64,000 nt of DNA from Leclercia adecarboxylata (GTDB taxonomy: Bacteria; Pseudomonadota; Gammaproteobacteria; Enterobacterales; Enterobacteriaceae), in the NCBI RefSeq assembly GCF_023639785.1, contig NZ_CP098325.1:496001-560000 (forward strand). The letters are read 5' to 3'. Under the pieces are notes generated by a model, which worked only from the letters and a program-made list of their open reading frames with translations, did no database searches and was not told the DNA's origin. Shown piece after piece: positions 1 to 64,000 of this stretch; positions within the stretch are counted from its first letter, which is position 1, and each line of letters starts with the position of its first letter. The translations under genes and the position numbers were made by a program.

Positions 1-1
1 A

Positions 2-763
2 TATTGCTCCCTGGGGCGTGAGACGGGGATCTCGCGCATCGAATGGCGCGACGGCTGGCCTTACGTTGAAGGGGGCAAACATGCCCAACTGACGGTGCCA
101 GGCCCGCAGATGACCGAGTGCGCAGCCGTGGTGCAGGCCGACTGGCGGGACGACTTCGACGGCGAGCGTCTCGACCCGGAGCTGCAGACGTTGCGTATCC
201 CGTTCGACGATTCCCTCGGCTCTCTGCGGGCGCGTAAAGGCTTTTTGCGCCTGTACGGCAACGACTCCCTTAACTCGACTTTTACCCAGTCCACCGTGGC
301 GCGCCGCTGGCAGCACGTCGCGTTTCGCGCCGAGACGCGCATGGAATTTTCACCGCGTCACTTCCAGCAGAGCGCGGGCTTAACCTGCTACTACAACAGC
401 AAAAACTGGAGCTACTGCTTTGTTGATTATGAGGAGGGGCAGGGCAGAACCCTGAAGGTGATCCAGCTTGACCACAACGTGCCGTCATGGCCGCTGCACG
501 AGCAGCCCATCCCGGTACCGGATGAGGCGCAGAGCGTCTGGCTGCGGGTGGATGTCGATCGTCTGGTCTACCGCTACAGCTACTCCTTTGACGGCGAGAC
601 GTGGCACAGCGTGCCCGTGACGTACGAGGCGTGGAAGCTGTCCGATGACTATATCGGCGGGAGAGGGTTCTTCACCGGGGCCTTTGTCGGGCTGCACTGC
701 GAAGACATCAGCGGCGACGGCTGCCACGCTGACTTCGACTACTTCACTTACGCGCCGGTATAA
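2..763 (+). CDS. GH43 beta-xylosidase, C-terminal part (5' end outside window)
   Basis: The frame is open from the first bases and ends at 763, so the N-terminal catalytic propeller lies outside the window. The visible 253 residues start with YCSLGRETGI and EWRDGWPYVEGG, the segment that closes the propeller in family 43 beta-xylosidases. The rest is the C-terminal concanavalin-like beta-sandwich (about residues 35-253, with SAGLTCYYNSKNW and GAFVGLHCEDISG). Family members cleave xylo-oligosaccharides to xylose in the cytoplasm. The next gene on the opposite strand is the IclR regulator XynR, as in the E. coli yagH-yagI pair, which supports a yagH (xynB) orthologue. The GTG at 95 is internal and not the start. 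Confidence 0.88.
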   Translation, partial: YCSLGRETGISRIEWRDGWPYVEGGKHAQLTVPGPQMTECAAVVQADWRDDFDGERLDPELQTLRIPFDDSLGSLRARKGFLRLYGNDSLNSTFTQSTVARRWQHVAFRAETRMEFSPRHFQQSAGLTCYYNSKNWSYCFVDYEEGQGRTLKVIQLDHNVPSWPLHEQPIPVPDEAQSVWLRVDVDRLVYRYSYSFDGETWHSVPVTYEAWKLSDDYIGGRGFFTGAFVGLHCEDISGDGCHADFDYFTYAPV

Positions 764-767
764 GGGT

Positions 768-1526
768 TCAGGCCGGGTAGCCCAGCGCGCGTGAGAGCTG
801 GCGCCCGGCCTCCTGCAACTGCTCGCGAAAGCGGGCCAGCTCGTCGTCGTTCACGCGGGAGGTTAAGGTGGAGAGGCTCAGGGCGGCAATGACCCGGGAC
901 TCATGGTTACGCACCGGGACCGACACGCAACGCACCCCCTGTTCGTTCTCTTCGCTGTCCAGGGCATAGCCCTGCTCGCGGGTTTGCGCCAGCGCGGCCA
1001 GCAGCGCCTCGCGGGAGGCCAGCGTCGCCGGGGTAAAAGTGGTGTACTGATAGCCCTCAAGGAGGGTGTCCAGCTCGGCGTCGCTCAGCCAGGCGATCAG
1101 CACTTTGCCGATGGCGGTGGCATGCACCGGCAGGCGGCGGCCAATGCGCGAGTAGGCGATGGCCGCCAGCTTGCCTTCAATCTTCTCGATATAGACCCCT
1201 TCGCGCCCGTCCAGAATGCCCAGATGGGTGGTCTGCCCGGTGCGCTCTGACAATTCCGTCAGAAAATGCTTCGCTTTCTGGCGGATATCCATGGTGCTCA
1301 CCACAAAGTGACCGCGTTCAACCAGCTTCATGCCGGGGCGATATTTGCCGTTCTCCGGGTTCTGATCGATATAGCCGTGCAGCTGTAGGGTTTTGAGAAG
1401 CGAGTGAAGGGTGCTTTTACTCAGGCCCATCTGTTTACTGATGTCGGTGATTTTAAGTTCCGTCGCCTGTTCGTTAAACAGATCGAGGATCTGCAGGGCA
1501 CGTTCAACAGATTGAATAATAGGCAT
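768..1526 (-). CDS. xynR: IclR-family regulator XynR (YagI)
   Basis: This 252-residue protein has an N-terminal winged helix-turn-helix (about residues 5-65, including ITDISKQMGLSKSTLHSLL) and an IclR effector domain (about 80-250, with LGILDGREGVYIEKIEG and PVHATAIGKVL). From memory it is nearly identical to E. coli YagI/XynR, which is the same length and regulates xylonate and xyloside catabolism genes. It converges with the beta-xylosidase gene, with four bases between the stop codons. The neighbouring argI mirrors the E. coli arrangement in which yagI lies beside argF. The ATG at 1526 matches the family start MPIIQSVERAL. Confidence 0.93.
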   Translation of the reverse strand: MPIIQSVERALQILDLFNEQATELKITDISKQMGLSKSTLHSLLKTLQLHGYIDQNPENGKYRPGMKLVERGHFVVSTMDIRQKAKHFLTELSERTGQTTHLGILDGREGVYIEKIEGKLAAIAYSRIGRRLPVHATAIGKVLIAWLSDAELDTLLEGYQYTTFTPATLASREALLAALAQTREQGYALDSEENEQGVRCVSVPVRNHESRVIAALSLSTLTSRVNDDELARFREQLQEAGRQLSRALGYPA

Positions 1527-1768
1527 AAGATCGGCATATCCGCGCTGAAATCAGGGCAAAAAAGTACCCTTTTTACGCTGAAAAATCAATCGACACGGGA
1601 AGCGGTCAAACTATTCCTGACGGAGGAATTTGACTTAAGTAAAAGTTTAGACTTATTGACCTTAATAAAAAGGATAGGCTGTGCCTATTACCACATTTTC
1701 ATTGTTCTTTTACACTTATTTACCGTATGGCTTTCCGCTCTTTGCACCGTTTGTTTAAAGGTATTTTG

Positions 1769-2128
1769 ATGACCGCTTCTAAGACATGGATTACTTTAGG
1801 CACTATTGCCAGCCCGGCCACCGGAACCTTATTTTCGAAAATTCTGACTCAGCATAATCATACTTATATTCTCTGGTATAACGGCGACCAGCTCTTTAAA
1901 CCCGGAGATCAGATAAAAGTTTGTCATAACCGTTTACGGGTGAATGACACGCTATGCGATATACATATTATACAGATCGATAAATACAGCCACACCCTGT
2001 GGCGCGTGATGCACAATATGTCCAGCTGCCCCGGCCATCGTGACCCTGAGAGCAAGAGGTGTGAGGTACCGGTAAAATGTATCTTTAAAAAATGCCCTTA
2101 CGGCAAGGAACGGGTAACGACAAAGTAA
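1769..2128 (+). CDS. Small Cys-rich protein of unknown function
   Basis: A 119-residue frame beginning MTASKTWITLGTIASP. An upstream in-frame extension to 1727 looks like leader sequence. It has no membrane segment and no clear signal peptide. The C-terminal third holds a Cys cluster (SSCPGH, KRCEVP, VKCIFKKCP) that could bind metal or form disulphides. Base composition is AT-richer than the flanking xynR and argI genes, which suggests acquisition or weak expression. I do not recognise the family. It stands alone between two oppositely transcribed core genes, so context gives no role. Confidence 0.55.
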   Translation: MTASKTWITLGTIASPATGTLFSKILTQHNHTYILWYNGDQLFKPGDQIKVCHNRLRVNDTLCDIHIIQIDKYSHTLWRVMHNMSSCPGHRDPESKRCEVPVKCIFKKCPYGKERVTTK

Positions 2129-2199
2129 TCATCCGCTGAACTATTTAGTCGGCAAGCAGATAATAAGAGCATTACTCCGAACGGATAATATAAATATCA

Positions 2200-2216
2200 G
2201 GAGGGTCGACCCCTCC
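2200..2216 (-). terminator. Terminator hairpin downstream of argI
   Basis: GGAGGG at 2200-2205 pairs with CCCTCC at 2211-2216 around a TCGAC loop. Read on the minus strand it follows the argI stop by about 30 bases and is trailed by the T-rich stretch TGATATTTATATT. The tail is imperfect, so strength is uncertain. Confidence 0.5.
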
Positions 2217-2244
2217 CGCTATTTAATCTGTTTACTACCAGAGG

Positions 2245-3249
<1,005 letters not shown>

Positions 3250-3277
3250 TTTATCCTCACATGGCAAAGGCCACTTA

Positions 3278-3316
3278 TTGAATTAAAATTCACTTTATAA
3301 GTATTAATATTCACTT
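3278..3316 (-). promoter_or_regulatory. Tandem ARG boxes and promoter of argI
   Basis: Two 18-base ARG boxes lie three bases apart, the normal ArgR hexamer arrangement: TTGAATTAAAATTCACTT at 3278-3295 and AAGTATTAATATTCACTT at 3299-3316. On the minus strand a possible -10 (TATAAA, 3299-3294) lies between them, with a possible -35 (TTGCAA, 3320-3315), though the 15-base spacing is short. The overlap with the promoter implies direct repression by arginine-bound ArgR. Confidence 0.88.
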
Positions 3317-3413
3317 GCAACCCCGTTTCACAAATCTTTCTTACAAAGGTGGAGGCAAACACATCCGTGTGTGAAAATAGAAGTATCTGCCGCACTTTAA
3401 AGAGGAATGAGCC

Positions 3414-3836
3414 ATGGCAAACCCAGAACTGCTGGAAGAACAGCGCGAAGAGACGCGACTGATTATTGAAGAACTGCTGGAAGACGGCAGCGATCCGGAT
3501 GCGCTGTACACCATCGAGCATCATTTCTCTGCGGATGATTTCGAAGCGCTGGAAAAGCTGGCGGTTGAAGCGTTCCGCCTGGGTTACGAAGTGACGGAGC
3601 CGGAAGAGCTGGAAGTGGAAGAGGGCGACACCGTCATCTGCTGCGATATCCTGAGTGAAGGCGCGCTGAAGGCAGAGCTGATCGACGCCCAGGTTGAACA
3701 GCTGATGAACCTCGCCGAGAAGTTTGAAGTGGAATACGACGGCTGGGGCACCTACTTCGAAGATCCGAACGGCGAAGAGGGTGACGAAGACGACGAAGAT
3801 TTCATCGACGAAGATGACGACGGCGTGCGTCACTAA
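3414..3836 (+). CDS. rraB: Ribonuclease E inhibitor RraB
   Basis: A 140-residue, very acidic protein (C-terminal run rich in Glu and Asp) beginning [20 protein letters not shown]. It matches RraB (YjgD), which binds RNase E and modulates mRNA decay in the cytoplasm. Length and the divergent position next to argI match E. coli. The start has a strong ribosome binding site (AGAGGAATGAG). miaE follows 42 bases later across a stem-loop. Confidence 0.95.
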
Positions 3837-3845
3837 GTGTTATTT

Positions 3846-3865
3846 GCGGCAGCTTCGGCTGCCGC
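3846..3865 (+). other. UUCG stem-loop between rraB and miaE
   Basis: GCGGCAGC and GCTGCCGC form a perfect 8-bp stem closed by a TTCG tetraloop. No U-tract follows (TTCAGGAAAA), so it is more likely an RNA stability or processing element than an intrinsic terminator. Confidence 0.6.
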
Positions 3866-3878
3866 TTCAGGAAAAATA

Positions 3879-4637
3879 ATGGATTACCCGCAGATACTCG
3901 CCCCTGTTTTAAACTTCCTCCAGTGTCCGACCCCGCAAGCGTGGATTGATAAAGCCCGCGACCCGGCGAACCTGCCGCTGCTGCTCACCGACCATATGGT
4001 GTGCGAGCTCAAAGCCGCCCAGACCGCGCTGTTATTAGTGCGCAAATACGTCGCCGACGAGAGCGGTGCCGACGCGCTCCTCGAGTGGCTCAAACCCTAC
4101 GAAGCCTTTACCTTCCGCGAAGGCCCGGAACCGGACTTTGTCGCCCTGCACAAACAGATTGGCAAAAGCGTGATGCCGAAGACCGACGATCCCTGGGGTC
4201 AGGCGCTCATCGACAGCATGGTGCTGCTGATTAAAGAGGAGCTGCACCATTTCTGGCAGGTGCGGGAGGCGATGCTGATGCGTAACATTCCCTACGTCAA
4301 AATCACCGCCAGCCGCTACGCTAAAGGGATGCTGAAAGCCGTGCGCACCCACGAGCCGCTGACGCTGATCGACAAGCTGATTTGCGGGGCCTATATCGAA
4401 GCGCGCTCCTGCGAACGCTTCGCCGCGCTGGCGCCATTCCTCGATGAGGATTTGCAGAAGTTTTACCTGTCGCTGCTGCGCTCCGAGGCGCGGCACTATC
4501 AGGACTATTTGCGTCTGGCGCAGCAGGTGAGTGATGACGACATCACCCCACGCGTGAAGCTGTTTGGCGAGGTGGAGGCAGAGCTTATCTTATCGCCCGA
4601 CACCGAGTTCCGCTTCCACAGCGGGGTGCCGGTTTAA
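3879..4637 (+). CDS. miaE: tRNA-(ms2io6A)37 hydroxylase MiaE
   Basis: A 252-residue, ferritin-like di-iron monooxygenase that hydroxylates ms2i6A at position 37 of tRNAs reading UNN codons. Iron ligand motifs are visible in EELHHFWQVREAM (about residue 116) and SEARHYQDYL (about residue 205), with EARSCERF between them. The start at 3879 (MDYPQILAPVL) follows the intercistronic hairpin; the longer frame from 3837 runs through that hairpin and is unlikely. E. coli K-12 lacks miaE while Salmonella has it, which helps place the organism. Confidence 0.93.
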   Translation: MDYPQILAPVLNFLQCPTPQAWIDKARDPANLPLLLTDHMVCELKAAQTALLLVRKYVADESGADALLEWLKPYEAFTFREGPEPDFVALHKQIGKSVMPKTDDPWGQALIDSMVLLIKEELHHFWQVREAMLMRNIPYVKITASRYAKGMLKAVRTHEPLTLIDKLICGAYIEARSCERFAALAPFLDEDLQKFYLSLLRSEARHYQDYLRLAQQVSDDDITPRVKLFGEVEAELILSPDTEFRFHSGVPV

Positions 4638-4653
4638 TAACAAAAGGCAGGGA

Positions 4654-5373
4654 ATGATGAAAAAGGGTTTACGTATCGCCATCGCCGTGGTGGTGGGGAT
4701 GGTGGCAGCAGGCTGGTTTTATCGCGACAACGCGCCCAGCACCGAACAGCAGCTGGATACCGCGCTGAGCAGCATGCCGGTGTGGCAGGTTATCAAGGAG
4801 CAGGAGCCGGCGTTCCGCAAGCAGGTGCAGGACGAGATGCTGGCCCTGCAAAAAGCGGGTAAAAACGAACAGCAGATTATCGACACCCTGCAGCCAAAGA
4901 TTCTGAAGCTGCAGATGGCGCGCCTGCAAACCGCCCCGGACGCCAACGTGGTGGCCTATATGAAGCTCAACATGGAGCAGACCGCCGCCATGCAGAAGGT
5001 GAGCGATGACAGCTGCTTCCGCTTCCTGTACCCGGATGTGAAGGGGGGCGTTAACCCGATGCGTCTGCTGGATAAAGAGCTGATGCAGCGCCGCATGCAG
5101 GCCGACGTCGACATGATGCGTGCCGCCGTCGGGCCGGATAAACACACCGTGACGCCGCAGGAGATCAAGCAGGCCGAAACCGATGTGGTGCCGATTGTCC
5201 AGAAGCTGACGACGAAGTACGGGGACGATATCGAGCTACTGCAGGCCCCGCAAAAAGGGAAGGGCAAAGAGAAGCAGAGCTGCGACCTGGTGCAGGATCT
5301 GTGGAACAACGTGCTGGCCCTGCCGGAACCGAACGCCGCCGGGCTGATACGCTATGCGGTGTCGGACCTGTAA
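4654..5373 (+). CDS. Membrane-anchored periplasmic protein of unknown function
   Basis: A 239-residue protein. After MMKKG there is one hydrophobic segment (about residues 5-22, LRIAIAVVVGMVAAGWFY), then a soluble, mostly helical domain rich in Gln, Lys and Met. Two cysteines (in SDDSCFRF and QSCDLVQDL) could form a disulphide. This suggests a signal anchor with a periplasmic domain. It follows miaE by 16 bases and may be co-transcribed. I do not recognise the family. Tandem ATGs at 4654 and 4657 are both possible starts. Confidence 0.85.
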   Translation: MMKKGLRIAIAVVVGMVAAGWFYRDNAPSTEQQLDTALSSMPVWQVIKEQEPAFRKQVQDEMLALQKAGKNEQQIIDTLQPKILKLQMARLQTAPDANVVAYMKLNMEQTAAMQKVSDDSCFRFLYPDVKGGVNPMRLLDKELMQRRMQADVDMMRAAVGPDKHTVTPQEIKQAETDVVPIVQKLTTKYGDDIELLQAPQKGKGKEKQSCDLVQDLWNNVLALPEPNAAGLIRYAVSDL

Positions 5374-5487
5374 GGGCGGAGTGGGTTACGCTGGTTTTTT
5401 GGACACTTAGCGAAACAACCGTACGTCGCCGCTTGCATGGCGGCGTGCGACAGGTATAATCCACAACGTTTCCGCATCCCCTTCAGT

Positions 5488-5572
5488 GCCGAAGTGGCGA
5501 AATCGGTAGACGCAGTTGATTCAAAATCAACCGTAGAAATACGTGCCGGTTCGAGTCCGGCCTTCGGCACCA
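5488..5572 (+). tRNA. leuX: tRNA-Leu (anticodon CAA), leuX
   Basis: This 85-base class II tRNA has acceptor GCCGAAG pairing with CTTCGGC, an encoded CCA end, the T-arm segment GGTTCGAGTCC, and an anticodon loop TTCAAAA in the stem GTTGA/TCAAC, giving anticodon CAA (reads UUG). It is almost identical to E. coli leuX. The 3' half is a classic attachment site for P4-type integrases, and one starts 198 bases downstream. Confidence 0.97.
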
Positions 5573-5585
5573 TCGGAACATCAAT

Positions 5586-5609
5586 AGACGTCAACGGACG
5601 TCTTTTTTT
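5586..5609 (+). terminator. Intrinsic terminator of leuX
   Basis: AGACGT (5586-5591) pairs with ACGTCT (5598-5603) around CAACGG and is followed by seven T residues. This is a well-formed Rho-independent terminator 13 bases after the tRNA. Confidence 0.85.
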
Positions 5610-5696
5610 GTGCCTGAAATCCAGTATCCGCAAGGCTTTCCTCGCTTTTTCACTCAACCTAAGTCAACCCGATTCAATCTATATCAACTTACTGAT

Positions 5697-5752
5697 GCGG
5701 GTACAACTGCGGGTATATCCCGGTTCGATTATGTTTGTACCCACACAGGACC
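5697..5752 (+). other. Probable integrase arm-site region
   Basis: Between leuX and the integrase, short repeats GCGGGTACAA, GCGGGTATA and the inverted TTGTACCCAC lie within 55 bases. Such repeated 8-10-mers next to an att site fit integrase or excisionase arm binding. This is inference from position and repetition only. Confidence 0.4.
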
Positions 5753-5770
5753 CTTGAAAGAATACTTATC

Positions 5771-7018
5771 ATGGCTCTGAGTGATGTGAAGGTTCGTTCG
5801 GCAAAGCCTGAAGCAAAAGCCTACAAACTGACTGACGGCGATGGCATGCTTTTGCTGGTTCACCCCAACGGCTCAAAATACTGGCGGCTTCGTTATCGCT
5901 TTGGTGGTAAAGAGAAGATGCTGGCGCTGGGGAAATACCCCGAAGTCTCACTGGCGGATGCCAGGGCACGCAGGGATGAGGCCCGGAAATTATTAGCTAA
6001 TGGCGTCGATCCCAGTGAGAGCAAGAAAGCCGTTAAGGTAGAGCAGGAGCAAGAGGCGATAACGTTTGAAGTGGTTGCCAGAGACTGGCATGCCAGCAAT
6101 CAGAAATGGTCTGCATCGCATAGTGCTCGTGTATTGAAAAGCCTGGAAGATAATCTCTTTGCTACTATCGGTAAGCGGAATATTGCTGAATTGAAGACGC
6201 GGGATCTGCTTGTCCCTATCAAAGCGGTGGAGTCATCCGGGCGTCTTGAAGTCGCCGCCCGTTTACAGCAGCGCACTACCGCGATTATGCGCTTTGCTGT
6301 GCAGAGCGGATTAATCGACTACAACCCCGCGCAAGAGATTGCCGGTGCGGTTGCTACGGCGAAAAGAAAGCACCGTGCGGCATTAGTACTTAACCGCATT
6401 CCCGCATTACTTCATCGAATTGATCACTACTCCGGTAGGCCGTTAACCCGGTTAGCTGTTGAACTCATCTTGTTGGTTTTCATCCGTTCAAGCGAGCTAC
6501 GCTTTGCTCGCTGGTCAGAAGTGGATTTCCAAACTGCTATGTGGACGATTCCGGGCGAGCGTGAGCCACTGGAAGGAGTCAAGCATTCTCAGCGTGGTTC
6601 AAAGATGCGGACACCTCATCTTGTTCCCTTATCGCGTCAGGCCTTAGCTATTCTGGAAAAGATCAAATGCATGAACGGGAATCGAGAGCTGATTTTCGTA
6701 GGCGATCACGATCCCCGTAAGCCGATGAGTGAGAATACGGTGAACAAGGCTCTTCGAGTGATGGGCTATGACACAAAAACGGAAGTTTGTGGGCATGGTT
6801 TCAGGACCATGGCTTGTAGTTCACTGATAGAATCGGGGTTGTGGTCGAGGGATGCAGTAGAACGGCAGATGAGCCATCAGGAACGTAACTCGGTGCGTGC
6901 GGCTTACATCCATAAGGCGGAACATCTTGGGGAGCGTAGGTTGATGTTACAGTGGTGGGCGGATTATCTGGATGCTAATCGGGAGAAGATTGTAAGTCCG
7001 TTTGAATTTGGAAAGTAG
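5771..7018 (+). CDS. P4-type tyrosine integrase
   Basis: A 415-residue site-specific recombinase that would catalyse insertion and excision at leuX. The N-terminal DUF4102-like arm-binding domain (about 1-90) starts MALSDVKVRSAKP and includes TDGDGMLLLVHPNGSKYW. The core-binding domain covers about 95-195 and the catalytic domain about 205-395, with RSSELRFARW (first Arg), HGFR (His-x-x-Arg) and the MSHQERNSVRAAYIH region carrying the nucleophile Tyr. The start at 5771 matches family members. All catalytic motifs look intact. It faces away from the tRNA into the restriction cluster, the usual layout of a leuX island. Confidence 0.94.
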   Translation: MALSDVKVRSAKPEAKAYKLTDGDGMLLLVHPNGSKYWRLRYRFGGKEKMLALGKYPEVSLADARARRDEARKLLANGVDPSESKKAVKVEQEQEAITFEVVARDWHASNQKWSASHSARVLKSLEDNLFATIGKRNIAELKTRDLLVPIKAVESSGRLEVAARLQQRTTAIMRFAVQSGLIDYNPAQEIAGAVATAKRKHRAALVLNRIPALLHRIDHYSGRPLTRLAVELILLVFIRSSELRFARWSEVDFQTAMWTIPGEREPLEGVKHSQRGSKMRTPHLVPLSRQALAILEKIKCMNGNRELIFVGDHDPRKPMSENTVNKALRVMGYDTKTEVCGHGFRTMACSSLIESGLWSRDAVERQMSHQERNSVRAAYIHKAEHLGERRLMLQWWADYLDANREKIVSPFEFGK

Positions 7019-7108
7019 CAACAATATTAAGACATATATTATTAGTATCTAGGGTATATGCTTTTTTAGTTCTTAACTAAATGAAAGTTAAACCCTTTCA
7101 AAACTAAA

Positions 7109-7142
7109 TAAAAGTCAAGGGAAGTTATTTCCGTGACTTTTA
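7109..7142 (+). terminator. Hairpin downstream of the integrase
   Basis: TAAAAGTCA (7109-7117) pairs with TGACTTTTA (7134-7142), with inner GGAA/TTCC pairing, about 90 bases after the integrase stop. The T-rich arm followed by TTTTATC fits a terminator that separates the integrase from the restriction-modification operon. Confidence 0.5.
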
Positions 7143-7206
7143 TTTTATCTATGTGTGTCCAACCTAGGTTTGCTCAAAAAAAAGCTGTATTTATGTACAG
7201 TAGTTG

Positions 7207-7235
7207 TTGAGTATTCACACTCAAAATGATACAAT
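7207..7235 (+). promoter_or_regulatory. Promoter of the methyltransferase operon with overlapping palindrome
   Basis: TTGAGT (7207-7212) and TACAAT (7230-7235) are separated by exactly 17 bases, a good sigma-70 promoter about 30 bases before the first methyltransferase start. The -35 hexamer is also the left half of an inverted repeat, TTGAGT-N6-ACTCAA (7207-7224), which could be an operator that controls early methylase expression. Confidence 0.6.
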
Positions 7236-7265
7236 CTTATCCTGATGATGGAAGAGATATATAAC

Positions 7266-8888
7266 ATGAAACATATCCATTTAATTAATTCACTGTCTTT
7301 AAATAATGCGGAAAAGTTCACTGAGAAAGCGACAGGCAAGTACTATACTGATGAAAAAATTGCATTTTTGATGATAGAGAAATTATTACCATTAATAAAT
7401 GCAACTGGTAAAAAAAATTATAATATTGCGGATCCATTTTCAGGAGACGGGCGACTTATCACATTGCTTATTAAACAATGGATATTAAATGGCTTTCCTG
7501 ATGTGGAATGGAATGTTTATCTATTTGATATAGAACATGCTGGCCTTGTTCATGCTCAAAGTGAGTTAGCTGAACTTAAATTAGCTGGTGCAAATATTAA
7601 AGTTACTGTAAAAAATATTGATGTTTTTTATGAGTTTGAAAACTATATCGATTACTTTGATTGTGTTATTACTAACCCACCTTGGGAGAATATAAAACCA
7701 GATTCCAGGGAACTCAATCTATTTGAGCCATCTATTAAATCGAAATATATCGAGTCGCTTCGAGAGTTTGATGATTATTTGTCAAAAGTTTTACCATATT
7801 CACAACCGAAGCGCAAATTTGCTGGTTGGGGGACTAATCTTTCACGTGTTGGTGCAGAGCTTAGCTTAGAAATATGTAACAAAAATGGTATATTAGCTAT
7901 TGTTATGCCTGCATCTTTTTTCGCTGATGAACAGTCTTTTACTTTGCGTCAAAAGTTCTTTAACACTGGAAGGCTTGATTTCATAAACTATTATCCAGCG
8001 GAAGCAAAGTTATTCAATGGTGCTGATGTGTCTTCATGTTCTTTTATTTTAATTAAAGGCGACTCTTTTAATAAGGACATGCAGCTTAGTGTATATGATA
8101 AAAAATTAAATATTAATTCATTCGGGTGTTTTGATTTATCTAGTATAGATACTCAACATCTTAGTATTCCAATATCTCAAGGTGTTCATGCAATCCATTT
8201 ATTAAAGAAGCTGCAAGAGGAATACTCAACTTGGAATAGCTTAGAAAAAAATGGAGAAATATGGGCGGGAAGAGAAATCGATGAGACAGGGAGTAGCAAT
8301 TGGACAAAAAAAAATGGGGATGGATACCTATTTGTTAAAGGGAAAATGATCGGAAGATACAACTTTGACATTAGTTATAATTTAAAGATAACTAAAAGAA
8401 TTGATAAGGTTCCATCCAGTTCTAATTTTAAAAGAATTGCATGGCGTGATATTTCTCGTCCAAGTCAAAAGAGAAGAGTAATCGCAACAGTAATTCCTCC
8501 TGATTCATTAGCAGGGAATTCACTGGGGGTGGTCTATTATCAAAATGGATCACAGGATTCACTTTTTAGTTTATTGGGAATAATAAACTCCCTTTGTTTT
8601 GAATTTCAATTAAGAAGCTTTTTAGCCACTGGCCATGTTTCATTGTCAGCTTTAAGAAAGACTGCGATACCGTCTGAAAAAATATTATCGCAACATACTG
8701 AGTTAAAACAGCTGGTAATCTCTTGCATGAATGGGTGCTGTGATGCTGAACTGAAAATTGAGGCTTATATAGCCAAAAAAATTTACAAATTGAATTTGAA
8801 TGAATTTGATAAACTTTTGTCTTCATTTGATAAGATTGAGTTAGCAGAAAAAGAAAATTTACTGAGGATGTTTCAACATTATGGCTAA
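7266..8888 (+). CDS. Type II N6-adenine DNA methyltransferase (Eco31I-type M1)
   Basis: A 540-residue m6A methyltransferase of the gamma order. Motif X is near residues 25-38 (KYYTDEKIAFLMIE), the SAM-binding motif I is DPFSGDGRL (56-64), and the catalytic motif IV is NPPW (137-140). A C-terminal target-recognition region covers roughly 300-540. The start at 7266 has GGAAGAG nine bases upstream. It overlaps the m5C methyltransferase gene by eight bases. In the Alw26I/Eco31I/Esp3I group the two strands of an asymmetric site are methylated by one m6A and one m5C activity; separate genes, as here, match the Eco31I layout. The AT-rich composition contrasts with the host and indicates transfer. 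Confidence 0.92.
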   Translation: MKHIHLINSLSLNNAEKFTEKATGKYYTDEKIAFLMIEKLLPLINATGKKNYNIADPFSGDGRLITLLIKQWILNGFPDVEWNVYLFDIEHAGLVHAQSELAELKLAGANIKVTVKNIDVFYEFENYIDYFDCVITNPPWENIKPDSRELNLFEPSIKSKYIESLREFDDYLSKVLPYSQPKRKFAGWGTNLSRVGAELSLEICNKNGILAIVMPASFFADEQSFTLRQKFFNTGRLDFINYYPAEAKLFNGADVSSCSFILIKGDSFNKDMQLSVYDKKLNINSFGCFDLSSIDTQHLSIPISQGVHAIHLLKKLQEEYSTWNSLEKNGEIWAGREIDETGSSNWTKKNGDGYLFVKGKMIGRYNFDISYNLKITKRIDKVPSSSNFKRIAWRDISRPSQKRRVIATVIPPDSLAGNSLGVVYYQNGSQDSLFSLLGIINSLCFEFQLRSFLATGHVSLSALRKTAIPSEKILSQHTELKQLVISCMNGCCDAELKIEAYIAKKIYKLNLNEFDKLLSSFDKIELAEKENLLRMFQHYG

Positions 8889-10071
8889 AAATGAAGCATT
8901 AATGATTCCCAATCATAAGGCTGCAAAGCTAAGTGAACTGGATATGATGATTGTTAATTCGGTACCGCCAGGCGGTAACTGGAAAAACATTCCTTTAGAT
9001 GTACCATCTAAAAGAATAGAGCAAATTCGGGAAAGCTATGCACAAGGAAAAGGAAGCCGTTCAACCTACTACGGTAGATTACTTCCAGATATGCCTGCAT
9101 ATACTATTAATACTTATTTTAACCGGCCTGGAAATGGTTGTCATATCCACTATGAGCAAAATCGTGTCCTATCCCAGAGAGAAGCAGCAAGATTGCAATC
9201 ATTCCCAGATGATTTTATTTTCTGTGGAGGGCAAACAGCAGTTAATACCCAAATTGGTAATGCCGTACCTCCCTTTTTGGCTTTTTTGATTGCGAAAGAA
9301 ATAGAGAGAGCCATAGGTAATACTGGTTACTATGTCGATTTGTTTTCTGGGGCAGGGGGGCTTGGCTTAGGATTCAAATGGGCTGGATGGACTCCATTAT
9401 TAGCTAATGATATTGAGGAAAAATATCTACAAACATATTCAAGAAATGTTCATGAAGAAGTTATTTGCGGAAGTATTTCTGATGATGAAAATTTCTCAAA
9501 AATAATAACTAAATTATCAGGAATCAAAAAAACATATTCTGATAAACAATTGTGGATACTGGGGGGGCCTCCATGTCAAGGATTTTCTACGGCAGGAAAT
9601 GCAAGAACAATGGATGATCCAAGAAACTCACTCTTCATGCATTATAAATCCCTCTTGGATCAGATAAAACCAAACGGTTTTATTTTTGAAAATGTTGCAG
9701 GTCTGTTGAATATGGAAAAAGGCAAGGTGTTTGAAAGGGTTAAAGAAGAACTATCATCAACCATGAAAACTATGAATGGGTGGGTATTAAACTCTGAACA
9801 TTATGCAATTCCTCAACGCCGAAAAAGAGTTATATTAGTAGGTTCAAACGATCCTTTATTTTCAATCGAACCTCCGAAAAAAATAACAGAGCAAAAGGAT
9901 TCTTGGGTTTCTGTTAAACATGCATTATCTGACCTTCCTCCTTTACTGCATGGAGAAGATGGAATTGGTAAATACTATATCCATCAACCTGAAAATGACT
10001 ATCAACTGTTCATGAGAGGTTATATCACTGCTTCAGAGTATTATAACAGGAATGTAAAGCCCTCTTTTTAA
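8881..10071 (+). CDS. Circularly permuted cytosine-5 DNA methyltransferase (Eco31I-type M2)
   Basis: A 396-residue m5C methyltransferase whose motif order is rotated. Motif IX (RVLSQREAARLQSFPDDF, 95-112) and motif X (QIGNAVPPFLA, 124-134) come first. They are followed by motif I (DLFSGAGG, 153-160), motif IV with the catalytic Cys (GGPPCQG, C232), motif VI (ENV, 270-272) and motif VIII (QRRKRV, 312-317). The break falls in the target-recognition region: the C-terminus ends after YQLFMRGYITASEYY, and the N-terminus resumes at the PPGGNWKNIP segment. All catalytic motifs are present, so it should be active. The stop codon lies inside the following terminator. Confidence 0.95.
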   Translation: MAKNEALMIPNHKAAKLSELDMMIVNSVPPGGNWKNIPLDVPSKRIEQIRESYAQGKGSRSTYYGRLLPDMPAYTINTYFNRPGNGCHIHYEQNRVLSQREAARLQSFPDDFIFCGGQTAVNTQIGNAVPPFLAFLIAKEIERAIGNTGYYVDLFSGAGGLGLGFKWAGWTPLLANDIEEKYLQTYSRNVHEEVICGSISDDENFSKIITKLSGIKKTYSDKQLWILGGPPCQGFSTAGNARTMDDPRNSLFMHYKSLLDQIKPNGFIFENVAGLLNMEKGKVFERVKEELSSTMKTMNGWVLNSEHYAIPQRRKRVILVGSNDPLFSIEPPKKITEQKDSWVSVKHALSDLPPLLHGEDGIGKYYIHQPENDYQLFMRGYITASEYYNRNVKPSF

Positions 10072-10087
10072 GAGGGCTTTTTTTTAT
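10056..10087. terminator. Bidirectional terminator between methyltransferase and nuclease genes
   Basis: AAAGCCCTCTT (10056-10066) pairs with AAGAGGGCTTT (10070-10080) around three T residues. T-tracts follow on the plus strand and, by symmetry, on the minus strand. It separates the convergent m5C methyltransferase and endonuclease genes. The methyltransferase stop codon (10069-10071) sits in the loop/stem junction. Confidence 0.9.
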
Positions 10088-11823
10088 TCTATTACCTCAT
10101 CAGGGCTTGAGCGAACATAACGATCACTTGTCCAAGATAATTCTAATTCCTTTCCTATTTCACTCATCCCTGACATTAGGTTTTTTAATATTATATTGAA
10201 TTCTTGTTGATTTTTTGTAAGTATTTCTTGTAGCTCCAAAATGATGTCTTTGAACTCGTTTTCTGAATTTGAATTCTCGGACATTATTCCGGCTATTCTT
10301 TCATCTAAGCTGTTTGTAACTGTGCTTAATGATTGTAGGTTATCCAAGGCTTCAGTAAAGTAATTATCAGACAATTCATTTGATACTATAAATGCATTCC
10401 TACTTTCTTTTCTATGATAATCATTCAATGAAGCAAATGCTATTCTTATTCTTCTTGCTTTTTGCACAATTGTATATTTTGTTTCACGTTTTAATCTTTT
10501 TATTGCTTTAAAATAAGTTACATGCTTTGAAATATATAACCCTTCAAATTCTGGAGTATAATTAGCTACTTCAAGATGTAAAAGACTCGCAAGGAAAGTA
10601 TAATAACCTTGATCAAGTATTTTTTTAAGGAGGTTCATGTACGTATGTCTGTTATCACGTAGTATTTTACTTAGTCTTAAGGCTTTTTCAGTATCATCTA
10701 CAGAGTGTTTCAGACGATTCCATACCTCCTCTGCGAACCATGAAATAACTGTATGCCCTTCATTCTCAGCTTCTAATAAAGAGGTTATATCGCTTAAATA
10801 CATTCGATTATTTTTGGCACTATTACATGATTTACAAAGTAGTTGAAATTGAGGACGATGGGAAAATCCTAGTGATATCGGGCCAATATGGTCTGCTTGG
10901 CAAGGCATAGGGTGTAACCCTCCATTCCCTGTATTCAAGCATTCTTCTTTAATAAAAATATCATTTGTTCTAACTTGGCCCATTAGCCTATCAGCAGCAA
11001 CCCAATCACCGTCAACCCAATATTCGAAAACTCTTCGATCAGTAACATAGGATTTAAGATTTTCTTTAGTTCTTCCTTTATCAGCAGTAGAGCGACAACA
11101 GCGGTTAAATGAATGGAATCCATCAAAACGGTCTGGAGGGTTTGCCATAGCTCCAGGGCTTAGCATGCGAGATTCTTGAGGTATGTATTGTTCTTTCAGA
11201 TACTCAATCCATGCTTCGAGATTGTTTGGTAGTTCAGGCGTTATGATAAATTTTGTAGAAAATAAATATGATAAGTCTGAGTATATTTTTTCACCAAAAC
11301 GATCATCCAAGCGTGTTAAAAGATCGATTATGTGTTCGTTTTGAGATAGCTCAAAAGTCTCATCGATATAATTAAGTTTTTTAACCCGAGAAAAGAAATG
11401 TTCGTTGGGATAAGAGTAAGACAATTCCATTTCTTTACCGCATTTTTTGCAGGGTTTAACTCCAAATGGATGAATTATTTTAGCTGTTTTACTAATCCAT
11501 GCATTTTCAGTATCGGGATTTATCCCGATGCTTTTTGCTTTATTTTTCCACCATTCATAGCGTCGTTGATGAGTGTGCTTAAATTTTCCTGATGCCCTAT
11601 TTGATGGGGCTTCCCATTGAATCTCACCTTTTTCCCCAAAAGGGTCTGGCATTCCAGCATAATTTGGATGCATAACTATTTTTTGGGAATACGCTAAAAA
11701 TGCCGCATCACCATATTTAGGTTTTACATTTTTTTTCATTATATTTTGGTCTGAGTGGTTACTTTTGTAGTCGCTAATTATTTTATCAAAATCCGGAACA
11801 ACAACAATTTTTGCAATTTTCAT
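10084..11823 (-). CDS. Type IIS restriction endonuclease, Eco31I family (HNH)
   Basis: A 579-residue protein with one HNH active site: D311 and H312 (QADHIGP) and N334 (CKSCNSAKNN). CxxC pairs at C125/C128 and C330/C333 are potential zinc ligands. Published work on Eco31I, as I recall it, names D311, H312, N334, K337, R340, D345, R264 and D273. All eight residues occur here at the same numbers, so this is Eco31I or a close relative. Eco31I recognises GGTCTC and cuts one and five bases downstream. The adjacent m6A and m5C methyltransferases complete the system. The start at 11823 has GGAGATGTT before ATG. The C-terminal 200 residues are helical and Asn/Glu-rich. Confidence 0.93.
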   Translation of the reverse strand: MKIAKIVVVPDFDKIISDYKSNHSDQNIMKKNVKPKYGDAAFLAYSQKIVMHPNYAGMPDPFGEKGEIQWEAPSNRASGKFKHTHQRRYEWWKNKAKSIGINPDTENAWISKTAKIIHPFGVKPCKKCGKEMELSYSYPNEHFFSRVKKLNYIDETFELSQNEHIIDLLTRLDDRFGEKIYSDLSYLFSTKFIITPELPNNLEAWIEYLKEQYIPQESRMLSPGAMANPPDRFDGFHSFNRCCRSTADKGRTKENLKSYVTDRRVFEYWVDGDWVAADRLMGQVRTNDIFIKEECLNTGNGGLHPMPCQADHIGPISLGFSHRPQFQLLCKSCNSAKNNRMYLSDITSLLEAENEGHTVISWFAEEVWNRLKHSVDDTEKALRLSKILRDNRHTYMNLLKKILDQGYYTFLASLLHLEVANYTPEFEGLYISKHVTYFKAIKRLKRETKYTIVQKARRIRIAFASLNDYHRKESRNAFIVSNELSDNYFTEALDNLQSLSTVTNSLDERIAGIMSENSNSENEFKDIILELQEILTKNQQEFNIILKNLMSGMSEIGKELELSWTSDRYVRSSPDEVIE

Positions 11824-11877
11824 AACATCTCCATGTAAGAAAGTCGTAATTAGACATTATTTTCATTTTCACCTAAA

Positions 11878-11907
11878 ACTATACTTAGAGAAAACCCATT
11901 TTGTCAT
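11878..11907 (-). promoter_or_regulatory. Predicted promoter of the restriction endonuclease
   Basis: On the minus strand ATGACA (11907-11902) and TATAGT (11883-11878) are 18 bases apart, about 55 bases upstream of the endonuclease start. The nuclease therefore appears to have its own promoter, opposed to that of the methyltransferases. Confidence 0.45.
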
Positions 11908-11927
11908 AGGACTGGTTCCTGATCATC

Positions 11928-13226
11928 TTAGCTCCTAAGCGATATACTGAACACATCACTCGCCCACATCATCTTCTCCCCACGCTTTGCTGTAATCCGG
12001 TATGGCGCAACCCATAATTTTAAAGTGTCCGAGAAAGCAAAGTGCTGCGGTATCGGTTGGCTAAAGTCATCATGCGCAGGGTAAATCAGATACATTTCGC
12101 CGCTCCCATCAAGATATGTTTGGCCGTAGGCAAACATTTGATAAAAGTCGGATTGCGCAAGTCCATATAGTGATTTTTTTTGCTCGTTACTGTTCACCAG
12201 CTTCCATTTCGTGTCCATCACCATTTTGGTTTGAATCGGTTGCCGAGATTGAATCAGCAAGTCTGGGCGAAGCTTAAAGCAATCTTTAAGTCCATGCTTT
12301 ACCAAAGAATAAGTTGCTGCTTGAGGAAAAACTTTTAGGTGAGAAGGTAATTCGTAGGGTAGGGTCTGTGCCACAAAGGATTCAAATACCGCTTCCATAG
12401 GAAACAAAAGTGATATCGCTTTGGTGTTTCCTTGTAATGCACTTGGGCTCATTCCTCTCAGGATCAACTGCGCCCAAGCCATTGGCTCGCTGTAATGAGT
12501 CATACCACGCTCAATGCGTAAGCTGTTCATATCGCTCTCAACATCCCTACTAAGTTGAATACCGTCAAAAGCAAAGCGTAGTTCGTAAAGCCAGCGTTGA
12601 TTCTCTGATGACAGCTTCAGACTAAGTAACTTATCCAGTGTGGAGTGTAAGAGCCGATTGGCAGCACAATCAGGCATATACTCATCATAATCGACACAAA
12701 ACTTATGGCGATTTACCGCGTTATGTCGTAGCTGTGCAGAGAGCATCAGCTTGCCCTTCATAAAAGCCAGATTACCTTGCTCGCTCACATAGTCGGAGCG
12801 TAAACCTTGTTTAAGCAATTGGCTGACGCTTTGCAAAAATTGGCTGATAAAAATCTCGAGCAAAGGCATGCGTTGTGCCTGAAGAGTGGCCTGCTGGGTT
12901 TGAATATGTCGAAACCCAGGCAGGTGACTTAGCATCGTAATGAATGTTTCTCGCGCACTCGCAGCCGTGAGGTTTTTACCAATCTTGGGCAGTATCTCAA
13001 GCTGGATACCGTGAGGCGTAGAAAGCATCCCTGCGTAGTTTTGCACCTGCAGCAATTTGAAACCTGAACGAGAGGTGAGTTTGAGAAACTGGCTTCCTTG
13101 ATCACTTGTTAGGCTAAGTGTTTCTAAATAATCAAAGACCTGTTGAGGCACCAGCTTTGCGCCAACTGAAGCCGCTTTTCCACTCCCCAGCAGGTCATAT
13201 TCAAAAACTGAGATAACTTCACCCAT
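11928..13226 (-). CDS. mcrC: McrC, nuclease subunit of the McrBC type IV restriction enzyme
   Basis: A 432-residue McrC-family protein. The N-terminal part (about 1-200) binds McrB. The C-terminal PD-(D/E)xK nuclease is visible as LRPDLLI (about residue 320) followed by VMDTKWKL (about 345). McrC stimulates McrB GTPase activity and supplies DNA cleavage at methylated sites. The start overlaps the mcrB stop by eight bases, consistent with translational coupling. It is the last gene of a leftward three-gene type IV operon. Confidence 0.92.
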   Translation of the reverse strand: MGEVISVFEYDLLGSGKAASVGAKLVPQQVFDYLETLSLTSDQGSQFLKLTSRSGFKLLQVQNYAGMLSTPHGIQLEILPKIGKNLTAASARETFITMLSHLPGFRHIQTQQATLQAQRMPLLEIFISQFLQSVSQLLKQGLRSDYVSEQGNLAFMKGKLMLSAQLRHNAVNRHKFCVDYDEYMPDCAANRLLHSTLDKLLSLKLSSENQRWLYELRFAFDGIQLSRDVESDMNSLRIERGMTHYSEPMAWAQLILRGMSPSALQGNTKAISLLFPMEAVFESFVAQTLPYELPSHLKVFPQAATYSLVKHGLKDCFKLRPDLLIQSRQPIQTKMVMDTKWKLVNSNEQKKSLYGLAQSDFYQMFAYGQTYLDGSGEMYLIYPAHDDFSQPIPQHFAFSDTLKLWVAPYRITAKRGEKMMWASDVFSISLRS

Positions 13227-15276
13227 GGTTTACGGCCTGCTCATCAGGAGTGGTCTGCTGTGGCTGATAAATTGAACGATAAGCCTGTGGCATATTCCAG
13301 ACCTCTTGATCAAATGCTTCGAGCTCGTAAGCTGTCGATTGCTGATCATGGTGTCGTAAACCATGGTTGTTACCAAAAAGCGTATCGAGATCGTCGGTTT
13401 TCTCAATTACGAATTGCAGGCTGTCGTCTTGCTTTTGGTTGTCTGCCAGCACCAACCTGATCTTGTTCCAGTCATCGAAAAAGTATTCCTGTAAAAGCGG
13501 AATGATCTTTTTCTGGAATGCGATCTTCAATTGTTTAAACGCAGCTTCTTCATCACCGGCATCGAGTGCATTTTTTACCGGCATAAAGAACGCATGCCCC
13601 AGTGTATGTTCGCGATCGTAAAGTGCTTCGATGCGGCTGTTGAGTTTCTCTAACAACGACTCGAGCTCTATGCCTTTCACCTTAGCTCCACTCAGTAAAG
13701 AGAGATCTGGCATCATTTCGACAAAGTCAAAGCGACGGCGCAAAGCCGTGTCCATCAGAGCTAAAGAACGGTCCGCTGTATTCATGGCTCCGATGATGTC
13801 GACATTGGCGGGGACGCTGAAGTGATCACCGCTATAAGACAGTTGCAGGCTCATTGCATTAGACATACCCGCACGCTTGTCTACTTCAATGAGTGAGATC
13901 AGTTCCCCAAAGATCTTGGAGATGTTGCCGCGATTGATCTCATCAATGAAAATGGCGTAGCGATGTCCTGGATCGGCGTTGGCACGCTGACATAGGCGTA
14001 TAAAGATTCCCGGCTCAATGGGATAAGAGATATTGCCACTTTCGTCAGAGCGAGCGCGTATACCTTCAATAAATTCTTCATAGCCGTAAGATTGGTGGAA
14101 CGTAACCACTGCAAAACGCTGTATGGCTTCGGCAGATTTTGGACCACGTTTAAGTTCGGCGTAGAGCTCTACCAAATCCTCCACTTGCTCGAGCTGTGAA
14201 TCAACTATCAACCATTCGCTGTTATCTGTTTTGTTAAATACGGCAGGCTCACGCCGATTCTTATAATCAACGGTTAACGACTCGGGAACTGTATAGGATT
14301 GCAAAGCTGCCCAGGCAGTATTCGATAGGTTGCCATTACGACCGTTTAATAATGCCTTACGTTGAAACCACATATGTTCAATAATTTGCCGAACTTTGGC
14401 TCGTTTCCCAAGATCGAGCAGCACCAGCGTTATAACCTGCATCCAGTTCAACGATTCAAGGCGAGAATCCAGCCAGGCATCACGATCAGCAGGAACTGCA
14501 TGAGAAGTGTACTCTTTCATTTTTTGCTGCAACGTGAAGGTCTTGCCAGTGCCTGGGGGGCCAAAGAAGATCACGTTAGTTGGTGAATGTGGAATAGTCT
14601 TGTTCTCGATGGGCTCACTGCTGGCTACTTTCTCTTGCTTCTGTTCATTATCGCGCTTACGGAGCAATTCATAGATATGCCAGATAGCCATATTCACGTA
14701 ATAAGGATCTGTGTTAGGGGATTGGGCGTGTATGGCTTGTTTCAATTCATAGTTTTTCTGTAACCAATTTCCGGTCAGTACCAAACCGAGATGGAAGTGT
14801 TGATTTAGGAATTCTGCTGCTTTATTGAAAGCATTCTCATCCACAGTACTGGTGTATTTCTCTGGTGAAAATGCGGCAAAGACACGGTTTCTTAAGCTTC
14901 GATACATGCGCTTAAGCTGTCCGGTTTCTTTGGCCTGCTGCAGCGCATTGCCTACGTATTGGTAGGTAGCTTCATTCGGTTGTTGACGAACACGTTCGGT
15001 GAGTTCTCTAAGCAATGGGAGGCTTTGCTGATATTCTGCTAATGATGGAACGCCCTGACGAATACTGGCAATACCGTTGTCACGTTCGTACCACAGTCGT
15101 TTAACTAAATTATCTGTTTCAGGGTCTGTAAAGGTTGAGATTTGCTGTAACTGTGCTGTAAATTCACGGTAACGCTGATTCCAATTGGAAGAAGCGTATT
15201 CTTTATCTTTAACGAGGGTCTTAATCAATTCAATGATGGTCAGCTTGCCAGCTTCTACATTCTCTACGAGATCCAC
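13219..15276 (-). CDS. mcrB: McrB-family AAA+ GTPase, modified-DNA recognition subunit
   Basis: A 685-residue protein. A divergent N-terminal domain (about 1-220) would read the DNA modification and does not obviously resemble the E. coli McrB domain. It is followed by an AAA+ GTPase motor with Walker A GPPGTGKT (about residue 239), Walker B IFIDEINRGN (about 444) and the McrB signature MNTADRS (about 500). The GTG start at 15276 has AAAGGA eight bases upstream. It lies 52 bases after the SBD-HNH gene and is coupled to mcrC. Specificity for R-m5C, as in E. coli, cannot be assumed given the different N-terminus. Confidence 0.92.
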   Translation of the reverse strand: MDLVENVEAGKLTIIELIKTLVKDKEYASSNWNQRYREFTAQLQQISTFTDPETDNLVKRLWYERDNGIASIRQGVPSLAEYQQSLPLLRELTERVRQQPNEATYQYVGNALQQAKETGQLKRMYRSLRNRVFAAFSPEKYTSTVDENAFNKAAEFLNQHFHLGLVLTGNWLQKNYELKQAIHAQSPNTDPYYVNMAIWHIYELLRKRDNEQKQEKVASSEPIENKTIPHSPTNVIFFGPPGTGKTFTLQQKMKEYTSHAVPADRDAWLDSRLESLNWMQVITLVLLDLGKRAKVRQIIEHMWFQRKALLNGRNGNLSNTAWAALQSYTVPESLTVDYKNRREPAVFNKTDNSEWLIVDSQLEQVEDLVELYAELKRGPKSAEAIQRFAVVTFHQSYGYEEFIEGIRARSDESGNISYPIEPGIFIRLCQRANADPGHRYAIFIDEINRGNISKIFGELISLIEVDKRAGMSNAMSLQLSYSGDHFSVPANVDIIGAMNTADRSLALMDTALRRRFDFVEMMPDLSLLSGAKVKGIELESLLEKLNSRIEALYDREHTLGHAFFMPVKNALDAGDEEAAFKQLKIAFQKKIIPLLQEYFFDDWNKIRLVLADNQKQDDSLQFVIEKTDDLDTLFGNNHGLRHHDQQSTAYELEAFDQEVWNMPQAYRSIYQPQQTTPDEQAVNHG

Positions 15277-15328
15277 GTAATAATTCCTTTAATGGGAAAC
15301 ATTTCATAAGAAGTGATTATGCAAATTA

Positions 15329-16207
15329 TCAGACATTCATTTTAAATACCTCTTGCCGATGCCACTCTACAAACACCTCCTGGGGATGATCCTCTTTCTC
15401 AAATGGCAACGCTATCTGCTTCCCTTTAAAATCCCAAAACAAACTCCGAACAATCCCCGTTCCATTAACCGCTGGTGAAACCAACACCCGCATATCCTTA
15501 TCCAACCCAATAGACCCTTTATCAAATGCCTTATGGTGTATCGCACATAGCGCCAGACCGTTAGGGACTTCGCACGGCCCGCCGTTCTGCTTCCATTTGA
15601 TATGCGCAGCTTCAAGCGCAACAGAAGTATGATCGTGTCGCATATTGAATCCACAGATCGCGCATTGGTAGTTATAAGCACGTAACACCTGCTGACGGAA
15701 CTGCGGATCGCGAACCTTGCGGATCTGCCTGATATCAAACCCCATCTCGTCAGCAATCTCTTCCTGGATGCTTTCTGGAAAGTGGGCTTCCAGAATCTGC
15801 TGCGCCAGCGAACCGATAAGGTTTTTGTTTTTACTCAGCAGGGCAAAGTGTTGCTCATCAAACCCACCCGCGACGTTGTGCTTTACCAGTTCTCCAGCGG
15901 GTGGTTGCTTGCTGCTACCCGTCGTTGAGCAAAACTCATCATTCTGTAGCTCCCAGAATCCATCACCTTTAAGCCGCCAGAAAGGCATGTCGGGGCGATA
16001 TTGCGCACGCTGTGGGCCAAAACGTTCCAGCAGGCTATGTAGCTGATCGCAGATTTCCGTACCGTAATTGAACAGGCGAGCGTGTCCCTGCTGATAATTC
16101 GCCAGCACATAAAGGAGCAATAATGGTTTATGCGGAGCACGCTGATCGCCTTTGCGCCAGATGGTGATATCGGTAATTGCTTGTTCGAGAGTTTTGCTGG
16201 AAGCCAT
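15329..16207 (-). CDS. SBD-HNH endonuclease, phosphorothioate-dependent type IV family
   Basis: A 292-residue protein. The N-terminal domain (about 1-150) contains RKGDQRAPHKPLLLLYVLA, the signature of the ScoMcrA-like sulphur-binding domain that recognises phosphorothioated DNA. The C-terminal HNH domain (about 190-260) has CAICGF, EAAHIKWK, PNGLALCAIHHKAFD and a terminal Asp-Lys-Gly segment. Family members cut DNA carrying the sulphur modification made by Dnd systems. I start at ATG 16207; the frame can be extended to a TTG at 16249. It is the first gene of the operon with mcrB and mcrC. No dnd genes are in the window, so host DNA may be unmodified. Confidence 0.85.
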   Translation of the reverse strand: MASSKTLEQAITDITIWRKGDQRAPHKPLLLLYVLANYQQGHARLFNYGTEICDQLHSLLERFGPQRAQYRPDMPFWRLKGDGFWELQNDEFCSTTGSSKQPPAGELVKHNVAGGFDEQHFALLSKNKNLIGSLAQQILEAHFPESIQEEIADEMGFDIRQIRKVRDPQFRQQVLRAYNYQCAICGFNMRHDHTSVALEAAHIKWKQNGGPCEVPNGLALCAIHHKAFDKGSIGLDKDMRVLVSPAVNGTGIVRSLFWDFKGKQIALPFEKEDHPQEVFVEWHRQEVFKMNV

Positions 16208-16709
16208 CGCGTTACGGAAGAAGGTAAATAATTGCGATGATGCTCGCAAAACCGCACCCGATCAACCTACCAGCTTCTCACAAGTCACAAAAAGGTACCC
16301 ATCGCTGCCCTTGTCTCAGCCTTTACTTCGAGAATGAGCTTATCGGTCTATGATGAATGCAGCGATGAAGGCCCCGCCTTAACGCATCGCTCAGCCCACG
16401 ATAAATCGAGGATTACCATTAGCACCTATCCAAAATCAGCAAACCTTCTGACCTATTCAGGAGATACCTGAAGCAGTCAGGAACCAATAATAGCAATTTA
16501 AATTTACGCGACGTTTTACCCCTTCCAAAGGCACCACTAAAAAAAATTAACATTAAACGTCAAACCCCTAATTACCTCACATCCATTCCAGCGCATTTTA
16601 TATACGCACCCCCCCCCCACATCCCCCCAACTCCGTTTATTAGTAGTTGCCTGACCTATACAAAACCCTATCATTCTGCCGATAAACAATCTCAATCCAG
16701 GTAATAAAG
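16208..16709. other. Divergent intergenic region with a poly-C tract
   Basis: This 502-base, gene-free region separates the leftward type IV operon from the rightward zinc-ribbon gene and probably holds both promoters. It has a homopolymer of ten C residues at 16609-16618 followed by CACATCCCCCC. No leuX-like attachment repeat, tRNA or convincing small frame is visible. Confidence 0.6.
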
Positions 16710-18380
16710 ATGAAAGACGCGTGGCTGGAAACGTGCTCGACCACCATCCAAAACTTCGTGGAACGCTCTACGAGGCTACAGCCAGATAAACTTGACCTGG
16801 AATTAGTCGAAAATATTGATTTCGACTACCAGATTAACTTAAGTCTGCATTTTCGTGTTGAGACGACAGATCACACTCAGGTGGGGAGAGTCACCGCCGG
16901 GAACGGCACCCGCGTTTTTACCAGTACTTTCCAGTACGCCGAGGCGCTCCAGGAGGAGTCCAGCGCGGTTTTATCCCGCCAGGCCACGCTTCGTGAAGCA
17001 CAGGCCCTGGTGCTTTCCCACCCTTACGGTGCGCTTCAGAAAGAGCAAGAAATCTACTCACATCCCACGCGCCTCTGTTTAACTGAAAACTGCGCTAATT
17101 GTCATGGACGCGGACAGGTCAACTGCTCCTGGTGCTATGGTTCTGGTCGCGTGAGCTGCACCACCTGTGGCGGAAGCGGGCAGGTCCTGGAACAGCGTAG
17201 CCATTTCGATCACTACACCAATCAGTATCGCACAGAGAGCCATTACCGGATGTGCTCGACCTGCACCGGGGGTAAAGTGCATTGCAACCACTGTAGCGGT
17301 TCAGGCAACCAGCGCTGTTCTCCCTGCGAGGGAACAGGCGAAACAACCCGCGTTACCCGGCTGGCCAGTATTGCCGTGCCTCGATACCAGCTGATCTATC
17401 ATCGTGAAGATGTCCCGACGTTCATTAAGGATGGCCTCTACAAAGCGGGCATCCCGGAACTGGCGGGTTATGGCGCCGTTGAGCTGGCAGATTCCAGTAT
17501 TGACGAGGGACTGCGGAACGTTAACTTCATCTACAATGCCAGCGTGCCCTTTGCCAGATTTAAGAGCCAGCTGCGCCAGGCTCAGGTGGCGGAACAGCCT
17601 GTTAACTGGATTGTTTACGGTCGACGTCCGCAGATACTTGATGCCGGACACGTCGTTGAGTTGATGTTAAAAAACGATCTCAATGAGCTTGTCCATCGCA
17701 CCACCAGAGGGAGCTTGCTCAACCCTCTTGTTGCGGCGTTCAGCCGTAAAACGGTGGCCACCTTTATGGAGTCAGAAGCCCATCAGGAGATGCTGGATGC
17801 GAACCGCAAGGGGAAATCCGGGGAGATGCTCCGCGAGGCGATGAATCGTGGGGTCACCACCACCTATATTGATGAAGCCCTGACCAGCCTGAACGCCATC
17901 ACCCGGGCTGTGCAAAACTGGTCGGTGGTGAAGTGGGCCATCTTCAGCGCGGTCATTATCTATCTGTTTATGCCGCTCTACACCGCTTATGGCAACATCT
18001 GGTTCAACGACATGGCGTCCGGACGGGTCTACCTTACGCCGTTCCTGCGCTGGGATAATCAGCATAATTTACTCGCTTCTCTGGAGATACTGGCGCTTTA
18101 CTGCGGCCTGTTTATCGCCATCGCTGCCGTTGTTATCCCTTTCCTGGGGTATGTATGGCGCAGGGGATGGGTTCGCTGGCGAATGGGCCAGCATCTGGCG
18201 AGCTGGGCGGTGAATAAGAAGATTTTACGCAGCGGCTGGTTTATGAGTTTTGTTCTGACGTGCCTGCTCACTGCTTGCCTGCTACTGTTTTTCCCGATCT
18301 GGGTGACGAATGAGGGGGCGTTATTCGGGCTATACCCGTTAACCGATCTCATCCTCTGGGTTGTGCAGTTTATTCAGTAA
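16710..18380 (+). CDS. DnaJ-type zinc-ribbon membrane protein of unknown function
   Basis: A 556-residue protein. An N-terminal soluble region (1-125) precedes six CxxC motifs, several as CxxCxGxG (about 128-208: CANCHGRG, CSWCYGSG, CTTCGGSG, CSTCTGG, CNHCSGSG, CSPCEGTG), which resemble the DnaJ zinc-binding domain. There is no J domain. A middle region covers 210-400. Three or four membrane segments follow near 406-425, 450-478 and 508-535, with a hydrophobic C-terminus. The layout suggests an inner-membrane protein with a cytoplasmic zinc-bearing head. It sits between a restriction operon and symE, so a defence or stress role is possible but unproven. AGGTAATAAAG precedes the ATG. Confidence 0.88.
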   Translation: MKDAWLETCSTTIQNFVERSTRLQPDKLDLELVENIDFDYQINLSLHFRVETTDHTQVGRVTAGNGTRVFTSTFQYAEALQEESSAVLSRQATLREAQALVLSHPYGALQKEQEIYSHPTRLCLTENCANCHGRGQVNCSWCYGSGRVSCTTCGGSGQVLEQRSHFDHYTNQYRTESHYRMCSTCTGGKVHCNHCSGSGNQRCSPCEGTGETTRVTRLASIAVPRYQLIYHREDVPTFIKDGLYKAGIPELAGYGAVELADSSIDEGLRNVNFIYNASVPFARFKSQLRQAQVAEQPVNWIVYGRRPQILDAGHVVELMLKNDLNELVHRTTRGSLLNPLVAAFSRKTVATFMESEAHQEMLDANRKGKSGEMLREAMNRGVTTTYIDEALTSLNAITRAVQNWSVVKWAIFSAVIIYLFMPLYTAYGNIWFNDMASGRVYLTPFLRWDNQHNLLASLEILALYCGLFIAIAAVVIPFLGYVWRRGWVRWRMGQHLASWAVNKKILRSGWFMSFVLTCLLTACLLLFFPIWVTNEGALFGLYPLTDLILWVVQFIQ

Positions 18381-18410
18381 TACGGTCCAGGCCTCGGCCA
18401 TATCAACAAA

Positions 18411-18428
18411 AGGCGCCCGTCGGCGCCT
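18411..18428. terminator. Hairpin between the zinc-ribbon gene and symE
   Basis: AGGCGCC (18411-18417) and GGCGCCT (18422-18428) form a perfect 7-bp stem with a CGTC loop between two convergent genes. On the minus strand it is followed by TTTGTTGAT, so it is better suited to end symE transcription. Confidence 0.6.
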
Positions 18429-18445
18429 TATCTGTATAGCTGAGG

Positions 18446-18778
18446 TCAGTTTTTCCCGGCCTTCCCCGATATCACCCCAACAAAATCCATCACCTGCTTC
18501 TGCTTACCTGCCGACAGTTGGCTCACCTCACGCATCAGCTTTTCAATCTCCGGCTCTCCCTGCCGGGACGTCAGTATCATGCAGCCCTTCATCACCTTCA
18601 CATCCACCTTCGTTCCGGTGCTGAACCCGGCTTCGTTTAGCCACAGGCCTTTCATGATGAAGGCGGGAATGCGGGTGTAATCCCCATAGCGCGTCGCATA
18701 ACTTACGGTAAACACCCGGTCGTCAGCGGCAAAGACTTCTGGTTGCAGGGAATCTGCAATACAATCGATATCAGTCAT
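18446..18778 (-). CDS. symE: SymE-family toxin-like protein
   Basis: A 110-residue protein. The core YTRIPAFIMKGLWLNEAGFSTGTKVDVKVMKGCMILTSR (about residues 30-69, split here only for reading) is the SymE AbrB-like fold, followed by a longer C-terminal helix region than in E. coli SymE. SymE is an SOS-induced protein that acts on RNA or nucleoids and is normally kept low by the antisense RNA SymR. The start at 18778 has GGAG nine bases upstream; the frame to 18835 is leader. A LexA box lies about 80 bases upstream. In E. coli symE also lies beside mcrBC. No SymR promoter was confirmed on the opposite strand. Confidence 0.82.
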   Translation of the reverse strand: MTDIDCIADSLQPEVFAADDRVFTVSYATRYGDYTRIPAFIMKGLWLNEAGFSTGTKVDVKVMKGCMILTSRQGEPEIEKLMREVSQLSAGKQKQVMDFVGVISGKAGKN

Positions 18779-18857
18779 GGTTACTATTCTCCGTAAATAG
18801 TGATTGTGATGAGCGATACGGGCATGTTGGCGCATGCCCGTATTGCGTTAAATAACC

Positions 18858-18873
18858 CTGTAAATCTAACCAG
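18858..18873 (-). promoter_or_regulatory. LexA (SOS) box upstream of symE
   Basis: CTG-TAAATCTAAC-CAG matches CTG-N10-CAG and is flanked by C and TA as in the longer consensus. It lies about 80 bases upstream of the symE start, the position expected for SOS control, as known for E. coli symE. Confidence 0.7.
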
Positions 18874-19023
18874 TAAATAAGAATAAGTCCAGATTAATAC
18901 AGGACGTAATAAGCGCCATTAAACTACTTTCAGATATTAATATGATTAACTAATAAAGAATTTATATATTCAGTCTTAATGATTTTGTTCTTTTACCACT
19001 TCAGCTATTACACAATGCAACTC

Positions 19024-19047
19024 AAAGCCAGCACCTCTGCTGGCTTT
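19024..19047 (-). terminator. Terminator of the hcp-toxin-immunity operon
   Basis: AAAGCCAGCA (19024-19033) and TGCTGGCTTT (19038-19047) form a perfect 10-bp stem with a CCTC loop, five bases beyond the last gene of the leftward operon. The T-run is partly within the stem. Confidence 0.7.
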
Positions 19048-19051
19048 GCTT

Positions 19052-19477
19052 TCAGAAGGGTGAAGAGGAGAGATAAACAGAAATGGAATAGAGCGAGCCA
19101 TTCGCACGATAAGCCGCCGGGCTTTGAAACATGTAGATTTTCCCTTTCACTGACAAAAAGATCGCATCGTTCTCGACTTTCTTCAACGCATGCCGATCCG
19201 TTGTGATTAGAAAAGGTGCACTATCATCTTCAAGACTTGCTATAAAGGCTTTATCGTTTTTGGCCGCGTCATAGAGATAGAAGCGATACGAAAAATCGGT
19301 AGTGGCTCCCGCGCTTGCTTCTGTGATGTACAGATTAGCCAGGCTATTCACTTTCACTTTGTTGATGATCTTCTGCTCAAGCGGTGAAAAATGCAAAACC
19401 TTGTAAGCGCCAAAAACGACAATGGCCAAAAGGATTACGAGTATGTACCGCTTCTTAAAAACCCGTCCGCTTTGCAT
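19052..19477 (-). CDS. Putative immunity protein for the toxin-44 effector
   Basis: A 141-residue protein with an N-terminal signal anchor (about residues 8-26, KKRYILVILLAIVVFGAYKVL) and a small beta-rich periplasmic domain (TDFSYRFYLYDAA, SAPFLITTD). It starts 23 bases inside the toxin gene with GGGGAT upstream, so it is translationally coupled. Position immediately after a polymorphic-toxin gene makes it the cognate immunity protein by context. A membrane anchor suggests the toxin acts in, or passes through, the periplasm. I think it belongs to DUF6201, from memory only. Confidence 0.72.
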   Translation of the reverse strand: MQSGRVFKKRYILVILLAIVVFGAYKVLHFSPLEQKIINKVKVNSLANLYITEASAGATTDFSYRFYLYDAAKNDKAFIASLEDDSAPFLITTDRHALKKVENDAIFLSVKGKIYMFQSPAAYRANGSLYSISVYLSSSPF

Positions 19478-19871
19478 AATCGATCCCCATCTTTATCCAT
19501 GCCTGATCGTCCGGATCGTCTCCGTAAGGTGCGGAGCGATACCAATTACCGAACTCGGGTTCACTTGTCCCGGCACGATTTTGGGCCCATCCAGCTGCCC
19601 TTAATAATATTTCTTCCTTAATGCCTGCAGCCTGACCAACTGCGCCATAGTGGAAGTTACCGAAATTGGCATATTGCCTGCCACAGCGATTCTTATAATC
19701 CCATGGACCACGTGCTCTAACCTGTTGGTAAAACCAGGCATAGGTTAACGCTGATGGGCCCCTGTGAAACCGCGCCAACATCATATTATTGATGATACTT
19801 ATTCCCGGGGGAGCAAAAGACGATACATCAAACGGCGGCTGCGGCGATGCTGCCAATGTAGGATATCTCAT
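19455..19871 (-). CDS. Polymorphic toxin, toxin-44 domain, coupled to Hcp
   Basis: A 138-residue protein. After a Pro-rich start (TLAASPQPPFDVSSFAPPG), the domain with WFYQQVRARGPWDYK, GNFHYGAVGQAAG and a C-terminal YGDDPDDQAWIKMGIDY segment matches the bacterial toxin-44 family found at the ends of polymorphic toxins. Its ATG overlaps the hcp stop (ATGA), so it is made with Hcp but as a separate chain. It is presumably loaded into the Hcp ring for type VI secretion. The biochemical activity of the family is not known to me. Confidence 0.78.
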   Translation of the reverse strand: MRYPTLAASPQPPFDVSSFAPPGISIINNMMLARFHRGPSALTYAWFYQQVRARGPWDYKNRCGRQYANFGNFHYGAVGQAAGIKEEILLRAAGWAQNRAGTSEPEFGNWYRSAPYGDDPDDQAWIKMGIDYAKRTGF

Positions 19872-20359
19872 GCCTGCACTCTCTCGTTCCAGCTATCGGT
19901 GAACATAATGTTTCCGTCGCAGTGCTTCCAGGTAATTTTTTCATAGCGAAGCTCTACACATTCAAGATGGTTATGTTTCTCTTTAGTCGGATCTTTGGTG
20001 TCGTGCATTACAGGGGAAACGCCAACAACTTTCACACCTTCAAGAAATATATTGAAATATTCCTCTTCTAAACCAGAGTAATTGATGTGGTACCACTTAA
20101 ATTCGGCTGATTTGAGCGTCTGGCCTGTAGCGACTGCTTTGTAGAGGTAGGGAGAAGAGGAGTCAAAATCTTTTTGAATAATCACAGCAGAGTGTTTTCG
20201 GGTGCCGGTTATATTGCCTGTCATGCCATCTGTAAGAAGACTGAGATTATGTGAAAATCCATTAATCTCAATACTGCCTTCACGATCTATAACATCTACA
20301 GATCCCTTTATGTGTGCACCGCCATCGTCTTTAAGCCATAGATACGCTGGAATAGCCAT
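19868..20359 (-). CDS. hcp: Hcp, type VI secretion tube protein (orphan)
   Basis: A 163-residue Hcp of the Hcp1 family: MAIPAYLWLKDDGG, GSVDVIDREGSIEINGFSHNL and EKHNHLECVELRYEKITWKHCDGNIMFTDSW are typical. Hcp hexamers stack into the secretion tube and chaperone small effectors. No sheath, baseplate or membrane-complex genes are in the window, so this is an orphan hcp that must use a type VI apparatus encoded elsewhere. GAGGATAAAGAA precedes the ATG. It heads a three-gene operon with toxin and immunity genes. Confidence 0.93.
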   Translation of the reverse strand: MAIPAYLWLKDDGGAHIKGSVDVIDREGSIEINGFSHNLSLLTDGMTGNITGTRKHSAVIIQKDFDSSSPYLYKAVATGQTLKSAEFKWYHINYSGLEEEYFNIFLEGVKVVGVSPVMHDTKDPTKEKHNHLECVELRYEKITWKHCDGNIMFTDSWNERVQA

Positions 20360-20484
20360 TTCTTTATCCTCATGTTGTTATTAAAATCCCTGAGGAAAGT
20401 GTACTTAATCAAAACTGGCGGGTAAATGAGCTAACCCAACAATAACCACAATATAATAATGGTTAAAATTAAAGTTTAATCACG

Positions 20485-20832
20485 TTAACGGCGACTCATT
20501 AACTCCAGACCATCCCCCATCGCCCCCCGAATCCGCGCCAGCACTGCATTCATTAACTTCTGATGCTCCACATGCTTCTCTTCTAACATCGCAACAGACA
20601 AAACAGACTTCCTCAACCACACATACCGGTACCGCGCCGCTAAATCAAAAAGCCGCTCCCGCATCTGCATCAAATACTGCGACCCACACCCCGCCACAAT
20701 GGCGGTATGAAACGCCTGATGCCGCTGGTCCCACTCGTCCAGCATGGTTTCGCTGGCGTCGCGGGATTCCAGCTTGTTCAGCAGGCTCATGCGCAGCTTC
20801 TCATCCGGCTGATAAACGCCGCGGTAATGTCG
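20485..20832 (-). pseudogene. csiR: Decayed csiR (GntR-family regulator of the gab genes)
   Basis: The translation reads RGVYQPDEKLRMSLL and then jumps to NKLESRDASETMLDEWDQRHQ and LFDLAARYRYVWLRKSVLSV. From memory these match E. coli CsiR except that about 90 residues after MSLL are missing (most of the helix-turn-helix and the start of the FCD domain), with the junction near 20780. The tail after AVLAR is also out of register. CsiR represses the GABA-utilisation operon. It lies next to gabT, but gabP and gabD are absent, so this is a relic of a deleted csiD-lhgO-gabDTP-csiR locus. Confidence 0.8.
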
Positions 20833-20923
20833 TTCTTCAGCCAGCAGCATCCGTCTATGGCCGTCGCCTGTGAAATGATGGTGCTGCTCCTTAAAACTGC
20901 CCGGCCTGCACCGGGCATTAAAC

Positions 20924-22207
20924 CTACCCCTGCTTCGCCTCATCAAAACACGCGGCGATGATCGCCAGCCCCTGCTGAAGCTGTGCCTCTTCCACGGTCA
21001 GCGGCACCAGGATGCGCAGCACGTTGTGGTACGGGCCACACGAGAGCAGGATCAGCCCTTTATCCCGCGCCCGGACGACAATCTGCGCCGTCAGGGCGGC
21101 GTCCGGTTTATGGTGGTCGCCCTCTTCAAACAGTTCGATGGCAATCATCGCGCCCAGGCCGCGTACGTCGCCGATCTCCCGGTGTTTTTCAGCGATAGCC
21201 AGCAGCCCTTCGCGCAGGGTGTTGCCAAGCCAGTTGGCTTTGCCCAGCAGATCTTCCTGCCCGAACACCTTCATCACCGCCAGCGCAGCGGCGCAGGCGA
21301 TGGGGCTCCCGGCGTAGGTGCCGCCCAGCCCGCCGGGGGCGATGGCGTCCATCACCTCGGCGCGTCCGGTGACGCCCGCCAGCGGGAAGCCACCGGCAAT
21401 GGATTTGGCGAAGGTGGTGATATCCGCCGCCACGCCCATCTGCTCCATGGCGAAGAAGGTCCCGGTCCGGCCTGCGCCGCTCTGCACTTCATCGGCAATC
21501 AGCATGATGCCGTGCTCGTCGCACAGTTCGCGCAGGCGCTGCATAAAGGCCGGGGAGGTGGCATAGAACCCGCCTTCACCCTGGACGGGTTCGATCACAA
21601 TGGCGGCGATATCTTCCGGCGCGGCATCGTTCTTAAAGATGCGATGGATGCTGGCGATGGCGTCGTCATCGCTGATGCCGTGCAGGGCGCAGGGATAGAG
21701 CGCGCGATAGACGTGGCCCGGCATCAGCCCCATGCCCGCTGAGTAAGGGTTCACTTTTCCGGTCAGCGAGAGGGTGTAGTGGGTGCGGCCATGATAGGCC
21801 CCGGTAAAGGCGATGGTGCCGTTGCGCTTCGTGGCCGCGCGGGCAATTTTCACCGCGTTCTCCACCGCTTCGGAGCCGGTGGTCACCAGCAGGGTTTTCT
21901 TCGGGAAATCCCCCGGCACTTTCTGGTTCAGGGTTTCACAAAGCTCCAGATAGGGCTCATAGGCCAGCACCTGGAAGCAGGTATGCGACAGCTTTTTCAG
22001 CTGCGCTTCCACGGCGCTGACCACCTCCGGGTGCAGATGCCCGGTGTTCAGCACCGCGATGCCGCCGGCGAAATCAAGATACTCACGGCCTTCAACGTCC
22101 CATACCCGGCAGTTCTCGGCGCGGGCGGCAAAAATCGGGTGGATCTGCCCCACGCCGCGGGGGATGGCATTGCTACGGCGCTGCATTAAGGCTTTATTGC
22201 TGCTCAT
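20924..22207 (-). CDS. gabT: 4-aminobutyrate aminotransferase GabT
   Basis: A 427-residue class III PLP aminotransferase that transfers the amino group of GABA to 2-oxoglutarate. The cofactor segment GSEAVENAVKIARAAT and the active-site Lys (FAKSIAGGFPLAGV) are present, as is IADEVQSGAGRTG. Length and sequence match E. coli GabT. The start at 22207 has AGGAG eight bases upstream. Its usual partners gabD and gabP are missing and csiR beside it is broken, so it now stands alone. It may act with succinate-semialdehyde dehydrogenases encoded elsewhere. Confidence 0.93.
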   Translation of the reverse strand: MSSNKALMQRRSNAIPRGVGQIHPIFAARAENCRVWDVEGREYLDFAGGIAVLNTGHLHPEVVSAVEAQLKKLSHTCFQVLAYEPYLELCETLNQKVPGDFPKKTLLVTTGSEAVENAVKIARAATKRNGTIAFTGAYHGRTHYTLSLTGKVNPYSAGMGLMPGHVYRALYPCALHGISDDDAIASIHRIFKNDAAPEDIAAIVIEPVQGEGGFYATSPAFMQRLRELCDEHGIMLIADEVQSGAGRTGTFFAMEQMGVAADITTFAKSIAGGFPLAGVTGRAEVMDAIAPGGLGGTYAGSPIACAAALAVMKVFGQEDLLGKANWLGNTLREGLLAIAEKHREIGDVRGLGAMIAIELFEEGDHHKPDAALTAQIVVRARDKGLILLSCGPYHNVLRILVPLTVEEAQLQQGLAIIAACFDEAKQG

Positions 22208-22483
22208 TGAAATCTCCTGAAAGAGTAAAGGCCGATGCACATATATTTGATTTCTGAGTCGTCTTTGATGCCGGGCCCGGTGGCCGTTGGCCATCGCGAG
22301 GACGTCCGCCTCATCGTTAAAGCGGCACACTCTGGCGAAAGGGCACTCTGACATTACCGGGCACATCTACAAGAATAGTCGGCTGGAAGACGTTGCCGAC
22401 CCCCGGCTGAAGTTTATTCGCTGCCTGGGTTAAAAGAAGGTAATAATGCAGCGGCGCTCATTCATAACCTGACAGGGACTACC

Positions 22484-22909
22484 ATGCTCAACGCCCTCAA
22501 CCATCTCACCCTCGCCGTCAGCAACCTGCCCGCCAGCATTGCATTCTGGCGCGATCTTCTCGGCCTGCGCCTGCACGCCGAATGGCACACCGGGGCGTAT
22601 CTCACCTGCGGCGATCTCTGGCTCTGCCTCTCTTATGACGAAACGCGCACATTCATCCCGCCGCAGAACAGCGACTACACCCACTACGCCTTCTCTGTTG
22701 AACCGGAACACTTCGACGCCGTCGCGCAAAAGCTGAAAGACGCGGGCGTTACGGTCTGGAAAGAGAACAAAAGCGAAGGGGCGTCGTTCTATTTTCTCGA
22801 CCCGGACGGGCACAAGCTGGAGCTGCACGTGGGGGATCTGGCCGCGCGGCTGGCGGCGTGTCGGCAGAAGCCTTACGCGGGGATGGTATTTACGTCGGAT
22901 AAGGGTTAA
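22484..22909 (+). CDS. fosA: FosA-family fosfomycin glutathione transferase
   Basis: A 141-residue vicinal-oxygen-chelate enzyme: [18 protein letters not shown] supplies the first metal His, DYTHYAF the second, and [10 protein letters not shown] the Glu. The Mn- and K-dependent enzyme adds glutathione to fosfomycin in the cytoplasm. The sequence is close to the chromosomal FosA variants of Enterobacter and Leclercia. All metal ligands are present, so intrinsic reduced fosfomycin susceptibility is expected. A degraded second copy of its 3' end lies 1.4 kb downstream. Confidence 0.93.
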
Positions 22910-22918
22910 CAGGGAAAG

Positions 22919-22949
22919 TAGGCCGGGTAAGCGCAGCGACACCCGGCGT
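22919..22949. repeat. REP-like palindrome after fosA
   Basis: GGCCGGGT and ACCCGGC arms around AAGCGCAGCGAC form a typical enterobacterial REP hairpin just after the fosA stop. Confidence 0.7.
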
Positions 22950-23160
22950 GAAGACTGATGAGTAGTAGAAAGATATTTCCCTTCATCCATAATCTCGAAA
23001 TAATTAAGAAACTATGGCAACTGTATATTCCGCCATAAGCAGACGTTATAAACGATCAATTATTTTTATCGGGTTAAATTCCGAATGGTTAAGTCTGATA
23101 TAGACAGTTCTAAAATAAAGTACGTACTATCAGATTTTTAATCTTATAAGGATGTATATT

Positions 23161-23859
23161 GTGAGCTCAAGACAAGATATCAGGGATGGTGCCGATTTTG
23201 ACCATTCATTAAGAGGGCTTATTTATACTGATGTACTGGGTTGGATAGATATGGGCCATGCGCGTGGCTATGATGTCGAAGAACTCCGGAGACAGTTCAT
23301 GCAGGGTGAAGTTAGCGGACGGGATTACTATGTTGTTATGTATCGGCAGGATATGCACGTAGCAAAATTTGGCTCTCGACTGGGTATCGGAAAATTTGCC
23401 CGATGGGAAATAAAACGTGGCCGGAATGTGCATGATATCAATCGAATGATGTTAGCGATGATGATGAGTACAGCGTTCCGATTTGAGAATCTACAGAGTC
23501 TTCGCTTTTTTTCCTGGTTTACAGATAGTGGTTTGAGTGGTGAGGATTTAGTATCTGATTTATTTGGATTTCACCGTACTATCAGACCTGGATTCTATGC
23601 CCATCAGTTGAAACCAGTGAGTTATGAGTCTGCGTTACGGCGTTGGGATTATTATGGCGCTGTCGGTTCTTTTAAAAATCCAGGTTTTAAACCCATGATT
23701 TTTCCCGATCCGGATGACCCCTGTGTTAAGCATGAACCATACATCGCTGAACTCCCTATGTTTATGAAATGGTTGTATCCCTGGGATGACTTTACTTCTG
23801 GCATCGTTAATGTTCTTACCGAAAATGGTACATCATTTGGATATACAGGGATTAGATGA
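23161..23859 (+). CDS. Unknown protein, candidate effector
   Basis: A 232-residue soluble protein with an N-terminal half containing GLIYTDVLGWIDMGHARGYD and a later LSGEDLVSDLFGF. The paired His-containing and EDL motifs recall DUF4056 proteins, but this is a weak, memory-based match. I choose the GTG at 23161 because TAAGGA lies eight bases upstream; the ATG at 23152 would overlap that site. Its stop overlaps the start of a small membrane-anchored gene (ATGA). This effector/immunity-like arrangement lies in an AT-richer cassette bracketed by a fosA 3' duplication. A role as a secreted toxin is inference. Confidence 0.8.
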   Translation: MSSRQDIRDGADFDHSLRGLIYTDVLGWIDMGHARGYDVEELRRQFMQGEVSGRDYYVVMYRQDMHVAKFGSRLGIGKFARWEIKRGRNVHDINRMMLAMMMSTAFRFENLQSLRFFSWFTDSGLSGEDLVSDLFGFHRTIRPGFYAHQLKPVSYESALRRWDYYGAVGSFKNPGFKPMIFPDPDDPCVKHEPYIAELPMFMKWLYPWDDFTSGIVNVLTENGTSFGYTGIR

Positions 23860-24284
23860 TGCTCTCTAAATTTATCCGCTACTTCATAGCTCTATCCCTC
23901 ACAGCCTTAATTCTCAGCTTTCTGTTCATCTACCTCGTCGCATCTGACATAAATGAGATAACGGTCTACAAAGAAACCGACCGCTACCGTTATTACTCGC
24001 TCACCGACAAAGAAATTAAAAACGCACCGAGAATATCGCAAAACTATTATTTCGAATCTCAACCCGGCGATGGATATGCGCCTTCAAATGCCATTATTTT
24101 CCAGGACGCCACTGACCCGGGACTGCTTCGGGATTATCTTGCTGGTTCAGGATACGTCCGGGAGCAACGAAAGGCGCGTGAAATGGAAGTGTGGTGCCAG
24201 CCCAAAAACGCGTGCAGGGATCGCTTTTATATATACGTCGATAAACATGCTAAAGAAGTGAGGTTAACTTCTATACGGAACTGA
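23856..24284 (+). CDS. Small membrane-anchored protein, candidate immunity partner
   Basis: A 142-residue protein with one N-terminal hydrophobic segment (about residues 7-30, IRYFIALSLTALILSFLFIYLV) and a periplasmic domain containing two Cys (EVWCQPKNACRD) that could form a disulphide. It is coupled to the upstream gene by an ATGA overlap. The arrangement mirrors the toxin-44/immunity pair at 19 kb. I do not recognise the family. Confidence 0.78.
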   Translation: MMLSKFIRYFIALSLTALILSFLFIYLVASDINEITVYKETDRYRYYSLTDKEIKNAPRISQNYYFESQPGDGYAPSNAIIFQDATDPGLLRDYLAGSGYVREQRKAREMEVWCQPKNACRDRFYIYVDKHAKEVRLTSIRN

Positions 24285-24304
24285 ACCTCATGCTTAACGC
24301 CTTT

Positions 24305-24354
24305 CTGGCGGCGTGTCGATACAAGCCTTAAGCGGGGAGGGTTTTTACGCTAGA
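24305..24354 (+). pseudogene. Degenerate copy of the fosA 3' end
   Basis: CTGGCGGCGTGTCG, AAGCCTTA, GCGGGGA and TTTACG occur in the same order and nearly the same spacing as at 22850-22899 at the end of fosA. By eye about 41 of 48 positions agree. No other fosA sequence is present. It therefore looks like an old duplication left when the intervening 1.4 kb was inserted. Confidence 0.65.
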
Positions 24355-24539
24355 GGATGCATAACTCACGCGCGCAAAGTGGTCACTGTTTCACTATGTG
24401 AAACATTTCCCGCAACGCTTCTTTGATACCCCTCACGCATCCCGATCCCGCGCTCGTCAGCCTCCACGAATTCCTTACACTCAGCCTCATAACAAACACG
24501 TCACATTTGTTGACGCCTTTCCTGGCCTCAGGAGGTTAC

Positions 24540-25862
24540 ATGGCTAATACCGACTCTGAATTCGCAGGTGATTACGCATCTGCCGGGCAGCACGCGCCAG
24601 CCCAAAGCAGAACCAAAATGATGCTCTCAGCGGGCATCGGCCATTTTATCGAGTGGTTTGATTTCGGCCTCTACGGCACGCTGGCGGCGATCATCGCCAC
24701 TAACTTTTTCGCCAGCGGCGATCCGGTTATCGGGCTGCTGAAATCCTTCGCGGTCTTCGGCTCTGGTTTTTTGATGCGTCCGCTGGGCGGGCTCTTCTTT
24801 GGCTCGATGGGTGACCGTCTGGGGCGGCGCAAAGTGCTGGTGACCGTCATCGTCATCACCTCCTGCTCCACCTTCGTGATGGGCATTTTGCCCACCTGGC
24901 ATCAGGTGGGGATCCTCGCCCCGGTGCTGTTGGTTATCACCCGCCTGGTGCAGGGCTTTGCCGCTGGCGGGGAAAGCTCAGGCGTCATTACCTATCTGGC
25001 CGAAAGCGCCAAACCCAGCCGTCGCGCCACGCTGACCTGCTGGAGCGAAAACTTCAGCTTTATGGCCTTCGTCTGTGGCTCAGGGCTGGTGCTGTTTCTC
25101 ACCCATACGCTGGGCGAAAGCGCCATGAACGACTGGGGCTGGCGCATTCCGTTCCTGCTGGCGGCACCGCTGGGATTAGGCGGGCTCTATATGCGCCGCA
25201 ACATGGAAGACTCCAGCGAATTTCAAAAGCTGAAACAGACCGGCAAGCTGGAGAAAGCTCCCCTGCGTAAATCGCTCTCCACCTCTTCACGCGCCCTGTT
25301 GTTCTGTACCGGCTTTGTGGTGGTAAAAGCGGTCAGCAGCTGGGTACTGCAATCTTTTATGCCGGGCTATCTCTCAACCCATTTGCACTACAGCAAAACC
25401 GACGCCTACCTCATCACCACCCTCGGATTACTGAGCGTCGCAGTCTGTATGCCCATCACCGGCTATCTCTCCGATATCTGGGGGCGTCGGCCGCTGATGC
25501 TGATGGGGTGCGGCGGGTTCATCCTGCTGACCTACCCGGCGATGCTGGTGATGAGCCAGGGCTCGGTGGGCACCTCCGTCGCGGCGATGAGCATGCTGGG
25601 CGTCTTTGTCGCCATGTTTAACGGCGGCTGCGGGGCGGCGATGGTTGAACTGTTCCCGACCGCCATTCGCTACGGCAGCATCGCCATCGCCTACAACCTC
25701 ACGGTGGCGATCTTCGGCGGCGTTACGCCGCTGGCCTCGGCAAGCCTGATCTCGTTAACCGGCGACCCGCTCTCGCCTGCGTGGTACGTGATGATCACCG
25801 CGCTTATCTCATTCATTGCCGTGTGGCTGGCTAAAGAGACCGCCGGCAAAGTGCTGGATTAA
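24540..25862 (+). CDS. MFS metabolite:H+ symporter (MHS family)
   Basis: A 440-residue, 12-helix transporter. GHFIEWFDFGLYG in helix 1, the loop GSMGDRLGRRKVL between helices 2 and 3, and RLVQGFAAGGESSG are hallmarks of the MHS group (ShiA, ProP, KgtP, CitA). It would import an organic acid with protons. The start at 24540 follows CAGGAGG; the upstream frame to 24423 is leader. It heads a five-gene operon for sugar-acid breakdown, so the substrate is probably a hexonate or similar aldonate. Confidence 0.9.
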   Translation: MANTDSEFAGDYASAGQHAPAQSRTKMMLSAGIGHFIEWFDFGLYGTLAAIIATNFFASGDPVIGLLKSFAVFGSGFLMRPLGGLFFGSMGDRLGRRKVLVTVIVITSCSTFVMGILPTWHQVGILAPVLLVITRLVQGFAAGGESSGVITYLAESAKPSRRATLTCWSENFSFMAFVCGSGLVLFLTHTLGESAMNDWGWRIPFLLAAPLGLGGLYMRRNMEDSSEFQKLKQTGKLEKAPLRKSLSTSSRALLFCTGFVVVKAVSSWVLQSFMPGYLSTHLHYSKTDAYLITTLGLLSVAVCMPITGYLSDIWGRRPLMLMGCGGFILLTYPAMLVMSQGSVGTSVAAMSMLGVFVAMFNGGCGAAMVELFPTAIRYGSIAIAYNLTVAIFGGVTPLASASLISLTGDPLSPAWYVMITALISFIAVWLAKETAGKVLD

Positions 25863-25878
25863 CCGTCCCGGAGTTATT

Positions 25879-27030
25879 ATGAAAATTAGTCGCGTTGAAT
25901 GTTTTCCGCTGAAGATCACCCCAAAGCAGGCCTATCTGGGGGGCAGCGTCGAGGGGCATGACAGTGATTACTACTACCGCCCGGAGTACCGCTGCGTCTA
26001 CTCCCGCAAAATGGAAACCTGCCTGGTCAAAATCACCACCGACGACGGCTGCGTCGGCTGGGGAGAGGCGCTGGCGCCTGTGGTGCCCCAGGTCATTGCG
26101 GAGCTGATCACCCAGCTCTTTGCCCCGCTGCTGAAAGGGCAGTCGCCCCTCTCAGGCGGCGTGCTGAACACCCGCATGTACGACGCCATGCGCGATCGCG
26201 GCCATATCACTGGCTACCACATCGACGCCCTGGCGGCCGTGGATATCGCCCTGTGGGATTTAAAAGGCAAGCTGCTTGGCCAGCCGGTCTGGCAACTGCT
26301 GGGCGGCGCGTACCGTGACACCATTCCTTGCTACGTTTCAGGCCTGCCTGAGCCCGACCTGCCTGCGCGTTGCCAGCTGGCGAAACGCTGGCAGGAGAAG
26401 GGCTTTAACGCCGTCAAGCTGGCGCTGGGCTACGGCGTGCGGGAAGACATTGCCAACGTGCGGGCCATTCGCGAAACCCTGGGTGAAGAGGCGCAAATCT
26501 TCCTCGATGCCCACTGGAATTACAGCGTGGCAGACGCCGCAGCGCTGGCCACGGCGCTGGGCGAATTCGGCGTCGGTTTCCTGGAGGCGCCGCTGTTGCC
26601 GGAGGACGTAGCAGGGCACCGCGAGCTGCGCAGCAAAAGCCCGGTGGCGATTGCGCTGGGCGAAACCGAGCGCACCCGCTACCAGTTCAAACCCTTTATC
26701 GAACAGCGGGCGGCGGACATTCTGCAGCCGGACGTGGGCCGCACCGGCATCAGCGAGCTGATGCACATCGCCTCGCTGGCGGAGACCTGGAACCTGTTGG
26801 TCGCCCCGCATCTGAGCGTCGGCCTTGCGCCCTGTATCGCCGCCTCGCTGCACGTCGCGGCCGCTATCCCCAATCTCTACATGCTGGAGTATCAACCTCC
26901 GGTGTTTGAGATTGCCAACCAGCTTCTCACCACGCCGCTCGTCTGCCAGCAGGGGGCGTATCAACTGCCGCAGGGGCCGGGGCTGGGTATTGAAATCAAT
27001 GAAGACGCCGTCATGGAGGCAACATGTTAA
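25879..27030 (+). CDS. Enolase-superfamily sugar-acid dehydratase
   Basis: A 383-residue mandelate racemase/muconate lactonising enzyme protein. The capping domain covers 1-130. The barrel carries NAVKLALGYG (acid/base Lys), FLDAHWNY (Asp ligand), FLEAPLLPED (Glu ligand), LGETER (Glu ligand), LQPDVGRTG (Asp of the dyad) and VAPHLSVG (His of the dyad). The His-Asp dyad and metal ligands fit acid-sugar dehydratases that make 2-keto-3-deoxy acids. The segment has a single Lys (K-L-A) and not KxK, so stereochemistry cannot be guessed. It overlaps the next gene by seven bases. GGAG precedes the start. I do not assign the exact substrate. Confidence 0.88.
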   Translation: MKISRVECFPLKITPKQAYLGGSVEGHDSDYYYRPEYRCVYSRKMETCLVKITTDDGCVGWGEALAPVVPQVIAELITQLFAPLLKGQSPLSGGVLNTRMYDAMRDRGHITGYHIDALAAVDIALWDLKGKLLGQPVWQLLGGAYRDTIPCYVSGLPEPDLPARCQLAKRWQEKGFNAVKLALGYGVREDIANVRAIRETLGEEAQIFLDAHWNYSVADAAALATALGEFGVGFLEAPLLPEDVAGHRELRSKSPVAIALGETERTRYQFKPFIEQRAADILQPDVGRTGISELMHIASLAETWNLLVAPHLSVGLAPCIAASLHVAAAIPNLYMLEYQPPVFEIANQLLTTPLVCQQGAYQLPQGPGLGIEINEDAVMEATC

Positions 27031-27920
27031 AAGGCAACGTACCGATTCTGGCCACCGCGTTTGATGCTGAAGGTGAGGTGGATTTCGCCTCGATTGAGCG
27101 GCTGGTGAAATTCCTGCTGCAACAGGGTATCGATGGCCTGGCGCTGTTCGGCAATGCCTCCGAAGGCTACGCTCTGACCCTGGGGGAAAAAGAGGCGCTG
27201 TTCAACTGCGTCAGGAAGCTGACCGGCGATCTGCCGCTGGTGGCCGCCGCCGGGGGCGCCGCCTCAGCCGTGGCGATTGAAGAGATTACCCGGATACAGC
27301 GCTGGGGCGCCCGGGTCGCGATGGTAAACCCCCCCTCGGTGGTAAAACCAGGCCCGGATGAGATCGTCAGTTTCTACCGCGACATCTGCGAGGCCTGCGA
27401 TATTGAGATCATGATTCAGGATGCGCCGCTGATGACCGGGGTCAACATCCCGGTGGCCACGCTGGTGACGCTCTGCCAGTCGTTTCCGGCCATTAAATAC
27501 ATCAAAGTGGAGCAGCCGCCGACCACGTTGAAAATCACCGCCCTGAAGCAGGCCCTGGGCGACAGCGTGGGCTTGTTCGGCGGCCTGAACGCGGGTTTTC
27601 TCTACGAAGAGCTGCGTCGCGGCGTGATCGGCACCATGCCCGCCTGCGAATTCCCGGATGTGATCAATATGATTTTGCAGGCCTGGCAGCATAACCCGCG
27701 GGAAGCACAGTCTCTTTTCTACCGCTATCTGCCGTTCCTGCGCTACGGCGTCCAGCCGGGGATCGGCGTGGCGATCCACAAAACCGTTCTGCACCGGGCG
27801 GGGATCTTCACCACAGACGTGGTGCGTGCCCCGGCAAAAGGGCTGGACGCGGTCACCCGCGACGAGTTGCAGGATCTCACTGACGCACTGCCGCTGGCGG
27901 TGTTCGGAGCGCGGGTATGA
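27024..27920 (+). CDS. DapA/NAL-family aldolase or dehydratase
   Basis: A 298-residue (beta/alpha)8-barrel protein of the dihydrodipicolinate synthase/N-acetylneuraminate lyase family. The Schiff-base Lys is K161 (YIKVEQPP), the same number as in E. coli DapA. The usual catalytic Tyr at position 133 is Asp here (MIQDAPLMTGV), and the usual GTTGE loop reads GNASEGY. It is therefore not the lysine enzyme. In this operon it probably cleaves or dehydrates a 2-keto-3-deoxy sugar acid. The start overlaps the dehydratase gene and the end overlaps dgoK (ATGA). Confidence 0.86.
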   Translation: MLKGNVPILATAFDAEGEVDFASIERLVKFLLQQGIDGLALFGNASEGYALTLGEKEALFNCVRKLTGDLPLVAAAGGAASAVAIEEITRIQRWGARVAMVNPPSVVKPGPDEIVSFYRDICEACDIEIMIQDAPLMTGVNIPVATLVTLCQSFPAIKYIKVEQPPTTLKITALKQALGDSVGLFGGLNAGFLYEELRRGVIGTMPACEFPDVINMILQAWQHNPREAQSLFYRYLPFLRYGVQPGIGVAIHKTVLHRAGIFTTDVVRAPAKGLDAVTRDELQDLTDALPLAVFGARV

Positions 27921-28810
27921 ACTACATTGCCGTGGACTGGGGGACCAGCAATTTTCGGGCGATCAGCGTGCGTGACGGCCAGGTGATCCGCACCGTGCAG
28001 GACACCTGCGGCGTGGCAACCTGCGAGCGCGGCGAATTACCGGCAATTTTACGCCAGCAGCTGTTGCGGCTGGAAGAGGCCTGGGACCCGCATCTGCCCG
28101 TGCTGCTGTGCGGCATGATAGGCAGCAACATCGGTATTGCCGATGCGGGCTACATGCAGCTACCGCTCAGCTTTCGCGAGCTGCTGGGCAAAGGCCGCGA
28201 ACTGCCCGGCATCCTCAGCAATCCGCTGACCCTGCGGCCAGGTATTTGCGATCCGCAGGCCAACGAGATCTGCCGGGGCGAAGAGATGCAGCTGGCTGGC
28301 GCCATCGCCCTGACGGATGCCAGCACTTTCGCCGCCGTGGGCACCCACAGCAAATGGATGACCGTCGATCGCCCGCAGCAGCGCGTGACGGGCCTGCGTA
28401 CCCTGATGACCGGCGAGCTCTATCATCTGGTGTTAAACCACTCGGTGGTGGGCAAAGGGCTTCCCCCTCAGGTCACCTCCGCCAGCGCCTTCAGCGAGGG
28501 GGTTGCCGTGGCGCAGGCGACAGAGGCCGGGCAGGGGGATCTGGTGAGCGAGCTGTTTCGCTGTCGGGGACGGTACATTCTGGGGCATCTCGACCCGGCT
28601 TTCGCCGCGAGCTGGCTCTCCGGCCTGCTGATAGGTCACGAGGTGCTGCGCGGCCATCCGCTGAACGAGAACGTCTGTTTTATCGGCAGCCGTGCCCTGC
28701 TGCCTCTCTACCAGCAAGCCTGCGAGCAAATCGGGCTGCCCTGTTCCGCGCTGGAGGCGGAAACCGCGCTGATTGCCGGGCTGAACGAGGTATTCCGCCA
28801 TGATTGCTAA
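27917..28810 (+). CDS. dgoK: 2-Dehydro-3-deoxygalactonokinase family (DgoK)
   Basis: A 297-residue kinase starting MNYIAVDWGTSNFRA, the phosphate-1 motif of the family, with GTHSKWM and FIGSRALLPLY later. It matches DgoK, which phosphorylates 2-keto-3-deoxygalactonate with ATP. With the next gene it forms the DeLey-Doudoroff pair that yields pyruvate and glyceraldehyde 3-phosphate. It overlaps neighbouring genes on both sides (ATGA, and 11 bases). The sugar could be another hexonate, since the dehydratase is not clearly DgoD. Confidence 0.9.
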   Translation: MNYIAVDWGTSNFRAISVRDGQVIRTVQDTCGVATCERGELPAILRQQLLRLEEAWDPHLPVLLCGMIGSNIGIADAGYMQLPLSFRELLGKGRELPGILSNPLTLRPGICDPQANEICRGEEMQLAGAIALTDASTFAAVGTHSKWMTVDRPQQRVTGLRTLMTGELYHLVLNHSVVGKGLPPQVTSASAFSEGVAVAQATEAGQGDLVSELFRCRGRYILGHLDPAFAASWLSGLLIGHEVLRGHPLNENVCFIGSRALLPLYQQACEQIGLPCSALEAETALIAGLNEVFRHDC

Positions 28811-29441
28811 CGCCGACATTATTGCGATTTTACGTGGCATCACCCCTGCCGGTTGCGTGGAGCAGGTGGCCTGCCTGCGGGACCACGGCATCACCACCGT
28901 TGAGATCACCACCAACTCGCCGGAGTGGATCGCCAGCCTGTGCAGGCTGCGTGCCGCCTTTGGTGATGCGGTGACGGTAGGGGCCGGAACGGTCTTAACC
29001 CCGGAACATGTTGCCAGCGCCGCCGCTGCCGGAGCGCGATTTATTCTCACCCCCAATCTTGATCCGGAGGTGATCCACGCGGCAAAACGTCACGATCTTG
29101 GGGTGTGTGCAGGGGTGATGACCCCCAGCGAGATTTTCAGCGCCTGCGAGGCGGGGGCCGACGTGCTGAAGATTTTCCCGGCCGGTGCGTTGCCGCAAAA
29201 CTATCCGCAACTGATTCGCGGTCCGCTCTGTGCGCCGGTCCGCTTTTCGGCTGTGGGCGGCGTGGACGTCAATAACGCCGCCGACTATCTGCGCTACTAC
29301 GACAGCGTCGGGATCGGCAGCGCGCTCTACAGGCCCGGGCAGTCAGTCGCGATCACCGCAGCGCGTTGCGCGCTACTGCTGGAGCGCCGGGAGCGCGGAC
29401 CCGCTGATTTTACGCGCGGCAGAGATCAGGAAATGGCGTAG
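28800..29441 (+). CDS. dgoA: 2-Dehydro-3-deoxy-6-phosphogalactonate aldolase (DgoA type)
   Basis: A 213-residue class I KDPG/KDPGal aldolase. EITTNSPEW carries the catalytic Glu and DVLKIFPAGAL the Schiff-base Lys; GAGTVLT is the loop typical of the family. It cleaves the kinase product to pyruvate and D-glyceraldehyde 3-phosphate. It is the last gene of the operon, and its 3' end overlaps the convergent IclR regulator by 69 bases. Confidence 0.92.
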   Translation: MIANADIIAILRGITPAGCVEQVACLRDHGITTVEITTNSPEWIASLCRLRAAFGDAVTVGAGTVLTPEHVASAAAAGARFILTPNLDPEVIHAAKRHDLGVCAGVMTPSEIFSACEAGADVLKIFPAGALPQNYPQLIRGPLCAPVRFSAVGGVDVNNAADYLRYYDSVGIGSALYRPGQSVAITAARCALLLERRERGPADFTRGRDQEMA

Positions 29442-30068
29442 CTTGTCGATGTCCAGCTTATCGCCCTGAATGTTCGACAGGGCGATGGCGGCCTGCATAC
29501 CCGGAATAATGCAGGCCATGCGGTAATCTGTTTCGTCAAAGGTTTTGCCGAACACCTGGTGACGCCGGGCCTCTTCGATATCGCGCCTGAGCAGCTGATA
29601 ATCATGTACCCCCAGGCGAGCCACGATCTCTTCGTCGCTCATCGCCGACAGCAATTTGATGCCAATCACCGAGTCATGCACCGGAAAAGACGCGTAGTTT
29701 CCGATGGCTCTGGCGATGCTTTTGCCGCCGCGCGTATGAATGAGATAGACCACGTTTTTGCCGCTTAGCACCCCCACGACAATCGACACCGAGTGGCTGC
29801 CGGTCTCCTCCAGCATCTCCAGCACGGCGGTGTAAAACGCGGAATTATGGATCGCATTCGCCGAGAGGCGGTGGATACCCATTCCCAGGCTGTACTTGCG
29901 TCTGGCGTCCTGCTGCACCATCTCCAGCGCCAGCAGGGTTTGCATCAGGCGGGAGACTTTAGCCGGATCCAGCCCCATCTCCCGGCCAATCTCGCGAATA
30001 CCGAAAGCACGATTACCTGTCGCCAGCAGATTAAGGCAACGAAATGCGTCAAAGACAGTGCTGTTCAT
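29373..30068 (-). CDS. IclR-family regulator of the sugar-acid operon
   Basis: A 231-residue protein with a winged helix-turn-helix near residues 20-70 (FGIREIGREMGLDPAKVSRLMQTLL) and an IclR effector-binding domain with VGVLSGKNVVYLIHTRGG and PVHDSVIGIKLL. The start at 30068 (MNSTVFDAF) has AAGGTGAG upstream; the frame up to 30155 is leader. It converges with and overlaps dgoA by 69 bases, so transcription of one opposes the other. Control of the symporter-to-aldolase operon is inferred from position. Confidence 0.88.
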   Translation of the reverse strand: MNSTVFDAFRCLNLLATGNRAFGIREIGREMGLDPAKVSRLMQTLLALEMVQQDARRKYSLGMGIHRLSANAIHNSAFYTAVLEMLEETGSHSVSIVVGVLSGKNVVYLIHTRGGKSIARAIGNYASFPVHDSVIGIKLLSAMSDEEIVARLGVHDYQLLRRDIEEARRHQVFGKTFDETDYRMACIIPGMQAAIALSNIQGDKLDIDKLRHFLISAARKISGSALPALQQ

Positions 30069-30161
30069 CTCACCTTCCGGGGAATGGATTCCGTCCCTTA
30101 AGTGTAAGAGGGGAAGGAGAGGAAAAATATTGTTGGTCACGACGAGTGTGAACAAGGCAGG

Positions 30162-30197
30162 AAAAAAAAGGGCATCGGGGAGCCATTGCCCCCCGAT
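30162..30197 (-). terminator. Intrinsic terminator after the alpha/beta hydrolase
   Basis: On the minus strand ATCGGGG (30197-30191) pairs with CCCCGAT (30180-30174) around a ten-base loop, followed by GCCC and eight T residues (A-run at 30162-30169). Confidence 0.8.
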
Positions 30198-30205
30198 CCA
30201 CAGCG

Positions 30206-31027
30206 TTACAGCGACTTCACAAACGTCAGCAGGTCTTCGTTCAGCTGGTCCTGATGCGTCAGCGCAAAGCCGTGCGGGGCGTTGTCATACACCTTCAGTT
30301 CCGCGTTGCTAATCAGCTCTGCTGCCACTTTACCGGTGGACTCGAACGGCACGATCTGGTCATTGCTGCCGTGGATCACCAGCGTCGGGACGTCGACTTT
30401 CGCCATATCGGCGCGGAAGTCGGTTTCGGCGAAGGCGGTCACGCAGTCCAGGGTGCCTTTCAGGGAGGCCAGCAGGGCGATGTTCAGGGTCTGGGTCAGG
30501 GCGCCCTCAGAGACAGTCTGCCCGGCGTTGGTGCCGTAGAACGGCGTGGCGAAATCGCTGATGAACTGGGCGCGATCTTTCAGCAGCCCGTCGCGAATGC
30601 CGGCGAAGACCGACTGATCCACACCCTGCGGGTAAGAGTCAGACTTACCGAAGATCGGCGTTACCGCACCCAGCAGCGCCAGCCCGGCCACGCGGTCGGT
30701 GCCGTAGGTGCCGATGTAGCGGCTCACGTCGCCACCGCCCATGGAGAAGCCCACCAGGGTCACGTCGCGCAGATCCAGGGCGGTGATCAGGTCGTTGATG
30801 TCAGAGGCAAAGGTGTCGTAGTCATAGCCGTTCCACGGCTGATCCGAACGGCCAAAGCCGCGACGGTCGAAGGCGATGGCGCGGAACCCACGCTCGGCCA
30901 GGTAGTTCAGCTGGCTGTCCCACATGTCGGCATCCAGCGGCCAGCCGTGGCTGAACAGCACCGGCTTACCTGCGCCCCAGTCTTTGTAGTAAATCTGCGT
31001 GCCGTCTTTCGCTTTGATCGTAGCCAT
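30206..31027 (-). CDS. Alpha/beta hydrolase, cofactor-free haloperoxidase/esterase type
   Basis: A 273-residue protein with the catalytic triad visible: Ser in GFSMGGG (about residue 95), Asp in HGSNDQIVP (about 225) and His in APHGFALTH (about 254); the oxyanion segment is SHGWPLDADMW. It resembles non-haem chloroperoxidases and arylesterases, which hydrolyse small esters. No signal peptide, so cytoplasmic. It is the last gene of the leftward operon that starts with the amidohydrolase, 30 bases after the MFS gene. The substrate is unknown. Confidence 0.88.
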   Translation of the reverse strand: MATIKAKDGTQIYYKDWGAGKPVLFSHGWPLDADMWDSQLNYLAERGFRAIAFDRRGFGRSDQPWNGYDYDTFASDINDLITALDLRDVTLVGFSMGGGDVSRYIGTYGTDRVAGLALLGAVTPIFGKSDSYPQGVDQSVFAGIRDGLLKDRAQFISDFATPFYGTNAGQTVSEGALTQTLNIALLASLKGTLDCVTAFAETDFRADMAKVDVPTLVIHGSNDQIVPFESTGKVAAELISNAELKVYDNAPHGFALTHQDQLNEDLLTFVKSL

Positions 31028-31057
31028 AGTCTCTTCCTCAAAATGTTGTTTTAGGTT

Positions 31058-32668
31058 TTAAACCGGCGCCACCAGATAGCGGGTCGCCGGGGGTGCATCG
31101 CCCTGATGAAAAGCCAGCACGCGGCTTTGCAGCAGGTGGTCATTCATGGTGTGTCGCTCCTGCAGACGCAGGTGTTCAACCCAGGATCCCAGCAGGAAGG
31201 TCTCGATATAGAGGCCCGGCCGGTCGATATCTTCATACACCGCCCAGCTCATGGCCCCCGCCCGGCGGCGGACCCGGCGCAGCTCGTGTACCGCCTGCAG
31301 AAAGTCATTAACCGCTTCGGGATCAACCTGATACTCGCAGGAGACCAGCACCGGGCCGCGCTCGTTAGGGATGTTCTCACGGGCGTCGTCGGCAATCAGC
31401 CCGCTGGTGTCGAGGTTCAGGTTGGGATCCTTCTCCAGCTTCCAGCGCAGCACCGTGGCGCTCGCCAGCAGCATCCCCACCGTCGCCACGCAGAGTGAGG
31501 TGGCGGTGTTAACGTGCGAGGCAATCTGTCCCCACAGGGCGCTGCCCGCGGTCATCGAGCCGAAAAAGACTGTCAGATAGACCGCCAGCGCCCGGGCCTT
31601 CACCCAGCGTGCGGCGCTGCGTTGCGCCCCCAGGTTGAGGGTGGACAGCACCGCAATCCACGCAAAGCCGGTGAAAAACTCAAACAGGTTCAGCAGCCAG
31701 AAGTGGCGCACGAAGGCCAGGGCCAGCATGGTGATGGCGAAGACCAGGCTTGCCGCCACCATCAGCCGGTCGGCGTTCAGGTGCTGGCGCAGACGCGGCA
31801 GCAGCACCGCCCCGGCTATCGCCCCCAGCCCGATGCAGGCCAGCATAATGCCGTACCCGGCCGGGCCAAGGCCCAGCTCCCGGCGCGCCACCAGGGGCAG
31901 CAGCGCCCAGCCCGCGCTGGCGAACACGAAGAACGCCACGGTGCGGATCAACACGTTACGCAGCACCGGGGCGGCGTGGACGTAGCGCACCCCGGCACGC
32001 ACCGCCGCGAAGAAGTGCTCCGGCGGCAGGCGCTGCACGGAAGCGGCAGGCTTCCAGCGCCACAGCACCCAGGCCACCCCCAGCACCGACAGGGCATTGA
32101 GCAGGAACACCATCCACGGCCCCGCCAGCGAGAGCAAAAAGCCGCCCAGCGCCGGGCCGATGGCGCGGCTGATGTTCACCCCCAGCGAGTTGAGGGCGAT
32201 TGCCGGGCCGAGTTCCGCCTTGCTCACCAGATCCGGCACCACCGCCTGGAACGGCGGCGAGCTCATGGCGCTGCCCACGCTCAGCAGAAACGCTGCCACC
32301 AGCAGCACCGTCGGCGTCACCTGGCCGGTAAACGACAGCACCGTCAGCCCGGCGGCGGCGATAAACACCCACAGCTGCGAAAACAGCAGGTACTTGCGCC
32401 GGTCGACGATGTCCGCCATCACCCCAGAGGGCAGGGCGAAGAGGAACATCGGCAGGCTGCTCGCCGCCTGGACCATCGCGATATCCAGCGGATCGGCGCT
32501 GAGGGTCAGCATGCTCCAGTTCACCCCGACGTCGCTCATCCAGGAGCCGACGTTCGACACCACCGTGGCAATCCACAGCATGCGGAACACCCGCTGGTGC
32601 AGCGGCTGCCACGTCGACATCGCCGGGGCAGGCGGGTGCTCAATGTGCGCGTCGGTCACCTGGGTCAT
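31058..32668 (-). CDS. MFS transporter with C-terminal ABM-like domain
   Basis: A 536-residue protein. Residues 1-400 form 10-12 membrane helices of the MFS_3 (enterobactin-exporter-like) group, with GVMADIVDRRKYLL as the helix 2-3 loop. Residues 430-536 form a soluble domain (GPVLVSCEYQVDPEAVNDFLQAVHELRRV and YIETFLLGSWVEHLRLQERHT) like antibiotic-biosynthesis monooxygenase folds. The start at 32668 (GGAGAG upstream) overlaps the doxX stop. It probably exports or senses a metabolite of this cluster. Confidence 0.88.
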   Translation of the reverse strand: MTQVTDAHIEHPPAPAMSTWQPLHQRVFRMLWIATVVSNVGSWMSDVGVNWSMLTLSADPLDIAMVQAASSLPMFLFALPSGVMADIVDRRKYLLFSQLWVFIAAAGLTVLSFTGQVTPTVLLVAAFLLSVGSAMSSPPFQAVVPDLVSKAELGPAIALNSLGVNISRAIGPALGGFLLSLAGPWMVFLLNALSVLGVAWVLWRWKPAASVQRLPPEHFFAAVRAGVRYVHAAPVLRNVLIRTVAFFVFASAGWALLPLVARRELGLGPAGYGIMLACIGLGAIAGAVLLPRLRQHLNADRLMVAASLVFAITMLALAFVRHFWLLNLFEFFTGFAWIAVLSTLNLGAQRSAARWVKARALAVYLTVFFGSMTAGSALWGQIASHVNTATSLCVATVGMLLASATVLRWKLEKDPNLNLDTSGLIADDARENIPNERGPVLVSCEYQVDPEAVNDFLQAVHELRRVRRRAGAMSWAVYEDIDRPGLYIETFLLGSWVEHLRLQERHTMNDHLLQSRVLAFHQGDAPPATRYLVAPV

Positions 32669-33078
32669 GCGAATCTCTCCATGGCGCGGGTGCGTACCCG
32701 CCACGCGCCGGGGCCGGTGATGGCAAGGGTGGTGAAGACGATCAGCAGCAGCCAGCCAAACTGACCTTCGGCAATCGACCAGTCAGGATGCACCGCCAGC
32801 ATCGCCACCAGCAGCACGGCGATAATCGGCACGCAGGCCAGCCGGGTCGCCACGCCGAACAGGATCAGGATCGGGCAGATCACCTCCGCGACGATCGCCG
32901 GGATCAGGCTGAAGTACGGCCCGAAACCAAAGGGATCTTCGATCCGCGTCAGTTCTTCGCTGAAATGAAACACCTTCGGCAGGCCGTGTACGTAGAGCAA
33001 CAGCAGGCTGCCGGTGATGCGCAGGAAGAACAGCCCCAGGTCGATCCGGGGCAGGGTCTGTTGGGTTGAGTTCATCAT
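32665..33078 (-). CDS. DoxX-family membrane protein
   Basis: A 137-residue protein with four hydrophobic segments; LFFLRITGSLLLLYVHGLPKV and ICPILILFGVATRLACVP are typical of DoxX/SURF4 proteins. The family is associated with membrane redox chemistry, but no defined reaction can be assigned. It lies two bases after the amidohydrolase and overlaps the MFS gene (ATGA), so it is co-translated with both. Confidence 0.88.
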   Translation of the reverse strand: MMNSTQQTLPRIDLGLFFLRITGSLLLLYVHGLPKVFHFSEELTRIEDPFGFGPYFSLIPAIVAEVICPILILFGVATRLACVPIIAVLLVAMLAVHPDWSIAEGQFGWLLLIVFTTLAITGPGAWRVRTRAMERFA

Positions 33079-33080
33079 GA

Positions 33081-34952
33081 TCAGAACGCGAAGCAGCTGC
33101 AGCCCAGCGCTCCCCAGAAGGCGTTGTCGTCGGCCACCGGCATCTCTGCGCTGCGGGCAAAGTCGTGAGCGTGGTTATGCACCCCGCACGGCCCGCTGCA
33201 GTGGTGCACGGCGCTCATCCCCACGCGGGCGGCCTGCGGTGGCGCGCTGCGATAGTGGCCCGGCACCTTGACCACCGGCGACCACTCCGGCACAACCGGG
33301 ATGGCAGGCGGTGCCAGCGGGCCGAAGGCGCCAGCGGCATAGACGATATCGCCGTCCACCACCGTCAGCACCGACTCGATGCCCTTGATCTCCTCTTCCG
33401 GCACGCGGAAGAAGTCCTTGCTCAGCACCGCGAGATCCGCGAGCTGGCCCTTTTTGATCTGGCCCTTCTGGTTCTGCTCGCTAGAGAACCACGCGCTGCC
33501 CTGGGTCCAGAGCATCAGGGCGGTATCGCGATCCAGACGGGCGCTGTGATCGTACATCTGCATGCCGCCCACGGTGCGGCCAGAGACCAGCCAGTAGAGG
33601 GCGGTCCAGGGGTTATAGCTCGCCACGCGGGTGGCGTCGGTGCCCAGGCCCACCGGCACGCCGGTCTCCAGCATGCGGGTCACCGGCGGGGTATGGCGAA
33701 CCGCGTCCATCCCGTAGCGCTCGGCGAAGTACTCACCCTGGAAGGCCATGCGGTGCTGCACGGCGATGCCGCCGCCCAGAGCCTTGATGCGGTCGATGTT
33801 GCGCTGGGTGACCGTCTCGGCGTGGTCGAAGAACCAGTGCAGGCCGTCAAACGGGATCTCGCGGTTGACCTTCTCGAAGACGTCCAGCATCCGGCTGATG
33901 GACTCGTCATAGGTGGCGTGCAGGCGGAACGGCCAGCGGTGCTCCACCAGATGGCGCACCACGCGCTCCAGCTCGTCTTCCATGCCGGGTGCGAGGTCCG
34001 GGCGTGGCTCAAGGAAATCCTCAAAGTCGGCGGCGGAGAACACCAGCATCTCCCCCGCGCCGTTATGGCGGAAGAAGTCGGTGCCCTGGCCCGGCTTGAG
34101 CATGTCGGTCCACTTCTCAAAGTCCTCCAGCTCGTGGCCGGGACGCTGGGTGAAGAGGTTGTAGGCGATGCGGATGGTCATCTGCTTTTTCTCGTGCAGC
34201 TCGGCGATCACCTCGTAGTCTTCGGGGTAGTTCTGGAAACCGCCCCCCGCGTCGATGGCGCTGGTCAGCCCCAGACGGTTCAGCTCGCGCATAAACTGGC
34301 GGGTGGAGTTCACCTGCTGCTCCAGGGGCAGTTTTGGCCCTTTGGCGAGGGTGGCGTAGAGGATCATGGCGTTCGGACGGGCGATCAGCATCCCGGTCGG
34401 ATTGCCGTTGGCGTCGCGCTGGATCTCGCCGCCCGGCGGGTTCGGCGTCTCTTTGGTGTAACCCACCACCTTCAGCGCCGCGCGGTTGAGCAGGGCGCGA
34501 TCGTACAGATGCAGGATAAATACCGGGGTGTCCGGCGCGGCCTCGTTGATCTCATCCAGGGTCGGCATGCGGCGCTCGGCAAACTGGAACTCGCTCCAGC
34601 CGCCCACCACGCGCACCCACTGTGGGGATGGCGTGCGCAGGGCCTGCTCTTTCAGCATCCGCAGGGCGTCGGCGAGGGAGGGCACCCCCTCCCAGCGCAG
34701 CTCGAGGTTGTAGTTCAGCCCGCCGCGGATCAGGTGCAGGTGCGAGTCGTTAAGACCGGGGATGGCAGTGTGGCCCTTGAGATCCACCACTTTGGTGGCG
34801 TCGTCGTGGTACTGCATCACTTCGGCAACGGTGCCGACGGCAAGGAATTTGCCGTCACGTACGGCCACCGCTTCGGCGAGAGGATTTTCACGATCGACGG
34901 TATGAAACTGGCCATTCACCAGAATCAGATCTGCTTTAGCAGAGGTAGTCAT
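33081..34952 (-). CDS. YtcJ-like metal-dependent amidohydrolase
   Basis: A 623-residue amidohydrolase-superfamily protein. The first metal motif is DSHLHL (about residue 62), a His occurs in LHWFFDHAETV, and the last Asp is in GLGTDATRVASYNPW. A beta-sandwich is formed by both ends. Relatives hydrolyse N-substituted formamides and similar amides. Unusually, the last 60 residues are Cys- and His-rich (AVHHCSGPCGVHNHAHDF, GALGCSCFAF). The start at 34952 has CAGGAG upstream; the extension to 35024 runs into the control region. First gene of the leftward operon. Confidence 0.88.
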   Translation of the reverse strand: MTTSAKADLILVNGQFHTVDRENPLAEAVAVRDGKFLAVGTVAEVMQYHDDATKVVDLKGHTAIPGLNDSHLHLIRGGLNYNLELRWEGVPSLADALRMLKEQALRTPSPQWVRVVGGWSEFQFAERRMPTLDEINEAAPDTPVFILHLYDRALLNRAALKVVGYTKETPNPPGGEIQRDANGNPTGMLIARPNAMILYATLAKGPKLPLEQQVNSTRQFMRELNRLGLTSAIDAGGGFQNYPEDYEVIAELHEKKQMTIRIAYNLFTQRPGHELEDFEKWTDMLKPGQGTDFFRHNGAGEMLVFSAADFEDFLEPRPDLAPGMEDELERVVRHLVEHRWPFRLHATYDESISRMLDVFEKVNREIPFDGLHWFFDHAETVTQRNIDRIKALGGGIAVQHRMAFQGEYFAERYGMDAVRHTPPVTRMLETGVPVGLGTDATRVASYNPWTALYWLVSGRTVGGMQMYDHSARLDRDTALMLWTQGSAWFSSEQNQKGQIKKGQLADLAVLSKDFFRVPEEEIKGIESVLTVVDGDIVYAAGAFGPLAPPAIPVVPEWSPVVKVPGHYRSAPPQAARVGMSAVHHCSGPCGVHNHAHDFARSAEMPVADDNAFWGALGCSCFAF

Positions 34953-35015
34953 AACTGCTCCTGACTGAGAGGGGGAATGGTCAGGATTATTGGAACCGGT
35001 TACTGAAAAAAACCA

Positions 35016-35095
35016 GTTATACAAAGGGATAGGTATACCAAAGTATAACTATACCGACGTATAGCTATACGAAAGGTTAATTATACAAAGAGATA
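35016..35095. promoter_or_regulatory. Palindrome-rich divergent control region
   Basis: Between the amidohydrolase and isochorismatase genes lie GGTATACC (35032-35039), GTATAACTATAC (35043-35054, one mismatch) and the perfect GTATAGCTATAC (35059-35070). They are flanked by two direct copies of TTATACAAAGRGATA (35017-35031 and 35081-35095). The ordered repeats look like operators for a dimeric regulator that controls both operons. Which regulator binds is unknown; the FixJ-like protein of the cluster is one candidate. Confidence 0.65.
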
Positions 35096-35189
35096 ATTAC
35101 CTCCGGTGCGAGAGAGACATAGGATGCAGTCAACGCATCGTCAAAGGTGGTGCGGCGGATTTCACCTGTTAACCTCACTGGATACCATT

Positions 35190-35882
35190 ATGTCTAACTC
35201 AAAGCTCGAAGTGTTAACCCCGGATAACTGTCAGATCATCTTCATCGACCAGCAGCCGCAGATGGCGTTTGGCGTACAGTCTATCGACCGCCAGGTACTG
35301 AAAAACAACGTGGTGGCGCTGGCGAAATCGGCCAAAGTGTTCAACATCCCGACCACCATCACCACCGTTGAAACCGAAAGCTTCTCCGGCAACACCTTCC
35401 CGGAACTGCTGGACGTCTTCCCGGGGAAAGACATTCTTGAGCGCTCCTCCATGAACTCCTGGGATGACCAGAAAGTGCGTGACGCCCTGAAAGCCAACGG
35501 CAAGAAGAAAGTGGTGGTCTCCGGCCTGTGGACCGAAGTGTGCAACAACACCTTCGCCCTGTGCGCAATGCTGGAAGGCGACTACGAGATCTACATGGTG
35601 GCAGACGCCTCCGGCGGCACCTCAAAAGAGGCCCACGACTTCGCGATGCAGCGCATGATCCAGGCCGGCGTGATCCCGGTAACCTGGCAGCAGGTGATGC
35701 TGGAGTGGCAGCGTGACTGGGCGCGTAAAGAGACCTACAACGCGGTAATGGATATCGTGCGTGAGCACTCCGGTGCCTACGGCATGGGCGTGGATTACGC
35801 CTACACCATGGTGCACAAAGCACCGTCTCGCCAGAAGAGCGAGCACGAAACCCTGGCCCCGGTTCCTGCCCCGGTCCGCTAA
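35190..35882 (+). CDS. Isochorismatase-family hydrolase (YcaC-like)
   Basis: A 230-residue cysteine hydrolase. IIFIDQQPQMAFG carries the catalytic Asp and VSGLWTEVCNNTFALC the nucleophile Cys. The fold and length resemble E. coli YcaC, plus a 20-residue tail. Family members hydrolyse amides or related bonds, so it may act with the amidohydrolase transcribed divergently. The ATG at 35190 (MSNSKLEVLT) matches the family, although its ribosome binding site is weak; the frame to 35106 is leader. Confidence 0.88.
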   Translation: MSNSKLEVLTPDNCQIIFIDQQPQMAFGVQSIDRQVLKNNVVALAKSAKVFNIPTTITTVETESFSGNTFPELLDVFPGKDILERSSMNSWDDQKVRDALKANGKKKVVVSGLWTEVCNNTFALCAMLEGDYEIYMVADASGGTSKEAHDFAMQRMIQAGVIPVTWQQVMLEWQRDWARKETYNAVMDIVREHSGAYGMGVDYAYTMVHKAPSRQKSEHETLAPVPAPVR

Positions 35883-35941
35883 GTTCGACGCGGCAGGCTG
35901 GGCCCTCATCCGGCCTGCCGCTGACCTCCCTGGAGTTCACC

Positions 35942-36151
35942 ATGAGTACTGGGTTAATTTCCCTCGCGGCAGGCGTGCTGGTAGGCCTGCTCTACGCGCT
36001 GCTGAAAGTCCGTTCCCCCGCGCCGCCCGCGCTGGCGCTGATTGGCCTGCTGGGAATGCTGGCCGGCGAACAGGCCACCCGCCATTTTATGCACGCTGAC
36101 GACACCGCGCAAAAAGCGCCCGTCACCCTCTCCACAGGAGCCTCGTCATGA
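35942..36151 (+). CDS. XapX-domain membrane protein, first copy
   Basis: A 69-residue protein with two hydrophobic segments around a conserved central motif (LLYALLKVRSPAPPALALIGLLGMLAGEQ), the XapX signature. The family has no assigned biochemical role and often lies beside isochorismatase and hydrolase genes. CTGGAG precedes the start, and it overlaps the next gene (ATGA). Confidence 0.88.
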   Translation: MSTGLISLAAGVLVGLLYALLKVRSPAPPALALIGLLGMLAGEQATRHFMHADDTAQKAPVTLSTGASS

Positions 36152-36405
36152 AAGCCTGGGTCGTTTCACTGAGCTGTGGAATTCTGGCAGGGGTTATTTA
36201 TGCCGCAATTGATGTACACTCGCCCGCGCCGCCCGTTGTTGCGCTGATGGGGCTGTTTGGCATGCTGGTGGGGGAGCAGCTGATCCCGATTGGCCGCCGT
36301 CTTTTCAGCCGTCAGCTGACGATGACCTGGTTTCGTCACGAATGCGTTCCCAAAATCAGCGGCACTCCGCCTCCACCCCGTCCTGGCGACGGTAGTGAGG
36401 GTTAA
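36148..36405 (+). CDS. XapX-domain membrane protein, second copy
   Basis: An 85-residue protein with the same core as its neighbour (GVIYAAIDVHSPAPPVVALMGLFGMLVGEQ) and a longer, basic and Pro-rich cytoplasmic tail (RHECVPKISGTPPPPRPG). Tandem copies with ATGA coupling suggest a heteromeric membrane protein. Function unknown. Confidence 0.88.
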   Translation: MKAWVVSLSCGILAGVIYAAIDVHSPAPPVVALMGLFGMLVGEQLIPIGRRLFSRQLTMTWFRHECVPKISGTPPPPRPGDGSEG

Positions 36406-36431
36406 TCACGATTCATTTGAGGAACACGAGC

Positions 36432-36800
36432 ATGCCGCAGCGCATAGCCATCATTGATGATGAACGGTCTGTTCGCAGCGGGTTAAGCAACCTGCTGCAG
36501 TCGGAGGGGTACGCCACAGAAGCCTTCGACTCGGCGGAGGGGTTTCTCAGCCACCCTACCGCGCTGACCGACGCGGCGCTGGTGATTGCCGACATCCGAC
36601 TGCGGGGGATGAACGGTCTGGAGATGCTCGACAGACTGCGCCTTATCGCCCCCGCGCCACCGCCGCTCATTTTTATCTCTGGTCATGCGGATGACAACAT
36701 AGAGCGCTACGCTGTTGAGAATGGCGCCGTTGTTTTTCTGCGTAAACCCATTAATGTCGATGTGCTGCTGGCGCATATTCAGCGCGCGCTCGCCACCTGA
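36432..36800 (+). CDS. Single-domain response regulator
   Basis: A 122-residue receiver with no output domain: acidic pair IIDDE, phospho-acceptor Asp in IADIRLRGMNG (about residue 53), Ser in FISGH and Lys in RKPINV. The start at 36432 has GAGGA eight bases upstream. It precedes the hybrid kinase by less than 60 bases and is probably its phosphotransfer or tuning partner, as single-domain receivers often are. No DNA-binding activity is expected. Confidence 0.9.
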   Translation: MPQRIAIIDDERSVRSGLSNLLQSEGYATEAFDSAEGFLSHPTALTDAALVIADIRLRGMNGLEMLDRLRLIAPAPPPLIFISGHADDNIERYAVENGAVVFLRKPINVDVLLAHIQRALAT

Positions 36801-36858
36801 CAACACCTGTACCTGTATCCCACGAGAACCATTAATGAAGAAAAATAAGGAAACGTGG

Positions 36859-39800
36859 ATGACCAGCCCATCGCTGCCTGAGATCTGGCCCGCCCCCGGA
36901 AATTTATCCGAAGGTCGGGCTTTTGTGCTTAAAGAAGACGTCATTTTTACTCCGCTGGGGCAGGAGGGGAGCCTCTGCTGGCTCAATGCCCGGCTGCCCC
37001 GTTCCGGCGGAGCCTTTATCATCGCCACCGCCGTGAGCGATGAAGAAGAGGCCAGCGCAACGCGCCTGCTGCGCAACGAATTTGCCCTGCGGGAGTACCT
37101 GAGCGACGACTGGGCCGTCCGCCCGGTCGCCAGCACGCAGTACCACGGGCGCTTTGCACTGGTTTATGCCCCTTTTTCTTTTGTGCTGCTGACGCGCATC
37201 GTCGGCGCGCCGATGGCCTGTATCCAGAGCTTTCTGGAGCTGGCGATCCGCATCAGCCTGCCCCTGCGCCTGATGCATCTGCGCAACCTGGTGCACGGGG
37301 ATATCAAGCCCGGCAATATCTTTATTCACGAGGACAACACCTGTCGGCTGGGAGGCTTTGGCCTCTCGTCCGGCACCTCGGAGGAGCTGCAGCAGTCCCG
37401 GCTGGCGGTGGTGGGCGGTACCCCCGCCTACATGTCGCCGGAACACACCACCCGTACCCATCGCACGGTGGACAGCCGCAGCGATCTCTACAGCCTCGGG
37501 GTGGTGCTCTACGAGCTGCTTACCGGCAGCCTGCCGTTTGAGCTGGGCGGCCAGGATCAGGGCAAGTGGGCGCACTATCACATCGCCTCGGAGCCGCGAT
37601 CGCCAGGGGAGGTCAGCCCCGGCGTGCCCGCCATGCTGTCGGCCATCGTCCTGAAAATGCTGGCGAAAAAACCGGAGAACCGTTACCAGACCATCGATGG
37701 CCTGATTGCCGACCTGCGCCGCTGCCAGGCCACCCTCAGCGATGAGGGGGATATCGCCGCCTTCACGCCTGGCTTGCAGGATCGCTCTCCGGCGTTTCAT
37801 CTCACTGACACCCTCTACACCGCCCATCCCCAGGCGGCGGATCTGATCCACGCCTTTGATCGGGTAAGCCGGGATGCGATTGCCGGGTTTGTGGCCATCA
37901 GCGGCCCGTCGGGGATCGGCAAATCATCGCTGATCGCCTCGGCGCTGAAGGCCTTACAGCACCGCAGCGCGCTGCTGGCGGTGGGCAAGGTGGATCAGTT
38001 TTCCCCCACGCTGCCCTATGCGGCCCTGACCTCGGCGTTTCGCACCCTGGTGCTGCACCTGCTGGGGCTCCCGGCGGTGGAGGTGGCGCAGTGGAAGATC
38101 CGCCTGTCGCGGGAGCTGGAGGGCTATGAAGAGCTGGCCGTCAGCCTGGTGCCGGAGCTGCGGCTGCTGCTGGACAACAAGCCGCGCTTCACCAGCGACA
38201 CGTTCTCCATCGACGCCCGGGCGCGCTTCAGCCACATGGTGCTGGCGCTGGTGAAAACCTTCGCCAGCGCGGGCGCTCCGCTGGTGCTGCTGCTGGACGA
38301 TATCCACTGGATCGACGCCGCCAGCCTGCAAATTCTGGAATACCTGCTGACCCATGCCAGTAACGTGCCGCTGCTGATGGTGGTGGCGCACCGGGATGCC
38401 TGCCCGGTGCCGGATGGCTCCCTGTATCAGCAGCTGGCGAATCTGCACCGGGCGTCGCGCAACACCACCGAGCTGCGCCCGGAGCCGCTGTCGGTGAAGG
38501 CGGTGTCCCGCTGGCTGGCGAACATCTTCCATACCCGCTCCGCCAGCACCGCCGATCTGGCCGGGCTGATCCATGAGAAAACCGGCGGCAACCCGCTATT
38601 TGTGCATGAGTTCTTCCGCCGCATCGTGGATGACGGGCTGGTGACGCACAATAAATATCAGGACAAGTGGCACTACGATCTGCATGCCATCCGCACCCGG
38701 CACTACACCGAAAATGTCGTGACCCTGGTGCTGCAGCAGCTGGAGGAGATGCCCGAGGAGACCCGCCGCCTGCTGGGGAGCATCGCCTGTCTGGGCGGCA
38801 GCGGCGAGCTGGAGATGGTCTGCCGGGTGGTGTCGATGTCGGTGGCGGAGATCCGCTATGCCCTGCACCCGGCGGTGACGGCCCAGCTGATCACCCTCAG
38901 CGCTGACGGCTATGCCTTTACCCACGACCGGGTTCAGGAGGCGGCTTTCGCCCTGCTGGATAACGCCGAGCGCAGCCGCCTGCACCTTACCACCGCCAGC
39001 CTGCTGGCGGAGTCGGCCCGTCAGGCGGCGGGCAACGAAATTCTGTTCCGCGCCGTCCACCACGTCACGGCGGCGCTGGACTGCATCCAGCCTGCGCCCC
39101 AGCGCCAGATGTTCCGCGAGCTGAGCCTGCTGGCCGCCCGACGCGCCCGGCGTTCAGGGGATTATCTCTCGGCCCTGAGCTACATCCAGACCGCCCGGGC
39201 GCTGGGAAATGCCGGTTCCGCGCCCGAAAGCGCCAGCGACTTTATTCTCGACAGCGAAGAGGCCGGGTGCGAGTTCGCGCTGGGTAATCTCGATTCCACC
39301 CGCAGGCTGTGCGACCGCATTCTCGGCTCCCCCGGCGGGCTGGCGGAGAAAGCGCTGGCGGCCAACCTGCTGGCCGAAGTCTATATGCGCCAGTCCGACA
39401 ACCGGCTGGCGCTGGAGGCGGCTCTGTGCTGGCTGGCGGTGTTTGGCATTCACGTCAGCCGCTTCCCGGAGACCGCCGAATGCGACGAGGCCTGGCAAAG
39501 CCTGTGCAACCGCGTCGGCGATAATCCGCAGAGCCATTTTAACCGGCTGCCGCTGATGAAAGATGGCGATACCGAAGCGGTGATGAACCTGCTCAACAGC
39601 GCCAGCCTGTTCGCCAGCTTTACCAGCTCGCGCCTGCATTTTGTGCTGCTGTGCCGGATGATGCACCTGACCCTCGATCACGGCATTACCGGCGCCTCCA
39701 CCACCGCGATGGCATGGTTTGGGGTGCTGATTGGCCATCGCTACGCCGAATACCGGCTTGGCTTCCAGTACGGCACCCTGGCCCGGGAGCTGGTGAACCG

Positions 39801-42462
39801 CCACGGCTACGACGCCTTTGAAGCCAAAACCCTGCTGCCGCTGGATCAGCTCAGCGTCTGGACCCAGCCGCTGGGCTACACCATCGAGTGCGCCAAGGCC
39901 TGCTTTACCTCCGCCGTAACCCACGGGGACATGACGGTGGCCTGCTTTGCCGCCTGTCATCAGGTGATCAACTTCCTGACCCGGGGGGATCACCTCGACG
40001 CGGTGCTGATGAGCATCGAGCGCGGGCTGTCCTTCGTGCGCAAAACCCATTTCCAGGACATAGAGGCGATCCTGCTGATGCAGCGCCACTACGTGGAGCA
40101 CCTGCGCACCCCGGTGAGCGGCCCCTGGAGCGCCAGCGAGGTGCTGCCGCAATCCCTGCTGCCCGGCGCTACAGGGCAGGCCACGGAGCAGACCTCCACC
40201 ATGCTGTTCTGGTTCTGGCTCTATCGCGGCATGGCCCACTTCGCCTGCGGTGAATTCCCGCAGGCGGCCGAAAACCTTGCTCAGGCCGGACGCTTTGCCT
40301 GGTCCGCGCCGGGGCATATTCATCTGCTGGACTACCATCTCTACAGCGCGCTCACCCTCTCGCAGCAGCTGACCCCGGAGACCTTTACCGCCGACCTGCG
40401 CCGCCAGATCCACCTCCATTACGACAAAATCGCCCTCTGGGCGCGGATCAACCCCGGCACCTTCGCCGATAAAGAGGCGCTGATCTACGCCGAGATCGTG
40501 CGCCTCGACGGCATGAACAGCATCGCCCTCGAACAGTACGAGAAGGCGGTGCGCCTGTCGCGCGAGGGAGGCTTCAACCCGTTCAACGCCCTGGCCCACG
40601 AGCTGGCGGGCCGCTTCGCCCACGCCTGCGGTTACACCACCGCAGCCGATGCCCACTTCCGCGGGGCGATGACCGCCTGGGTGCGGGCGGGAGCGCAGTC
40701 TAAGGTGCGCCAGCTGGAGCGGGATTTTCCTTATCTGCTGGCGCCCGGCCAGGCCAACGCCTGGGACACCGTGGCCTTCGCCCGCAACGAGGAGATCCGC
40801 GATCTGCAGAGCGTGATCAAGGCGTCGCGCGCCCTGTCGGAAGAGATCAACCTCGAACGGCTGATCGAAACCCTGATGACTATCCTGCTGGAGCGGGCCG
40901 GGGCCCAGCGTGGCTTCTTGATCCGCGTAAATGACAACAACATCCCGGAGATCGAGGCCAGCGCCAGCACCACCACCGACGGGGTGCGGGTGCAGATCCG
41001 CAAAGACGTGCCGATGGCGACCGAGATGCCGCTGACGGTGCTGGCGGCGGTGATCCGCACCGGGCAGGAGATCCACACCGGTAAACCCGAGGAGTTCCAC
41101 CCCTTCAGCCAGGATCCCTATCTGGTGACCTCCGGCGCGGCGGTGATGTGCGTCCCGATGTTCAAGCAGGCGCGGCTGGTGGGGGTGCTGTATCTGGAGA
41201 ACCGCCTGATGCCGGAGGTCTTTACCGTCGAGCACTCCCGGGTGGTGAGCCTGCTGGGGGCCCATGCCGCCATCTCGCTGGAGACCGCCCGGCTCTATGC
41301 CGAGCTGCTGGAGGAGAACCAGCAGCGCCGCCGGGTGGAGAAAGAGCTGCGGGCCAGCCAGACCTCGCTGATGCTGGGGGAGCAGATCAGCCACACCGGC
41401 AGCTGGCGCTGGGAGCTACAGCAGGATCTGATGTTTATGTCGGAGGAGTACGCCCGCATTCTGGGCCTGCCGGAGAAGCAAAAGATGATCTCGATGGCGG
41501 AGTTCCTGACCTTTGTGCATCAGGATGACTACCCGCGCATCAGCACCCTGGTGACCGAGAGCGTGCGCGACGGCCTGACCATGCGCGCCGAGTTCCGCAT
41601 TATCCGCGCCGACGGCGCCGTGCGTACCATTCTGGGGATTGGCGATCCGGTGGGGGTGGGCAGCGAGGTGAACGAGTACTACGGCATCATCACCGACATC
41701 ACCACCCAGCGCACGGCGGAAGACGCCATGCGGGTGGCCCAGGCGGAGCTGGCCCGCGTCTCGCGCGCCACCACCGTCGGGCAGTTAACCTCGTCCATCG
41801 CCCACGAGATCAACCAGCCGCTGATGTCGATTGTGGCCAACGCCGGGGCCAGCCTGCGCTGGCTGAACCGCGACCCGGCCCGGCTGGATAAGGCGAGGAT
41901 CGGGCTGGAAGAGATTGTCTCCGAGGGGGAGCGGGCAGGGGAGATCATCCGCAGCCTGCAATCTCTCACCCGCAAGCAGGATCCGGCCTTCACCCGTATC
42001 GATCTGCACCATCTTGTGCGGCATATCATCACCCTGTCGCGCAGCGAGCTGGATCGCAGGAGCATCAGCGTCAGCTTTGCCCTGGCGGCAGGGAACAGTT
42101 TTATCGTGGCGGACAGCGTGCAGATCCAGCAGGTGCTGCTCAACCTGGTGATGAACGCGGTGGAGGCGATGGCGGAGATTAAAGATCGTCCCGGCACGCT
42201 GCTGCTGTCGACGACGAATCCGGAAGACGGGGGGATTAAATTTGAGATTGCCGACAGCGGCACCGGCATCGCGCCGGGGCAGACCGAGCGCATTTTTGAC
42301 TCATTTTATTCCACCAAGGCCCAGGGGATGGGGGTGGGGCTGACCATCAGCTACAGCATTATCGAGCGCCATCGCGGCAAGCTGACGGCCCGCAATCGCA
42401 CGCCGCACGGCTGCGTCTTTGCCTTTACCCTGCCGCTGGCGGAGGGCGAGACGTCACTCTGA
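36859..42462 (+). CDS. Giant hybrid sensor kinase: protein kinase-ATPase-GAF-PAS-histidine kinase
   Basis: About 1,867 residues and no membrane segments. In order: protein-kinase fold (1-300) with HGDIKPGN (D148) but GGFG (165-168) in place of DFG; P-loop ATPase with GPSGIGKSS (349-357) and LLLDDIHWID (about 479); a long helical, TPR-like region (about 700-1310); GAF (about 1330-1480); PAS (about 1510-1610); HisKA with phospho-acceptor H1649 in IAHEINQP; and HATPase with NLVMNAVEA and DSGTGIAPG. NCBI names this type trifunctional Ser/Thr kinase, ATP-binding protein and histidine kinase. The ATG at 36859 has AAGGA seven bases upstream; the ATG at 36835 is an alternative. It converges with the FixJ-like regulator (nine-base overlap). 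Signal unknown. Confidence 0.93.
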   Translation: MTSPSLPEIWPAPGNLSEGRAFVLKEDVIFTPLGQEGSLCWLNARLPRSGGAFIIATAVSDEEEASATRLLRNEFALREYLSDDWAVRPVASTQYHGRFALVYAPFSFVLLTRIVGAPMACIQSFLELAIRISLPLRLMHLRNLVHGDIKPGNIFIHEDNTCRLGGFGLSSGTSEELQQSRLAVVGGTPAYMSPEHTTRTHRTVDSRSDLYSLGVVLYELLTGSLPFELGGQDQGKWAHYHIASEPRSPGEVSPGVPAMLSAIVLKMLAKKPENRYQTIDGLIADLRRCQATLSDEGDIAAFTPGLQDRSPAFHLTDTLYTAHPQAADLIHAFDRVSRDAIAGFVAISGPSGIGKSSLIASALKALQHRSALLAVGKVDQFSPTLPYAALTSAFRTLVLHLLGLPAVEVAQWKIRLSRELEGYEELAVSLVPELRLLLDNKPRFTSDTFSIDARARFSHMVLALVKTFASAGAPLVLLLDDIHWIDAASLQILEYLLTHASNVPLLMVVAHRDACPVPDGSLYQQLANLHRASRNTTELRPEPLSVKAVSRWLANIFHTRSASTADLAGLIHEKTGGNPLFVHEFFRRIVDDGLVTHNKYQDKWHYDLHAIRTRHYTENVVTLVLQQLEEMPEETRRLLGSIACLGGSGELEMVCRVVSMSVAEIRYALHPAVTAQLITLSADGYAFTHDRVQEAAFALLDNAERSRLHLTTASLLAESARQAAGNEILFRAVHHVTAALDCIQPAPQRQMFRELSLLAARRARRSGDYLSALSYIQTARALGNAGSAPESASDFILDSEEAGCEFALGNLDSTRRLCDRILGSPGGLAEKALAANLLAEVYMRQSDNRLALEAALCWLAVFGIHVSRFPETAECDEAWQSLCNRVGDNPQSHFNRLPLMKDGDTEAVMNLLNSASLFASFTSSRLHFVLLCRMMHLTLDHGITGASTTAMAWFGVLIGHRYAEYRLGFQYGTLARELVNRHGYDAFEAKTLLPLDQLSVWTQPLGYTIECAKACFTSAVTHGDMTVACFAACHQVINFLTRGDHLDAVLMSIERGLSFVRKTHFQDIEAILLMQRHYVEHLRTPVSGPWSASEVLPQSLLPGATGQATEQTSTMLFWFWLYRGMAHFACGEFPQAAENLAQAGRFAWSAPGHIHLLDYHLYSALTLSQQLTPETFTADLRRQIHLHYDKIALWARINPGTFADKEALIYAEIVRLDGMNSIALEQYEKAVRLSREGGFNPFNALAHELAGRFAHACGYTTAADAHFRGAMTAWVRAGAQSKVRQLERDFPYLLAPGQANAWDTVAFARNEEIRDLQSVIKASRALSEEINLERLIETLMTILLERAGAQRGFLIRVNDNNIPEIEASASTTTDGVRVQIRKDVPMATEMPLTVLAAVIRTGQEIHTGKPEEFHPFSQDPYLVTSGAAVMCVPMFKQARLVGVLYLENRLMPEVFTVEHSRVVSLLGAHAAISLETARLYAELLEENQQRRRVEKELRASQTSLMLGEQISHTGSWRWELQQDLMFMSEEYARILGLPEKQKMISMAEFLTFVHQDDYPRISTLVTESVRDGLTMRAEFRIIRADGAVRTILGIGDPVGVGSEVNEYYGIITDITTQRTAEDAMRVAQAELARVSRATTVGQLTSSIAHEINQPLMSIVANAGASLRWLNRDPARLDKARIGLEEIVSEGERAGEIIRSLQSLTRKQDPAFTRIDLHHLVRHIITLSRSELDRRSISVSFALAAGNSFIVADSVQIQQVLLNLVMNAVEAMAEIKDRPGTLLLSTTNPEDGGIKFEIADSGTGIAPGQTERIFDSFYSTKAQGMGVGLTISYSIIERHRGKLTARNRTPHGCVFAFTLPLAEGETSL

Positions 42463-43071
42463 GGGCTGGCTTCTGGTCAGGCGCTCTGCGGCCCTGACCA
42501 GATCCGCCAGCGAGCGGGCCTGCATCTTCTCCATCACCCGTCGGCGGTGCACTTTGACGGTAATTTCACTCACCCCCAGCTCGGCGGCGATCTGCTTGTT
42601 CAGCATCCCGCTGATCGCCAGCTGCAGCACCTCCTGCTCGCGCGGCGTCAGCGAGAGATGGCGCTGCTTCAGGGAGTACTGCTCCCGCAGCTGCAGGGCA
42701 TTCTCTTCCGCCATCTTCAGCGCGTCGCCAATGGAGTTGAGCAGATCGTTCGATGCCACCGGCTTGGTGAGAAATTCGTACGCGCCGCCCTTCATCGCCT
42801 TCACCGTCATGGGGATAGTGCCGTGGCCGGTGAGATAGATAATCGGGATCTCGCGCCCGCTGGCCTTCAGGGAGTCCGCCACCTCAAACCCACTGATGGT
42901 GGGCATCTGCATATCGAGGATCACGCAGGAGGGCACGTCTTCAAACCGGTGTTGTAAAAACGACTCTGCCGAAGAAAAGTCGAGGGCGTTCAGCCCGGCA
43001 GATTCCAGCAGCCCGACCACAGACCGCCTGACAGCGTGATCATCATCAACGACGTAAACAATGTGTTCCAT
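42454..43071 (-). CDS. FixJ-like LuxR response regulator
   Basis: A 205-residue protein. The receiver (1-120) has YVVDDDHAVRRSV, the acceptor Asp in CVILDMQMP, YLTGHG and LTKPVAS. The LuxR helix-turn-helix (about 140-200) contains LTPREQEVLQLAISGMLNKQIAAELGVSEITVKVHRR. It is the obvious output partner of the hybrid kinase, whose gene it overlaps tail to tail by nine bases. The start at 43071 has GGGGCT upstream; the frame to 43146 is leader. Probable targets are the divergent operons at 35 kb. Confidence 0.92.
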   Translation of the reverse strand: MEHIVYVVDDDHAVRRSVVGLLESAGLNALDFSSAESFLQHRFEDVPSCVILDMQMPTISGFEVADSLKASGREIPIIYLTGHGTIPMTVKAMKGGAYEFLTKPVASNDLLNSIGDALKMAEENALQLREQYSLKQRHLSLTPREQEVLQLAISGMLNKQIAAELGVSEITVKVHRRRVMEKMQARSLADLVRAAERLTRSQPSE

Positions 43072-43766
43072 TAATAGCCCCAATGATTCAGCCTGACAGA
43101 GATGAGAGGATTTCCTCAACGTGAAAACCACCTCCGTACTGTTCAAGCGGTTATGGCGGCAGCTTTCGAACGCAATTACTCTAACACATTAATTATCATT
43201 ATCATTTAACAATATGATAACTGTATGAAAGTGATGGGTGAGTATTTAAAACCGCTTTTCATATTGGGTAAGCGTAGGCTAAAAATGGTTGATTTGTAGT
43301 CAATGAAGGGGGGTTATATTAGTAGTCAGTATTTTGCACTGAGGATCCCCAAATAACTTTTTCTTTCTCAAAGCATTATCGTAATCTCTTGATAATAAAA
43401 AATTTACAGCGGCTCCCTGGTCCGGCTGAAAATCGCCGAAGCGTTGACCGCAGGCCGGGGCGAGGCGCATGGATGCGCCGAGAGGGCGTGACCTACAGGG
43501 ATGTAGGATCACGCCCGACCCGATAGCCGGAGGGAATAAGCTGAGGGCACCGCGAAGCGGCGATTTTCTTTGCCGGGAGCCGGGGTAGCCAGGGGGGAGG
43601 CGGCGAGCCCCCCTGGCACGTTCACGTGTGACGCGGCTAACAGAGGAACACTGAAAATAGAGTGAACGGAACCACTACTCGAGTCGCATGTTTCCCCTCA
43701 CCCCAGCCCTCTCCCCAAAGAGGAGAGGGAGCCGACCGTGCCAATATTTGTGTCGGAGCTGGCAGA
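43072..43766. other. Long intergenic region with structured repeat element
   Basis: This 695-base region has no convincing gene. An A/T-rich half (43170-43420) includes a Fur-like AATTATCATTATCATTT (43191-43207). A G/C-rich half (43440-43730) contains four strong hairpins: GGCGCAT-GG-ATGCGCC at 43464-43479; GGGCGTGA/TCACGCCC enclosing CCTACA/TGTAGG at 43484-43516; CCAGGGGGG/CCCCCCTGG at 43589-43616; and CCCTCTCC/GGAGAGGG at 43707-43729. From memory, similar blocks recur between genes in Enterobacter and Klebsiella, so this is probably a dispersed structured repeat. Confidence 0.6.
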
Positions 43767-44153
43767 TTACTCCCCCACCAGCTCAATACGGTTCCCGTCC
43801 GGATCCGCGATCACCGCTTCATAGTAGCCATCACCCGTCATCCGTGGGGCGCTCAGGAGCCTGTTACTCAAGCGCGCCTGCTCCGCCATGCGATCCACAT
43901 CCGCCTTGCTGCCGACGTTCAGGGCGATGTGCGCCCAGCCGACAAACTCCGGGTGCGACGGGCTGTCGGGCAGGTCCGGGACCGTCATCAGCTCGATGGT
44001 CGGCCCGTCGGAAAGGGTTATAAAGTGCGATTCAAAGCCTGGACGGTTTTTGCTGAGGTAGCGTTCGTTACGCTGGCCGCCAAAAACGGTCTGCCAGAAA
44101 CTGACCTGAGCGTCCAGGTTACGGGTCCAGAGTGCGACGTGTGCAATATTCAT
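43767..44153 (-). CDS. VOC-family (glyoxalase/bleomycin-resistance fold) protein
   Basis: A 128-residue vicinal-oxygen-chelate protein: MNIAHVALWTRNLDAQVSFW provides the first His, GWAHIALNV the second and DPDGNRIELVGE the Glu. It is most similar to lactoylglutathione-lyase-like proteins, but the substrate cannot be read from sequence. It follows the YbjJ-like transporter gene by one base and is probably co-transcribed with it. Confidence 0.88.
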   Translation of the reverse strand: MNIAHVALWTRNLDAQVSFWQTVFGGQRNERYLSKNRPGFESHFITLSDGPTIELMTVPDLPDSPSHPEFVGWAHIALNVGSKADVDRMAEQARLSNRLLSAPRMTGDGYYEAVIADPDGNRIELVGE

Positions 44154-44154
44154 C

Positions 44155-45312
44155 TTATCCCTCGCTGCGGGCGGGTTGAGAGGCGGTGACGGTCACGGAC
44201 AGTGCTGCAACGACCAGCATCAGCACCATAATGACCCTAAACGCCTGGGTTAAAGAGGTGGCGTGCGCCACGTAACCGATAATCGCTGGCCCGGCGAGCA
44301 CGCCGAGATAGCCGAGCGTAGTGATGGCCGGGACGGCAACCGCCTGCGGCATGCGGGTCTGGCGGCCAACGGCGGAGAACATCACCGGCACGATGTTGGC
44401 GCAACCGGCACCCACCAGCACATAGCCCAGCAGGGACAGCTCCCACTGCGGGACAAAGGTCACCAGCGCAAAACCTGCGGCGGCGACGATCGCGCCGCCC
44501 ACCACGGCGCGCAGGGGGCCGGTGCGGGCGATCAGTTTGTCGCCGGTTAAGCGGAACAGGGTCATCGCTATTGAGAAGCAGGTGAAGCCGAGGCCACCCA
44601 GGGATTCAGGCACGCCGCGCACTTCGGTGAGAAACACTGCGCTCCAGTCCAGCACCGTGCCCTCGGCGAGAAACACCGCAAAGCAGATGAGGCCAATCAG
44701 CAGCACCACGCCGCGCGGCACCGCGAAGGCCGGGCCGGAGGCGGGATGAGCCCAGGGCAGCAGCCCTTTCAGGCTGGCGGCCAGCATCAGGATGACGCTC
44801 AGGATGATCATCAGGCAGGCGACCAGGGCGCTGGCCCCAAGGGTCAGCAGCAGGGTCATCGCCCCGGCCCCGGCAATCCCGCCGACGCTGTACATGCCGT
44901 GAAAACCGGACATCACAGGCGCAGGGGCGTCGCGCTCCACGATGATCGCCTGAATGTTCATGGCGCAGTCCGTCACCCCGACCCCCACCCCAAACAGCAG
45001 CAGGGCGGCAGCGAGCAGGCGCGGATCGGGAATCATCGCCAGCAGCGGGGTGGTGAGCACGACGATCGCCAGCGCGGTAACAATCACCCGGCGGCAGCCA
45101 TAGCGGCTGGTGAGCACCCCGGTGAGCGGCATCGCAATCAGCGCCCCCATTCCCAGGCAGAGCAGCAGCGAGCCGAGCGTGGCCTCGTTAACGCCGGTGT
45201 TCGCTTTGGCGTAGGGCACCAGCACCGCCCAGGTGGCGGTAACGTAACCGGCAATAAAAAAGACGATCCGGGTGGCAAGCCGATGGACGGCTCCGGTGGT
45301 CTGAGAGGTCAT
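44155..45312 (-). CDS. MFS transporter, YbjJ-like
   Basis: A 385-residue, 12-helix transporter related to E. coli YbjJ and the FucP-like branch of the MFS (GSLLLCLGMGALIAMPLTGVLTSRYG, FGVGVGVTDCAMNIQ, SGFHGMYSVGGIAGA). The substrate is unknown. The start overlaps the stop of a 53-codon frame (ATGA), which points to coupling. A DeoR regulator is divergent upstream. Confidence 0.88.
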   Translation of the reverse strand: MTSQTTGAVHRLATRIVFFIAGYVTATWAVLVPYAKANTGVNEATLGSLLLCLGMGALIAMPLTGVLTSRYGCRRVIVTALAIVVLTTPLLAMIPDPRLLAAALLLFGVGVGVTDCAMNIQAIIVERDAPAPVMSGFHGMYSVGGIAGAGAMTLLLTLGASALVACLMIILSVILMLAASLKGLLPWAHPASGPAFAVPRGVVLLIGLICFAVFLAEGTVLDWSAVFLTEVRGVPESLGGLGFTCFSIAMTLFRLTGDKLIARTGPLRAVVGGAIVAAAGFALVTFVPQWELSLLGYVLVGAGCANIVPVMFSAVGRQTRMPQAVAVPAITTLGYLGVLAGPAIIGYVAHATSLTQAFRVIMVLMLVVAALSVTVTASQPARSEG

Positions 45313-45470
45313 CTAACATCCTTACAGGGTTTCAGTTGCGGGGAGGCCGCGTTTTTTTGCGGCACCTTTTCCCCGGCGCGAGCGTGAGTGTTCACAGGTT
45401 CAAACAGGAAGCCGTCATGCGGTTTCGTTGCGGGCACCTGCTGGTGGTAATCATCATAGCGCTTCATCAT
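45309..45470 (-). CDS. Possible 53-residue coupled small protein
   Basis: MMKRYDDYHQQV through PQLKPCKDVR, hydrophilic, with no membrane segment. GGGAGCG lies seven bases upstream of the double ATG, and the stop overlaps the transporter start as ATGA. These translation signals favour a real small gene or a leader peptide that controls the transporter. I recognise no family, so the call rests on signals alone. Confidence 0.45.
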   Translation of the reverse strand: MMKRYDDYHQQVPATKPHDGFLFEPVNTHARAGEKVPQKNAASPQLKPCKDVR

Positions 45471-45494
45471 GACGCTCCCGGGTGGTGACAGGAA

Positions 45495-45524
45495 TTGACA
45501 GAGCAGGTTCTGATGCAACATTAT
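45495..45524 (+). promoter_or_regulatory. Predicted promoter of the DeoR regulator
   Basis: A consensus TTGACA (45495-45500) and CATTAT (45519-45524) are 18 bases apart, about 40 bases before the DeoR-family start. The region also carries GCAACATTATGCACGTTGTTGC, an imperfect inverted repeat that could be an autoregulatory operator. Confidence 0.5.
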
Positions 45525-45563
45525 GCACGTTGTTGCTCGATTCAAATCCAGAGAAGATAATTT

Positions 45564-46334
45564 ATGCTCGATTATGCAGCTTTCCCGGAACAACGACAAG
45601 ATCTGATCCGCCAGATCCTGCAGGAAAATGGCCGGGTGGTATGCGCCGAACTGGCGACCCGGATGCAGGTCTCGGAGCACACCATTCGCCGGGATTTACA
45701 TGAACTTAGTAAAGAAGGGATCTGTAAGAAGGTCTATGGTGGGGCGGTGCTGCAGCTGGCGGATGCCGGAAATTTCATCAGCCGCGAGCAGAAAAATCAC
45801 GCAAAAAAAATCACAATCGCGCAGAAAGCGGCAACCCTTATTAAAGCGGGGAGCTGTATTTTTATCGATACCGGCACCACCAACCTCGCGCTGGCGAAGG
45901 CGCTGCCGTCAGATCTGGCCGTCACCGTGGTGACCAACTCTCCCGCTATCGCCGCCGAGCTGCTGCGCCATCCCCTGTGCGAGGTGATCATCACCGGCGG
46001 GCAGATCCAGCGCACCTCTGGCGGTACGGTAGGGGCCACGGCGGCCAGCCAGATCCAGGGAATTATCTTCGATCAGGCGTTTATCGGCGGCTGCGCGATG
46101 GATCCCGGCATGGGACTGACCGGGTTCGACTTTGCCGACTGCGAATTCAAAAAAGCGGTAATTAGCCAGAGCAGCCAGACCATCGTGGCGCTCACCACCG
46201 ATAAAATCCCCGGCGTGGCGCGCTTTGTGGTGGCGAAAAGCCGCAATATCGACGTGCTGGTGGTGGAAGCCGATATGGATAGCGAGGTAACAGAGGCGTT
46301 CGCGGCGCAGGATGTGCGGGTGGTGAGGGCCTAA
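45564..46334 (+). CDS. DeoR-family transcriptional regulator
   Basis: A 256-residue protein. The N-terminal DeoR helix-turn-helix (about 10-65) reads QDLIRQILQENGRVVCAELATRMQVSEHTIRRDL. The sugar-phosphate sensor domain (about 80-235) has IFIDTGTTNLALAKAL, VTNSPAIAAELL and GGCAMDPGMGLTGFDFADCEFKKAVI. It probably represses the divergent transporter operon in response to a sugar phosphate; the ligand is unknown. The 3' end overlaps the convergent SH3-like gene by four bases. Confidence 0.92.
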   Translation: MLDYAAFPEQRQDLIRQILQENGRVVCAELATRMQVSEHTIRRDLHELSKEGICKKVYGGAVLQLADAGNFISREQKNHAKKITIAQKAATLIKAGSCIFIDTGTTNLALAKALPSDLAVTVVTNSPAIAAELLRHPLCEVIITGGQIQRTSGGTVGATAASQIQGIIFDQAFIGGCAMDPGMGLTGFDFADCEFKKAVISQSSQTIVALTTDKIPGVARFVVAKSRNIDVLVVEADMDSEVTEAFAAQDVRVVRA

Positions 46335-46627
46335 CGCACCTCAAACACCACCGCCTTCCAGCTGACGCGGGTTACCGGCGGAAACGCGGGGTAGGGCTCG
46401 ACGCGGGTGCAGGCTCCCGCCCAGATAAAGGTATCCTCATCAATCCGGTACCAGTGCGGATTGCCCTGCACCGCATCGCCCACCACCGCCGCCTGAATGC
46501 GCACAACGCTTCCTTCAGCAAGTTCACCGGCCACCGGCGAGTAAACGGACGGGCTCCCCTTACGGGTATAGACCCCCATCAGGGTCTTTACGCTTGTGGA
46601 AACCGGAACTTCAGTGAACGGGTTCAT
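46331..46627 (-). CDS. Small SH3-like protein of unknown function
   Basis: A 98-residue soluble protein (MNPFTEVPVSTSVKTLMGVYTRKG). The pattern of short beta strands with GELAEGSVVRIQAAVVGDAVQGNPHWYRID resembles a bacterial SH3-type fold as in TIGR-style SH3_3 domains, but with no signal peptide or enzyme domain. The start at 46627 has GAGG upstream. It converges with the DeoR gene. Function unknown. Confidence 0.72.
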   Translation of the reverse strand: MNPFTEVPVSTSVKTLMGVYTRKGSPSVYSPVAGELAEGSVVRIQAAVVGDAVQGNPHWYRIDEDTFIWAGACTRVEPYPAFPPVTRVSWKAVVFEVR

Positions 46628-46835
46628 GGCAGGCCTCATGGCAATACGCTCTTAGTGATTAACGATATAAGTCGCTCTGTAACGCGCGCTCACGATAAAG
46701 CGTGAAACTGACAGGCTGTGTCATACGAAGGACTGAATGCGGCAGGTTTTCATCCCCGCTTGACCCACGACAAGGCAGCGCGCTCCCGCCTCTTCCTATA
46801 ATCACACCCGTTTGTCTTTTTAACTGGTGCTAACC

Positions 46836-47957
46836 ATGGCGTATCAACTCAACCTGAACTGGCCGGAATTTTTAGAAAAATACTGGCAAAAGAAACCCGT
46901 CGTCTTAAAGAACGCACTGCCGAATTTTGTCGATCCTATCAGCCCGGATGAGCTGGCAGGGCTGGCGATGGAGCCGGAAGTGGACAGTCGCCTGGTCAGC
47001 CATAAAGAGGGCAAATGGCACGCCAGCAACGGTCCGTTCGAGCACTTCGACGGGCTTGGCGAAACCGGCTGGTCGCTGCTGGCGCAGGCGGTCAACCACT
47101 GGCATGCGCCTGCCGCTGAGCTGGTGCGTCCGTTCCGCGTATTGCCGGACTGGCGTCTGGACGACCTGATGATCTCCTTCTCGGTGCCGGGCGGCGGCGT
47201 GGGCCCGCATATCGATCAGTACGACGTGTTTATCATCCAGGGGATGGGCAGCCGTCGCTGGCGCGTGGGCGACAAGCTGCCGATGCGTCAGTTCTGCCCG
47301 CATCCGGCGCTGCTGCATGTCGATCCGTTTGAGCCGATCATTGATGAAGATCTGGCCCCGGGGGACATCCTCTACATTCCGCCTGGCTTCCCGCACGACG
47401 GCTTCACCCATGAGACGGCGCTCAACTACTCCGTCGGCTTCCGCGGGCCAAATGGCCGGGATCTGATCAGCAGCTTTGCCGATTACGCGCTGGAAAACGA
47501 TCTGGGCGGCGAGCACTACAGCGATCCGGATCTCACCTGCCGCGAGCATCCGGGCCGGGTGGAAGCCTACGAGCTGGAGCGCCTGCGCAAGATGATGATC
47601 GATATGATCAGCAAGCCGGACGATTTTAAGAAGTGGTTTGGCAGCTTTATCTCCACGCCGCGCCACGAGCTGGATATCGCCCCGGCGGAACCGGAATATA
47701 CGCCGGAAGAGGTGCTCGACGCGCTGATGGGCGGCGAGACCCTGACCCGTCTGAGCGGACTGCGGGTGCTGAATATCGGCGACAGCTTCTTTATTAACAG
47801 CGAACAGCTGCAGACGGTGGATGCGACGGCGGCGGATGCGCTATGCCGCTACACCGAGCTCGGCCAGGCGGAGCTGGGCGCTGCCCTGCAAAATCCGGCG
47901 TTTGTGGAAGAGCTGACCGGGCTGATTAACCAGGGATACTGGTTCTTCGACGAGTAA
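46836..47957 (+). CDS. roxA: Ribosomal protein uL16 arginine hydroxylase RoxA (YcfD)
   Basis: A 373-residue JmjC/cupin 2-oxoglutarate oxygenase that hydroxylates an Arg of ribosomal protein uL16. The iron triad is visible as HIDQYDVF (His and Asp, about 125-127) and HDGFTHETALNYSVGF (second His near 187). The C-terminal dimerisation and winged-helix parts (about 210-373) match YcfD. The length equals E. coli RoxA. In E. coli it follows phoPQ; here it is not next to phoPQ. The start at 46836 is the family start MAYQLNLNWPEF. Confidence 0.95.
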   Translation: MAYQLNLNWPEFLEKYWQKKPVVLKNALPNFVDPISPDELAGLAMEPEVDSRLVSHKEGKWHASNGPFEHFDGLGETGWSLLAQAVNHWHAPAAELVRPFRVLPDWRLDDLMISFSVPGGGVGPHIDQYDVFIIQGMGSRRWRVGDKLPMRQFCPHPALLHVDPFEPIIDEDLAPGDILYIPPGFPHDGFTHETALNYSVGFRGPNGRDLISSFADYALENDLGGEHYSDPDLTCREHPGRVEAYELERLRKMMIDMISKPDDFKKWFGSFISTPRHELDIAPAEPEYTPEEVLDALMGGETLTRLSGLRVLNIGDSFFINSEQLQTVDATAADALCRYTELGQAELGAALQNPAFVEELTGLINQGYWFFDE

Positions 47958-47998
47958 TCACAAAGGCGGCGCGGGGCACAAACCCCGCGCCGCCTGAC

Positions 47999-48184
47999 CT
48001 ACGCGGCGAGGATGTGACAGGCTTTCCAGTAATCAAGAAGACGCTCGTCATCTTTCTCTCGCTCCGCTTTCGTTTTCATGGCCCGTGCCAGATTCTCTCT
48101 CGACACCTCCTGGCCTTTTTGTACGACATCTAAAACCGCTTCACCAAGAGCCAGGGATATTTCGGTGCGATTCGCTTCTACCAT
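47999..48184 (-). CDS. Small helical protein, possibly YmgB/AriR-like
   Basis: A 61-residue protein (MVEANRTEISLALGEAVLDVV). The pattern LGEAVLDVVQKGQEVSRENLARAM, followed by a charged helix, resembles the small YmgB/AriR biofilm and acid-stress regulators, but the match is by pattern only. The frame extends upstream to 48226; the ATG at 48184 is preferred by comparison. It stands alone and is convergent with roxA. Confidence 0.6.
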   Translation of the reverse strand: MVEANRTEISLALGEAVLDVVQKGQEVSRENLARAMKTKAEREKDDERLLDYWKACHILAA

Positions 48185-48394
48185 ATATGCCTCCGTGTTG
48201 TGTGCGTGATTTAAATTATGAGGCATAATCGCAGTATTATAATTTTCTCAGCTTTTTCTTATGTATTTCACTCAGAACTTCAACGGGCCGGGAAATAATG
48301 TTTCGAAATGCTAATGAGGCGGTAGAAACGTTATTTATGGACTACAGTTAGTTTCGTGTGACAACCCGTGGAAACCTAATGAGGAGAATTAATT

Positions 48395-48628
48395 ATGGTA
48401 AACAAGAGTGAAATCAAGGACCATGCTCAGGTAATGGCAAGCTGCGGTACCCACGTCGGTACGGTTGACCATCTTGACGGCGAACGCATTAAGCTGGCGA
48501 AAAATGATTCTGAGTCCGGCGGCAAACACCATTATATTCCGCTGGAGTGGGTCGACAAAATTGACGGAAATAATGTGGTTCTGACTAAAAACCACAAAGA
48601 AGTTTTTGCCGGCTGGCAAGAAGCCTGA
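48395..48628 (+). CDS. DUF2171 protein
   Basis: A 77-residue cytoplasmic protein. VMASCGTHVGTVDHLDGERIKLAKND and HHYIPLEWVDKIDGNNVVLTK match the DUF2171 family of small stress-associated proteins that often contain this PRC-barrel-like repeat. GAGGAGAATTAATT precedes the start. A strong terminator follows. Confidence 0.9.
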   Translation: MVNKSEIKDHAQVMASCGTHVGTVDHLDGERIKLAKNDSESGGKHHYIPLEWVDKIDGNNVVLTKNHKEVFAGWQEA

Positions 48629-48654
48629 TAATTGACGTCATGAAGTGAATATAT

Positions 48655-48690
48655 TTTAGCTCCGGCGACAGGCCGGAGCTAAATATTTAT
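48655..48690 (+). terminator. Terminator of the DUF2171 gene
   Basis: TTTAGCTCCGGC (48655-48666) and GCCGGAGCTAAA (48672-48683) form a perfect 12-bp stem with a GACAG loop, trailed by TATTTATT. The T-tail is weak but the stem is strong. Confidence 0.75.
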
Positions 48691-48765
48691 TAAATTCGCC
48701 TGCATTGCCGCCGCGTTAAAGGAGTGATACTGTTTTATTTTTAATATGCTTTTCCAGGCGCAGGT

Positions 48766-49746
48766 ATGTCCAACACAACGCTCCCTCAACTGACCCCCAC
48801 AACGAAAAAAACCTTTTCCGTTGCTGACTTTAAGGTCTTCGGCGAGCGCTACGGTATCGACTACCGTTTTCCGCTGCTGACAGATACCTGTGCCAGCACC
48901 AGCCCGGTTCTCCATGGCGATGTCGAAGAGATGACTCTGCCGTCCGGCATCTCCTTGACCCACTCCGACGTGCGCGTTCTGCAACCCTATGAAACCACCT
49001 CCCGCCACAGCAGCCCGCTGTATGTGCTGGTGGTGCTGGAAGGTTGCGTGACCCTGACCCTCAGCGACCAGGTTTATTCTGTCCGCCCCGGTATGGCCTT
49101 CAGCGCCAGGCTTAGCGAGCAGCAGGCCATGTCTGCCCGCCATGATGCGAATATCGCCCTGCGAACCCTCTCTTTTGGCGTCTACCCTGACGATGCCCGC
49201 CGGGAAACGCTCCTTGCCTCACTGCTGGCGCAGTGGGAGAGGCTGAACGCGCCTGCCTTTGTCTGGCAGGTACCGGACTTTGTGCTGGCCGGGATCCAGC
49301 ACGCCCGCCAGCGCGAGCGCAGCAGCCTGTCGCGCCAGCTCTTGCTGGAAGGGGTAATGTACCAGCTGCTGGGCCACGGCCTGCACCTGCGGGAGCAGGA
49401 GGGGGCGGCGCGGGTAAGCGCTTCCGGCGGGGAACATGCCCGGCTGGAGCAGATCCGCCACCTGCTTGAGCATGCCCCGGAGCAGGACTACACCCTCGCG
49501 CAGCTGGCGGCCCGGGCGGCCATGAGCCCCAGCAGCCTGCGCAGCAAATTCCGCCAGGCCTACGGCTGTACGGTGTTCGTCTACCTGCGCGACTGCCGCC
49601 TCGGGCTGGCGCGCCGCTATCTGCTGGAAGGCCACAGCGTTCAGCAGGCGGCGTGGATGTCGGGCTATCAGCACGCCACCAACTTTGCCACCGCGTTTCG
49701 CCGCCGCTACGGCATCTGCCCCGGCGCGGTCCGCAACGGCTGCTAA
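48766..49746 (+). CDS. AraC-family regulator of the adjacent TonB receptor (FoxR-like)
   Basis: A 326-residue protein. The N-terminal sensing region (1-215) is followed by two helix-turn-helix motifs near 235-320: YTLAQLAARAAMSPSSLRSKFRQAYG and AAWMSGYQHATNFATAFRRRYG. It precedes a siderophore receptor gene in the same direction with 138 bases between, the arrangement of FoxR/FoxA in Yersinia and of PchR-type regulators. It would activate the receptor when the ferric siderophore is present. The ligand is inferred from the neighbour only. Confidence 0.9.
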   Translation: MSNTTLPQLTPTTKKTFSVADFKVFGERYGIDYRFPLLTDTCASTSPVLHGDVEEMTLPSGISLTHSDVRVLQPYETTSRHSSPLYVLVVLEGCVTLTLSDQVYSVRPGMAFSARLSEQQAMSARHDANIALRTLSFGVYPDDARRETLLASLLAQWERLNAPAFVWQVPDFVLAGIQHARQRERSSLSRQLLLEGVMYQLLGHGLHLREQEGAARVSASGGEHARLEQIRHLLEHAPEQDYTLAQLAARAAMSPSSLRSKFRQAYGCTVFVYLRDCRLGLARRYLLEGHSVQQAAWMSGYQHATNFATAFRRRYGICPGAVRNGC

Positions 49747-49841
49747 TCCGCTTTTCTCACATCGCCAACGCCATTCGTGCGGTTTGGCATTGCGAATACG
49801 TTCTCTGGCAGCGCGCATAGCTATCTTCCAAATGAAAAAGG

Positions 49842-49856
49842 TAATAATTCTCATTA
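49842..49856. promoter_or_regulatory. Candidate Fur box before the TonB receptor
   Basis: TAATAATTCTCATTA fits the 7-1-7 Fur pattern in most of the left half and about four of seven positions in the right half. It lies 29 bases before the receptor start, where Fur repression is expected. Confidence 0.5.
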
Positions 49857-49884
49857 ATAATTAGAAATGCCTTTGGAGATTTTC

Positions 49885-51975
49885 ATGTTCGCTAAATCGC
49901 GGCTGGCGCTGCTGGTGGGATGGGTAACCGGGAGCGTCGCGCTTCCCCTGATGGCGCAGGATACGCCGAAAACGGAAACCGTTGTGGTGACCTCGCAGAT
50001 GCAGAGCGGCGCCACCAAGCTGGAGACGCCGGATATCGAGACGCCTCAGTCGGTGTCGATTGTGACCCGCGAGCAGTTCGAAGAGCAGGGCGCCACCAGC
50101 GTGCGCCAGGCGGTAAGCTACACCCCGGGCGTCTACAGCAACCAGATTGGTGCCTCGAACCGCTTTGACTACATCGTGCTGCGCGGCTTCTCCGACGGCA
50201 GCCTGGATAACGTCTATCTCGACGGTCTGAAGATGATGGGCGACACCAACTCCCACAGCTCGCTGGTGGTTGATCCCTGGTTCCTGGAAAATATCGAAGT
50301 GGTACGCGGCCCGGCCTCGGTGCTGTATGGCCGCTCGTCGCCGGGCGGGATCGTGGCGCTCACCTCGCGTAAGCCCTCGTTCGATCCGGGCGGCGAGATC
50401 AAGCTGTTCGCCGGGAATAACGATCAGCGCGGCGCAATGTTTGACGTCACCGGCGCGCTGGACGACAACGACCGCGTGGCGGCCCGTCTGAGCGGCATGA
50501 CCCGCTACGCCGACTCCCAGTTCGATCCTTTGAAAGAAGAGCGTTACGCCCTGATGCCGAGCCTGACCTGGCGCATCACCGATAACACCCGCCTGGATCT
50601 GATGGCCTATCTGCACCGCGATCCCGAGGGCGGCAGCCACTCCGGCCTGCCGTATGACGGCACCGTAGTCCCGCATAACGGGAAGATGATCTCCAATACC
50701 TTCTTCGAAGGCGAAGATGATTACGACAAGTACGATCGTCGCGAAGACATGGTCGGCTACAACATTGAACACCTGTTCGACAGCGGCTGGTCGGTACGCC
50801 AGAAGCTGCGCTATCTGCACACCAAAGTGGAGCTGAACCAGGTTTATGCCGCAGGCTGGCTGAACGATACCGAGCTTAACCGCGGTTACTCCGGCTCTGA
50901 CGAGAAGATGGATGCCATCACCCTCGACAACCAGATCGACGGCAGCTTCGATACCTGGGCGGTAAACCACCGGGTGCTGATTGGCCTCGATTATCAGGAT
51001 CGCAGCAACGATACCACCGGCTACTACGGCGGTTTCCCGCCGATCGACGCCTTCCACCCGGTATACGGCGCGAAGCCGGATTACATCACCATGTACAGCC
51101 AGGAGAAGCACAAGCTGCGTCAGACCGGCTACTACCTGCAGGATCAGCTCTCGCTGGATAACTGGCGTCTGACCCTGGGCGGGCGCTACGACCAGGTGAG
51201 CGTGTCGAATATCGACAAGCTAAACGATACCCGCAGCGATCTGGACAAGAACAACTTCAGCAGCCGCGCCGCGCTGTTGTATCTGTTTGATAACGGTATC
51301 GCGCCGTACATCAGCTACTCCACCGCCTTCACGCCGACCAGCTTTGCCGATGAGAACGGCGATCTGCTGGATCCGATGAAAGGCAAGCAGTGGGAAGCGG
51401 GGGTGAAGTTTGAGCCGGAGGGGATGAACAGCCAGTTCAGCGCCTCGGTGTTCCGCATCAACCAGAAAAACATCGCCACCAAAGAGGAGCCGACCGATCC
51501 GTACCGCTCTATCGGTGAGATCGAATCTGAAGGGGTGGAGCTGGAAGCGGTAGGGCAGCTGACCGACAGCCTGCGCCTGCAGGCGGCCTACACCTATACC
51601 GACATCCGCTATAAGAAGAGCAGCCCGGAGGAAGAGGGCAAGCGTGCGGTCTATGCCCCGCGCAACATGGCCAGCGGCTGGCTGAGCTATGACGTGAAAA
51701 CCGGGCCGCTCGATGGGCTGACGGTGGGCTCCGGCGTGCGTTACGTTAATGGCGTGACCAGCGATCGCCTGAACACCCATACGCTGCCGTCCTACACGCT
51801 GGTGGATCTGGCGGTGGGTTATGACCTGTCGAAGGTAGGGCTGACGGGCGTGAGCGCCCAGCTGAACGTCAACAACCTGACGGACGAAGACTACGTGGCG
51901 GCCTGTAACTCGCTCTCCTACTGCTACTTTGGTGCCGAGCGCAGCATTGTCGGCAGCGTGTCCTGGAAGTTCTGA
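49885..51975 (+). CDS. foxA: TonB-dependent siderophore receptor (FoxA-like)
   Basis: A 696-residue outer-membrane receptor. The signal peptide is MFAKSRLALLVGWVTGSVALPLMAQD, a plug domain (about 35-160) includes PQSVSIVTREQFEEQ and VEVVRGPASVLYGRSSPGG, and the 22-strand barrel ends in SVSWKF with terminal Phe. The Cys pair in ACNSLSYCYFGAER near the C-terminus is typical of ferrichrome and ferrioxamine receptors. Ferrioxamine uptake is the best guess because of the AraC neighbour, but ferrichrome cannot be excluded. GGAG precedes the start. A TonB-box-like TETVVVT follows the signal peptide. Confidence 0.88.
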   Translation: MFAKSRLALLVGWVTGSVALPLMAQDTPKTETVVVTSQMQSGATKLETPDIETPQSVSIVTREQFEEQGATSVRQAVSYTPGVYSNQIGASNRFDYIVLRGFSDGSLDNVYLDGLKMMGDTNSHSSLVVDPWFLENIEVVRGPASVLYGRSSPGGIVALTSRKPSFDPGGEIKLFAGNNDQRGAMFDVTGALDDNDRVAARLSGMTRYADSQFDPLKEERYALMPSLTWRITDNTRLDLMAYLHRDPEGGSHSGLPYDGTVVPHNGKMISNTFFEGEDDYDKYDRREDMVGYNIEHLFDSGWSVRQKLRYLHTKVELNQVYAAGWLNDTELNRGYSGSDEKMDAITLDNQIDGSFDTWAVNHRVLIGLDYQDRSNDTTGYYGGFPPIDAFHPVYGAKPDYITMYSQEKHKLRQTGYYLQDQLSLDNWRLTLGGRYDQVSVSNIDKLNDTRSDLDKNNFSSRAALLYLFDNGIAPYISYSTAFTPTSFADENGDLLDPMKGKQWEAGVKFEPEGMNSQFSASVFRINQKNIATKEEPTDPYRSIGEIESEGVELEAVGQLTDSLRLQAAYTYTDIRYKKSSPEEEGKRAVYAPRNMASGWLSYDVKTGPLDGLTVGSGVRYVNGVTSDRLNTHTLPSYTLVDLAVGYDLSKVGLTGVSAQLNVNNLTDEDYVAACNSLSYCYFGAERSIVGSVSWKF

Positions 51976-51983
51976 TGTGAAAA

Positions 51984-52062
51984 TGCCCGGTGGCGCTGCG
52001 CTTACCGGGCCTACAAAAGACCCGAAACGTAGGCCGGGTCAGGCGTAGCCGCCACCCGGCAA
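51984..52062. repeat. Pair of REP palindromes (BIME)
   Basis: Two oppositely oriented REP hairpins (GCCCGGTGGCGC...TACCGGGC and GGCCGGGT...ACCCGGC) lie between the convergent receptor and yjiR genes, a usual place for BIMEs. Confidence 0.8.
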
Positions 52063-52072
52063 ACAGGCCGCA

Positions 52073-53488
52073 CTACTCCGCCATCGCGATATTCACCGCC
52101 TCCCCCATCTGCTCTACCGCCGCGCGGTGCTTCTCGTCTGGCGGCAGGGCGCAGTTAATCCGCAAACAGTTCCGGTACTTCCCGGAAGCCGAAAAGAGCG
52201 ATCCGGCGGCGATCTGGATGTTAAACCGGGTTAACTCCCGGGATACGCAGACCATATCCACATGTTCAGGCAGCTCCACCCACAGCATGTAACCCCCCAT
52301 CGGGCGGGTCACGCAGATGCCACAGGGGAAGAACTGCCGCACCCAACAGGTGTAGGTGTCGATATTCTGCTGGTAGATCTGGCGCATCCGCCGCACGTGG
52401 CGATGGTAATAGCCTTCCCGGATAAAGGCGGCCAGCGCCAGCTGGCTGACGGGCACGTTGGTGCCGCTGGCGGCATACTTCATATGCATGATCCGGTCGT
52501 GATAGCGCCCCGGGGCGATCCACCCCACCCGCAGCCCGGGGGCGACGGTTTTGGTAAAGGAGTTGCACAGCAGCACCCGGCCGTCGATGTCCAGGGAGTG
52601 GATGCTGGAAGGGCGGGGATACTCAAACGCCAGCTCGCCGTAAATATCGTCCTCAAAAATCACGATATCGTGCCGCTGAGCCAGCGCCAGCAGCTGCCGC
52701 TTGCGGGCTTCGGGCATGATAAACCCGAGCGGGTTGTTGCAGTTGGGCACCACAATCACCCCTTTGATCGGCCACTGCTCCAGGGCCAGCTCCAGCGCTT
52801 CCACGCTGATCCCCGTCACCGGATCTGTGGGGATCTCGATCGCCTTGATCCCCAGCCCCCGCAGCATCTGCATGGTGCCGTAAAACGAAGGGGACTCCAG
52901 CGCCACAATATCGCCGGGCTTACAGATGGTCAGCAGCGCCAGGGAGAGGGCGCTGTGGCAACCGCTGGTGACGATCAGATCGTCGGCACTGACTACCGAT
53001 CCGGCGTCCAGCATCAGGCGGGCGATCTGCTCGCGCAGCTCACGCCGTCCGGCGAGTTCGTCATAGCTGAGCACATCTTTGACGCTGTGCTGCGCCACCC
53101 GGCTCAGCTCTTTCCACAGAGGCTTCAGGCTCGGCTGGCTCAGGTCTGGCTGGCCGCCGCCAAAGGCCGTAATACCGGTTTTGGTGCGCCCTTCCATCAG
53201 GGTCAGCACCTCATCCCACTGGGTCACCTCTACCGGACGCTGCACCGGGCGCGACATCGCCGGCACCGGCGGCTGCGCCTTACGGGGCGCGACAAAATAG
53301 CCCGAGCGCGGCTGGGGGGTAATCAGCTGTAAGTTTTCGAGGATCTGATAGGCCTGCTGTATGGTGCTGATGCTGACGCCGTGCTCCTGGCTTAGCGCAC
53401 GCACCGAGGGTAACCGCTCCCCGCTGCGATACAGCCCTTGTTCAATGCGTTCTGCCAGAAGATTGGCCAGATGTTGATAGCGCGTCAT
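52073..53488 (-). CDS. yjiR: MocR-family PLP-dependent regulator YjiR
   Basis: A 471-residue protein nearly collinear with E. coli YjiR (470 residues). It has an N-terminal GntR winged helix (MTRYQHLANLLAERIEQGLYRSGERLPSVRALS) and a fold-type I aminotransferase domain with SGCHSALSLALLT, FEDDIYGELAFEYP and the PLP Lys in NSFTKTVAPGLRVGW. These proteins regulate genes by binding PLP and amino compounds. The start at 53488 has AGGGA upstream. The divergent gene is yjiS, as in E. coli. Confidence 0.95.
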   Translation of the reverse strand: MTRYQHLANLLAERIEQGLYRSGERLPSVRALSQEHGVSISTIQQAYQILENLQLITPQPRSGYFVAPRKAQPPVPAMSRPVQRPVEVTQWDEVLTLMEGRTKTGITAFGGGQPDLSQPSLKPLWKELSRVAQHSVKDVLSYDELAGRRELREQIARLMLDAGSVVSADDLIVTSGCHSALSLALLTICKPGDIVALESPSFYGTMQMLRGLGIKAIEIPTDPVTGISVEALELALEQWPIKGVIVVPNCNNPLGFIMPEARKRQLLALAQRHDIVIFEDDIYGELAFEYPRPSSIHSLDIDGRVLLCNSFTKTVAPGLRVGWIAPGRYHDRIMHMKYAASGTNVPVSQLALAAFIREGYYHRHVRRMRQIYQQNIDTYTCWVRQFFPCGICVTRPMGGYMLWVELPEHVDMVCVSRELTRFNIQIAAGSLFSASGKYRNCLRINCALPPDEKHRAAVEQMGEAVNIAMAE

Positions 53489-53663
53489 GCTGTATCCCTT
53501 ATTGTCACCATACAGAGAAGAAAACCAGTACAGATGGCGGTAAAAATTGCCATGCAATTCTGGTTTTACGCGATCTGTATGTTAAAAAAAAGTAATTTTT
53601 GAATCTGTATTGCAAGGTGCGCGATCCGGGATGATAGCTCTCAGGCAACCTGAGGAGAACACC

Positions 53664-53840
53664 ATGGAATTCTACGAAAATCGCGCCAGACGTCCCTTTG
53701 CGATCTTTATCTGGACGGGAAAAATTTTTGCCCGCTGGTATCGCATCAAGCGCACGCGCAAGATTTTGAGCCAGTTAAGCGATGAGCATTTAAAGGACAT
53801 CGGGTTGTCGCGGTATGACGTGGCGCGTTATGACCGATAG
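53664..53840 (+). CDS. yjiS: DUF1127 protein YjiS
   Basis: A 58-residue basic protein beginning MEFYENRARRPF with the DUF1127 core TRKILSQLSDEHLKDIGLSRYDV. E. coli YjiS has the same start and length and also lies beside yjiR. DUF1127 proteins are small RNA-binding or phosphate-metabolism regulators in alphaproteobacteria; the role here is unknown. TGAGGAGA precedes the start. Confidence 0.93.
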   Translation: MEFYENRARRPFAIFIWTGKIFARWYRIKRTRKILSQLSDEHLKDIGLSRYDVARYDR

Positions 53841-53842
53841 TT

Positions 53843-53877
53843 CCAGGCCGGGTAAGGCGCAGCCTCTACCCGGCGCG
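53843..53877. repeat. REP-like palindrome after yjiS
   Basis: AGGCCGGGTAAGGCGCAGCC followed by TCTACCCGGCGC forms a REP hairpin between convergent yjiS and the MocR gene. Confidence 0.75.
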
Positions 53878-53879
53878 TT

Positions 53880-55271
53880 TCAGCGCAGCAGCGCGAGCGT
53901 CTGCTGTTTCGGGCGTTCCAGCAGGGCGAGCGCTTCCTGATACGAGCGCACGTTATTATACCCCATCACCAGCCCGTAGCGTTTCCCCGAGCCGCTGTAC
54001 CACGCCGACAGGGCATTCACCTGCAGCTGCTGCTGTTGCCAGCAGCGGGCGATCTCCAGATCGCAACTGCCTTTGGTTAAGAACGCCACGATGTGCATCC
54101 CGCCGTCGTTCTGCTCGGTGAAGAAGCGATCCCCGTAGACCGCGTGCAGGGCGGCGATCATCCAGTCGCGCCGCTGCTGGTAGAGGGCGCGCATCTTTTT
54201 CAGATGACGGAAAAAGTGGCCCTCGTTAATAAAAGCGGTGAGGATCTTCTGCGTCAGCACCGGCTGGCCGCTGGCGAGCAGATCGGCGCAGTCGTTAAAG
54301 GCCGCCACCGTGCTGGCGGGCATCACCACATAGCCAAGGCGCAGGGAAGGCATGACGGTTTTGCTGAAGGTGCCCATGTAGATCACCCGATCCTGGCGAT
54401 CGAGGCTTTTCAGCGACGGCAGCACCTTACGGGTGTAGTGAAACTCTCCGTCATAGTCATCTTCAACTATCCACGCCTGGTTGCGGGTGGCCCAGTCGAG
54501 CAGTTGCTGTCTGCGCGGCAAGGAGAGGGTGACCGCCAGTGGGCTCTGGTGCGAGGGGGTGACGATGGCAAACCGGGCGTCGGCGTGGTGGCGCAGCAGG
54601 TAGTCCGTGTCCATCCCGGCGCGATCCACCGGCACCGCATGCAGACGCGGCACGATGCGCCGGAGCAGCTGCTGGCCCATAAAATAGCCCGGATCTTCAA
54701 ATACCACCTTGTCGTTGCGGCTGGCGAGAGTGTCGAGGATCAGGCGCAGGCTGCCGCTGTAGCCGCTGGTGATCAGCACCTGGTCCGGCGTGCAGGAGAG
54801 CCCCCGGGAGATGTTCAGGTAGCTGGCGATGGCCTGGCGCAGGGGCGCCCAGCCCATCACCGGCGGGTTGAGCATCTCTTCCTGGCGCATGGCCCGCACC
54901 GCCTGACCCGCCAGCAGCAGCCATTTCTTGTACGGAAAGCTGTCCAGCGCCGGGATGCCGGGGCGTAAAAAGCCCGCGCGTTCCCGCTGGCTGGCCAACG
55001 ATTCAGGCAGCGCCCCGGTGACGGGATCGTCGGACACGGGCGCCGCGACCGGGAGGTTTAAGTCCGGGTTCACCCGCGTGCCGCGCGCCCCCTGGCTTAC
55101 CAGGTAGCCTTCGCCGATCAGAATGGCATAGGCGGTTTCAACCGTTTTGCGCGCCACTTTCAGCTCTTCCGCCAGCACGCGAATGGCAGGCACCCTGTCG
55201 CCGGGCTTCAGTATGCCGCGGGTAATGTTTTCCCGGTAGCGGGTGTAGATCTGATGATAGCCCGGCTTCAT
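53880..55271 (-). CDS. MocR-family PLP-dependent regulator (PdxR-like)
   Basis: A 463-residue protein with a GntR winged helix (about 10-70, GDRVPAIRVLAEELKVARKTVETAYAILI) and an aminotransferase-like domain: TSGYSGSLRLILDTLA, VEDDYDGEFHY and the PLP Lys in GTFSKTVMPSLRLGY. It differs from the nearby YjiR, so the two are not a recent duplication. It is divergent from the carboxymuconolactone decarboxylase-family gene, which it probably regulates. Confidence 0.92.
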   Translation of the reverse strand: MKPGYHQIYTRYRENITRGILKPGDRVPAIRVLAEELKVARKTVETAYAILIGEGYLVSQGARGTRVNPDLNLPVAAPVSDDPVTGALPESLASQRERAGFLRPGIPALDSFPYKKWLLLAGQAVRAMRQEEMLNPPVMGWAPLRQAIASYLNISRGLSCTPDQVLITSGYSGSLRLILDTLASRNDKVVFEDPGYFMGQQLLRRIVPRLHAVPVDRAGMDTDYLLRHHADARFAIVTPSHQSPLAVTLSLPRRQQLLDWATRNQAWIVEDDYDGEFHYTRKVLPSLKSLDRQDRVIYMGTFSKTVMPSLRLGYVVMPASTVAAFNDCADLLASGQPVLTQKILTAFINEGHFFRHLKKMRALYQQRRDWMIAALHAVYGDRFFTEQNDGGMHIVAFLTKGSCDLEIARCWQQQQLQVNALSAWYSGSGKRYGLVMGYNNVRSYQEALALLERPKQQTLALLR

Positions 55272-55373
55272 GTCCTACCTTATTTTGCGATTTTTGTATC
55301 TTTTTACTATGTCATGAACGGCGTAGATTTGCCCCATCGCATGACCCATGCCGCACAAAAAAGAGGAAAGAGA

Positions 55374-55853
55374 ATGAGCACCCGCGTTAACCATCATAAA
55401 GCCACACCTGCCCTCGCTAAAGCGCTGTCCGACCTGAGCATGGCGGTGAGCCAGACCTCCATCGACCCGGCGCTGAAGCACCTGATCGATATCCGTGTCT
55501 CCCAGCTCAACGGCTGCACCTTCTGTCTGGATATGCACGCAAAAGAGGCCAAAATTGCCGGCGAGCGCGAGCTGCGTCTCTACCACCTGGCAGCCTGGCG
55601 CGAGTCGCCGCTGTTCAGCGCCCGTGAAAAAGCGGCCCTGGCCTTCACCGAAGCGCTGACGCAGATCGGCCCGCACGGGATCAGCGACGTGCTCTACCGC
55701 AGCCTGGCGGAACATTATTCAGACGTGGAGATTTCAGAGCTGAACTTTGCCATCGTGGCAATCAACGCCTGGAACCGCTTAGGCATCACCTCCCGCATGG
55801 AACCGGGCTCGCTGGATGCCGCCTACGGCCTGAACAAGGCTAATCTCGAGTAA
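55374..55853 (+). CDS. Carboxymuconolactone decarboxylase-family (AhpD-like) protein
   Basis: A 159-residue helical protein with the redox motif NGCTFCLDMHAKEA (CxxC followed by His), as in AhpD-like peroxidase partners. Such proteins reduce peroxides or relay electrons. The start at 55374 has AGAGGAAAGAGA upstream; the frame to 55254 is leader. It is divergent from a MocR regulator and overlaps the convergent LysR gene by 14 bases. Confidence 0.9.
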   Translation: MSTRVNHHKATPALAKALSDLSMAVSQTSIDPALKHLIDIRVSQLNGCTFCLDMHAKEAKIAGERELRLYHLAAWRESPLFSAREKAALAFTEALTQIGPHGISDVLYRSLAEHYSDVEISELNFAIVAINAWNRLGITSRMEPGSLDAAYGLNKANLE

Positions 55854-56742
55854 GGCCGCGCTCGCGGATCATCGCCACCAGCGCCTGCAATCCCGGCGGG
55901 ACGTGGCGATGGCCGGGGTAATAGAGCCGCAGTCCGGCGAAGGGCTGCGACCACTCCTCCAGCACGCTCACCAGCTCTCCGCTTTTCAGCTCCTGCTGAA
56001 TATAGAGTTCCGGTAAAAATCCTACCCCCAGACCGGCTTTTACCGCCCGGATCGAGGCAAACAGATCCGAAGTGGCAAAACGCGGCGGCACCGCCAGGGC
56101 AATCTGCTCTCCGCGGCGCTCCAGCTCCCAGCGATAGATCCCGCCGTGCGCCATCCGCATGCCGATCCCCTGATGTTGCAGCAGGTCGTCCGGTGAGTGT
56201 GGCGTGCCATGACGGGCAAAATAGTCCGGGGTGGCGGTGATGAGCTGACGGATGTCGGGGGTGAGCCTGATGGCGATCATGTCCTGGGGGACCGACTCCG
56301 CCAGACGCACCCCGGCGTCGTAGCCTTCCGCCACGATATCGATCATCCGCGCTTCGCTCACCGCCTCGACGCGCATTTTCGGGTAGCGGATCATATAGTC
56401 GATCAGCAGCTCGTCCAGGAACAGGGTTCCCACGTTATTCGGCACATTCAGACGCAGGGTGCCTGCGGGTTCGTCGGCATCGCTGTGGATCTCAATGCTG
56501 GCCTGGCGGATCTCCTGCAGCGCCGGGCCGACGCGCGCCACAAAGCGCTGTCCCGCCTCGGTGAGCGCCACGCTGCGGGTGGTGCGGTGAAACAGGCGCG
56601 TCTGCAGGCGGCTTTCCAGCCCGGCCACGGCGTTACTTGCGGCGGTGGCCGACATTCCCAGCTCCTGGGCGGCGGCGCGAAAACTGCCCCGACGCACAAC
56701 GGCCATCACCACTTCCAGCTCTGTCAGTCCTGAACGGTGCAT
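55840..56742 (-). CDS. LysR-family regulator
   Basis: A 300-residue protein. The helix-turn-helix (1-60) reads LTELEVVMAVVRRGSFRAAAQELGMSATAASNAVAGLESRL, and a periplasmic-binding-like effector domain (about 90-295) follows with PAGTLRLNVPNNVG. It is divergent from the aldehyde dehydrogenase gene with 100 bases between, the usual regulator-target geometry. Confidence 0.93.
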   Translation of the reverse strand: MHRSGLTELEVVMAVVRRGSFRAAAQELGMSATAASNAVAGLESRLQTRLFHRTTRSVALTEAGQRFVARVGPALQEIRQASIEIHSDADEPAGTLRLNVPNNVGTLFLDELLIDYMIRYPKMRVEAVSEARMIDIVAEGYDAGVRLAESVPQDMIAIRLTPDIRQLITATPDYFARHGTPHSPDDLLQHQGIGMRMAHGGIYRWELERRGEQIALAVPPRFATSDLFASIRAVKAGLGVGFLPELYIQQELKSGELVSVLEEWSQPFAGLRLYYPGHRHVPPGLQALVAMIRERGLTRD

Positions 56743-56842
56743 AGATTATCCTGAAAATCGAAATAACCTTTGCAGCATAGCGTGGATTATCGTGATGGAG
56801 AAGGCGTGCCAGACTGTCTGCATCCAGTCTGAGGAGGTCGTT

Positions 56843-58258
56843 ATGCATCACATCGAACAGATTTATATCAACGGTGAATTTGTCACCCCACATGGCAGCG
56901 AGCGCTTCGATCTGTATAACCCGGCGACGGCGCGCGTCATCGGCCAGGTACGTCTGGCCGACGCGGTGGATGCCGAACGCGCTATCGCCGCAGCCAGAGC
57001 CGCGTTTCCGGCGTGGGCTAAAACCACAAAGCAGGTGCGTATTGCCGCCCTGCAACGGATGCACGATGCGGTAGCCGCCCGCCACGACGACCTGCTCGAG
57101 GCGGTGATTGAGGAGTATGGCGCCCCCGCGTCGCGCTCGGCGTGGATGGCGAGCTATCCGGCGCAGGTGATCGCCCAGGCCATTGACGCGCTGGAGGCGT
57201 TTGAATTTACGACCGTCGCGGGTGCGGCCAAAGTCGAGATGATCCCGCTGGGCGTTGCCGGGCTCATCACCCCGTGGAACAGCGATGCGGGCTTTATCTG
57301 CGGTAAACTGGCGGCGGCGCTGGCCGCAGGCTGCACTGCGGTGATCAAGCCCAGCGAGATGAGCGCCCTCCAGACGCAGATAGTGACCGAGGCGCTGCAC
57401 GCGGCGGAACTGCCGCCGGGGGTGTTTAACATCGTGACCGGGCGCGGCGACACGGTAGGGGAGACGATAAGCCGCCATCCCCATGTGGCAAAAATCTCCT
57501 TCACCGGTTCGACCCGGACCGGCAAAGCGATCCTGCGCAACGCGGCGGAGAACTTTACCCGCGTCACGCTGGAGTTAGGCGGTAAATCACCGACGGTCGT
57601 GCTGGATGATGCCGATTTGTCGCAGGCTGTTCCGCTGGCGGTGCAGGCCGGGCTGATGAACAGCGGCCAGGCGTGCGTGGCCGGAACGCGCATTCTGGTG
57701 CCGCAGTCGCGTAAGGCTGAAATCGAGCAGGCGCTGGCCCGGGCCATCGCGGCGGTGCAGTCGGGAGACCCGCGCGATCCGGCCACCGAGGTCGGGCCGA
57801 TGGTAAGTGAGAAACAGTGGCAGCGGGTGCAGGGGTACATACAGAAAGGGCTGGCGGAAGGGGCGAGCTTGCTGGCGGGCGGGGAAGGGCGGCCCGAGGG
57901 CACCCGGGATGGCTGGTTTGTCCGTCCGACGCTGTTTAGCGATGTGCATAACCAGATGGCCATCGCCCGGGAAGAGATTTTTGGCCCGGTGCTGTGCGTG
58001 ATCCCTTATCGCGATGAAGCAGAGGCCATCGCCATTGCCAACGATACCGAATACGGTTTGAGCGCGATGGTGTTGGGTGGGGATGCGGATCGCGCCCGTC
58101 GGGTGGCGGCGCAGATCCACGCAGGGCGCGTGCTGGTGAACACCCTTGCCCACGAGCCAAAAGCGCCGTTTGGTGGATTTAAGCATTCCGGCGTGGGGCG
58201 CGAGATGGGCGCGTGGGGCATCAGCGCGTTTGTGGAGCCGAAGTCGCTCCTCGGTTAA
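56843..58258 (+). CDS. Aldehyde dehydrogenase, NAD(P)+-dependent
   Basis: A 471-residue enzyme with an intact active site: GLITPWNSD (oxyanion Asn), FTGSTRTGK (nucleotide loop), LELGGKSP (general-base Glu) and NSGQACVAGTR (nucleophile Cys). IFGPVLCVIPY and KHSGVGREMG complete the fold. The strong GAGGAGG site eight bases before 56843 fixes the start; the longer frame to 56645 runs into the LysR gene. The aldehyde substrate is not evident. Confidence 0.94.
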   Translation: MHHIEQIYINGEFVTPHGSERFDLYNPATARVIGQVRLADAVDAERAIAAARAAFPAWAKTTKQVRIAALQRMHDAVAARHDDLLEAVIEEYGAPASRSAWMASYPAQVIAQAIDALEAFEFTTVAGAAKVEMIPLGVAGLITPWNSDAGFICGKLAAALAAGCTAVIKPSEMSALQTQIVTEALHAAELPPGVFNIVTGRGDTVGETISRHPHVAKISFTGSTRTGKAILRNAAENFTRVTLELGGKSPTVVLDDADLSQAVPLAVQAGLMNSGQACVAGTRILVPQSRKAEIEQALARAIAAVQSGDPRDPATEVGPMVSEKQWQRVQGYIQKGLAEGASLLAGGEGRPEGTRDGWFVRPTLFSDVHNQMAIAREEIFGPVLCVIPYRDEAEAIAIANDTEYGLSAMVLGGDADRARRVAAQIHAGRVLVNTLAHEPKAPFGGFKHSGVGREMGAWGISAFVEPKSLLG

Positions 58259-58261
58259 AAA

Positions 58262-58291
58262 CGCCGCCGGGTATGCCCAGCGCTACCCGGC
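58262..58291. repeat. REP-like palindrome after the aldehyde dehydrogenase
   Basis: CGCCGCCGGGT and ACCCGGCAG arms around ATGCCCAGCGCT form a REP-type hairpin just after the stop codon. Confidence 0.65.
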
Positions 58292-59055
58292 AGTTCGCCT
58301 TATCGTTAGGCGCAAACACACATGTCGCGTTTTAATTCATGTTAATTATATTTAATTTATGATTGATTTGCCGCTGGAATATTTTGACTAAAGAATGTCT
58401 TAAGTGAAAATTTAGTATTATTATTCCCATGTTAATTAACCTGGCTGAAAAGATTAACTTCACTAACCTGTTTAGTCTTTCGGGAATTACAGCATATGAT
58501 TTATTTTTATGGGGGGGCTGGCTTGGCGTTAAAATAAAATAATTATACCGAAACTGGTCTGTTTCTGGATATATTTTTCTTATCGAACTCAATCTCTTCT
58601 TCAGATATTGTTGACCTTGTGTCTGAAAGATATTTCACAATCCGGCAATAACCTATTCCACTTATACTGCGTAAATCGCGTTACGAGAATACAGCTCCCT
58701 TGACGATGTGCTTTGCAAAAATTAGTTTAATAACAATGCATTATGGCTGAATGATAAGCGTGGGGCGCGGCTTGTCAGCCCAGATTTCGCAGCGTTATAC
58801 CGATCTGGTAGCCTGCAGCGCCGTCGGATTCTATATTCCTTTGCCACCCTTTTTTTATTTTATGAAAAAAAATATGGAATGCGTCCCTATTCTCATGATG
58901 TGAGAAACAGATCTCTTTTTGATTAAAAAAAAGAGCGGCGCAACCTGTGCGAATGGCGCAGCTTTATACGCCGGGGATCTTCCTTTAATTACCTTATATA
59001 CCCCCCCTGAAATACTTTTTTAATCAGGTAAGGAACAAAGAAATGGGGGGTGAGT

Positions 59056-59069
59056 TAGGACTATTCCTA
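59056..59069. promoter_or_regulatory. RcsAB-box-like inverted repeat
   Basis: TAGGA-CTAT-TCCTA is a perfect 5-bp inverted repeat about 85 bases before the LuxR-type gene. It resembles the RcsAB consensus TAAGAATATTCCTA in arm sequence and spacing. rcsA itself is autoregulated through such a box, which is consistent with the RcsA-like protein downstream. Confidence 0.5.
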
Positions 59070-59154
59070 TGGTTGTCGGGAAAAGTGTTAATTGAAAATT
59101 ATTACATTCTCGATGATGATGGCTGAATCCTCAGCGATGATAGGGATATAGACA

Positions 59155-59757
59155 ATGATCATAGTATTAACATCCTGTCGATATTTTCAGGAGGGGTTTT
59201 CAATGCTGGCCGCTCAGCTCATGAGCGATTCACCTTCATTTCAGCGCGTGCTTTATCTGGATGATATTACCGACGCAACAAAAGAGGAACTGGTAAACAC
59301 CAAAGCTATTGTGGTGGATTATGGTCAGTCTGATATCAAAGTACTGAATGCCCTGCTGGAGGTGAAAAATCGTTACGAGCAGAGCTATTTTATTTTTATT
59401 ACCCGCGATGTCTGCTACGCCAGCACGATTGAAAATATTCTCATTAACACTATCGCAGATTACACCATTGACTGTAAAAACGCCGTGCGCACATTACGCG
59501 CGTGTCTTGCCCACTTTGCGCAGGAAGAGCAGCCGGTGACTATTTTTAAAAATGCGCGCTGGCATCAAATCGAGAAAGAACAATATTTAACCAAAATGGA
59601 GAGCATGCTACTGCCCTACATTGTGTCGGGAAAAAAGAATAAAGAGATCACGCGCTATCTGAATGTAACCGGCAAAACCGTGAGTCATCATCGACGTAAT
59701 ATTTATCGTAAGTTTGACGTGACCAGTCTCACAGGGTTGTATAAAAAATTTGATTAA
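59155..59757 (+). CDS. LuxR-type regulator, RcsA-like architecture
   Basis: A 200-residue protein with an N-terminal pseudo-receiver-like region (1-125) lacking phospho-acceptor motifs and a C-terminal LuxR helix-turn-helix (about 140-195, ESMLLPYIVSGKKNKEITRYLNVTGKTVSHHRRNIYRKF). Size and architecture match RcsA and related accessory regulators that partner RcsB. Codon use is AT-richer than the neighbouring genes. A role in capsule or surface gene control is inference. Confidence 0.8.
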   Translation: MIIVLTSCRYFQEGFSMLAAQLMSDSPSFQRVLYLDDITDATKEELVNTKAIVVDYGQSDIKVLNALLEVKNRYEQSYFIFITRDVCYASTIENILINTIADYTIDCKNAVRTLRACLAHFAQEEQPVTIFKNARWHQIEKEQYLTKMESMLLPYIVSGKKNKEITRYLNVTGKTVSHHRRNIYRKFDVTSLTGLYKKFD

Positions 59758-59995
59758 TGCATTTAATACTGAAAGAAAACGGTATTTAAAGAATGATTAG
59801 GGCATAAAAAGTCTGGAAATAGCGCTATTGAACCTGAGCGAGATTGCCGATAGCGAAGAGAAAATGGCTCTCTGCAAGAAGCACTTCTCTGCAAAATACG
59901 TCCGCACTTTCGCAATTCCTGCTCTTAAGATCCTCGTTTCTTGATACTTACCCTGATAACTATTATCTTCTCAGCGTGTGAAGCGAGGATCCCCC

Positions 59996-60463
59996 ATGCG
60001 TGAAGAAGATCTGTTCTGCCGCCGCCCGATGGGCATGCGGATGGCAATGATTGTGCGCCAGTGGCGCGCGGTGATTGACGATGCCATTCTCGATACCGGG
60101 TTAACCCAGTCGAGCTGGACGGTGATGATGCAGCTAAAGCAACTGGGGGATAACGTCTCGGTGAGCGAACTGGCGGAGGTGCAGGGCATTGAACTGCCGC
60201 CGCTGATGCGCACCCTTTCACAGCTGGAAAAGCAGGGCTACCTGCTGCGCACCACATCGCCTTATGACAAGCGTATCCGGCTGCTGACCCTCACACCCGA
60301 GGGTAATGCGGTGCTGAAAACCCTGACGCAGGTTATCGAGACATTCCAGGAGCGGGTATCGCAGAATATCGCCCCGGCGCATCTCGAGATTTTCAGCGCC
60401 ACACTCAATCAAATCGCCTGCAATCTGCGGACAATCCGCGAAGAAGATAACAAGACCGAATAA
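59996..60463 (+). CDS. MarR-family regulator of the efflux operon
   Basis: A 155-residue winged-helix protein: SWTVMMQLKQLGDNVSVSELAEVQGIELPPLMRTLSQLEKQGYL and the wing TSPYDKRIRLLTLTPEG. GAGGA lies seven bases before ATG 59996; a GTG at 59978 is an alternative. It is two bases upstream of the HlyD gene, so it heads and presumably autoregulates the operon in response to an aromatic ligand. Confidence 0.92.
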   Translation: MREEDLFCRRPMGMRMAMIVRQWRAVIDDAILDTGLTQSSWTVMMQLKQLGDNVSVSELAEVQGIELPPLMRTLSQLEKQGYLLRTTSPYDKRIRLLTLTPEGNAVLKTLTQVIETFQERVSQNIAPAHLEIFSATLNQIACNLRTIREEDNKTE

Positions 60464-60465
60464 TC

Positions 60466-61530
60466 ATGACCCCTGAACAAAAGTTTGCCCGCTGGGTAAG
60501 GGTAAGTATTGCCTCTTTCCTGCTGATGTTTGTCTATTTCATTATCGCCGATATCTGGATCCCGCTGACGCCGGACTCCACTGTGATGCGCGTGGTCACG
60601 CCGGTTTCCGCCCGCGTCTCCGGCTATGTGGCGGCGGTACACGTGCACAACAACAGCCAGGTGAAGAAGGGCGATCTGCTGTTTGAACTCGATCCGACCC
60701 CGTTCCGCAATAAGGTGGACGCGGCGCAGATCGCGCTGGAGCAGGCCCGCCTCGCCAACCAGCAGCTCGACGCGCAAATTGTCGCGGCTCAGGCGAACCT
60801 GAAAACCGCCCAGCTCACCGCCCGTAACGACAAAGTCACCTTCGATCGTTATCAGAAACTCAGCACCCTGCAGAACGTCTCCCGGGCGGATCTGGATAAA
60901 GTCCGCACCACCTGGCAGAGCAGCGAGCAGGCCGTCGCCAATCTGGAAGCTAATATCCACCAGCTGCGCATTGAGCGCGGCGAGCGCGATGAAAAGCGTA
61001 ACGTGACGCTGCAAAAATACCGTAACGCGCTGGAAGAGGCCGAGCTGAATCTGGGCTGGACGAAGATCTACGCCGAAGCGGACGGCACGGTCAGCAACGT
61101 GCAACTGAGCCCCGGCTTTTATGCCTCCTCCGGTACGGCGGCGCTGGCGCTGGTGAACAACCAGAGCGATATCGTCGCCGATTTCCGCGAAAAGAGCCTG
61201 CGCCATACCCGCCAGGGCACCGACGCCGCGGTGGTGTTTGACGCCTTCCCGGGCCACGTTTTCCGCGCCCATGTCACCAGCAGCGACGCCGGTATTCTGG
61301 CCGGGCAGGAAGCGGTGAACGGCCAACTGTCGGAGCCGGAGAGTTCGAACCGCTGGGTGCGTGACGCCCAGCGCATGCGCATTCACGTGGCGCTGGATGA
61401 GCCGCTGCCGAAGCACCTGCCCACCGGGGCGCGCGCGACCGTGCAGCTTTATAACAGTGAAGGTCCGTTTGCCCGCTTCTTCTCCGGCATGCAGATCCAC
61501 CTCGTCAGCCTGCTGCACTATGTGTATTGA
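60466..61530 (+). CDS. HlyD-family membrane fusion protein
   Basis: A 354-residue protein with an N-terminal membrane helix (about 12-32, VSIASFLLMFVYFIIADIW), a lipoyl/beta-barrel half (VTPVSARVSGYVAAVHVHNNSQVKKGDLLFELD), a long coiled coil (about 85-195, rich in Gln and Glu) and the second lipoyl half (LGWTKIYAEADGTVSNVQLSPG). It would bridge an inner-membrane pump to an outer-membrane channel. With the DUF2955 partner it forms an AaeAB-like efflux pair for small aromatic acids or similar compounds. Confidence 0.9.
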   Translation: MTPEQKFARWVRVSIASFLLMFVYFIIADIWIPLTPDSTVMRVVTPVSARVSGYVAAVHVHNNSQVKKGDLLFELDPTPFRNKVDAAQIALEQARLANQQLDAQIVAAQANLKTAQLTARNDKVTFDRYQKLSTLQNVSRADLDKVRTTWQSSEQAVANLEANIHQLRIERGERDEKRNVTLQKYRNALEEAELNLGWTKIYAEADGTVSNVQLSPGFYASSGTAALALVNNQSDIVADFREKSLRHTRQGTDAAVVFDAFPGHVFRAHVTSSDAGILAGQEAVNGQLSEPESSNRWVRDAQRMRIHVALDEPLPKHLPTGARATVQLYNSEGPFARFFSGMQIHLVSLLHYVY

Positions 61531-61532
61531 TT

Positions 61533-62630
61533 ATGTCTATTAACACTCTGGCGCGGGTCTTTACCCCGCACGGCAACATCGTCTACAGCGCCAACGACTT
61601 TCGCCAGACGCTGCGCATCGTCTTTGCCGGGATGATTGCCCTCAGCGTGTCGAGTTTCTACAACACCAGCTACGGCGTCTTTTTCGTGATCTACCCGATC
61701 ATGCTCCTGTCGCTGGTGCCGGTGTTTAACCGCCACGTGGCAAAACAGTTTGTGTTTAGCTCGGCGCTGAACTGTATCGAAATGGTGTTCATCATCGGCT
61801 ATCTGGCACAGTGGCCGGTGATAATGACCCTGGTGGTGTTCGGTCTCTACGTGATGCGTTTTCGCTTTATGAGCCAGGGGCCGCTGTTCCTGTTTGGCTC
61901 GATGGGGGTAGTGTGTCAGAGCACCATGCTCAACTTTATGAGCTATCCCACCACCAACTGGCACACGCTGCTGTTCTCCAACCTCGAAGCCAGCGTGATG
62001 GCGGTATGCTTAAGCGCGCTGATGCACTACCTGCTGCCGGACGTTGAGCCACGCACGCCGCCGCCACGGCTGGAGAAGGACGCCGCCCGGGTGCGCCATG
62101 AATCGCTGCTCTCCGGCAGCGTGGCGACGCTGATTTTTGTGGTGTTCCAGATAAGCGATCTCAGCGATTCGCTGTCGGCGCTGATGGCGGGGATCCTGAT
62201 CCTCTTCCCGATGCACTATCGCGGCGCGGTGATGAGCTCCCTGTGGCGCGTGGTCGGGGTGGTGCTCGGCTGTCTCTATATTCTGCTGGTGCAGTTGGTG
62301 CTCTACGATCACAGCAGCCACATGCTGCTGATGATGCCGCTGATTGGTCTCGGGCTGGCGTTTGGCGCCCGCCTGCACGTCATGGAGAAGGTGGGCGCCG
62401 GGGTCGGTTTTGCCAGTATTACCACCATCGGCATTATGTTTGGCCAGAACATGCACCCGGACGGCGACCTGGTGTTCAGCGATCTCTACCGCATCGTTTC
62501 GGTGACGGTGGCGCTGGTGGCGACCCTGACGATGGTGTTCCTGATGCACCTGTTTCTCAACTGTTTTGGCCCTACCCGCTACGTGATTAACCCGCCTCAG
62601 GGCTCAGTGGAGAAACGCCGGGATAGTTGA
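61533..62630 (+). CDS. DUF2955 inner-membrane efflux protein
   Basis: A 365-residue protein with roughly ten hydrophobic segments in two halves, beginning [15 protein letters not shown]; the ATG at 61533 follows the upstream stop by two bases. It belongs to DUF2955, related to the fusaric-acid/aromatic-acid exporter (AaeB, FUSC) group. Its partner is the upstream HlyD protein. The 3' end overlaps yjiN by 27 bases in convergent orientation. Confidence 0.88.
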
Positions 62631-63872
62631 CAGCAGGAACAAAATCAGCCCGATAGTGCCGCCCACCAGGGTGCCGTTGACGCGGATAAACTGCAGGTCC
62701 TTGCCGATGTTCAGCTCAATCTGGCGGGACATATCCTTCGCATCCCAGCCTTTGACCGTGTCGCTGATGTGGCGGGTGAGGAAGCGGGCAAAATCGGGCG
62801 CCACGCGGTGCGCCGCCTGCTCGAGATGTTCGTTCAGCGAGGCGCGCAGGTTGCTGTCCGCCACCAGAGTTTCACCGAACCACAGCCCGGCGTTGGCGAG
62901 GCGCTGCTTCACGCGGGAGTCGTCGCGCTGCATATCGGCCTTCAGCCACTGGCGCAGGTCGGCCCACATCTCGCCCAGATAGCGGTTAAAGGCCTCGTCG
63001 TTCTTCAGATAGGTTTTGATGTTCTCGGCTTTGGCCGCGGTTTCCGGATCGTTTTTCAGGTTATCCACCAGTTTCAGCACCGCCCTGTCAAAGGCCTGGC
63101 GGATCTGATGGGTGCGGTCGTGGCTGACGTCATCCAGAATGGCGTTCACCGCATTGGACACCAGCTCGGCGCTCTGATCCCCCAGCCACTCGGTGGGCAA
63201 AATCATCGCCTTACGCGGGTGCTCGGTCTTCAGCCAGTGGACGATCTGCGCGGCGATAAAATCGCGGGTGCTGTCACGCTGCAGGAGGGTGATCATGCGG
63301 TTAATCACCGCATCCAGCAGCACCTGGTGACGGTTGTTCTTGGTCATGCTCTCCAGCATCGCGGCGCTGGTTTCGCTGAAATCGACCTTATCCAGCGCCT
63401 TGTGCACCGCCCGTTTCAGCATGCGCTGAATGCGCCCGTCGTCGGTCAGCTCCAGGAACCCGCTCATCACCTGCATGATATGCTGCCCCACGCGCTGGGC
63501 ATTCTCCGGCTTGCTGAACCAGTTGCCGATGAGCAGCGCCGGTTCGTGCTTGCGGATAAGCGCGACCAGGGACTGAGTATCGAGAAATTTCTCCTGCACG
63601 AACTGGCCGAGATTGTCGCCAATACGGTCCTTATTGCGCGGGATAATTGCGGTATGTTTCGAAATAAACGGGATCGGCACCCGGCGAAAGAGGGCCACCA
63701 CGGCAAACCAGTCCGCCAGGGCGCCCACCATCGCCGCTTCGGCAATGGCCTTTACCCCGCGTACCCAGAAGGTCTGGGGCAGGAACAGGGTGGCGATAAA
63801 GGTCGCGGCGGCAATCAGCAGCAGTGACAGCGCCAGCAGCTTGGCGCGTTTGAGTTCAGCGAGTTTTTCCAT
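62604..63872 (-). CDS. yjiN: DUF445 membrane-associated protein YjiN
   Basis: A 422-residue protein with an N-terminal membrane segment (about 10-35), the signature [29 protein letters not shown], a long helical cytoplasmic domain and a C-terminal membrane helix ([20 protein letters not shown]). It matches E. coli YjiN residue for residue at the start ([18 protein letters not shown]). In E. coli yjiN lies near yjiR and yjiS, as here. Function unknown. The start at 63872 is four bases after the upstream gene. Confidence 0.94.
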
Positions 63873-63876
63873 AGGG

Positions 63877-64000
63877 TTAAGGATAGAGGGAAGCGGCAAG
63901 AAGGTAAAAAAATTGCCACAGGATCCAGCCGCCAAACGCGATCAGCACTGCCCCCGCCGCGCGCTCTATCTTCCAGATGTGGTTGCTCAGCCGCCGCTGA
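63877..64000 (-). CDS. C-terminal end of a likely LysE/RhtB exporter (partial)
   Basis: The minus-strand frame entering at 64000 ends [20 protein letters not shown], then [17 protein letters not shown] and TAA at 63877. The final amphipathic-to-hydrophobic helix with [10 protein letters not shown] is typical of LysE/RhtB amino-acid exporters. Only about 40 residues are visible, so the call is tentative. It is four bases upstream of yjiN and probably co-transcribed. Confidence 0.5.

Follow-up and report, generated by a model that had tools for sequence, protein, structure and literature searches.

A complete type IIS restriction-modification (R-M) system, orthologous to Eco31I and maintained by selection, most probably (about 93%) lies in the window, by which we mean the whole 64,000-nucleotide stretch of the Leclercia adecarboxylata chromosome analysed here, within an integrase-bearing island beside leuX on this Enterobacteriaceae chromosome. 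A preliminary description had placed a complete system at positions 7266-11823; these coordinates proved right, and the genes for two methyltransferases (M1 and M2) and an endonuclease (R) are all present there.

Organization of the locus

M1 (7266..8888, + strand) encodes an m6A DNA methyltransferase of 540 aa with an NPPW motif, M2 (8881..10071, +) a circularly permuted m5C DNA methyltransferase of 396 aa, and R (10084..11823, -) a type IIS HNH restriction endonuclease of 579 aa that is convergent to M1-M2. The M1 ORF occupies 7245-8888 (+), and M1 and M2 overlap by 8 bp. The ATG at 7266 is the likely M1 start, since the homologues have 540 aa and a GGAAGAG lies upstream with a 9-nt spacer. 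A hairpin read from the sequence (10056..10085, +; perfect 11-bp stem and 3-nt loop, then a T run) spans the M2 stop codon; it is the probable terminator of M1-M2 and is possibly used by R as well.

The block sits behind a tRNA-Leu gene (anticodon CAA; 5488..5572, +; ARAGORN), the presumed integration site, which we take to be the gene named leuX in E. coli, and the tyrosine-recombinase integrase gene of the island (5735..7018, +; PF13356, PF22022 and PF00589). Both features back the leuX-island setting proposed in the preliminary description. Within the 64-kb window no second exact copy of the tRNA 3' end (at least 13 nt) was found, so the far end of the island was not located. R is adjoined by genes for an McrC-like subunit (PF10117; 11928..13226, -) and an McrB-like AAA+ subunit (13219..15276, -), both assigned by profile matches and with 87.9% and 93.4% aa identity, respectively, to E. 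coli EC958. A gene for a phosphorothioated-DNA-binding HNH restriction endonuclease (15329..16249, -; HNH_2, and NF045808 with 448.3 bits against a cut-off of 180) comes next, and adds a third set of defence genes to the series.

Orthology with E. coli EC958 and predicted specificity

E. coli EC958 shares the five-gene order M1-M2-R-McrC-McrB with 82-93% aa identity (82.4% for M1, 90.4% for M2 and 82% for R). With dN/dS values of 0.09-0.18 against EC958 in all five genes, the cassette is under purifying selection. Passages of PMC4659465 report that the EC958 methyltransferases are encoded on GI-leuX and are 100% identical to M1/M2.Eco31I, and that 100% of the chromosomal GAGACC adenines are methylated in the EC958 methylome. 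Because the window genes are co-linear orthologues of these EC958/Eco31I enzymes, the window system very likely recognizes GGTCTC; the collinear GI-leuX system thus lends support to the Eco31I-type identity and the GGTCTC specificity that had been predicted.

Orthology is our guide to what the system recognizes, which bases it methylates, where it cuts and whether it is active. On that footing, we propose that M1, whose predicted target is GAGACC, would put m6A on the bottom strand and M2 would add m5C to GGTCTC on the top strand, with the result that both strands of every asymmetric site would be marked. R, as a nuclease with a single HNH site, would bind unmodified GGTCTC on incoming DNA and cut just downstream (1/5). 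The cut offset of Eco31I is 1/5. A 1/5 offset is listed for BsaI in the available text of PMC10810934.

The family models are named for three specificities and R differs from its EC958 counterpart at 18% of positions (mostly residues 1-30, 181-210 and after 421), which would allow a member of the same family with another specificity of the GTCTC group, either CGTCTC (Esp3I/BsmBI-like) or plain GTCTC (Alw26I/BsmAI-like). Against this, the closest characterised relatives are M1/M2.Eco31I themselves, at 82 and 90% aa identity (via passages of PMC4659465). Given this relationship and the site counts below, another specificity is highly improbable. GGTCTC recognition is further favoured by the agreement with EC958 in parts of R and M2. 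R residues 211-420 are 90-100% identical to EC958 R. In M2 the target-recognition region is expected ahead of motif I, and there the 30-residue blocks of residues 31-120 match EC958 M2 at 93-100% identity. A system with intact-looking genes that has lost restriction or modification is likewise very unlikely, given the full-length ORFs with homologues of family length, the low dN/dS values, the preservation of all named catalytic residues and the existence of Enterobacter and Buttiauxella relatives at 94-100% identity.

The endonuclease

R matched PF09665 (E=1.3e-185; 618.9 bits against a cut-off of 23.1) and TIGR02986 (635 bits against 443.85), and M1 matched TIGR02987 (595.1 bits against 353.5). 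Both proteins thus pass the Alw26I/Eco31I/Esp3I models far beyond chance. The eight residues listed in the preliminary description were all found in R at the numbers given there, that is, D311, H312 and N334 of a single HNH site, plus K337, R340, D345, R264 and D273. The roles of these residues are those reported from Eco31I mutagenesis, and among the matches listed in our literature search there was no case of Eco31I paired with a residue name. Eco31I is counted among the HNH restriction enzymes in the available part of PMC2816704.

The EC958 orthologue carries the eight residues and eight cysteines of R at the same numbers. We aligned 80 R sequences of 46-97% identity (the window, EC958 and 78 of the best 120 of 1975 homologues). 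In this alignment, R264, D311, H312, N334, K337 and R340 were invariant, D273 and D345 were at least 90% conserved, and C125, C128, C242, C243, C295, C308, C330 and C333 were also invariant; the resulting map marks the invariant residues for testing. As had been described, R has two CxxC pairs, at 125-128 and 330-333 and nowhere else, but the zinc site attributed to them probably stands only in part: C330/C333 remain likely ligands, whereas C125/C128, far off in the sequence, are less likely to take part. The residues C295, C308, C330 and C333 are the more likely zinc ligands of the HNH site. In the AlphaFold2 model of R (pLDDT 86.8) the HNH region shows the strand-strand-helix order (strands 309-312 and 326-329, helix 331-337). 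A sequence search of the PDB copy used retrieved no solved structure of a relative in the BsaI/Eco31I endonuclease family.

The methyltransferases

M2 matched the general m5C models PF00145 (E=7.1e-60, in two stretches) and TIGR00675 (175.7 bits against 100.65) and has its catalytic C232 in a PCQ at 231-233. Its motifs run in the order GNAV (126), FSGAG (155), PCQ (231), ENV (270) and QRRKR (312); the N-terminal part of M.HaeIII aligns with residues 152-326, and the C-terminal end of DNMT1 with residues 7-145. M2 is therefore circularly permuted, with motifs IX and X ahead of I-VIII. According to passages of PMC5944983, M2.Eco31I is naturally permuted in the same manner, and so is M2.BsaI. The portion of PMC10810934 consulted gives a length of 396 aa for M2.Eco31I, or 389 aa when translation begins at the second ATG; the window M2 also has 396 aa, and its second methionine (M8) gives a form of 389 aa.

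The separate m6A and m5C genes had been taken as the Eco31I layout. Separate genes are indeed present, but they are not diagnostic of Eco31I: two relatives, L004 with an R of 63% identity and L016 with one of 65%, carry a fused 954-aa methyltransferase next to it, whereas four others (L005, L006, L008 and L019, R 42-61% identical) have separate genes. The preliminary description has the methyltransferases of Alw26I and Esp3I as fused enzymes; passages of PMC5944983 simply give them the single names M.Alw26I and M.Esp3I. The fusion state should not serve as a guide to specificity in the Alw26I/Eco31I/Esp3I family.

Distribution of GGTCTC sites

We counted 1507 GGTCTC sites in the 4.74-Mb host genome, or 318 per Mb, and four congeners without R (no PF09665 match) have 191-371 per Mb, genome sizes other than that of the host being rounded. 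With the host inside the congener range, avoidance by the host genome was uninformative as a test of specificity; full methylation would remove the pressure for it. One other genome (G140, R 98% identical) has 77 sites per Mb compared to 99, 123 and 157 in three congeners without R, a single case, and its GGTCTC/CGTCTC ratio is 0.28, where the five other genomes with counts gave 0.61-0.96, CGTCTC being uncounted in its congeners. Up to base 25,835, the window has no GGTCTC/GAGACC, with 8.2 expected at the genome rate, an observation made post hoc and not a test.

GGTCTC is absent from the window cassette and from those of nine relatives. In a test conceived after the counts had been seen, with near duplicates (L003, L007, L009, L013 and L017), the window itself (L001), a weak match (L014) and a broken copy on a plasmid record (L023) left out, cassettes of six clades had 0 GGTCTC where an order-2 Markov model predicts 7.8, which gives it rank 1 among the 2080 hexamers. 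The counts were 0 against 9.3 (rank 3) with eight cassettes and 0 against 11.6 (rank 1) with ten, L018 being partial. Four distant cassettes (L020, L021, L022 and L024) had one site, in L022, against 4.6 expected (rank 120), and three Enterobacteriaceae cassettes alone were uninformative (0 against 1.2). Relative to synonymous-codon shuffles in seven clades, GGTCTC numbered 0 against 8.3 in the cassettes and was mildly depleted in the flanks (15 against 24.9), and GGTCCA was similarly depleted (2 against 9.6 in cassettes, 20 against 33.8 in flanks). The absence of GGTCTC from the cassettes is supporting, though not decisive, for GGTCTC recognition. By comparison, CGTCTC and AGTCTC occurred as expected in seven clades (12 against 11.4 and 13 against 13.5, respectively), and one CGTCTC site (GAGACG at 7444) lies inside the window M1, which speaks against the other GTCTC specificities.

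The McrBC-like pair

A publication treats the pair and the McrBC of K-12 as one and the same type IV system. Its proteins fall far below the cut-offs of the K-12 equivalog models (147.9 against 637 bits for McrB, PRK11331; 99.8 against 338 for McrC, PRK09736). Compared with K-12 EcoKMcrBC, residues 383-602 of the McrB-like protein align over 235 columns at 40% identity and its Walker region (234-262) matches, and the McrC-like protein is about 24-27% identical. BLASTP against K-12 McrB gave no match for residues 1-232 (best E 8.4) or 263-382. Residues 1-232 had no family above cut-off in the Pfam copy searched, although homologues carry the newer family PF28529, and the AlphaFold model (pLDDT 37) was too poor for a judgement of the fold. 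Among the literature passages gathered, the adjacency of the Eco31I genes and McrBC is described in those of PMC4659465 and not in those of PMC5944983.

Tentatively, and with odds well below even, the Eco31I genes and the McrBC-like pair might form a maintained two-layer defence unit in which the McrB-like protein reads a different mark or structure. The type IIS m5C would follow a T (GGT-mC-TC). The canonical McrBC context is RmC; with the m5C outside it, a modification-dependent enzyme one gene away could be tolerated without attack on the host. The McrB-like protein, whose N-terminal part has no sequence match in K-12 McrB, would then catch phages that escape Eco31I, and the pairing would have persisted in E. 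coli and the window host as well as in Enterobacter and Buttiauxella, although the McrB sequence was exchanged independently of the R-M genes.

Comparison with known systems

As an R-M system the locus is ordinary. The Eco31I-type system is common, at least 80% of the cassette being present in 590 of 5426 complete E. coli genomes, and our results extend this known locus to another Enterobacteriaceae genus and predict that BsaI/Golden-Gate sites are modified in the host. E. coli Nissle 1917 also has an Eco31I system, with its McrB gene interrupted by an insertion sequence. The specificity predicted for the window system is that of BsaI (GGTCTC), and Alw26I and Esp3I fall in the same protein families as the window genes by model name.

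The cassette of Enterobacter sp. ENT03 (L003) is 98% (R), 99% (M2), 100% (M1) and 96% (integrase) identical to that of the window, and that of Buttiauxella sp. A111 (L002) 94%, 96%, 95% and 88%, respectively, both with the same McrBC neighbours. The McrB proteins of these strains (87% in L003 and 89% in L002) are less similar to that of the window than EC958 McrB (92-93%), and McrC is 91% and 89% identical, respectively, as against 87-88% for EC958. McrB being closer to EC958 than to L003 or L002, it at least has had a different history. The Eco31I system of EC958 (EcoMI), also in a leuX island, resembles that of the window in gene order, protein lengths (540/396/579 aa), the permuted m5C enzyme and the HNH residues, but in the window the integrase, M1 and the defence block come directly after the tRNA gene, and the phosphorothioate-dependent nuclease gene follows McrB.

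Results and Discussion

The three restriction-modification genes reported in the preliminary description were all found at the positions it gave: an m6A methyltransferase, M1 (7266..8888, plus strand, 540 aa), an m5C methyltransferase, M2 (8881..10071, plus strand), and an HNH endonuclease, R (10084..11823, minus strand). M1 and M2 lie on the same strand with an 8-bp overlap, R is convergent with M2, and the M2 stop is covered by an 11-bp hairpin with T residues behind it. For M1 there are two possible starts, 7245 and 7266, and the latter is favoured because its ATG is preceded by GGAAGAG with a 9-nt spacer and the homologues measure 540 aa (one inspected homologue starts MKHIHL). R matched PF09665 (E 1.3e-185) and passed TIGR02986 (635 bits, cut-off 444), M1 passed TIGR02987 (595 bits, cut-off 353.5), and M2 is a C5 methyltransferase (PF00145, 7e-60; TIGR00675, 175.7 bits, cut-off 100.65); PADLOC matched type II methyltransferase models to M1 and M2 and a type II REase model to R.

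These matches of R and M1 to the Alw26I/Eco31I/Esp3I family models, together with the co-linearity of five genes with E. coli EC958 (NZ_HG941718), whose order is identical, bear out the earlier Eco31I-type identification. The amino acid identities (dN/dS in brackets) were 82.4% for M1 (0.117), 90.4% for M2 (0.089), 82.2% for R (0.178), 87.9% for McrC (0.127) and 93.4% for McrB (0.104), with M2 blocks 31-120 at 93-100%. As described in PMC4659465, whose locus tags we paired with the EC958 genes by gene order and not by tag, EC958 M1 and M2 match their Eco31I counterparts at 100% identity and are located in GI-leuX, and the chromosomal GAGACC adenines are 100% methylated; the m5C is presented there as a prediction and not as a measurement. 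For E. coli ATCC 25922, nanopore sequencing is likewise reported to show GGTCTC/GAGACC methylation (PMC12679398). The EC958 orthology plus the published methylation indicate that the window system is Eco31I, with GGTCTC very likely as its predicted recognition sequence, and that it is probably an ordinary, functional orthologue.

The site content of the cassettes is consistent with this. After dropping near duplicates, the cassettes of six clades contained no GGTCTC against 7.8 expected, the strongest depletion among 2080 hexamers, while CGTCTC (10 vs 6.3), AGTCTC (10 vs 8.8) and TGTCTC (7 vs 9.4) were present. Synonymous shuffles with seven clades gave a similar picture (GGTCTC 0 vs 8.3; CGTCTC 12 vs 11.4; AGTCTC 13 vs 13.5; TGTCTC 8 vs 13.8). 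Since the flanks are also short of GGTCTC, more mildly (15 vs 24.9), and GGTCCA is likewise short in cassettes (2 vs 9.6), this absence supports the specificity and does not prove it. Whole-genome counts disclosed no GGTCTC avoidance across the host genome. Window positions 1-25835 have zero GGTCTC/GAGACC, and the other 38 kb have 18.

All the R residues named in the preliminary description occupy the numbers assigned to them. In an alignment of 80 R sequences (those of the window and EC958 plus 78 chosen from the 120 homologues listed among 1975 matches; 46-97% identity), R264, D311, H312, N334, K337 and R340 were invariant, as were C125, C128, C242, C243, C295, C308, C330 and C333, and D273 and D345 were conserved in at least 90%; the conservation was unchanged without the EC958 row (79 rows), and in EC958 R these eight residues and eight cysteines have the same identity and numbering. 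The AlphaFold2 model built from those 79 sequences (mean pLDDT 86.8) places strands at 309-312 and 326-329 and a helix at 331-337, a predicted beta-beta-alpha order as expected for an HNH site; the Pfam HNH match (293-340) falls slightly below its cut-off (20.5 vs 21.4). The HNH zinc would be held by C295/C308/C330/C333 as putative ligands, and C125/C128 may be part of another site. No solved structure gave a convincing sequence match to R (best E 0.79 with R alone, 0.45 with the profile), nor did fold searches.

Separate methyltransferase genes had been taken as a mark of Eco31I, a criterion that is not diagnostic: a fused 954-aa methyltransferase accompanies R proteins of 63 and 65% identity (L004, from Comamonadaceae, and L016, a contig classed as viral), whereas the genes are separate in three other relatives' loci (L005, L006, L008) and in L019, also on a contig classed as viral, with R at 42-61%. 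Fusion state therefore does not follow closeness to Eco31I. The M1-like parts of L004 and L016, fused to the m5C domain, are just 33-36% identical despite their R values, which suggests differing rates of evolution or swapping among modules of these cassettes.

R is followed by a McrC-like gene (11928..13226, minus), a McrB-like gene (13219..15276, minus) and a phosphorothioated-DNA-binding HNH nuclease (15329-16249; NF045808, 448 bits vs cut-off 180), so that three restriction systems stand side by side; in EC958 an incomplete gene of the latter kind is annotated roughly 24 kb away from McrB. Further on there are a 556-aa ORF (16710-18380) whose one family match, to a DnaJ cysteine repeat, is below cut-off, and, at 18446-20359, a SymE-family gene followed by a family-less small ORF and by genes for a protein with a Bacterial toxin 44 domain and for a type VI secretion Hcp protein, an arrangement that resembles an Hcp-effector(-immunity) set.

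The McrBC-like pair scored far under the cut-offs of the K-12 McrBC equivalog models. The window McrB resembles that of K-12 at the Walker region (234-262) and at 383-602 (40%), but residues 1-232 and 263-382 matched nothing in it; PF28529 is present in homologues. In PMC4659465 the EC958 pair is equated with the type IV system of K-12 and expected to share its RmC target. The sequences compared here do not support that inference, also for EC958, because its McrC and McrB share 88 and 93% of their residues with the window proteins. The m5C position given in that paper, GGT-mC-TC, lies outside an RmC context, so that coexistence with an RmC-reading enzyme would be possible.

Among the loci compared, M1, M2 and R are nearest to Enterobacter sp. 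ENT03 and Buttiauxella sp. A111 (94-100%; R, 98 and 94% vs 82% in EC958), while McrB is nearest to EC958 (92-93% vs 87 and 89%), which points to different histories for McrB and the restriction-modification genes; McrC leans to the R-like pattern (91, 89 and 87-88% for Enterobacter, Buttiauxella and EC958). Neighbouring modules of one island thus seem to have undergone separate exchanges. McrBC accompanies the restriction-modification genes in the window, EC958, Nissle and these two loci; in the relative's locus L013 only McrC is seen before the available stretch ends, and a tblastn search (E <= 1e-10) of the available L004-L008 stretches, which are short in some cases, detected no McrBC.

The restriction-modification query matched 633 of 5426 complete E. 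coli genomes, which are clonally related and so do not represent independent events; at least 80% of it lay in one place in 590, at 80-90% nucleotide identity in all. For the 8-kb query from M1 to McrB, at least 80% was present in 589/5426 and some part in 1014/5426, and, among the matches listed, 15 of 40 rows taken evenly along the ranking matched in the McrBC part alone. The upstream flank (1-5480) matched E. coli genomes partially, mostly at 60-90%. Outside E. coli, PF09665 is rare: 3 of 392 sampled genomes of the host's family (2 above cut-off, one being the window's own) and 1 of 398 from its phylum, again the window's own. The sequence search yielded seven named genome loci, with the Enterobacter and Buttiauxella ones nearest. 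Related cassettes occur in IMG/VR contigs classed as viral: L016, L017 and L019 carry the complete set of three parts, and the short stretch L018 has R alone. Since the L017 identities equal those of L004 and L007 (Lysobacteraceae), a portion of these contigs may represent islands of the host or elements that have integrated. In two E. coli entries catalogued as plasmids, CP054241.1 and CP088711.1 (L023), the match to R is split, into 3 pieces at 80% and 5 pieces at 74%, and no gene is given beneath it, whereas the 675 places of the complete-genome survey are all chromosomal.

In M2, the N-terminal part of M.HaeIII finds its counterpart at residues 152-326 and the C-terminal end of DNMT1 at residues 7-145, an order showing that M2 is circularly permuted. 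This arrangement, as reported in PMC5944983 for M.Alw26I, M2.Eco31I, M.Esp3I and M2.BsaI, is shared by the window enzyme, which has 396 aa and a second methionine at residue 8, to be compared with the 396 aa of M2.Eco31I and the 389 aa of its second-ATG form (PMC10810934).
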